DNA of 24,391 nt from a virus, in the IMG/VR virus record IMGVR_UViG_3300047476_002048, positions 1 to 24,391 of that record. The stretch is one strand, 5' to 3'. Position numbers and translations under genes: made by a program. Under the pieces are notes generated by a model. That model was not told the DNA's origin. It saw nothing but the letters and a program-made list of their open reading frames with translations, and made no database searches. Shown one piece after another: positions 1 through 24,391 of this stretch; position 1 is the first letter of the stretch, and each line of letters starts with the position of its first letter.

Positions 1-20
1 GTATGGGAGCGCTCCCATAC
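1..20. repeat. Perfect 20-bp palindrome at left edge
   Basis: GTATGGGAGCGCTCCCATAC equals its own reverse complement. Its right half begins the 29-bp tandem array. Its left half matches the inverted form of the same unit rather than the GGTCCGGAGC that precedes every other copy. The array therefore appears to change orientation here (head to head), with the rest lying outside the window. It could be a real telomere-like or cruciform structure, or a fold-back artefact at a contig end. Confidence 0.85.
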
Positions 21-211
21 GCCGGGAGTGGTCCGGAGCGCTCCCATACGCCGGGAGTGGTCCGGAGCGCTTCCATACGCCGGGAGTGGTCCGGAGCGCT
101 CCCATACGCCGGGAGTGGTCCGGAGCGCTCCCATACGCCGGGAGTGGTCCGGAGCGCTCCCATACGCCGGGAGTGGTCCGGAGCGCTCCCATACGCCGGG
201 AGTGGTCCGTT
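9..211. repeat. 29-bp tandem repeat array, 7 copies
   Basis: Seven head-to-tail copies of a 29-bp GC-rich unit start at 9, 38, 67, 96, 125, 154 and 183. The only variant is C to T in the third copy, at 71-72, and the last copy loses its final bases. Each unit carries two dyads: the palindrome GGAGCGCTCC and a hairpin CTCCC-7 nt-GGGAG. There are no spacers, so this is not a CRISPR. Near-identity of copies suggests recent expansion or functional constraint, such as binding by a partition, packaging or replication protein. Because 29 is not a multiple of 3, the array is open in several frames, and the apparent reading frames across it are a by-product. Confidence 0.95.
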
Positions 212-264
212 GTATGGTATAGAAAAAGGCTAGAAAAAAAGTTGGAGAAAATGTTTTTAGTCCG

Positions 265-293
265 TTGACACAGTCCGGTTTTTATGGTACGAT
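265..293 (+). promoter_or_regulatory. Strong sigma70-type promoter
   Basis: A perfect -35 TTGACA (265-270) is separated by exactly 17 bp from TACGAT (288-293), a 4/6 match to TATAAT. Transcription would start near 300 and run toward the gene at 587, giving a leader of nearly 290 nt. The -35 lies inside a GTTGACA motif that also occurs in the origin and in other control regions, so a regulator or initiator could compete for it. Confidence 0.7.
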
Positions 294-510
294 CAAAGAT
301 CCGGTTGAAAACCGCTATGCACTTTTTGCGTAGCTGACTATGACTTTTTTGCGTAGGCCTCGCAAATCTTGCGGAGAAGGTTTGTAAAAAATACCCACGC
401 CGGAGAAAAAAGTCTAGGGGGGTCAAGCTCCCAGAAAAAAGTCCCTATATTTTGGGAGGCATTTGAATTTCCTGGCAAATTTTCAGAAACAAAAAGACAA
501 TCTAAGATAG

Positions 511-538
511 TTGACACCTTTTATCGTTACAGTGTAAT
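511..538 (+). promoter_or_regulatory. Candidate second promoter for the 587 gene
   Basis: TTGACA at 511-516 is followed after 16 bp by TGTAAT (533-538). TAATCA at 18 bp is an alternative -10. The placement, just before a short hairpin and the ribosome-binding site of the 587 gene, fits a promoter, but the -10 is weaker than that of the promoter at 265-293. Confidence 0.4.
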
Positions 539-548
539 CATAGCAGTA

Positions 549-568
549 GAGAGTGGCGTGACACTCTC
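549..568 (+). promoter_or_regulatory. 5' leader hairpin upstream of the 587 gene
   Basis: GAGAGTG (549-555) and CACTCTC (562-568) form a perfect 7-bp stem with loop GCGTGA, ending 10 nt before the Shine-Dalgarno sequence TTGGAGG. A nearly identical hairpin stands at 1661-1680 in front of another gene. A 5' hairpin there could stabilise the mRNA or bind a regulator. Confidence 0.55.
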
Positions 569-586
569 GTTTTCTTGGAGGCCAAT

Positions 587-1441
587 ATGACACCCGTTCG
601 CACAGACATTCATCGACCATCTGCAATTCAGCCGCAAGACTACGATTTCGTGGGCATCTGGTATGACCCACAGGAAGAGACCGAAGTTGGCGGTGCTTTT
701 ATGCTCAGACTCGAGCGTGAAAAGATCCAAGCCCACATGAATCAGAGCGGTGGGCGCTGGGCTACTCACGAGCACGGCGGAACGTGCCAGTGCTGCGGAG
801 CTACCGCTCAATACCTTGCTGTATTCCATCACCAGTTCGCCAACGAATATATTCGCATTGGCGAGCTCTGCACGGGCAAGATGCACAAGGCGTGTGCCGC
901 AGCGTTCGCTTCAGCTCGTCGCTCTGTATCCAACGCTCGGAAAGCAGTTGCGGGGAAGCGCAAGGCTCAACTTATCCTTTCCGACTTGGGACTATCTCAA
1001 GCGTGGGAGTTGTACAACACGAAAGGCAAGCCGGACCTTTACGAGGAGAACACGGTCACTGACATGGTTCGCAACCTTGTGAAGTACGGAGGCCTCTCAG
1101 AGAAGCAGGAAGCGTTTTTGCGTAAGCTCATAATGACCATCAACTCACGGGCCGAGATAGCAGCGAAGCGAGCTGCGGAGAAGGCTGCAGCGCTCGACTG
1201 CCCAAAGGGTCGTATGGTCATTACAGGCACGGTTCTTTCGACCAAGATGTCGGACGGCGTGTACGGGAGCGTTCTTAAGATGCTCGTGAAGACCCCTGAC
1301 GGCTACACGGTTTACGGCACGGTGCCGTCAGGGCTTGAGGCCGAGAAGGGCGCTGTAGTGACCTTTAAGGCGACTCTTGAGCCGTCCGACAAAGATCCGA
1401 AGCACGGCTACTTTTCACGACCGATCGCGCAAAAGCAGTAA
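587..1441 (+). CDS. Conserved hypothetical phage/plasmid protein with Cys-rich N-terminal region
   Basis: A 284-residue protein; I do not recognise the family. The start is the ATG preceded by CTTGGAGGCCAAT; an in-frame TTG four codons upstream lies inside that ribosome-binding site and is rejected. The N-terminal third holds a cysteine/histidine cluster (C67, C69, C70, H81, H82, C95, C103) that could bind zinc. A Lys/Ala-rich helical middle (about 185-200) follows. The C-terminal 80 residues alternate short hydrophobic strands and glycines and might be an OB-like fold, which is inference only. It is the first gene after the repeat array, has its own promoter and leader hairpin, and is separated from the next gene by a hairpin at 1450-1479. 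A nucleic-acid-binding role is possible but not shown. Confidence 0.8.
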   Translation: MTPVRTDIHRPSAIQPQDYDFVGIWYDPQEETEVGGAFMLRLEREKIQAHMNQSGGRWATHEHGGTCQCCGATAQYLAVFHHQFANEYIRIGELCTGKMHKACAAAFASARRSVSNARKAVAGKRKAQLILSDLGLSQAWELYNTKGKPDLYEENTVTDMVRNLVKYGGLSEKQEAFLRKLIMTINSRAEIAAKRAAEKAAALDCPKGRMVITGTVLSTKMSDGVYGSVLKMLVKTPDGYTVYGTVPSGLEAEKGAVVTFKATLEPSDKDPKHGYFSRPIAQKQ

Positions 1442-1449
1442 AGGTTTTA

Positions 1450-1479
1450 GCCCACACGCTCGATAGTGGGTGTGTGGGC
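1450..1479 (+). promoter_or_regulatory. Hairpin between the 587 and 1502 genes
   Basis: GCCCACAC (1450-1457) pairs perfectly with GTGTGGGC (1472-1479) across a 14-nt loop. No T-tract follows, so it is not a classical intrinsic terminator. It lies 22 nt before the start at 1502 and may act as an mRNA stability or processing element. Its CCCAC-GCT core partly resembles the leader just before the 1661-1680 hairpin. Confidence 0.45.
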
Positions 1480-1501
1480 AGTTAATGACTAGGAGGCAAC
1501 T

Positions 1502-1642
1502 ATGAGAACAGCAAACATCGTTATGTGTACCATCACCGCAATCCTTTTCACTATCTGGTGCATCCAGAAGGTGGAGTACGCAATGAGACCGGACGGAGTT
1601 AAAAAGTCTTCTTATTCCGTTGACACGCTAATGGAGGTGTGA
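1502..1642 (+). CDS. Small single-pass membrane protein (46 aa)
   Basis: It has a textbook initiation site, TAGGAGGCAACTATG. Residues about 4-20 form a hydrophobic segment rich in Ile, Leu, Phe and Trp, followed by a charged tail, so a single inner-membrane pass is likely. Function is unknown. Its 3' end contains GTTGACA (1619-1625), a motif repeated in control regions of this window. It is one of several single-TM microproteins encoded here. Confidence 0.6.
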   Translation: MRTANIVMCTITAILFTIWCIQKVEYAMRPDGVKKSSYSVDTLMEV

Positions 1643-1660
1643 GAAGGTCGACCCACGCTA

Positions 1661-1680
1661 GAGAGTGACGTGACGCTCTC
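1661..1680 (+). promoter_or_regulatory. 5' leader hairpin upstream of the 1702 gene
   Basis: GAGAGTG (1661-1667), loop ACGTGA, CGCTCTC (1674-1680). Compared with the hairpin at 549-568, one stem pair has changed from U-A to U-G, so pairing is kept while the sequence differs. The loop differs by one base. The Shine-Dalgarno AGGAGG follows 11 nt later. Confidence 0.55.
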
Positions 1681-1701
1681 AAGCAATTTTAGGAGGCAAG
1701 T

Positions 1702-1869
1702 ATGACAAAGAAACTTTACAAGGTAACTCGGCTCTTCATCGGTGGAAGTCTCAAGAGACTTACGCACACTGAAGTAACCTCTGTTCAATTCAAGGTTGGG
1801 TTCGTATGCAAGAAGCCATGCGGCGCAGCATCAAGCCCCTACGTCATCATCGCAGTAGAGGAGGCGTAA
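1702..1869 (+). CDS. Hypothetical protein (55 aa)
   Basis: It is preceded by the strong site TTTAGGAGGCAAGTATG and by the leader hairpin at 1661-1680. The short protein ends with predicted strands and carries a Cys pair in the motif VCKKPCG; no membrane segment is seen. Its stop is only 4 bp before the next ATG, and the last codons (GAGGAGGCG) supply that gene's ribosome-binding site, so the two are translationally coupled. Function unknown. Confidence 0.55.
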   Translation: MTKKLYKVTRLFIGGSLKRLTHTEVTSVQFKVGFVCKKPCGAASSPYVIIAVEEA

Positions 1870-1873
1870 GGCC

Positions 1874-2158
1874 ATGACAATCGCACAGACAATCTTTGAG
1901 CAGTTGGGTGGAGGGCGCTTCGTCGTCATGACGGGCGCTCGAGCGTTCGTATCGACGGGCAAGGGATTGAGGTTCCGTCTCCCGTGCCGCAAAGCGAACG
2001 TGGTGGAGATTACCCTCACGCCAGCTGACGAATACGACATGCGGTTCTCGCTCGTCCGTGCCGGGAACGTGAAGGTAGTGCAGGAGTACAACGGCGTTTA
2101 CTGGGACCAGCTGCAGTCGCTCTTCACGAGCGTGACAGGACTTTACACAAGGCTATAG
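1874..2158 (+). CDS. Conserved small phage/plasmid protein (94 aa)
   Basis: The sequence begins with an EQLGGGRFVVMTGA motif, continues with a basic RLPCRK stretch and a TLTPADEYDMRF strand, and ends with a helix and GLYTRL. I recall this arrangement from small proteins often carried on plasmids, integrative elements and phages, usually annotated as hypothetical. No catalytic motif is evident. It is coupled to the 1702 gene upstream and followed 9 bp later by the 2168 gene, so these form one transcription unit. The family resemblance is from memory. Confidence 0.7.
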   Translation: MTIAQTIFEQLGGGRFVVMTGARAFVSTGKGLRFRLPCRKANVVEITLTPADEYDMRFSLVRAGNVKVVQEYNGVYWDQLQSLFTSVTGLYTRL

Positions 2159-2167
2159 GAGGCAACT

Positions 2168-2689
2168 ATGAGACTAAAGATAGACAGAGACTACAGACGA
2201 TCGCGGGAGCTCGCTCCCTACCTATGCTGGGACGGCGACATGCCACGTCCGGTTATGCTGACCGTGGACATGACAAACGGCGAGGCCTTTCTCGCCACCT
2301 TGCCTGACGGAGGCGTATGCCTCCCAGAGGGGCTTAAAACCTTCCCCGTTGACCCATGCCTGACGGTTAACGGCATCGACCAGCTCTTCGCATTTCCAGG
2401 CGTTGAGGACGCTCTCCAGGGTGTTCTCGATGGCGACAAGGAGTCCGAGGCATTCCTGTGGGAGATGGCGTCCTCCGGGCTCTACGAGCGCCTTGAGGGC
2501 CTACAGCCGATGGAGCCGTGGGAGTACGCACAGTCCCACCCCCTGGAGGTCAACGAAGGCGAGAGCATCGAAGAGGCCGCTGAGCGCATCGTAGCAGAGG
2601 CGCTTGAAGACCTCGTGTACCTGAGAGCTATCGACGTTGAGTGCCACCTCGAAGACGAAAGTGACGAGGGCCTTGAGGACGAAGAGTAA
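2168..2689 (+). CDS. Acidic hypothetical protein (173 aa)
   Basis: The start follows TAGGAGGCAACTATG, whose AGGAGG overlaps the previous gene's stop region. The N-terminal 70 residues look like a small beta-rich domain. The rest is helical and strongly acidic, finishing in a run of Glu/Asp with almost no balancing Lys. The net charge should be strongly negative. Small acidic phage proteins include DNA mimics that block restriction enzymes, but no known anti-restriction motif is recognised, so that is speculation. Its neighbours are plasmid/phage accessory genes. Confidence 0.7.
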   Translation: MRLKIDRDYRRSRELAPYLCWDGDMPRPVMLTVDMTNGEAFLATLPDGGVCLPEGLKTFPVDPCLTVNGIDQLFAFPGVEDALQGVLDGDKESEAFLWEMASSGLYERLEGLQPMEPWEYAQSHPLEVNEGESIEEAAERIVAEALEDLVYLRAIDVECHLEDESDEGLEDEE

Positions 2690-2711
2690 CCCTATATTTT
2701 TGGAGGCAATT

Positions 2712-3485
2712 ATGAACCTAGTGAATTTTATGGACCTAAGCCAGAAGGAGACCGTAAGGGCCTCCACCCCTTACGCCAACCTGAGTGACGAGTACTCGAT
2801 GGTCTCAACGGCTGACATCCTCGAGACTTTTAGGGCCGACGGCTGGGTGCCGACGGACTACCGGGAGAAGAAGGTTCGTGTGGCAGAGCGCATCGGCAAG
2901 CAGCAGCATTGCATCGTGCTCACACGCACGGACGCTGAGGGCTCTATGGGCTCTACGGTTCCACGCATCATGCTGAAGAACAGTCACGATGGGACAAGTA
3001 GTCTCCAGCTCCTCTCGGGTCTTTTTGAGCGCATTTGCGCCAATGGGCTCGTAGTAGGTGCGAGCGCTGAGGATGTCCGGTTTCGTCACCTTGGCTTGAC
3101 TGAGGAGACCATCCGGGTAGGGATTCAGAGAGTCACATCGTCGCTAGAGAGGGCCATAAATCTTTCTGACAGGATGAAGGCTATCACCCTCGACGACAGA
3201 GAGCGGCTGGAGTTCTCTGAGAAGGTCATCAACATGGTATGGGGCGGGACTGACTATAGAATTGCTCCGACTGCCCTGCTTTGGAACCATCGCCAGGAGC
3301 AGCGGGTGCCGACGCTCTGGAACACCTTTAACACGGTGCAGGAGCGAATCATCCGGGGGGGCGTCCCTCAGTACCGATTAAACGGTACGTCGATACGCTC
3401 AAGGGAGGTTAAGGCCATTGACCGTTCGATCTCGCTCAACCAGTTGATGTGGGACATTGCGGAGGATGTATGTACAAAGAATTAG
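2712..3485 (+). CDS. DUF932 family phage/plasmid-like protein
   Basis: A 257-residue protein. The hallmark of the family is visible in the first half: QQHCIVLTR, then PRIMLKNSHDGTSSLQLLSG, then an ICANGLVVG block. DUF932 proteins are common on plasmids and phages, are often annotated 'phage/plasmid-like protein', and have no settled biochemical role. The start is the ATG after CTATATTTTTGGAGGCAATT; an upstream in-frame start would overlap the previous gene and lacks a ribosome-binding site. The length is within but toward the short side of the family. The 3' end overlaps the next gene by 16 nt, so the two are coupled. Confidence 0.85.
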   Translation: MNLVNFMDLSQKETVRASTPYANLSDEYSMVSTADILETFRADGWVPTDYREKKVRVAERIGKQQHCIVLTRTDAEGSMGSTVPRIMLKNSHDGTSSLQLLSGLFERICANGLVVGASAEDVRFRHLGLTEETIRVGIQRVTSSLERAINLSDRMKAITLDDRERLEFSEKVINMVWGGTDYRIAPTALLWNHRQEQRVPTLWNTFNTVQERIIRGGVPQYRLNGTSIRSREVKAIDRSISLNQLMWDIAEDVCTKN

Positions 3486-3670
3486 TAGAGATGGCTAAGA
3501 AGGCGGAGATTCCCGAGGTGCTTGAGGCTGTCGCTGCAGCCATCTCCGACCATGCTTCCCGACAGCCACAGGACGAGAAGTTCGACTGGTACCGGATGGT
3601 CCACGAGCTCCGAGAGATCGCGGCGACCGCTCGGGAGTATGAGCAACATTTTGCCGGGAGGCGGGGGTAG
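3470..3670 (+). CDS. Small helical protein (66 aa)
   Basis: The start ATG lies inside the end of the DUF932 gene, with GGAGG just upstream. The protein is almost entirely predicted helix, with alternating Glu/Lys/Arg and Ala, and ends with AGRRG. No family is recognised. It is the last gene of the left + strand cluster, followed within 20 bp by two intrinsic terminators. Confidence 0.6.
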   Translation: MYKELVEMAKKAEIPEVLEAVAAAISDHASRQPQDEKFDWYRMVHELREIAATAREYEQHFAGRRG

Positions 3671-3682
3671 CTCGTTTTTCCA

Positions 3683-3710
3683 CCCCCCTCCGAGTAAAAT
3701 TGGAGGGGGG
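3683..3710 (+). terminator. Intrinsic terminator 1 of the left gene cluster
   Basis: CCCCCCTCC (3683-3691) pairs with GGAGGGGGG (3702-3710) over a 10-nt loop. The stem is perfect, 9 bp and G+C-rich, and is followed by TATTTTATT. Confidence 0.85.
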
Positions 3711-3747
3711 TATTTTATTCATCAGACCCCTCCCTATATTTACCTTT

Positions 3748-3772
3748 AGCCCCCTTCCTGGGGGCTTTTTTT
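3748..3772 (+). terminator. Intrinsic terminator 2 of the left gene cluster
   Basis: AGCCCCC (3748-3754), loop TTCCT, GGGGGCT (3760-3766), then a run of seven T (3766-3772). A second strong terminator only 38 bp after the first insulates the following origin-like DNA from transcription, which is typical of replication origins. Confidence 0.9.
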
Positions 3773-3775
3773 ATG

Positions 3776-3787
3776 GGGGGTACCCCC
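3776..3787. repeat. 12-bp palindrome GGGGGTACCCCC
   Basis: A perfect palindrome lying between the last terminator and the first iteron. Its 10-bp core GGGGTACCCC recurs at 4816-4825 on the far side of the origin-like DNA. Confidence 0.7.
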
Positions 3788-3795
3788 TCCATGTA

Positions 3796-3854
3796 TCAAC
3801 GGATTACCGTGGGGAACCTTTCGGTATCAACAGATTCCCACGGTAATCCGTTGA
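3796..3854. repeat. 18-bp perfect inverted repeat built from iterons
   Basis: The 18-bp arm at 3796-3813 is the exact reverse complement of 3837-3854. Each arm contains the iteron TCAACGGATTACCG. The 23-bp spacer holds a degenerate copy, TATCAACAGATT. Arms of this length could extrude as a cruciform or bind a dimeric initiator. Confidence 0.85.
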
Positions 3855-4005
3855 CTCTTTTGCGGTAATCCGTTGACACGTGCCTTTGTAACTACCTGAT
3901 GACTGGTTCGTTTTTGGCACTTTTGCGGTAATTGGTTGACACAACACGACCTAATTTCAACTACTTGCAAGAGAATTGTCAACAGATTACCGCAAAAGAG
4001 TCAAC
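3850..4005. repeat. 27-bp inverted repeat in the origin
   Basis: The 27-bp arm 3850-3876 is the reverse complement of 3979-4005 with a single mismatch (iteron position 6, G versus A). Each arm has a full iteron plus a flanking CAAAAGAGTCAAC block, i.e. a second GTTGAC half-site. A further iteron at 3926-3939 lies between the arms. Confidence 0.85.
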
Positions 4006-4118
4006 AGGATTAACGAAATAAAAACATGACCTAGGGGGGGGAGGGTAACCTCTCGTCAGGTACTTACACGGATTTTTCTGCCAGCTCTGCCAGCGCTCTG
4101 CCAACCAGGGTGGCAGAG

Positions 4119-4127
4119 TTATCCACA
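4119..4127 (+). other. DnaA box 1
   Basis: TTATCCACA, an exact match to the consensus DnaA-binding site, directly following TGGCAGAG. Confidence 0.85.
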
Positions 4128-4174
4128 GGATTAACCAGTAGTAATCATTGCACTTGTTCTCTTTTTTGCTTGAG

Positions 4175-4183
4175 TTATCCACA
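4175..4183 (+). other. DnaA box 2
   Basis: Exact TTATCCACA, followed by GGCTGCCAG. Unlike the other three boxes, it is not preceded by the TGGCAGAG element. Confidence 0.85.
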
Positions 4184-4309
4184 GGCTGCCAGCTGAAAGT
4201 CAAACTAAGGTACCTTTTTTTTCTACGATATTCAGTTGATACAAACTAAAAAGATTTACGCCTAAAAAAACTAAGGCCTTTCCCGCTTTTGGCAAAACCT
4301 CTGGCAGAG

Positions 4310-4318
4310 TTATCCACA
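4310..4318 (+). other. DnaA box 3
   Basis: Exact TTATCCACA directly following TGGCAGAG (4302-4309), on the right of the AT-rich stretch. Confidence 0.85.
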
Positions 4319-4357
4319 GGTTGGCCTCTTTACTCAATGATACTGGCACCTTAGCCC

Positions 4358-4366
4358 TGTGGATAA
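4358..4366 (-). other. DnaA box 4 (inverted)
   Basis: TGTGGATAA on the top strand, i.e. TTATCCACA on the bottom strand. It faces box 3 and is followed by CTCTGCCAG, so the composite unit is exactly inverted relative to boxes 1 and 3. Confidence 0.85.
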
Positions 4367-4514
4367 CTCTGCCAGCGCTCTAAAAACGGCTGGCAGAGCT
4401 CTGGCAGAGCTGGCAGAGAAGACAGGGAATGTCGAGGCACTACAAGTAGTTATGGCGTAAGTGCCTGAATCAGCCCTCTGGCAAACCTCCTACAGGTGGG
4501 ATACATCACCCCTC

Positions 4515-4793
4515 ATGAGCGACCACGAAACAATCATTCTCATCAACGACGGGGACATCTCGGAAGGCTTCTTCTGCTTTAGCACCACGAAGGCTGTGCA
4601 GTTCGCCAAGCTTTGCAAGCGGGTTGGAGGCGAAGAAAACCTTCTCGCCGTCGCTACCTCGACACATGGTGGCAAAATCACCTCCTGGGTATGCAAAGTG
4701 CCCCTGAAGTACCTCTCCAAGCGGAACTGGAGCATAGGCCCCAAGCGTAAAGGCTCTACAATCCCTCCAACACGCCCTCCAGTGCAGGCTTGA
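4515..4793 (+). CDS. Hypothetical protein next to the origin (92 aa)
   Basis: A 92-residue basic protein of unrecognised family, with an N-terminal strand-rich part (residues 5-20), a helix (about 24-38) and a basic Pro-rich tail. An in-frame GTG at 4461 would add 18 residues; neither start has a good ribosome-binding site, and I prefer the ATG. Lying directly right of the DnaA-box region, it could be an origin-associated factor, but nothing in the sequence proves that. Confidence 0.5.
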   Translation: MSDHETIILINDGDISEGFFCFSTTKAVQFAKLCKRVGGEENLLAVATSTHGGKITSWVCKVPLKYLSKRNWSIGPKRKGSTIPPTRPPVQA

Positions 4794-4813
4794 GCGACGA
4801 TCTCCATCGACCC

Positions 4814-4827
4814 TAGGGGTACCCCTA
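4814..4827. repeat. 14-bp palindrome TAGGGGTACCCCTA
   Basis: Perfect palindrome in the gap before the VRR-NUC gene. Its core GGGGTACCCC is identical to that of 3776-3787, so the two flank the origin segment and the 4515 gene about 1 kb apart. Confidence 0.65.
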
Positions 4828-4905
4828 CCCCAGTGGCTTTAGTCGCTCTACGGGCCTTCTAGCGCCTTCTTGCCCTCGCCGCCCGCTGGTGCTACGTCCC
4901 GACAC

Positions 4906-5265
4906 ATGGCTCCACGGGTCTCTGAACACACTGAGCAGTCTCGGTTTTTCGCCATCCTTCGACGGCTCAAGCACCCGTGGGCGCAGTGGGCCTTTGCCAT
5001 CCCCAACGGCTTCCTGGACTCCAAGTCCAAGAGAATCAGAGCCTGGAGGGAAGGCGTCCTCTCTGGGACCCCCGACGTATTCATCCCTTTCCCTTCTAAG
5101 GGCTTCCACGGCCTCTTCATTGAATTCAAAGCACAGGGGGGCACCCTCTCTATACCCCAGAGGGAATTTCTCGCCTACGCTCGTTCTGCGGGCTATAAAG
5201 CCGAAGTGGTCTTTTCCCTCCGAGAGGCCCTCACGGTGCTCAAAGACTATGCGGAGGCTTCATGA
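4906..5265 (+). CDS. VRR-NUC domain nuclease
   Basis: A 119-residue stand-alone VRR-NUC protein (PD-(D/E)XK superfamily), the usual size for phage members. The order of motifs fits: early Glu (E7/E10 in EHTEQ), AIPNG (31-35), GTPDVFI with D57, then IEFKAQGG with E73 and K75, then a helix starting PQREF and a GYKAEVV strand. D57, E73 and K75 are the expected metal-binding and catalytic residues. Phage VRR-NUCs are thought to cut branched or replication-intermediate DNA. The chosen ATG lacks a clear Shine-Dalgarno site; a TTG at 4870 is possible. Its stop overlaps (ATGA) the start of a 23-codon mini-gene at 5262. Confidence 0.88.
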   Translation: MAPRVSEHTEQSRFFAILRRLKHPWAQWAFAIPNGFLDSKSKRIRAWREGVLSGTPDVFIPFPSKGFHGLFIEFKAQGGTLSIPQREFLAYARSAGYKAEVVFSLREALTVLKDYAEAS

Positions 5266-5333
5266 GCCAAGAGCCCAAGAGCCCGTACATCGATAGCGGT
5301 CATTCACACCCCGGAGGGCCAAAAGTCCCATGA
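5262..5333 (+). CDS. 23-codon coupled mini-gene duplicating the next gene's start
   Basis: It starts in an ATGA overlap with the VRR-NUC stop behind GGAGGCTTC and ends in an ATGA overlap with the start at 5330. Its first 11 residues, MSQEPKSPYID, are identical to those of the 5330 protein; then the sequence diverges and stops. It looks like a partial duplication of the 5330 gene start that now serves as a translational relay. The peptide itself may have no role. Confidence 0.5.
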   Translation: MSQEPKSPYIDSGHSHPGGPKVP

Positions 5334-5361
5334 GCCAAGAGCCCAAGAGCCCCTACATCGA
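5262..5361. repeat. 32-bp direct repeat of a gene start
   Basis: Positions 5262-5293 and 5330-5361 are the same 32-bp sequence except for one base (G/C in the eighth codon). The repeat distance is 68 bp. Both copies begin exactly at an ATG with its own ribosome-binding site. Confidence 0.9.
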
Positions 5362-5641
5362 CTACGACGAGCCCAGCGAGCCGCAACTGCCCGAGAAGCG
5401 TCTCTTGGTAGCCGTCATCCAGCGAGCCATCATCGACTACTCCGTGCCCATCTACGACCGACCGCACCTTCGGTACTGGGCGTCCGCTTGGCTCTTCTCG
5501 GACTCCCGAGAGGTCATGAGTCTTTACTGGATCTGCGCCCACCTCAGCGACGAACCCGAGTGGTTCCAAGAAGCCATCCGTAAGTCCCTAGAGAACAAAA
5601 AGCCTAGCAAAAACAGCGTTATAGTGAGGGTCGATAAGTGA
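5330..5641 (+). CDS. Hypothetical phage protein (103 aa)
   Basis: The start follows CGGAGGGCCAAAAGTCCC and overlaps the stop of the 23-codon mini-gene. The protein has a polar Pro/Glu-rich N-terminus, then a compact helical core with many aromatic residues (RYWASAWLF, SLYWICAHL, EWFQEAIRK) and a basic tail. No family recognised. It is coupled by GTGA to the next gene and belongs to the VRR-NUC to terminase-small transcription unit. Confidence 0.65.
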   Translation: MSQEPKSPYIDYDEPSEPQLPEKRLLVAVIQRAIIDYSVPIYDRPHLRYWASAWLFSDSREVMSLYWICAHLSDEPEWFQEAIRKSLENKKPSKNSVIVRVDK

Positions 5642-5808
5642 TAGTCGGGCTGGTTCTCCATATCCTCTTCACAACTTTCGCCCTCTGCTATTTGTCAAAG
5701 CAACTACGGGCTCACGGTTTGGCCATCGTGGCGTTAGCAAAGGCGCTCACGCTGACCATAGAGGCTAAGAAGCGCTTAGAGTCTCGGGAGGACGAACGGT
5801 GGAATTAG
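5638..5808 (+). CDS. Small membrane protein (56 aa)
   Basis: The GTG start overlaps the previous stop (GTGA). Residues 2-19 form a hydrophobic membrane segment; a second weakly hydrophobic stretch (28-42) leads to a charged helical tail. It overlaps the start of the 5799 gene by 10 nt, with the GGGAGGACGAAC before that start forming its ribosome-binding site. The topology resembles small phage membrane proteins of the Rz or holin type, but with terminase-type neighbours the role is open. Confidence 0.55.
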   Translation: MIVGLVLHILFTTFALCYLSKQLRAHGLAIVALAKALTLTIEAKKRLESREDERWN

Positions 5809-6260
5809 ACCAGTGCGTCAACTGCACCCGCTGTCTCCAGAGGAAGCCTGGACGCCAGAAGGGCTATCCGTGCGATGAGGGCTTTAAGGTGGTGGTCGTA
5901 AGCCTCCTCGACCTCCTGCGCCGCCTGTTCTCCAAAAAGCGCTGGAGAGAGCTCCGAGGCCGCATAAAGCCAGGAACCCATAAGAGGGTAAAGGTGATTT
6001 ACCGACCTGAGAGACAGAAGCGGCAGAAAGGCCCTTCAGCTTGGCAGACGGCTAAGAGAACCACCGCCCCCTCTGGCCTTGAGATCTCTTCAGAGTCCCC
6101 ACGGATTGTCACCTCGGCCATCTATGGGCCTAACGCCATGGCACGTAACTTCTTCCCGGATGTGCTCGAATGCCCTCGTATAACTCTTACGGAAAAAGAG
6201 GCTCTTCGCCTCACCATTGAAGACCAAAGACACAAGCTTCGAAAGATGTATCGACTATGA
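5799..6260 (+). CDS. Hypothetical basic protein with N-terminal Cys motif (153 aa)
   Basis: GTG start behind CGGGAGGACGAACG. Residues 6-12 read CVNCTRC and another Cys follows at about 24, a possible small zinc-binding knuckle. A hydrophobic stretch (VVVVSLLDLLRRLF) precedes a very basic middle (about 45-85). The C-terminal part is a Glu/Arg-rich helix. It overlaps the terminase-small-like gene by ATGA. A nucleic-acid-binding role is plausible from charge and context only. Confidence 0.6.
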   Translation: MELDQCVNCTRCLQRKPGRQKGYPCDEGFKVVVVSLLDLLRRLFSKKRWRELRGRIKPGTHKRVKVIYRPERQKRQKGPSAWQTAKRTTAPSGLEISSESPRIVTSAIYGPNAMARNFFPDVLECPRITLTEKEALRLTIEDQRHKLRKMYRL

Positions 6261-6820
6261 GCAAGAAGGCGACCGAGAAGTACATTAACCAACTCTTGGG
6301 CGTAGAAGAGCCATTCTCCTCTTCCGTCGAGAAGACCTCTCCGCTGTCCACAGAGCAGCAAAAATTCATCGACGCCTACACGACAAACGGCGGGATAACT
6401 AAAAGCGCCCTGCGCTCCTCTGGCGTCTCTCGCAGCTCTTTAGAACGCTGGAAAACAGAAGACCAAGAGTTCAAGAAGGCCCTAAAGATTGCCGAGGAGC
6501 ACTGGGTCGAAGAGCTCCGCAAGGCCGCATTCATGAGAGCGCAGGCTAAAAGCGACGTCCTCTTGATGTTCCTCTTGAAGGCGATGAAGCCCGAGGAATT
6601 CGATGATGACGTTCGCAAGCAGCAGTTTGTCGGCCTGAATAGTAACCCGGATAGTATACCCGTGAGGGCGACACTCGTGAGGGATAATAATATACTGGTA
6701 CAGAATATCTCCCTGAGCTCTGAGAGGTCGGCAGAGCTGCGAGACATCCTGAAAGAAGAAGATGCGTTAGAGATAGAAGGAGTACCAACACCCCTCCCCG
6801 AAGACGACCCACAGTTCTGA
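6257..6820 (+). CDS. Terminase small subunit-like HTH protein
   Basis: A 187-residue protein. After a variable N-terminus come QQKFIDAYTTNGGITKSALRSSGVSRSSLERWKTEDQEF (about 34-72, given here only as the region) and then a helical block ending in SDVLLMFLLKAMKPEEF. This order, an HTH that looks for a sequence before a conserved hydrophobic helix, is typical of small terminase subunits and related phBC6A51-type phage HTH proteins. The role would be recognition of phage DNA for packaging. No large terminase gene is visible in this window. It closes the + strand unit and ends at the shared hairpin at 6823-6879. Alternative: a transcription regulator of the same fold. Confidence 0.65.
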   Translation: MSKKATEKYINQLLGVEEPFSSSVEKTSPLSTEQQKFIDAYTTNGGITKSALRSSGVSRSSLERWKTEDQEFKKALKIAEEHWVEELRKAAFMRAQAKSDVLLMFLLKAMKPEEFDDDVRKQQFVGLNSNPDSIPVRATLVRDNNILVQNISLSSERSAELRDILKEEDALEIEGVPTPLPEDDPQF

Positions 6821-6822
6821 TA

Positions 6823-6879
6823 ATCATAAAGCCTCCTAGAGAACACACATACTCAGTATCCTCCAAGAGGCTTTATGAT
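6823..6879. terminator. Bidirectional terminator-like hairpin between convergent genes
   Basis: ATCATAAAGCCTC (6823-6835) is the exact reverse complement of GAGGCTTTATGAT (6867-6879). The 31-nt loop contains a smaller dyad, ATACT-C-AGTAT. The A- and T-runs in the stem serve both directions. It sits 3 bp after the terminase-small-like gene and 11 bp after the helicase stop on the other strand, the expected place for a shared terminator. The long loop is unusual. Confidence 0.65.
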
Positions 6880-6889
6880 GTCAACGAAA

Positions 6890-9160
6890 TTAGAACGGGC
6901 AGTCGCCGTCCTCATCCACTGAGGCAAACACGTCATTCGTGACTCGAATGCCCGAAAACCCTCGTCGATTGCTCCGTCGATCCTTCCTCTTCACAAGCGT
7001 TGGATGAGACGAAATCTCCTGGAAGAACCGCTGCTTATGCTTCGAATGGCGACCTGAGTCCTTGCACCACTCTTTGTACGAGGCCCACAGGTCATCGCCC
7101 GTAACGAAGCTATGATCCATATCAGTGACTTCTATGCACTCCGAAACATATCCTTGGACGCTATCCAACTGTTCGGTGATTTCCTGTATGGCCTCTAACC
7201 CCTTTCGTGCTGTGAACAACTTATCGCCTCGCATGAGCCTTCTGGCCCCTACGAGCGCCCAGTTGAAGATGCCCTGGGTTTCCTGCGCCAACCGCTCCTT
7301 CAGCCCCGTGTCCTCTTGCCCCAGGAAGCTCTTCCAGAACGGAAACACCACCATTCTATTAGTCAGAGCATTCTCATCGTTCAGAAAGTTTGGCAGCTTG
7401 TTACACACAAAGGCTATCTTTACGCCGAGCCGTTGGAACACAACGGTTTGGCCCTTTCTATTTATCCCTACCGGATCATTACTCGCCAACGACTTGATGC
7501 GCTCAGTAGCCACGCCCATGCGGTCTAAAGAGGCTCTCTCCGCATCCTGGAACACGCACAGCTTTCGGCCCATGAGATTCTCAAGTCCGAAGTCGCTTCC
7601 GATAAGAGAGAGCGAGGTCGACGCCGTGTTCTCCCGGCCCACGATGTTCTCGATGACCGAAGCGAGCGTACTCTTCCCGGCTCTCGAAGCCCCTTTGAAC
7701 ACTGCGAACTTCTCCATGCTGCAAGAGGTCAAAAGGCAGTACCCCATCCACAAACGAAGAGACTCGATGAGCTCTGCGTCTCCGTCCCAGATGTTCTCTA
7801 AGAACTTAAGAAACTCAGGGCACTCTCCGTTCTCAACGTACACCATGGGCAAAGAGTGGAAACAGAACCACTCCTTCTGATGCGGAAGTAACTCGCCCGT
7901 CGACACATCGAGAATTCCGTTCTTCACCGTGATGAAGTCCGTACCCTCGACACCATCTTTACGCCAGCACACGTCAGGTATTCCGTGTGGCTTCGAGAGC
8001 TCCATCTTCACAATCTTTCGCACATCGGAGAACATCGAAGCTTTTATGGTCTGGGTAACCTCTTGCGGCATGTCACGGAAGATAAGGCTTTCAATTGTGC
8101 CATCCGTGATAACTCTCCACATTTTCTTTTCTGTGTCATAATGTACAAATTGCCCATCGAAACAATCGACCGTGCCCTTCATTCGCTCAATGAACACTCG
8201 AGCGTTATGCACCGCATGCTTTTTCGAGTACGCCAATACAGGTTTCTCTTCCACCACTACTGGCTCCTCATCAAACACATGCTCTATCGACATATTCCCT
8301 TGGCCTCGCTGGGCATACTTGAACGCATTCTTCACTTTGTCCGCCAACTCTTTTGTGCCCCATGGCGGGCTGCATCGAGGATTATACTCCTCGCCCATCA
8401 GGTCGAATACCTGTCGCTGAGACAATCCGTAGTCTCGGCACATCATAGCAGCCTTCAGAGTTTGCAGGTCTCCTCCTCCCCCTTCGATTGCCGGAGGGAA
8501 TGAGCGCAGAGCGAGTCGTGCGGCGTGAAGGTCTAAGTCTCCGCCACGCTTGTCTTCTTCTTTCTTCCTCTCTACGGGGCGAGGAGTGGAGGTCATCTCG
8601 TCAACTATCCACTGAGGGAGCTCATCTGCCTCTTCGAGAGCATCGAGGAGGTCCAAGCCACGGTCGAACGTGTACATCCCCTCGCCGCTCTGATGCACCG
8701 ATGGCCACGTGACTACTTGGTTGCCGCCGTCGGCTAAGATGTCGACGCCCTTAAATATTCTTGCAGCACTACTACGGCTCTTTAGATCTCCCGTGACAGA
8801 CGACGGATAGCGATAGTACAGATGCATACCGCCGCTTGGGCTTCGCTCGATTATTGGATTGCCGAGATGCATCTCGTGCTCGTCGTACCAACCCGGCTCG
8901 TCGATATCGACGCACACAAGCCTTGATGCCTTTCCGGTCACAAGCCCAATGTTACAGCCACCTTCTTTTGCCCAGACTCGCTCGAGTTCACGGGACAACT
9001 CTTCCCACGTCTGCTTTTTCTTTTGCCATCCGTACTGTGTCGGAGCTTTCCCTCGCTTTACGGAGTTCTGACACTTTGCACTATGAACTGCGATTATCTG
9101 CAGTCCTTGAGCGACGTATTTTTCTGCCACCTCGAAGAGTAGCTCTTTTAATTGGTCCAT
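6890..9160 (-). CDS. Prim-Pol / SF3 (D5-like) primase-helicase
   Basis: A 756-residue fusion. The N-terminal bifunctional primase-polymerase domain (about 10-190) shows VDID (D85, D87) and SPSGGMH (107-113), the catalytic acid pair and the S/GGxH nucleotide motif. A helical primase C-terminal segment follows (about 208-285, IEGGGGD and NPRCSPPW). A D5_N/SF3 helicase comes next: Walker A GASRAGKST (490-498), Walker B VFQDAE (536-541), and a sensor/motif C region with CNKLPNF (586-592). It should prime and unwind DNA at the origin, like P4 alpha or VapE-type proteins. The ATG was chosen for GGGTGAGG six nt upstream; a GTG four codons earlier is the alternative. It lies 18 bp after its upstream partner. 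Confidence 0.92.
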   Translation of the reverse strand: MDQLKELLFEVAEKYVAQGLQIIAVHSAKCQNSVKRGKAPTQYGWQKKKQTWEELSRELERVWAKEGGCNIGLVTGKASRLVCVDIDEPGWYDEHEMHLGNPIIERSPSGGMHLYYRYPSSVTGDLKSRSSAARIFKGVDILADGGNQVVTWPSVHQSGEGMYTFDRGLDLLDALEEADELPQWIVDEMTSTPRPVERKKEEDKRGGDLDLHAARLALRSFPPAIEGGGGDLQTLKAAMMCRDYGLSQRQVFDLMGEEYNPRCSPPWGTKELADKVKNAFKYAQRGQGNMSIEHVFDEEPVVVEEKPVLAYSKKHAVHNARVFIERMKGTVDCFDGQFVHYDTEKKMWRVITDGTIESLIFRDMPQEVTQTIKASMFSDVRKIVKMELSKPHGIPDVCWRKDGVEGTDFITVKNGILDVSTGELLPHQKEWFCFHSLPMVYVENGECPEFLKFLENIWDGDAELIESLRLWMGYCLLTSCSMEKFAVFKGASRAGKSTLASVIENIVGRENTASTSLSLIGSDFGLENLMGRKLCVFQDAERASLDRMGVATERIKSLASNDPVGINRKGQTVVFQRLGVKIAFVCNKLPNFLNDENALTNRMVVFPFWKSFLGQEDTGLKERLAQETQGIFNWALVGARRLMRGDKLFTARKGLEAIQEITEQLDSVQGYVSECIEVTDMDHSFVTGDDLWASYKEWCKDSGRHSKHKQRFFQEISSHPTLVKRKDRRSNRRGFSGIRVTNDVFASVDEDGDCPF

Positions 9161-9178
9161 GGTTTGCCTCACCCTACA

Positions 9179-9700
9179 CTATTCTTTGCCGACTTCGTCT
9201 TCGGCCTCTACAAGCACCGTAGCTACCTTCGTCTTTTTTTTGTAATCACGCACTGGTTTATTTTTGTTATATCGCCAAAGAGTCCCAACTTCGTCGGTTC
9301 TTTGGAAACCACGTTTGTCTGTCTGAGCATAGAAGTCCAATTTGTTGTTCTTCTTTCGCTCAGCGACGAACTCTTTTTTTTCAAGGCGATACAGTCGTAC
9401 TGCCTCCAGTTTGTCTTCGTAATCCTTAAGACGATCTAGCCCTACTGAGTCCGCGATCTCTTGCCATAGGAGATTGATGGCATGAAGTATGAGATCGTTG
9501 CGAGAGATTCCGAAGTGAAGGCACAAAATATTCATGTAGTGCTCAGTCTCTTCAGATAGTTTGAGCTCCGTTCGAATTTTAACGACGTTCCATAATTTCT
9601 TCCTGAACGAGCGTGGAAGCTCTGGCACCTTAACGCCACGACCAAGCTCCTCGAGCTTCGGAGTCCTTTCCTTGAAGTGCTGCTTAAGCCCCTTTGGCAT
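9179..9700 (-). CDS. Basic hypothetical protein upstream of primase-helicase (173 aa)
   Basis: The start has a good site, CAAAGGTGAAAAATG. The protein is strongly charged and Lys-rich, with a helical segment LSEETEHYMNILCLHFGISRNDLILHA region (about 49-75) that has a weak resemblance to ribbon-helix-helix or other small DNA-binding folds, and a Lys-rich C-terminal half. It is the first gene of a two-gene - strand operon with the Prim-Pol/helicase. It may be a replication accessory or regulator. A TGTCAAC motif lies 19 bp upstream of its start, in the divergent control region. Confidence 0.6.
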   Translation of the reverse strand: MPKGLKQHFKERTPKLEELGRGVKVPELPRSFRKKLWNVVKIRTELKLSEETEHYMNILCLHFGISRNDLILHAINLLWQEIADSVGLDRLKDYEDKLEAVRLYRLEKKEFVAERKKNNKLDFYAQTDKRGFQRTDEVGTLWRYNKNKPVRDYKKKTKVATVLVEAEDEVGKE

Positions 9701-9747
9701 TTTTCACCTTTGCAAACGTGTCAACTTTTGATACCACGGAGATACCC
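9701..9747. promoter_or_regulatory. Divergent control region between replication operons
   Basis: The 47-bp gap separates the - strand primase operon from the + strand helicase operon. It contains TGTCAACTTTTGATAC (9719-9734), two half-sites of the motif found in the origin and in the 16419-16465 operator. The gap is too short for two ordinary promoters placed back to back, so promoters may lie inside the coding ends or overlap. No clear -10 pair is seen. Confidence 0.4.
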
Positions 9748-11025
9748 ATGTCGCTATACAAATATCAGCTTGAGGGAATAGAGAAACTTTTTTCCATCGT
9801 CACCGAGCGTGATGAGAGGGCTGCGATGCTGTGCGACCCTCCGGGTGCAGGAAAAACTCCGCAAGCTATTGGGCTACTCAATCGACTAAAGGGCCGCAGC
9901 GCTCTCATAGTTTGTCCGGCAAGTCTTAAAGAGAACTGGAAGCGAGAGGTTCAGAAATGGTCCTGCTATCCTCTTACAGTCCAGGTAGTTAACTCATCGT
10001 CAGAAAAGCTCGATGGTTCCGATGTTACCATCGTGTCGTACAACCTTGCTGTTAGAATACATGAAGCGCTCTGCCAGCGCTCTTACGATCTGCTCGTGTG
10101 CGATGAGTCGCATCTTCTAAAGTCTGCAAGCTCTCAAACCGCTCGCATTGTTCTGGTGCCTCTGTGGTCTCGTTGCACGTATCGACTACTCATGACTGGA
10201 ACACCGTTACCAAATGGAAGAGCAGTGGAGGCATATACCTCTTTCTCTCGATGCTGCCGTGAACACTTTGGCAGCTGGGAGGCATTCAAGAATCGCTACT
10301 GCGTTGAAGAGCGCACAAGATGGGGCGTGAGCTATCCACACTCAAAGAATCTCACGGAGCTCAAAGAGTTCTCCCGCCCATTCATGGTGCGCCGCACAAA
10401 AGCAGAAGTGCTCGGAGAGCTCCCTGGGCTTGTGCGGCAGAATGTCTACATTCGCCTCTCAGAGCTCGATGTGTTTTCCGCTGAAGAGGGCATCGACGTC
10501 GATGCGATTGTCGAAGCAGTGGAGAACGGAGTGCCGCTCGAGAGCGAACATATAACAACGGTTCGAAGAAAACTTGCGATGCTCAAAGCTCCAATGATTG
10601 TCGAAGCTATCAAAGATGCGCTTGAAGAAGTTGAGCAATTAGTGGTTTTCGTGCACCACCGAGAGCTCTATCAGCATCTCATGGAAAATATTTCTGATGC
10701 AGTTGGAATTAACGGGTTGACACATCCAACAGAAAGACAGCAGAATGTTGATACTTTCCAAAGCGGAAAGGCGAAGGTGTTTGTCGCTTCGTTGAAAGCA
10801 GCAAATACAGGGCTAACGCTCACAAAAGCGCACACTCTGTTTATGGCTGAATATGATTGGGTTCCCTCGACCAACGAACAGGCGGAAGGGAGAATCTTTC
10901 GTGTTACGCAGAATGAAATTTGTCGGGTGAAGTATCTTGTAGCCGCTGACAGTCTGGACGAAAAGGTCTTGAAGGTCGTGCAAAGAAAACAACGTCAAAT
11001 TGAAAAAGCATTAGGCGCAACATGA
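9748..11025 (+). CDS. SNF2-type DEAD/DEAH helicase
   Basis: A 425-residue superfamily 2 ATPase. Seen in order: an N-terminal LYKYQLEGI Q-region (3-11), Walker A DPPGAGKT (30-37), motif Ia IVCPASL, motif II DESH (119-122), motif III LLMTGTPLPN (147-156), and in the C-terminal lobe ASLKAANTGLTLT and motif VI QAEGRIFR (378-385). These are the marks of SNF2/SMARCAL1-like phage helicases, which remodel or anneal replication intermediates. The ATG follows CACGGAGATACCC; an upstream in-frame start at 9694 would overlap the divergent gene. Its stop overlaps the next start (ATGA). It opens the long early operon. Confidence 0.92.
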   Translation: MSLYKYQLEGIEKLFSIVTERDERAAMLCDPPGAGKTPQAIGLLNRLKGRSALIVCPASLKENWKREVQKWSCYPLTVQVVNSSSEKLDGSDVTIVSYNLAVRIHEALCQRSYDLLVCDESHLLKSASSQTARIVLVPLWSRCTYRLLMTGTPLPNGRAVEAYTSFSRCCREHFGSWEAFKNRYCVEERTRWGVSYPHSKNLTELKEFSRPFMVRRTKAEVLGELPGLVRQNVYIRLSELDVFSAEEGIDVDAIVEAVENGVPLESEHITTVRRKLAMLKAPMIVEAIKDALEEVEQLVVFVHHRELYQHLMENISDAVGINGLTHPTERQQNVDTFQSGKAKVFVASLKAANTGLTLTKAHTLFMAEYDWVPSTNEQAEGRIFRVTQNEICRVKYLVAADSLDEKVLKVVQRKQRQIEKALGAT

Positions 11026-11615
11026 GAAAACGATCGAGCGGCAAACCCCAAACGGACGTTGGTATATCGGCAAGTAAAATTGTCGATGTCGTGTCACGTT
11101 TCGCACTGCTTCATGCGTACGGAGTTGGGTTGGATGTTTTCAGGCAGCTCCCGGAGCAACAGAGGATGCGAGGAATCGAATATGCGAAGTGGATGTTAGC
11201 ATTCGCTCTCGACGATGAGATTGACTCGGCATACTTGTTCTTCAAAGCATTGCATTGCGATCGCTTTAAGCCGAAAGCGGAAAACTTCGTGTGTAGCGCA
11301 TACTTGGAATACATGTATGGGTATTGGAGGCGATTATCAGGGACGTGCGAGAAGGATGTGCCGCTTGGCGCATACATCGTCGCAGGTCTTCTTAGCGGTC
11401 AGCGCATCTTCTTTACCAAGAAAAGTAAGCCAGGTTTCTACATGACGATTCCCATTAAGCGCCGTACGGCGATGGAGGGATATTTGGAACGGCACTTTGA
11501 CTTCAAGCGTTGGCCTGAAGAGAAGTTTCAGTTTAGAGAATTAGATGATCGAGTAGGCGAAGTGGAGAATTCGCTCCAGAGCGCCGATGCGGTCGAACAA
11601 AAGAAGGAAGAATAG
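11022..11615 (+). CDS. Hypothetical protein (197 aa)
   Basis: It overlaps the SNF2 helicase stop by ATGA. The first 20 residues are basic; then a helical domain rich in aromatics (about 25-115) with Cys at two positions, and a Lys/Glu-rich C-terminal tail. No motif recognised. Placed between the helicase and the ssDNA-binding-type gene with overlaps or 1-bp gaps, it is likely a replication accessory, inferred from position only. Confidence 0.65.
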   Translation: MRKRSSGKPQTDVGISASKIVDVVSRFALLHAYGVGLDVFRQLPEQQRMRGIEYAKWMLAFALDDEIDSAYLFFKALHCDRFKPKAENFVCSAYLEYMYGYWRRLSGTCEKDVPLGAYIVAGLLSGQRIFFTKKSKPGFYMTIPIKRRTAMEGYLERHFDFKRWPEEKFQFRELDDRVGEVENSLQSADAVEQKKEE

Positions 11616-11616
11616 T

Positions 11617-12174
11617 ATGGCAAGTGAATTTGGCGAAAAGATGACTACTCCAACAGGACGTGTATCTTTCCCGTATGTTTTCGAGAAGGCAAAGTCTCTT
11701 GAAGCAGGAAAGGAAGGAAAGTATGAGATTACTCTCTACATTCCTAAGACAGAGGACATCTCAGCTCTTCGCAAGAACCTTGAGACGGTCGCTCGCAAAG
11801 CGTTCGGAGCAAAGTTCGTTTCGCTCGAAAAGCTTAAGCACCCACCAATCAAGGATGGCGACGAGAAAGACCCAAGTGACCCAGCATACGGGCACTGGAT
11901 CATTCGTGCCAAGAGCGCCAAGCGTCCAGTAGTAGTAGATGCTTCACGCACACCAATTGAGTCGAAAGACGCTCTCTACGGTGGATGCTATGGTCGCATC
12001 AACATAACACCTGCAAGCTACCAGATCCCAACGGGCTGGGGCGTAACAATGTATTTGAACGCCGTGCAGAAGGTGAAGGATGGCGAACGATTTGGCGGCG
12101 GCGGAGTAAGCGCTGAAGACGTTTTTGAGGCTCTTGCGGTTGGCGAACCAGTAAGCATCGAGGATAACTTCTAA
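11617..12174 (+). CDS. DUF2815 ssDNA-binding-type protein
   Basis: A 185-residue protein. The features fit DUF2815: TPTGRVSFPYVFEKA near the start, ITLYIPK strand, a central KHPPIKDGDEK loop, GHWIIRAKS, then YGGCYGRINITP and a GWGVTMYLNAVQKVKDGERFGG block, ending with acidic residues and a final Phe. The family is related to phage single-strand DNA-binding proteins such as T7 gp2.5, whose acidic, Phe-ending tail recruits partners. An in-frame upstream ATG at 11587 lies inside the previous gene; the ATG after GAAGGAAGAATAGT is preferred. It is coupled to the next gene by TAATG. Confidence 0.85.
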   Translation: MASEFGEKMTTPTGRVSFPYVFEKAKSLEAGKEGKYEITLYIPKTEDISALRKNLETVARKAFGAKFVSLEKLKHPPIKDGDEKDPSDPAYGHWIIRAKSAKRPVVVDASRTPIESKDALYGGCYGRINITPASYQIPTGWGVTMYLNAVQKVKDGERFGGGGVSAEDVFEALAVGEPVSIEDNF

Positions 12175-12581
12175 TGCAAAAGAAACCATTCGTGCTGTAC
12201 AAGATGAAGAAGGCCGCAACGATGGCTAAATACCGTCGGATGCTGGCCCCAATGCAAAAGCAAGTCACGCAGTGCGAATGGTTTGAGCCGCATCCTGGGA
12301 CATCTCCCGAGAGTGCTCTCGGGATTGCGGTTCTCCAACGTGCGGTGCTCGACATAATTACTCCAGGCGTTCCTGAACGAGATAGACATAGTGCTATGGA
12401 ATGGATATCTGGAAACTTCGGGGAAGAATATGAGCGTGATTATGCTCTGTCATTCTCTCGGATTGTCGAAGGGTTCACAAACATCGGAGTTGAAGAGTTC
12501 CGTACGAAAATTTTCTCTTTCGCCGCAAAGGCGCAAGAGAAGCAGGAAGTTGCAGATGGTTTCAGATTCCAGCGCAGTTAG
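12174..12581 (+). CDS. Hypothetical protein (135 aa)
   Basis: The start ATG shares its A with the previous stop (TAATG). The N-terminus is Lys-rich; the rest is helical with a WISGNFGEEYERDYALSF stretch. In location and look it resembles small phage proteins whose genes sit between an SSB and a nuclease. No motif for catalysis is visible and I do not recognise a family. Confidence 0.65.
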   Translation: MQKKPFVLYKMKKAATMAKYRRMLAPMQKQVTQCEWFEPHPGTSPESALGIAVLQRAVLDIITPGVPERDRHSAMEWISGNFGEEYERDYALSFSRIVEGFTNIGVEEFRTKIFSFAAKAQEKQEVADGFRFQRS

Positions 12582-12771
12582 TGACAAGTACGTTATGCGA
12601 TGCCCACGATGTCAGTGGGTGAGCGTAACCAAGGTGGCTGGCACCGTTCTTTACATCGGCCTCTCAATGGAACCAATGGGGGACCATTTCGTATGTACTA
12701 ATCCAGCGTGTAATGTCGAGAGGATTTATGGCGAGAACGGAGTGGTCCTTCTCAAAGAGAAGAAAGCCTAG
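12556..12771 (+). CDS. Zinc-ribbon-like protein (71 aa)
   Basis: Two cysteine pairs, CPRC at residues 17-20 and CTNPAC near 50-55, separated by about 30 residues, form a plausible zinc ribbon. It starts at the ATG after AGCAGGAAGTTGCAG within the end of the previous gene (26-nt overlap), in a different frame. An earlier start would read deep inside the 12174 gene. Unknown function, possibly nucleic-acid or protein binding. Confidence 0.65.
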   Translation: MVSDSSAVSDKYVMRCPRCQWVSVTKVAGTVLYIGLSMEPMGDHFVCTNPACNVERIYGENGVVLLKEKKA

Positions 12772-12916
12772 AAGTTACTACGAGCTTTCTAACGGAAGCA
12801 GAGTAACCGTGTCGTGGTGGAAGGCAATCATCATACGAGTGCTCGGAGAGCGAGTCATGAGCACCAACACCGCAACTATCTACAAGTTCAGAGGAGTCTT
12901 TTATGTCCTTAAATAA
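12728..12916 (+). CDS. Small basic protein (62 aa)
   Basis: It overlaps the zinc-ribbon gene by 44 nt, with GAGAGGATTT before the ATG. The protein is basic with a hydrophobic patch (SWWKAIIIRVL) and a strand-rich end (TATIYKFRGVFYVLK). The overlap is longer than others in the operon, so it is less certain. The frame continues into the region upstream of the 12903 gene. Confidence 0.5.
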   Translation: MARTEWSFSKRRKPRSYYELSNGSRVTVSWWKAIIIRVLGERVMSTNTATIYKFRGVFYVLK

Positions 12917-13019
12917 ACAAGAGTACACAGAGATGAAGGATGTAGCGATTCTTCTCTTCTTCTTCGGCTTCTCGGTGTTCATGCCAGTGCTGATGTTTGT
13001 GTGGTTGATAGCTCAATGA
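12903..13019 (+). CDS. Single-pass membrane microprotein (38 aa)
   Basis: AGAGGAGTCTTTTATG gives a good start. Residues about 14-36 are a membrane segment made almost wholly of Ile, Leu, Phe, Val and Met, after a short charged N-terminus. It is coupled by ATGA to the next gene. Function unknown. Confidence 0.6.
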   Translation: MSLNKQEYTEMKDVAILLFFFGFSVFMPVLMFVWLIAQ

Positions 13020-13285
13020 AAAGGGCGCGGGCGGTCTTTCGAGGAGTGTATGAAGGCAAGCCGTTCACATACGTTGACCCAGAAGGCACGGAAGGCTCTT
13101 TCTACCTCACTGAGTGGCGAGAGTTTACGTGGAGCGACGGGAACTACGGCTGCGATTGCAACCGAGCGTATCTGATAGGCAAACATAAGATGGAGTGCGG
13201 CGACACAATAAAGCTGGATGAGATATCTCCAGTCGACCCAGAGTTTGCCGAGTGGGGAATATATTTAGACGAGGTAGAGCAATGA
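13016..13285 (+). CDS. Hypothetical protein (89 aa)
   Basis: It starts in an ATGA overlap with the 12903 membrane gene. Strand-rich, aromatic and acidic (SFYLTEWREFTWSDG), with a Cys-Asp-Cys pair (GCDCNRAYLIG) and another Cys, so a metal-binding site is conceivable. Its stop overlaps the next start (ATGA). No family recognised. Confidence 0.65.
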   Translation: MKRARAVFRGVYEGKPFTYVDPEGTEGSFYLTEWREFTWSDGNYGCDCNRAYLIGKHKMECGDTIKLDEISPVDPEFAEWGIYLDEVEQ

Positions 13286-13656
13286 AAGTAATAGTAGTCA
13301 GAGCGCATGATAAGCAGATAAAGGGAGCCAATCCTTTTGTTGTGGGAGTTTTTTCAAGCCATGAGAAAGCCGATTCGGAGATAGAGTATCTTGGGGAGCG
13401 ATATGCCAATGCGTATCACTTTAGCCGCACTGAGTGCGAGGTGGATAAACGAGAGGTTGGCCAAAGCGAACCAGAGGTCTCCCTCGAGGAGCGTGTCGAA
13501 GCTCTCGAGCAGTACATGAACGTGGCGCAGATGAAAATAATGAGACTTCAAAACGCAGTGCAGTCACTCACGTTTAATGTGCGTGGGCAGCTGGGCGATG
13601 AGAGAACGAGAAGTATAATGGAAGATGTAATGAAAGGATTTGGGAGGCATAAGTAA
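13282..13656 (+). CDS. Hypothetical protein with C-terminal coiled coil (124 aa)
   Basis: The N-terminal 55 residues look like a small phage domain of the type with 'VVGVFSSHEKADSEIEYL' followed by a polar strand, seen in many short phage proteins. Residues 70-105 form a heptad-like helix (LEERVEALEQYMN) that may oligomerise. The start is the ATG in an ATGA overlap; an earlier in-frame start at 13252 would lie in the previous gene. Unknown function. Confidence 0.65.
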   Translation: MKVIVVRAHDKQIKGANPFVVGVFSSHEKADSEIEYLGERYANAYHFSRTECEVDKREVGQSEPEVSLEERVEALEQYMNVAQMKIMRLQNAVQSLTFNVRGQLGDERTRSIMEDVMKGFGRHK

Positions 13657-13658
13657 GT

Positions 13659-13889
13659 ATGAAGAACGTGTTGGAGGCAATGGATAGCAGGTTCCCGTGT
13701 AAGAGCACGATAAGGTTCCTAAAGCCACACAGAAGGCTGTCGGCGACAAGCCATGAGGGGACACTTGAGTTCGAAAGCTACATCGAAGGGATGTACGACT
13801 TTATCGAAGTGCCCTATGAGATTGTGAAGCACATTTACGAGCTCGGCTGGACTGACGCAAAAGACGCAATGAAGAAGGAGCTGGCATGA
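13659..13889 (+). CDS. Hypothetical protein (76 aa)
   Basis: The start follows GGGAGGCATAAGTAAGT. The N-terminal part is basic; the C-terminal 30 residues form an amphipathic helix ending in DAKDAMKKELA. Its stop overlaps the next start by ATGA. I do not recognise it. Confidence 0.6.
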   Translation: MKNVLEAMDSRFPCKSTIRFLKPHRRLSATSHEGTLEFESYIEGMYDFIEVPYEIVKHIYELGWTDAKDAMKKELA

Positions 13890-14197
13890 GCAAGGTAGTA
13901 GACCTCGTAGGCTATCGGTATGCAAAGAGAGTCAAGAACGACACACACACTCTCGATGCTCTCAAGTATCTCTTCGCCAAGCAGATGCAAAAGAAGACCA
14001 CCGTGCTTGAGTGGACGAGCGTGACCGACAGATTGCCGGAAAGTGAGAGCCGCAAGTGGTTCGTCGTGCTGATTGATAACCTCGGAAGTTTTCGCACCAT
14101 CGGAAGCTCTCAATTCATCAATGGCGAGTGGCTGCAAGTGCGAGAAGGGTTTGTCAGCGTCACCCACTGGGCAGAGATGCCAGAGGAGTTGCCATGA
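13886..14197 (+). CDS. DUF551-like protein (103 aa)
   Basis: The C-terminal 60 residues follow the DUF551 pattern: WTSVTDRLPE, a WFVVLIDN strand, a GEW motif and a final VSVTHWAEMPEELP. DUF551 domains are small, found mostly in phages and prophages, and have no known activity. The N-terminal 40 residues are an added basic helical part. Coupled by ATGA at both ends. Confidence 0.75.
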   Translation: MSKVVDLVGYRYAKRVKNDTHTLDALKYLFAKQMQKKTTVLEWTSVTDRLPESESRKWFVVLIDNLGSFRTIGSSQFINGEWLQVREGFVSVTHWAEMPEELP

Positions 14198-14307
14198 ACG
14201 ATCTAGTGCTCGCATTGGCCGTAGTGTTTGGCCTCGCATCAATCGGCTCTGGCATTCGTGATGGGCTTTATAGGATTGCCGAGATAATGAATCTGCGGTG
14301 GAGGTAG
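14194..14307 (+). CDS. Small membrane-associated protein (37 aa)
   Basis: ATGA overlap with the DUF551 gene. Residues 3-20 are hydrophobic with small residues (VLALAVVFGLASIGSG), followed by a short amphipathic basic tail. Likely a membrane microprotein. Unknown role. Confidence 0.55.
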   Translation: MNDLVLALAVVFGLASIGSGIRDGLYRIAEIMNLRWR

Positions 14308-14309
14308 GT

Positions 14310-14411
14310 ATGGAAGATTTACTACTCATCTTATTATTTGCTCTCTTCTGCTTCATCTTTGGCGGGTATTGCGTGGCGAGTGTGGCTATTTGGCTCATGG
14401 AGAAAAGATGA
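14310..14411 (+). CDS. Single-pass membrane microprotein (33 aa)
   Basis: The start follows GGAGGTAGGT. Nearly all residues from 4 to 29 are hydrophobic, including a Leu/Phe-rich core, with a short charged end (EKR). It overlaps the next start by ATGA. Together with the 14194 gene it forms a pair of membrane microproteins. Confidence 0.55.
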   Translation: MEDLLLILLFALFCFIFGGYCVASVAIWLMEKR

Positions 14412-14581
14412 AGACCATCGAAGAACAGGTAAGGCTATACATCTCCGAAGAGTATCACGAGCAACTACTTAGAGAGGTTGGGATAACTGACAGCTTGGTA
14501 GAGAGAGTGTTTCTTGACGGCGTTAAGTTTGGCTACGAGTTGGCAAAGCGAGAGCAGGTAAGGGAGATAGGAAATGACTAA
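14408..14581 (+). CDS. Small protein, member of a tandem family (57 aa)
   Basis: Starts by ATGA overlap. The pattern FLDGVKFGYELAKRE near the C-terminus resembles the F-x-AG-Y motif of the two following proteins, and the three appear to be related. Acidic helical N-terminus, basic C-terminus ending EIGND. Unknown function. Confidence 0.6.
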   Translation: MKTIEEQVRLYISEEYHEQLLREVGITDSLVERVFLDGVKFGYELAKREQVREIGND

Positions 14582-14769
14582 GACACCTGAAGAATTAGTA
14601 GAGGACTGGATACGCAGTCATGCCTCCTATCTTATGCCAATGCGTATTAGAGATACATTTATAGCTGGCTATCACTCAAGAGACGAAGAGATTGCAAAGT
14701 TAAGAGAAGAGATTGCAATGCTCAAGGCAGAGCTGCGGGAGGTTGGAAATGACTAAGACACCTGAAGAA
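14570..14769. repeat. 25-bp direct repeat at the starts of two tandem genes
   Basis: The 25-bp sequence at 14570-14594 recurs at 14745-14769, covering the end of the ribosome-binding site, the ATG and the first codons (MTKTPEE). It marks a recent duplication of at least the gene starts. Confidence 0.85.
14574..14756 (+). CDS. Small protein, tandem family member 2 (60 aa)
   Basis: Starts after AGGGAGATAGGAA. The N-terminus MTKTPEELVED matches that of the 14749 protein. A FIAGYHSRDEE motif and a Glu/Lys-rich coiled-coil-like end (LREEIAMLKAELREVGND) follow. It overlaps the next gene by 8 nt. Such F-x-AG motif proteins are common small phage proteins of unknown role. Confidence 0.65.
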   Translation: MTKTPEELVEDWIRSHASYLMPMRIRDTFIAGYHSRDEEIAKLREEIAMLKAELREVGND

Positions 14770-14955
14770 CTAGCAGACGAATACACGCAAGAATGGTGGG
14801 GTCATTACCGTGAGGACAATATGACTCTTGCGACACGACAGGCCTTCCTCGCTGGCTACAAGGCTGCCAAGCCAGAAGTAGGCACGAGCGACTACCTACA
14901 GTACCTTTACGTCACCTACCTATGCACCAAAGCAAAAGCAGAGAACAAAGCATAA
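14749..14955 (+). CDS. Small protein, tandem family member 3 (68 aa)
   Basis: It shares MTKTPEELADEY with member 2, then an aromatic part (EWWGHYREDN) and a RQAFLAGYKAAKPE motif, and ends with a Tyr-rich stretch. Strong site CGGGAGGTTGGAA before the ATG. The last 34 nt overlap the 14922 gene. Unknown function. Confidence 0.65.
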   Translation: MTKTPEELADEYTQEWWGHYREDNMTLATRQAFLAGYKAAKPEVGTSDYLQYLYVTYLCTKAKAENKA

Positions 14956-15158
14956 GGTACGAAGGCTGGCTGCTTGTCGAGCAGGAGCCTCCCGTGACGG
15001 GGAACTACATTGTTGCTGTTGAGCCTTACGAGCCTATCGTTGGATTCTTCATCAAAGGGAGAGGGTGGGATCTCGACGACACGATTCACACAGGACTAGA
15101 AGATCGCATTGTGGCGTGGATGCCACTCCCGGAGATTAGATATGGCAGAAGAAATTAA
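14922..15158 (+). CDS. DUF551-like protein 2 (78 aa)
   Basis: Residues from about 16 on show the domain pattern: GWLLVEQEPPVTGNYIVAV region, an FFIKGRGWDLDD loop and a terminal AWMPLPEIRYG. It overlaps the previous gene by 34 nt and the DUF2800 gene by 17 nt. The first in-frame ATG is taken; the ribosome-binding site is weak. Unknown role. Confidence 0.65.
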   Translation: MHQSKSREQSIRYEGWLLVEQEPPVTGNYIVAVEPYEPIVGFFIKGRGWDLDDTIHTGLEDRIVAWMPLPEIRYGRRN

Positions 15159-15930
15159 CCACAGCGCTCGTAAACACGCTCTCTGCTCTGCAAGCTCTGC
15201 AGAGCGATGGCTAGAGTGCCCTGGCTCCGTTGGGCTCTCCATGACCGTCCCAGAGCCTCCTACAAGCCCCTATGCGCTTGAAGGTACCGAGGCGCACGAG
15301 CTCTCTGAGCTCATTCTGGCTCACTGGCTAAAGAACAACTACGATCTTAAGGATGACTTCCTATCCGAGTGCCGGAACGGGAAAGAGGAGATGTTCGACT
15401 TTGTGATGCAGTACGTCCATGCGTGTGTTGAGGAAGCGATGGCGTTCGACAACACGCCGACCATTCGCATTGAGCAGCGCCTTACGTTTAACGAGGACAT
15501 GAAGATGTTCGGCACCGCTGACTTTATCGCCACAGGGATGGTTAACGGGAAGAGCACTGGCGTCATCGTTGACCTGAAGTATGGCAGAGGAAAGAAGGTA
15601 AAGACCGAGAATAACCCCCAGTTGGCTTATTATGCCGTTGCCCTTCGCTCGTGCTCGAAAAAGAAACTGGAGCAGGTCAAGGTTCGTATTGTGCAGCCAC
15701 GTATCGAAGCCGCTTCTACGTCTGTTATATTCTCTAAGGACGACTTAGACGCTTGGGGCCTGAAGCTTACGCTTGGTGCCGAGCAGGCTCTGTGGATGGC
15801 AGGGAAGGCAAAGACGCCTGTGTATAAGGAAGGTGGCTGGTGTTGGTTCTGCCCAGCCAAGCAGGTTTGCCCTGAGATCGCCAGGAGGCTCAGCGAGAAC
15901 CTCGCTGCTCAGTTCCCTGACGATCTCTAA
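15142..15930 (+). CDS. DUF2800 Cas4/AddB-like exonuclease
   Basis: A 262-residue PD-(D/E)XK nuclease with an iron-sulfur site. Motifs: LECPGS with C26, GTEAHEL (48-54, catalytic His), MFGTADFI with D127, VDLKYGRG with D144 and K146, NPQLAYYA (158-165), then WCWFCPAKQVCPE giving C234, C237 and C243. The C26 plus C-x2-C-x5-C pattern matches the 4Fe-4S cage of AddB/Cas4-type nucleases. It should process DNA ends in phage recombination. The start is the ATG after GGAGATTAGAT; an in-frame upstream ATG at 15109 lies in the previous gene. It closes the early operon, 3 bp from the convergent regulator gene. Confidence 0.9.
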   Translation: MAEEINHSARKHALCSASSAERWLECPGSVGLSMTVPEPPTSPYALEGTEAHELSELILAHWLKNNYDLKDDFLSECRNGKEEMFDFVMQYVHACVEEAMAFDNTPTIRIEQRLTFNEDMKMFGTADFIATGMVNGKSTGVIVDLKYGRGKKVKTENNPQLAYYAVALRSCSKKKLEQVKVRIVQPRIEAASTSVIFSKDDLDAWGLKLTLGAEQALWMAGKAKTPVYKEGGWCWFCPAKQVCPEIARRLSENLAAQFPDDL

Positions 15931-15933
15931 GGC

Positions 15934-16212
15934 CTACTCAGGCGTAGCGGCCATATCAAAGTGCTCTCGAGCGATGGCCTCAATACGACTGAGGGAGAGG
16001 CCTGAGAGCCGTGCCAAAGTCTTCCAGTGCTTCGATGGAATTGGACGTGTGAGCCACATGCGGACAGCATAGACAGAGATATCCTCTTCGTATGCAATGA
16101 CCACATCGCCACGGCGTTTGCCGCCCTTCTTAGCGATTACGTCAAGGAGCTCCTCGATTCCCTCTTGGTGCTTCTTCTCGTTCAGACACTTCGCAACTCC
16201 TATCTTTGGCAT
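15934..16212 (-). CDS. Small helix-turn-helix regulator (92 aa)
   Basis: The middle and C-terminal part (about 50-85) reads like a Cro/CII-type HTH: VYAVRMWLTRPIPSKHWKTLARL, then GLSLSRIEAIA. It has AGGAGG 5 nt before the ATG and overlaps the partner gene by 13 nt. Being transcribed away from a divergent control region with inverted TGTCAAC motifs, it may be a repressor of its own and the facing operon. It lacks a self-cleavage (LexA/CI-type) domain, so it resembles Cro or CII more than a full repressor. Confidence 0.7.
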   Translation of the reverse strand: MPKIGVAKCLNEKKHQEGIEELLDVIAKKGGKRRGDVVIAYEEDISVYAVRMWLTRPIPSKHWKTLARLSGLSLSRIEAIAREHFDMAATPE

Positions 16213-16400
16213 ATAGCCTCCTTTTTAAATATCGTTTCCATTATGAGGTCAAAGAGGTCTTCAGGATGAGTGTTCGTCTCGGCAGCCAGATTGTCGAATC
16301 CGCCACTCACCTCAACGCCCACCTCAGTCCTTTCGGCGACGAACTGAACCCCCTGGTATTCCATGAGATATTGCATGTCCGTAGCGCTAAGTATTTTCAC
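16200..16400 (-). CDS. Hypothetical protein partnered with the HTH regulator (66 aa)
   Basis: GTG start behind AGGGGGCAAGA. An acidic small protein with no motif I recognise, coupled to the HTH gene by a 13-nt overlap that supplies its ribosome-binding site. As the first gene of the divergent unit it may modulate the regulator, but no evidence beyond position exists. Confidence 0.6.
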   Translation of the reverse strand: MKILSATDMQYLMEYQGVQFVAERTEVGVEVSGGFDNLAAETNTHPEDLFDLIMETIFKKEAICQR

Positions 16401-16484
16401 TCTTGCCCCCTGTATTTAGTTGATACATTGTGTCAACTATGCCAGTGTATAGATGCAGTGTCAACTTTTTTAGGAGGCTCTAAT
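16401..16484. promoter_or_regulatory. Divergent operator-like region
   Basis: Between the regulator pair (-) and the accessory operon (+). TAGTTGATACA (16417-16427) is nearly the reverse complement of TGTGTCAACTA (16430-16440), one mismatch in 11, which forms a dyad operator. A third half-site TGTCAAC lies at 16459-16465, and a possible -10 TATAGA at 16448-16453 sits between the sites. Binding of the HTH regulator here would block both directions. Confidence 0.6.
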
Positions 16485-16559
16485 ATGACGACTGTTATGC
16501 TTTTGCTCCTCGCATTCGTGTTCGAGGTTCTTTTAGCCATCGCATTCTTTAGGAGGTAG
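16485..16559 (+). CDS. Membrane microprotein (24 aa)
   Basis: TAGGAGGCTCTAATATG precedes the start. The 24 residues are a nearly continuous hydrophobic helix (VMLLLLAFVFEVLLAIAFF) with a terminal RR. Its last codons AGGAGG form the ribosome-binding site for the next gene. It could be a leader peptide for the 16564 gene rather than a functional product. Confidence 0.5.
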   Translation: MTTVMLLLLAFVFEVLLAIAFFRR

Positions 16560-16563
16560 TTAC

Positions 16564-17463
16564 ATGGAATTTTACAAATACACAGACTCGTGGAGTTTCC
16601 TTAAGCAGTTCAATCTTCAGGCTCACTTTGAGAGCCGAGAGCAGTGGTGGGAGCTTCAAGAGGAGATGTCCGAAGCTTACGACTCTCCGTTTATGTACCG
16701 CAGAGTTCTTCTGGAAAAGAAGTGGATTGCAAAAGACCGCCCCTACTACAACTGCTACCCGGCAATCTTGCCGATGCTCATGAAGCTAAAGCTCGATATC
16801 CCATGCTCGGCGTTGAGGGGAGTGGAGGTTGAGCCTATTGAGGTGCGGCTACCTAAAGAGCAGAGCGAAGGGCCATTCGCCTGGGGGGATAACCACGTCC
16901 GCACGGTATTCTTTGGCATTCAGAAGATGCCAAGAGAGGTTGGAAGCGAAGAGCTTATCGATGGCATCTGCATCTGCTTCGACATCGGAGAGGTCTCTGA
17001 GATGAATGAGCCCATATATTCATTTCGCTTCTTCCCGCTAAGGGACGATATGACAATCGAAGAGGCCTCTAAGCTCTTTACAAAACACCGGACGGCGGAC
17101 GAGGGAGTCCAAGTGCCCGTTGAGATTGCCGAGAACATAATCAAACTATGCGCTTGTCTTGCTCTTATAAGCCAGGATTCTGACATCATTACGCCAGACA
17201 TCCTCAAGAAGCACGAGAAGGAATGGTCTCAAGCCGATGAGGAGCGAAGGGCGCAGATGGTCGAAATGGCTAAGAACCGTGGCAAGAACGGCTGGAACGT
17301 AGGCGCAGAGATAGAGTACTCCCCACACTACAGGCGGCCTCATCCGGCTCTTGTGCGAGTCGGCAAAGGGCGTATATCTGCTCGTATAGTCATGCGGCGT
17401 GGGTCAGTAGTTCACAGAACAAAGATAACGAACGTACCGAGTGGATTCGATGGCAACAGTTAG
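16564..17463 (+). CDS. Phage accessory protein, weakly AcrVA2-like (299 aa)
   Basis: The start follows TTTAGGAGGTAGTTAC. The N-terminal half is aromatic and helical (YKYTDSWSFLKQF, EQWWELQEEM). A central beta domain (about 95-165) reads RTVFFGIQK, ICICFDIGE, YSFRFFPL. Then a helix, IAENIIKLCACLALISQDSDI (about 187-207, region only), and a basic C-terminal domain with YRRPHPALVRVGKG and RIVMRRGSVVHRTKI. The order (central two-strand domain, hydrophobic helix followed by D-I, RPHxR-type C-terminus) reminds me of the AcrVA2 anti-CRISPR family, which has many phage homologues. This is a memory-based, weak match; a generic phage protein is equally possible. Confidence 0.7.
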   Translation: MEFYKYTDSWSFLKQFNLQAHFESREQWWELQEEMSEAYDSPFMYRRVLLEKKWIAKDRPYYNCYPAILPMLMKLKLDIPCSALRGVEVEPIEVRLPKEQSEGPFAWGDNHVRTVFFGIQKMPREVGSEELIDGICICFDIGEVSEMNEPIYSFRFFPLRDDMTIEEASKLFTKHRTADEGVQVPVEIAENIIKLCACLALISQDSDIITPDILKKHEKEWSQADEERRAQMVEMAKNRGKNGWNVGAEIEYSPHYRRPHPALVRVGKGRISARIVMRRGSVVHRTKITNVPSGFDGNS

Positions 17464-17680
17464 CATCCTAAGTTTCTCTACTCCCAGATATAAGGTCAGA
17501 GTCTGGCGGGCATTGCCCTACGAGCCCGTAGGTTTCACTGACATTCAGATGCTTGCCATGCGCCTGCAGGATACGCACAGCTTGCAGGAGCTTGCCGAGG
17601 AGCTCTTAGAACAGCCCGACGTGCTACAAGTAGAGGTTCTCGATTGGGACAATAACGGAGTACACTGCTTCAATGAGTAG
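17450..17680 (+). CDS. Hypothetical protein (76 aa)
   Basis: It overlaps the previous gene by 14 nt and the next by 8. Starts with a strand-rich half (VSILSFSTPRYKVRVW) and continues with an acidic helix (LQELAEELLEQPDVLQVEVLD). An in-frame GTG three codons earlier is possible. No family recognised. Confidence 0.6.
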   Translation: MATVSILSFSTPRYKVRVWRALPYEPVGFTDIQMLAMRLQDTHSLQELAEELLEQPDVLQVEVLDWDNNGVHCFNE

Positions 17681-17936
17681 GAGCTGGACTGAACACGAGT
17701 ACGTTAACTCTCAGGATATCTGGGAGTTTATAGACCTGCAGATTGCCCGTATAGAACTACAGCAGGAAGAGGGCTTCGTTACCTCCTCCGAGGCTTGTAA
17801 GCTCATATTGTTTGGCAAGAAGGAGATGTTGGATGCCTTCAGCACGTTTGTTCACGAACGCTCAAGACGATTAAAGGAGATCGCAGATGACCACAGTATT
17901 CCCCTATCAGAAGAACCAGAAGACAGCTACTCCTAA
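17673..17936 (+). CDS. Helical hypothetical protein (87 aa)
   Basis: An acidic, wholly helical small protein (DIWEFIDLQIARIEL, KKEMLDAFSTFVHERSRRLKEI) with a disordered C-terminus. Its last 50 nt overlap the following gene, whose start is inside it. Weak ribosome-binding site, probably coupled to the previous gene. Unknown function. Confidence 0.6.
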   Translation: MSRSWTEHEYVNSQDIWEFIDLQIARIELQQEEGFVTSSEACKLILFGKKEMLDAFSTFVHERSRRLKEIADDHSIPLSEEPEDSYS

Positions 17937-18129
17937 AGAGTCCTTCTGGAAAAGAGTAGTCGATGGTTTACCGACCGAGGAAGAGGCTCTCTACCTCGTT
18001 GTGCAGAAGTTTGGAGGAGCTCAGTACCTTGGCTTCGCATACTTTAGAAAGAACGGCGACGGAGTCCTCCAGTTCACCAAGGACGATGTAACGCATTGGG
18101 CTCCAGCACCAAAGCTTCCAGAGGAATAG
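17887..18129 (+). CDS. DUF551-like protein 3 (80 aa)
   Basis: The domain pattern appears again: FWKRVVDGLPTEEEALYLVV, GFAYFRKNGDG, and DVTHWAPAPKLPEE at the end. AAGGAGATCGCAG before the ATG is a strong site. A 50-nt overlap with the previous gene is unusual but the family match supports this frame. Third such gene in the window. Confidence 0.75.
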   Translation: MTTVFPYQKNQKTATPKESFWKRVVDGLPTEEEALYLVVQKFGGAQYLGFAYFRKNGDGVLQFTKDDVTHWAPAPKLPEE

Positions 18130-18131
18130 TC

Positions 18132-18413
18132 ATGGCTGAGACTCGAGACGGAAAGAAAGTAACGCTCAATAAGCCGTTCAGAACTCCTGACGGACCAAAA
18201 AAGTTTGCGGTATACGTCAAGAATGATAAAGGTAATGTCGTTCGGGTTAACTTTGGCGATCCAGATATGGAAATCAAAAGAGATGACCCAGAGCGCAGAA
18301 AGAACTTCAGAGCTAGGCATAACTGCGATGACCCAGGCCCCAAGTGGAAAGCAAAGTGGTGGAGCTGTAAATTCTGGAGTGCTAAATCTGTCTCGGATAT
18401 TTTAGATGACTGA
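18132..18413 (+). CDS. Conserved phage protein with FRARHNCDDPGPKWKAKWWSC motif region (93 aa)
   Basis: After a basic N-terminus come strands KFAVYVKN and VVRVNFGDPD, then MEIKRDDPERRKNFRARHNC followed by a Trp/Lys-rich SCKFWS end. I recall this block, 'NFGDPDMEIKRDDPERRKNFRARHNCD' in outline, from many large-phage and prophage proteins, sometimes fused to head-maturation or structural proteins. Its function is not settled. The ATG follows GAGGAATAGTC. The stop overlaps the start of the Lys-rich protein at 18406. Confidence 0.7.
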   Translation: MAETRDGKKVTLNKPFRTPDGPKKFAVYVKNDKGNVVRVNFGDPDMEIKRDDPERRKNFRARHNCDDPGPKWKAKWWSCKFWSAKSVSDILDD

Positions 18414-18570
18414 AGTATCTATTGTTATGTTAATCGTACTGTTCCTCCTCGGAGTTTCGAGTGGGATAGGTATTTGTGAAGGATTTAATAAAATGGCATA
18501 CGCTAAGAAGACCATGAAGAAGGCTGCAGCTAAGAAGAAGACTACAAAGAAAGCTTCAAAGAAGAAGTAG
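18406..18570 (+). CDS. Membrane segment plus Lys/Ala-rich tail protein (54 aa)
   Basis: Residues 5-24 are a hydrophobic segment (VSIVMLIVLFLLGVSSGIG). From residue 30 the protein is Lys/Ala/Thr-rich with repeated AKK and TKK steps, like histone-H1 tails and small phage basic proteins. A second in-frame ATG at 18493, preceded by GAAGGA, could produce a soluble 25-residue basic peptide. So one gene may give both a membrane-tethered and a free DNA-binding peptide. The overall start has a weak ribosome-binding site. Confidence 0.55.
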   Translation: MTEVSIVMLIVLFLLGVSSGIGICEGFNKMAYAKKTMKKAAAKKKTTKKASKKK

Positions 18571-18575
18571 TCCTT

Positions 18576-18809
18576 ATGGCAGCTAAGAAGAAATTAAAAT
18601 CTTCCTCCGAGAGTCCTGACCAGCTCTCGGAGCTTCTCATCCTCGGGCATCTCATCAAGTACAACCTGTATATGCTCGGGAAAGCAACGGTGTTTGCCGC
18701 TGTGATGGCAAAGTCTAAGAATCTCGAAACAGCGTTACTGGACACCGAAAAAGCCATGAGCGAACTCGACTTAGACACCAAGATGCGAAAAGAGCAAAAA
18801 GACTCTTAA
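18576..18809 (+). CDS. Helical protein with Lys-rich start (77 aa)
   Basis: The N-terminus (MAAKKKLKSSSES) is similar in style to the tail of the preceding protein. Then a hydrophobic helical stretch (LSELLILGHLIKYNLYMLGKATVFAAVM) that may be membrane-associated, and a charged acidic/basic end. It is the last gene before a 92-bp gap. Function unknown. Confidence 0.6.
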   Translation: MAAKKKLKSSSESPDQLSELLILGHLIKYNLYMLGKATVFAAVMAKSKNLETALLDTEKAMSELDLDTKMRKEQKDS

Positions 18810-18842
18810 GCTTTTCCCGATATTCTCCGAAACCTTCTCTGT

Positions 18843-18887
18843 CTGGAGTGCGTCATAGTTCTCCAGTGATGTTGACGTGAACAACAT
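18843..18887 (+). promoter_or_regulatory. Two small hairpins in the leader of the lipoprotein gene
   Basis: CTGGAG (18843-18848) pairs with CTCCAG (18861-18866), and ATGTTG (18869-18874) with CAACAT (18882-18887). They stand directly before TTAGGAGGCACTATG of the 18902 gene. They are short, so chance is possible. Confidence 0.3.
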
Positions 18888-18901
18888 GCTTAGGAGGCAC
18901 T

Positions 18902-19171
18902 ATGAGAATAATTCTTTTCCTTACAACCACAATCGCTATGACTGGCTGCATGAGCCTTGCGCCGTCTCCTTTCCAACGTGGCTCTGTAGTACTGGCTGGA
19001 GACGCTGAAGGCGTAGAGGCGCTTATGGACGGCTTAAACGGCTTTGTGGCCAACGGGAAGACCCAGGACGCCATGGGCGACTCCGCCCACTGGAAGCACC
19101 GCAAGGAGCAGGAGAGTCAGCGCACACGCCGCACGGGCCTTTTCCAGAAACTGACTAGCTCGGAGAAATAG
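18902..19171 (+). CDS. Small lipoprotein (89 aa)
   Basis: TTAGGAGGCACTATG start. A hydrophobic signal (residues 1-15, MRIILFLTTTIAMTG) ends at a lipobox with C16 (AMTGC), so the product should be lipidated and anchored in a membrane. The mature part is polar with a Gly/Asp-rich helix and a basic end. It could serve in exclusion, as an outer spanin or in another surface role, but it lies outside the lysis operon. Coupled closely to the 19174 membrane gene. Confidence 0.75.
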   Translation: MRIILFLTTTIAMTGCMSLAPSPFQRGSVVLAGDAEGVEALMDGLNGFVANGKTQDAMGDSAHWKHRKEQESQRTRRTGLFQKLTSSEK

Positions 19172-19173
19172 CC

Positions 19174-19380
19174 ATGAAAGAGTTTATGAAGTGGTACTCA
19201 CAAACCGCACGGCTTGTCGGCTATCCGATTCTCTTCATCATCCTCATGACCGCAGTGGAGAAGATGATGTTTACGGTTACCTGTTCGCTTGGGGGCTATC
19301 AGTGCGAATACAGCCTGATGGCACAAAAAGGAGTGCAGGACTATGTTGGGGATCTTGTGACGAGCAGGACTAAAGAATAA
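19174..19380 (+). CDS. Small membrane protein (68 aa)
   Basis: GGAGAAATAGCC before the ATG, 2 bp after the lipoprotein stop. Residues about 16-34 form one membrane helix (YPILFIILMTAVEKMMFT); two Cys (C37, C44) lie just outside. The pairing with a lipoprotein hints at a two-component envelope system (for example superinfection exclusion or a spanin pair), which is inference. Confidence 0.65.
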   Translation: MKEFMKWYSQTARLVGYPILFIILMTAVEKMMFTVTCSLGGYQCEYSLMAQKGVQDYVGDLVTSRTKE

Positions 19381-19405
19381 TATCCATGCAGGGATTAACT
19401 TCTTA

Positions 19406-19437
19406 GGGGGTAGCGGGAGTGAAGACTCGCTGCCCCC
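19406..19437 (+). promoter_or_regulatory. Stable hairpin upstream of the 19456 gene
   Basis: GGGGGTAGCG (19406-19415) pairs with CGCTGCCCCC (19428-19437), with one U-G wobble; loop GGAGTGAAGACT. No T-tract follows. It lies between the 19174 gene and TTTGGAGGCACCATG of the 19456 gene. A transcription attenuator, processing signal or stabilising stem are all possible. Confidence 0.5.
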
Positions 19438-19455
19438 GACTTATTTGGAGGCACC

Positions 19456-19686
19456 ATGAATGCAATGAATCGAGGCGCACGAGCTCTCTACGACAAATAC
19501 GGCTTTCGCTCTAAGCACGATAAAAAGTCATTCGAGCATGGGACGCTTGCGCTTAAGAAAGAGATAGAGGATTTCATCCAGGACAAGCTAAAAGGCCAGC
19601 GAGGAGATGCGTTCTCTATGGGCCAGGATGACGGCCTACAGTGGGTGCTCGACCACCTCCGCTTTATCTTTGACGAAGAGCAATAA
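19456..19686 (+). CDS. Small phage protein (76 aa)
   Basis: Strong start TTTGGAGGCACCATG. Helical, with a basic N-terminal half and a FSMGQDDGLQWVLDHL C-terminal helix similar in style to the F-x-G small proteins at 14408-14955. Its 3' end overlaps the convergent gene by 23 nt. Function unknown. Confidence 0.65.
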   Translation: MNAMNRGARALYDKYGFRSKHDKKSFEHGTLALKKEIEDFIQDKLKGQRGDAFSMGQDDGLQWVLDHLRFIFDEEQ

Positions 19687-20194
19687 ACTCCTTTCGGAAC
19701 TTATTGAACTCCTGCCGCATACGCTCCACGTTCTTGCTCTTCGCTGTCATGAAGCGACAGATGACCTTGCGTATAAACTCCTCTGGCGTATGTACGCAGA
19801 TGAGCGGCATCTTTCCATAGGTTGGATGCGCCGATAGGACCTGCCCTCGGCGCTTGGCGTATTGAGCCTCGAGCTCCTCTGCAACGGCCTTTAATATTTC
19901 GATCTTTTTTGCCTTCGGCAAACTGTGCATCGCCGACGATATATGGCGCATCCCATCAGTTATAAACTCTCGTTTGAGTGAGATTGGATGAAACTCAATG
20001 AACGTATCCTCTACTCGGAAGTCAAAGGTCGTTCGCCCAACTTTTATTTGGCACGTAGCGCCGTCTATTCCTTTCCAGTTCGTATATTTTTCGAGGAGCT
20101 TTACGCAGGCATACTCACTACCGCTTTGAAGGTCCAGCATCTCTGCAGGGACCGGAGGAAGGCTCACACGCTCGACTGCCCGTCGCTCTCTCAT
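19664..20194 (-). CDS. Hypothetical protein, possible PD-(D/E)XK-like core (176 aa)
   Basis: The start is the ATG in an ATGA overlap with the upstream gene; an earlier start at 20221 would extend it by 9 residues into that gene. A central stretch GRTTFDFRVEDTFIEFHPI (about 55-75) has an Asp, a spacer and an E-F-H that may be a variant nuclease core, but the usual Lys is absent. It ends with a Lys/Arg-rich helix. The convergent 23-nt overlap with the + strand gene is confined to the last residues. Function uncertain. Confidence 0.6.
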   Translation of the reverse strand: MRERRAVERVSLPPVPAEMLDLQSGSEYACVKLLEKYTNWKGIDGATCQIKVGRTTFDFRVEDTFIEFHPISLKREFITDGMRHISSAMHSLPKAKKIEILKAVAEELEAQYAKRRGQVLSAHPTYGKMPLICVHTPEEFIRKVICRFMTAKSKNVERMRQEFNKFRKEFIALRQR

Positions 20195-20433
20195 AGTTTG
20201 GGAGCAGTCCTCTTCAGCCAATCCTCGTGGACCTTGTTAACCACCTCAGTCGCAGTTGGAGCGTTTGCAGAAATGACCAGGCGCTCTTGGCTATCGAACA
20301 TCTGCATAATCCAAAGGTTTCCTAAGAAATCCAATGAGACTGCCAAACTATATTCTTTTGCAATGCCTATCACCGTAGAGAGTTTGTCGAGGGCGGCGAT
20401 GTCGAGAATCCTATTAGACACCTTGATCTCCAT
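20191..20433 (-). CDS. Hypothetical protein (80 aa)
   Basis: Mixed alpha/beta small protein (EIKVSNRILDIAALDKL, SLAVSLDFLGNLWIMQMFD) ending in a helix with KVHEDWLKR. No clear Shine-Dalgarno site precedes its ATG, which lies close to the structured region 20462-20503, so translation may start on a leaderless or structured message. First gene of a two-gene - strand unit. Confidence 0.6.
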   Translation of the reverse strand: MEIKVSNRILDIAALDKLSTVIGIAKEYSLAVSLDFLGNLWIMQMFDSQERLVISANAPTATEVVNKVHEDWLKRTAPKL

Positions 20434-20461
20434 GTGTCATCATATAAGGTATACATACACT

Positions 20462-20503
20462 ATCTCACAAGTAGACCATAGGCCGTCAGCCTGATTGTGA
20501 GAT
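20462..20503. promoter_or_regulatory. Structured dyad ATCTCACAA...TTGTGAGAT
   Basis: Perfect 9-bp arms (20462-20470 and 20495-20503) with an inner pair AGGC/GCCT. It lies in a divergent control region between the - gene at 20433 and the + gene at 20593. It may be an operator for a dimeric regulator (it resembles dyads such as those of lac-type operators) or an RNA hairpin with a 42-nt stem-loop. Confidence 0.55.
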
Positions 20504-20548
20504 GGGAAACAGATTTCTTATGGATTGCCTCCTAAGAAAACGTGGTTT

Positions 20549-20583
20549 TGCCCAGCCTCCCACAACACGAAAAAGGCTGGGCA
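20549..20583 (+). terminator. Terminator-like hairpin just before the 20593 gene
   Basis: TGCCCAGCC (20549-20557) pairs exactly with GGCTGGGCA (20575-20583), followed by CTTTTG; upstream TTTTG makes it symmetrical. It is 9 nt before the start codon at 20593. It may attenuate transcription of that gene or stop transcription coming from the left. Confidence 0.6.
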
Positions 20584-20592
20584 CTTTTGTAT

Positions 20593-20829
20593 ATGAAAAG
20601 ACAAAAGCCCCTCGCAGCCACGCATTACTTCAATCGAGCGCGATGGGATGTAATCAATGAGCTCACAGCAGATAACTGGGGCTGGGAGTTTGTAATCGGC
20701 GTAAAGCACATTGGCTCCCCGGACTTTAAGAATGAATTTCCAGAATTTGAAATAATTGCTGAGTATCGGCCTTCAGCTCGTGATAGAAAGAGCCGATATG
20801 CGGTCTACGGACGGCAGTTACTTTTTTAA
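20593..20829 (+). CDS. Hypothetical protein (78 aa)
   Basis: The protein is beta-rich with several aromatics (NRARWDVINEL, NWGWEFVIGVKH, FPEFEIIAEYRP) and a basic end. The ribosome-binding site is weak for the chosen ATG; a GTG at 20542 would lie inside the hairpin. A terminator-like hairpin directly precedes it, so it may be conditionally expressed. Unknown family. Confidence 0.55.
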   Translation: MKRQKPLAATHYFNRARWDVINELTADNWGWEFVIGVKHIGSPDFKNEFPEFEIIAEYRPSARDRKSRYAVYGRQLLF

Positions 20830-20852
20830 TCGTGTGTAAATTAGGAGGCACT

Positions 20853-21101
20853 ATGAATAATGCAAAGGCAAACGTAATCATTGCTATGAAGATGTGCGGC
20901 ATGGAAGCAATCAGCGAAGGTGGCATGTACCACGCTCTCTTTTCGCAAGGGCTCGATGCCGACGACGCCACGCATGTGGTGAAAGAGCTGTTAGAAGAAG
21001 GTAAGATTTTACGTTCTGGTTGTGCCTTTATTCTAAATCGCTATGTTCAGCCTCATGGCGAAGAAGGTGCCACTAGCGAACGGACAGTTTGCAATAGTTG
21101 A
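20853..21101 (+). CDS. Winged-helix-like small protein (82 aa)
   Basis: TTAGGAGGCACTATG start. Two helices (ANVIIAMKMCGMEAI, LDADDATHVVKELLEEGKI) followed by a beta turn fit a small winged-helix DNA-binding fold, but this is from pattern only. It overlaps the HNH gene by 47 nt; the HNH gene's early start lies inside it, as is typical when a homing endonuclease has inserted at a gene end. Confidence 0.6.
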   Translation: MNNAKANVIIAMKMCGMEAISEGGMYHALFSQGLDADDATHVVKELLEEGKILRSGCAFILNRYVQPHGEEGATSERTVCNS

Positions 21102-21519
21102 TGACGAAGACTTTGAGCTTGTCTCAAGGTTCAAGTGGCATTTGCTCAAGATGCATAACAAGCCAATCGGCTATGCAGTTTCCAACGTAAGAATGCATCG
21201 CCTGATTATCGATGTTCCGCACGATATGTATGTAGACCATATCAACGGAGACCCCCTCGATAACAGGCGGTGCAATCTGCGTATCTGCACAAACTCTCAG
21301 AACCAACAGAACACAGCGAGCCGTGGAGGCTCGTCTAAGTATAAGGGCGTGAGCTTCAATAAGAAGTCTGGAAAGTGGAAGGCTGCTTTCTTATTTGAGG
21401 GGCGACACTACTACTGCGGCTTGTGGGACTGCGAGGACAAGGCAGCTCGGGCAGTAGATAAAAAAAGAGGCGAAGTCTGTGGGACGTTCGCCTCAAAAAA
21501 CCTACATGATGAAGACTAG
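21055..21519 (+). CDS. HNH homing-type endonuclease with AP2 domain
   Basis: A 154-residue protein. HNH part (about 12-80): MHRLII, then MYVDHINGDPLDNRRCNLR with D61 H62, N70 and N74. The AP2/ERF-type DNA-binding domain follows (about 94-140: SKYKGVSFNKKSGKWKA, YYCGLW). This HNH-AP2 order is a classical homing endonuclease that nicks or cuts DNA at a specific site and spreads itself. Starts at 21055 or 21043; I chose 21055 (MAKK). It carries the - strand terminator within its 3' end, and its stop shares CTAG with the convergent muramidase gene. Confidence 0.9.
   Translation: MAKKVPLANGQFAIVDDEDFELVSRFKWHLLKMHNKPIGYAVSNVRMHRLIIDVPHDMYVDHINGDPLDNRRCNLRICTNSQNQQNTASRGGSSKYKGVSFNKKSGKWKAAFLFEGRHYYCGLWDCEDKAARAVDKKRGEVCGTFASKNLHDED
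21460..21494 (-). terminator. Intrinsic terminator of the muramidase transcript inside the HNH gene
   Basis: On the bottom strand GAGGCGAA (21494-21487) pairs with TTCGCCTC (21474-21467) over a 12-nt loop and is followed by T6-7 (21466-21460). A run of T also precedes it. It is a good terminator for transcription coming from the - strand muramidase gene and is coded within the last 20 codons of the HNH gene on the other strand. Confidence 0.75.
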
Positions 21520-22151
21520 CCGTTTGTTCTCTGATAGAGAATAGCAGCCATCCTTACCATAGCATCTTTTGCGTAATTTTCTGCAGCAGGCCCCTGGCCG
21601 TTATACTGCCTGAAGATTTCTTTTAGGCGGTGCTCCGTAGCCTTAGCCTTAACGCTATCGTCAATACGCTTAACAATCCGTGCGGCGCACATGGCGCTCT
21701 TCTCTGTGTCGTAGAGCTTTGAGAAGTGAAGTCCACACTCCCTCTCGGCTGTAAGGCCAAGGATATGGAAGACTCCGTGAGAGCTGGCAAGCATCCTGAC
21801 CTCGCTATCACTTAACTCTCGATAGTTCTTGTCTCCACGAAGCCGTGAAAAGAGATGCGGCTCGAAGCGATAGAGAGCTCTTTGGTTTCCGCCAGCGCTC
21901 TCCTTATCAGAGATAACGTGGAGAATGAGCGGGTCTATCCCAGTCACCTTCGACGCCTTTACGATCGACTCATCAAGCCCAAGAGGCTTTTGAGCTACTT
22001 CCTTCTTCGGAAGCACCTCAAGCACCTTCTCTTTTGCCTGCAACGCCTTGGCGACAGTAAAGTTGAGCGCAATCTTTAGGCCCGTCGTGACCAATACGCA
22101 GATGGCCATTCCAACGACGACTTTCCCAAGGAGCGTGGTTACCTTTCTCAT
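21516..22151 (-). CDS. Membrane-anchored muramidase/transglycosylase (211 aa)
   Basis: The ATG follows CGGAGGTATC; an in-frame start at 22241 reads through the terminator hairpin and is rejected. Residues 9-31 are a signal anchor; a Lys-rich linker follows. The catalytic part starts near 60 (LGLDESIVKASKVTGIDPL), with ESAGGNQ and E84, RFEPHLF (95-101), SSHGVFHILG (123-132) and IFRQYNGQGPA later. This is the pattern of N-acetylmuramidase/SLT-type lysozymes with a catalytic Glu. It would cut the wall from the periplasmic side, anchored in the inner membrane. Separate terminator and promoter precede it. Confidence 0.78.
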   Translation of the reverse strand: MRKVTTLLGKVVVGMAICVLVTTGLKIALNFTVAKALQAKEKVLEVLPKKEVAQKPLGLDESIVKASKVTGIDPLILHVISDKESAGGNQRALYRFEPHLFSRLRGDKNYRELSDSEVRMLASSHGVFHILGLTAERECGLHFSKLYDTEKSAMCAARIVKRIDDSVKAKATEHRLKEIFRQYNGQGPAAENYAKDAMVRMAAILYQRTNG

Positions 22152-22165
22152 GATACCTCCGTATA

Positions 22166-22197
22166 AAAAACGGCAAAAAGCCGACACGAGCGGCTTT
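22166..22197 (-). terminator. Terminator-like hairpin before the muramidase gene
   Basis: On the bottom strand AAAGCCG (22197-22191), loop CTCGTGT, CGGCTTT (22183-22177), then TTGCCG and a T6 run. It ends the lysis operon coming from the right and stands between a TTGACA promoter candidate and the muramidase start 14 nt later, so it may also act as an attenuator. Confidence 0.7.
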
Positions 22198-22221
22198 GCC
22201 TTCTCTATAAGATTCATGGAA

Positions 22222-22252
22222 AACATATTCAGTGGCAACAAAAAAGTGTCAA
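22222..22252 (-). promoter_or_regulatory. Candidate - strand promoter before the muramidase
   Basis: On the bottom strand TTGACA (22252-22247) is followed by either AATATG (17-bp spacing, 22229-22224) or TATGTT (19-bp spacing, 22227-22222). A transcript would start near 22215 and meet the terminator hairpin at once. The -10 is weak. Confidence 0.4.
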
Positions 22253-22258
22253 ACGCAG

Positions 22259-22546
22259 TTACTCGCTAGGAGGTAACTTCGCCTTTGCACCTTTATGCAG
22301 TACGCCAAGAGTGAGGAAGCTAAGACCGAGGGCTTCAAGCACTGGCTCAGCGGACTTTATAGCCTCTCTGATGCCTTTAGAAGCATCTGCAATCCAAGGA
22401 TACTGTGGGAACATAGGAGCTATTTGCTCGAGGGCCTGGAGGCCAGCTGCGACGATTACAAGCAGCGCCCCAATGACGGTTTTCTTACCATCAATGAACT
22501 TTCCAAACTTCGTTTGGGAAAAGATGTAAATCAGTATTCTGTTCAT
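22259..22546 (-). CDS. Holin-like membrane protein (95 aa)
   Basis: AGAGGAACCT before the ATG. Two hydrophobic segments (about 22-40, KKTVIGALLVIVAAGLQAL, and 70-85, VLEALGLSFLTLGVLHKG) flank a soluble linker. This arrangement, a GKKT-type first TM and a second near the end with a final HKG-K cluster, is common in phage holin-like membrane proteins. It is coupled by ATGA to the lipoprotein gene. Role in permeabilising the membrane for the lysozyme is inferred. Confidence 0.7.
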   Translation of the reverse strand: MNRILIYIFSQTKFGKFIDGKKTVIGALLVIVAAGLQALEQIAPMFPQYPWIADASKGIREAIKSAEPVLEALGLSFLTLGVLHKGAKAKLPPSE

Positions 22547-22731
22547 AGGTTCCTCTTATATGAGATGAGAGCTCCGACACCATCTTTGCAAAGTCCGAAC
22601 CGAGGCTTGAAAGAGCCTCCGTTATCGTACTCGGTATCAGGGCACTCCACTTGCGGAGCGTTCCACACCTCTATGTCTATATTAGAACATCCAGACAAAA
22701 GCAGGCAGGCTATTATTCCCAAGCGAGCCAT
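22543..22731 (-). CDS. Lysis-operon lipoprotein (62 aa)
   Basis: A short hydrophobic signal ends at a lipobox LLSGC with C15, so the mature part has about 47 residues. The mature part has three Cys-like positions and a polar, acidic N-terminus. Small lipoproteins in lysis cassettes are often outer spanins of Gram-negative phages. It is overlapped by the holin-like gene (ATGA) and by the end of the secreted-protein gene (19 nt). No inner spanin is recognised nearby. Confidence 0.7.
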   Translation of the reverse strand: MARLGIIACLLLSGCSNIDIEVWNAPQVECPDTEYDNGGSFKPRFGLCKDGVGALISYKRNL

Positions 22732-23540
22732 GCCTCAAGACCTTCAAATTCCCATTTGTCTGGTTGGTCCTTCCGGGCGTATGGCACAATAAACCTTCCG
22801 CTATACCCATAGGGGAGAAGGTTAAAGCCATACGTCCAATAGAATACAGCTTCGCACTGTCTGGACCTCTTCTTCAACCTCTCGATATCAGCCTCAAAAA
22901 GCGTGATTCCATCAAGGTCGCTTATGCACCGCTGGCCCTTTGCATAAGTCATGGAATCCCCATGCTTTTCGCATATAAGGCCTGGCAAGCACTTATATCG
23001 AATAGGGGAATCGACAATCGCATCCTGTGGGAAATGCTTTAACGCCTCGGATAACAGCACCCTTCGGGCCTTATTCGACAACTTACACTCAAGGCACAAA
23101 GAGTATCTAAGAGTCAGATCGTCTCGCTGCTCTCCGAGGAGCGCCTTAGTTCTCATGATGCTGGCTCTGTACCGCCGCAAGAGAGCCCTATCTTTACGCT
23201 CTAGCTTCCTCTGGGCCGACTTCTGACTCTCTTTAAAGAACACGTCATACTTGCCACACCTTCTTCCCCGTTCGGGGAAACAGGTCCCATTCGCCAAATG
23301 CACTCGGACATACTTTGGGCCAGGGGTCTCGACAAACTGCTTAACGCAGCTGCACTGATGGCCGAATGCGTCGGCCAGGTAGCCAACGGCCCTTATATCC
23401 TCTTGCTCAAGCGCCTTTAAGCCCTTGTCGCATGGGAACTTTGGATTGCACATTCCAATGTAGCTTGCGCCGTCTATAGGCTCCGCAAAAGCGACAAAGG
23501 GGATAAGAAGACTGAGACTAAGAATAAGGAAATTTTTCAT
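22713..23540 (-). CDS. Secreted Cys-rich protein of the lysis operon (275 aa)
   Basis: A typical signal peptide (residues 1-19, hydrophobic core LILSLSLLIPFVAFA) with cleavage near AFAEP. The mature part has 12 cysteines, suggesting disulfides in the periplasm or outside. It shows a basic helical section (about 100-140) and a C-terminal aromatic domain (CEAVFYWTYGFNLLPYGYSGRF). I do not recognise a catalytic family. Its start overlaps the lysozyme gene's end by 23 nt and its end overlaps the lipoprotein start. It is large for a lysis-cassette member and might be a wall- or envelope-degrading enzyme or an extracellular effector. Confidence 0.75.
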   Translation of the reverse strand: MKNFLILSLSLLIPFVAFAEPIDGASYIGMCNPKFPCDKGLKALEQEDIRAVGYLADAFGHQCSCVKQFVETPGPKYVRVHLANGTCFPERGRRCGKYDVFFKESQKSAQRKLERKDRALLRRYRASIMRTKALLGEQRDDLTLRYSLCLECKLSNKARRVLLSEALKHFPQDAIVDSPIRYKCLPGLICEKHGDSMTYAKGQRCISDLDGITLFEADIERLKKRSRQCEAVFYWTYGFNLLPYGYSGRFIVPYARKDQPDKWEFEGLEAWLAWE

Positions 23541-23949
23541 GGCATATCATCCCAATTACTCGTTCTGCTCGGCCCTTGACCTGCTTGAACCAGAGGGATT
23601 GCCGTAGCCCAGTTTCGACCTCGAACCAGTCTTCGATCTGAGCTGCTCTGATTGTATTCTTGAATTTTAGAAGTCGTGTGCGTCCTAAGTTAAACGCAAG
23701 GTTAATCCAGCCAAGCTGGCGATTCTCGGACCATGCGAAGAAGAGCTCTCCGAATATCTTTTCGCAGGTCTTCCGTGCCGTCTCGATATCTTCCTTAAGA
23801 AGCTCCTCAGCTATTCGCTCGGAGATACCAACATCGTCGAGATTGCGCCCGTAACCAATCGTCGTTTTCCCAGCAGTGCACTTATAAGGCTTTAGCCGAA
23901 GGCCCTCGTCGACAAGTATCATCTTTTTTGTCTTGTCGAAGTCGGTCAT
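23518..23949 (-). CDS. GH24 (T4-type) lysozyme/endolysin
   Basis: A 143-residue glycoside hydrolase family 24 protein. Catalytic triad E15, C24, T30 in VDEGLRLKPYKCTAGKTTIG follows the E-8-(D/C)-5-T pattern; a Cys replaces the Asp20 of T4 lysozyme, as in other phage members. GYGRNL follows, and FNLGRTRLLKF and WF motifs later. No signal peptide, so release across the membrane would need a holin. Overlaps the previous gene by ATGA. Confidence 0.9.
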   Translation of the reverse strand: MTDFDKTKKMILVDEGLRLKPYKCTAGKTTIGYGRNLDDVGISERIAEELLKEDIETARKTCEKIFGELFFAWSENRQLGWINLAFNLGRTRLLKFKNTIRAAQIEDWFEVETGLRQSLWFKQVKGRAERVIGMICHEKFPYS

Positions 23950-24188
23950 TTCTTATTCGTCCCACCCTGTATCAGGTAGTCAATTTTAAGCTCTATCCTG
24001 TCTAGGCGTTTGTTTACACCATCGACATTGGCCTCAAGTACGCTTATGCGCTGACTGCGCTCTGAAATATCTTCTGTAATGCCATCGACTCGGGCCGTTA
24101 AGTGAGAAAGCCAGAAGCCTCCAATAGAGCTAATAATGCCTATGAGGCCACCTACAACCCAGCGGAACGTGTCGTTATCAATACTCAT
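23946..24188 (-). CDS. TM plus coiled-coil protein, holin-like (80 aa)
   Basis: One membrane segment (residues 9-28, RWVVGGLIGIISSIGGFWL) is followed by a long charged helix with heptad spacing (TEDISERSQRISVLEANVD). This is the layout of XhlA/hemolysin-type and related phage membrane proteins that work with holins. A GTG 8 codons upstream is a possible alternative start, as neither has a strong ribosome-binding site. It overlaps the lysozyme start by ATGA. Confidence 0.7.
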   Translation of the reverse strand: MSIDNDTFRWVVGGLIGIISSIGGFWLSHLTARVDGITEDISERSQRISVLEANVDGVNKRLDRIELKIDYLIQGGTNKK

Positions 24189-24245
24189 GGCACCTAAGAT
24201 AATGCTCTTCACAGCGTCAAGAATATCAACAGTCGCCGGGCTCTT

Positions 24246-24391
24246 CTACGCACTAAGTGCAGCCGCCAACTTGGCTGCATCCACTGCCGCCTGAGCCGTG
24301 GACTCAGAGGCTGGTACCGCAGGTATGTTGTCCGTCTTAGCCTTGATTGCCGCAATTCCCGCATTATCGGGCTGTACCGAGTTTCGAGTAC
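24246..24391 (-). CDS. C-terminus of a tail-fibre-like structural protein (partial)
   Basis: The last 47 codons, open to the right edge, end in TAG. They include DNAGIAAIKAKTDNIPAVPA and an Ala-rich STAQAAVDAAKLAAAL end. The 'NAGIAAIKAKTDN-PA' segment is typical of phage tail-fibre or tail-associated proteins. This places the structural (late) genes to the right on the - strand, followed by the lysis operon. Confidence 0.7.
   Translation of the reverse strand, partial: TRNSVQPDNAGIAAIKAKTDNIPAVPASESTAQAAVDAAKLAAALSA

Follow-up and report, generated by a model that had tools for sequence, protein, structure and literature searches.

A tandem-repeat array at a contig end as a probable allele of a hypervariable, GC-rich minisatellite locus in uncultured tailed phages

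What does it mean when a viral contig begins inside a tandem-repeat array and its first bases appear to run in the opposite direction? The stretch of DNA analyzed here (the window) is the whole of an IMG/VR record, 24,391 bp in length and classed as linear, with position 1 as the contig end. The initial annotation had offered three readings of this edge: a telomere-like hairpin end, a centromere-like partition array, or an assembly problem. The first two fared badly and the third held in part, while a variable repeat locus was not visible from the window. The reading that we consider probable is a hypervariable GC-rich tandem-repeat (minisatellite) locus of which this array represents one allele, and which lies between the operon of the terminase large subunit and the early genes. 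The phages that carry it are tailed and uncultured, their genomes are about 55 kb in size, and the window edge is an assembly break within the repeat locus.

The array and its surroundings in the window

TRF identified a single strong array in the window, at positions 6-209 on the plus strand, consisting of 7.0 copies of the 29-bp unit GGAGCGCTCCCATACGCCGGGAGTGGTCC (98% matches, no indels, score of 401). According to the unit table, the third unit carries one C-to-T change and the other six are identical. The near-identical 29-bp tandem units that had been described at the window edge are thus real. The array has a GC content of 72%. Open reading frames running through it were rejected as genes: since 29 is not a multiple of 3, they are frame-permuted by-products. 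Searches at the array for an intrinsic terminator (hairpin plus T-run) and for known RNA families returned none. Exact searches of viral contigs with the 29-bp unit and with an 18-bp part of it gave no match and therefore no partner contig carrying the far side of the break.

Each 29-bp unit has a dyad spanning its whole length and can be folded as one hairpin. The DNA fold of the whole array had a z-score of -7.4, which is inflated by repetition; the fair null consists of shuffled units repeated in tandem. Under this null, the window's unit folded mildly better than expected (P = 0.027). The same test gave P = 0.002 for the unit of a related contig, G002, and P values of 0.13 or more, not significant, for the other arrays. 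Because most arrays were not significant, a hairpin function for the whole class was dropped. The 29-bp allele, as opposed to the class, may have a hairpin or binding function, and its dyad could hint at protein binding.

To the right of the array, a spacer (210-500) that is little conserved in comparison with G002 and a second related contig, G003, leads to the early promoter. A sigma-70-like promoter match (265-293, plus strand; TTGACA-17-TACGAT with TG), found by consensus scan only, lies about 55 bp from the array. The leader that follows, ATAGTTGACACCTTTTATC ... GTAATCATAGCAGTAGAGAGTG-CGTGA--CTCTC (505-569, plus strand), is the same in G002 and G003 and likely represents an early promoter with a leader hairpin. 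It stands ahead of the first gene right of the array (587-1441, plus strand), which has no assigned function and serves as a syntenic anchor, being 63-64% identical in G002 and G003. Promoter and leader are kept in these two relatives, whereas array and spacer are not. The window contains two copies (544-568 and 1656-1680) of a 25-bp leader element with a GAGAGTG...CTCTC hairpin. Both copies precede an AGGAGG-like ribosome-binding site, and the copy at 544-568 is conserved in G002 and G003.

The remainder of the window encodes a Prim-Pol/D5 primase, an SNF2-type helicase, a VRR-NUC nuclease, a DUF932 protein, and a small-terminase-like protein. The plus strand also encodes an Enc34-type single-stranded DNA (ssDNA)-binding or Gp2.5-like ssDNA-annealing protein (11587-12174; PF10991, 1.2e-36; phrog_112, 3.2e-49) and a DUF2800/PD-(D/E)XK exonuclease (15109-15930; PF10926, 5.2e-50; phrog_69, 2.1e-54). 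Lysis-like genes, recognized by position, size, and sequence features rather than by family search, occupy the minus strand at the right end. Three IMG/VR contigs contain primase relatives at 92% identity: G001 (51,734 bp), G002 (27,068 bp), and G003 (25,294 bp). There was no close named phage, with the best primase and terminase matches below 60% identity and no megablast match of positions 1-12000 to named phages. A host search with terminase and primase against genome contigs yielded nothing useful, the one match being a distant Treponema MAG at 25% identity.

Other repeats are scattered through the window. A long noncoding stretch at 3790-4420 has many inverted repeats, with arms GGTAATCCGTTGACA at 3850/3977 and TCTGCCAGC at 4074/4388. 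It also contains four copies of TTATCCACAGG, which we take to be DnaA-box-like (at about 4119, 4175, and 4310, and inverted at 4356). This stretch is likely a replication origin, and the G001 contig begins in a region matching it. At 5261-5361, two copies of a start region (CATGAGCCAAGAGCCCAAGAGCCC...) lie 68 bp from each other, so that ribosome-binding site and start codon are repeated; the same region is present 2.7-fold, with a period of about 53 bp, in G001 (1051-1194) and G002. Finally, a 44-bp direct repeat (14562-14605 and 14737-14780; 89% identical) lies at the starts of two neighboring small genes, which suggests a recent gene duplication.

The same interval in related phages

Like the window, the G002 and G003 contigs start inside GC-rich arrays (36-bp units in the former, 20- and 38-bp units in the latter) upstream of their homologue of the gene at 587-1441. 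In G001, the terminase large subunit is followed by 466 bp of 19-bp repeats, then by small genes and by 8-bp arrays that continue to the contig end. Practically the same phage was recovered from another sample (G014; 99.98% identical over 12.4 kb). Contigs of other terminase relatives stop within arrays of 7-bp or 19-bp units, a few hundred bases upstream of terminase. Two contigs cross the interval entirely: G008 (L023) leads from homologues of window positions 2168-3485 through a 16-bp array of 23 copies to terminase, and G010 (L026) connects a VRR-NUC homologue to terminase by way of seven merged arrays. Because one contig in each case runs from early genes to the terminase large subunit, the interval is internal in these phages.

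Two observations concern sequence in and between the arrays. In L026 (6870-7448), a 12-bp array of ATCCGCGCCCGT (6993-7109) sits within an open reading frame and keeps the frame, unlike most arrays. In L015 (15700-17320, corresponding to 49.7-51.3 kb of G001), the genes between arrays lie in CGATCG/GATCG-rich sequence, including GCGATCGC, and the composition looks unlike that of the rest of the phage.

Confinement was quantified in eleven records, some of them near-identical phages, by counting merged arrays with a TRF score of at least 100. Inside the terminase-to-early interval there were 18 such arrays, covering 4,917 of 35,452 bp; the 235,956 bp outside it contained three, which together covered 365 bp. 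This corresponds to 0.51 arrays per kb in the interval and 0.013 per kb elsewhere. The counts are partly dependent, both through the near-identical phages and because a single feature, present in two records of one phage, makes up two of the three outside arrays. GC content was mostly 63-84% in the arrays versus 48-55% in the records. Unit length ranged across the group from 7 to 38 bp, and most lengths (7, 8, 16, 19, 25, and 29) were not multiples of 3. The units were mostly unrelated between phages: a shared unit was limited to G002 and G003 (P = 0.003), and the 29-bp unit had no significant homology to the units of G002, G003, or G001.

Variation was also evident between close relatives. 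L019 and L018 are 99.2% identical, but 56 bp of the 19-bp array have been lost cleanly and in register between them, a change seen between samples. The 466-bp array, on the other hand, is identical in L019 and L030, which come from different samples. Given this clean loss and the identity across samples, the arrays are not assembly noise. In the array of L019 and L030, the core of the unit appears as CCATAG, as CTATGG, and in a palindromic form. Since the core thus occurs in both orientations within one array, small flips at dyads are part of array variation.

We therefore observed a fixed place, confinement, turnover of units, an in-register change of copy number in a relative, and frequent contig ends at this locus. 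Arrays may arise from local seeds and would then grow and shrink through replication slippage or single-strand annealing. The phage's own ssDNA-annealing protein would be a candidate agent of copy-number change, and its exonuclease a candidate agent of single-strand annealing. The arrays are mostly noncoding and their exact sequence seems unimportant; if they have a function, its basis would be their place, GC-richness, or repetitiveness.

The inverted start and competing readings of the array

The perfect 20-bp palindrome that had been reported at the edge is present: positions 1-20 read GTATGGGAGCGCTCCCATAC, the only perfect palindrome of more than 16 bp in the window. Ten-bp palindromes number 28 in the window, and no other one extends to 20 bp. 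The accompanying claim that the first ten bases are an inverted unit requires qualification. The inner 10 bp (6-15) are GGAGCGCTCC, the self-palindromic core of every unmutated unit, and therefore the evidence for inversion resides in bases 1-5 (GTATG), which alone are diagnostic of an inverted partial unit. A five-base match of this kind has a chance of about 1 in 1,000, judged post hoc. Just beyond the right end of the array, GTATGG (212-217, minus strand) is the inverse of the CCATAC in the unit and may be due to chance. Of 29 other contig ends examined, none had an end palindrome longer than 4 bp.

In a simple de Bruijn simulation, k values of 99 or less were unable to cross the 29-bp array, and k values of 127 or 141 produced an end palindrome of 126 or 140 bp (k-1) or a stop inside the array. 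The observed palindrome is 20 bp, versus the k-1 expected from a full mirror or a closed end, although multi-k assembly or end trimming could alter this outcome. The head-to-head start is most simply explained as a short flipped partial unit that arose by template switching at GGAGCGCTCC, or as a fold-back at the contig end. The latter, a fold-back in assembly or library that made the inverted first 10 bases of an otherwise real array, is a credible if tentative explanation and is compatible with the minisatellite locus. Chimeric fold-backs arise at palindromes, and contigs of this group repeatedly end in arrays, which bears out part of the earlier suspicion of an assembly problem; a full mirror, however, predicts 126 or 140 bp rather than 20 bp. 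Moreover, a genuine short inversion is just as possible, a fully assembled array found in two samples contains core flips, and the simple de Bruijn route never yields 20 bp at a k that crosses the array.

As for the array itself, its fixed place and near absence elsewhere could reflect a selected function rather than mere tolerance. We regard it as unlikely, though worth keeping in mind, that the interval acts in cis, conserved in position, through GC-rich repetitiveness instead of sequence and is renewed with unrelated units. Such an element might, for instance, insulate divergent operons from each other or form a barrier between them, or it might serve as a hot spot of recombination or packaging.

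It is more doubtful still that the units form an operator array, to which a phage protein would bind in order to regulate the divergent early and structural promoters. The array does lie between divergent operons, at 55 bp from a promoter-like site and 300 bp from a conserved promoter, and its units have a whole-unit dyad. Yet among relatives it is the promoter and leader that have been kept, and not the array or spacer. Dyads do not characterize the class when judged against shuffled units, and unit length varies from 7 to 38 bp.

A partition centromere, in which a parS-like iteron array is bound by a ParB-like or ribbon-helix-helix protein, is improbable. Array-type centromeres exist on plasmids, and parS/parC-type partition iterons are tandem units with dyads near a promoter, as are the dyad-bearing units here. 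However, the units are wholly different between close relatives, which is hard to square with a cognate binding protein. When the check for partition genes was run, neither the ParA-type ATPase family (AAA_31, PF13614; all controls positive) nor ParB_N (PF02195) was found in any of 14 records of the group, all of them incomplete, in a search directed at these two families rather than at small ribbon-helix-helix adaptors. For all of the families sought here and below, absence from these incomplete records is moderate evidence.

Least likely of all is a hairpin telomere of a linear phage genome at this edge, with a protelomerase resolving the 20-bp palindrome. This is very unlikely even though a perfect palindrome sits at the end of the contig and the record ends at position 1, as at the protelomerase telomeres of N15-type linear phage-plasmids, because the homologous interval is internal to single contigs in G008 and G010, a mirrored end should leave a palindrome k-1 bases long (smaller k values cannot cross), no other examined contig end resembles it, the palindrome is short and within a tandem array, and neither the ResT/TelK catalytic domain of protelomerases (PF16684) nor a tyrosine integrase was detected in the 14 records, including that of the incomplete window phage, with controls positive.

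Relation to described repeat systems

The hypervariable minisatellite locus that we favor resembles bacterial variable-number tandem-repeat (VNTR) or minisatellite loci, which have a fixed place, a variable copy number, and slippage-type change. It differs from them in that the unit itself, and not its number alone, is replaced between relatives. We found no description of this locus in the literature on phage tandem arrays, with subscription journals outside the coverage of the search.

By analogy, the closest described pattern is that of Borg tandem repeats, which are unique to each locus, evolve rapidly, and end contigs (PMC9879509, PMC9605863). The phage arrays share with them head-to-tail repeats unique to each place with fast turnover (PMC9879509, PMC9605863), copy-number change between near-identical genomes (here the 56 bp that separate L019 and L018, in a relative's array), contigs that end in repeats, and copies that are intergenic or, in some cases, genic and in frame. 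Borgs, in contrast, are archaeal elements of 0.6-1 Mb with long inverted ends and perfect, A-enriched repeats across the genome. Here the phage is about 55 kb and the repeats are GC-rich and often imperfect. Instead of the genome-wide scatter of a large linear archaeal element, we found arrays confined to a single phage interval.

These findings indicate that, across a phage clade, one fixed place can repeatedly host tandem arrays that are unrelated in sequence, and the repeat locus explains why assemblies of these phages break there. They also call for caution: an array with an inverted start at the end of a contig should not be taken for a telomere. A character that is conserved in position and variable in sequence is unusual and testable, and these phages offer a small system, far below Borg size, for weighing selection of such arrays against mere tolerance.
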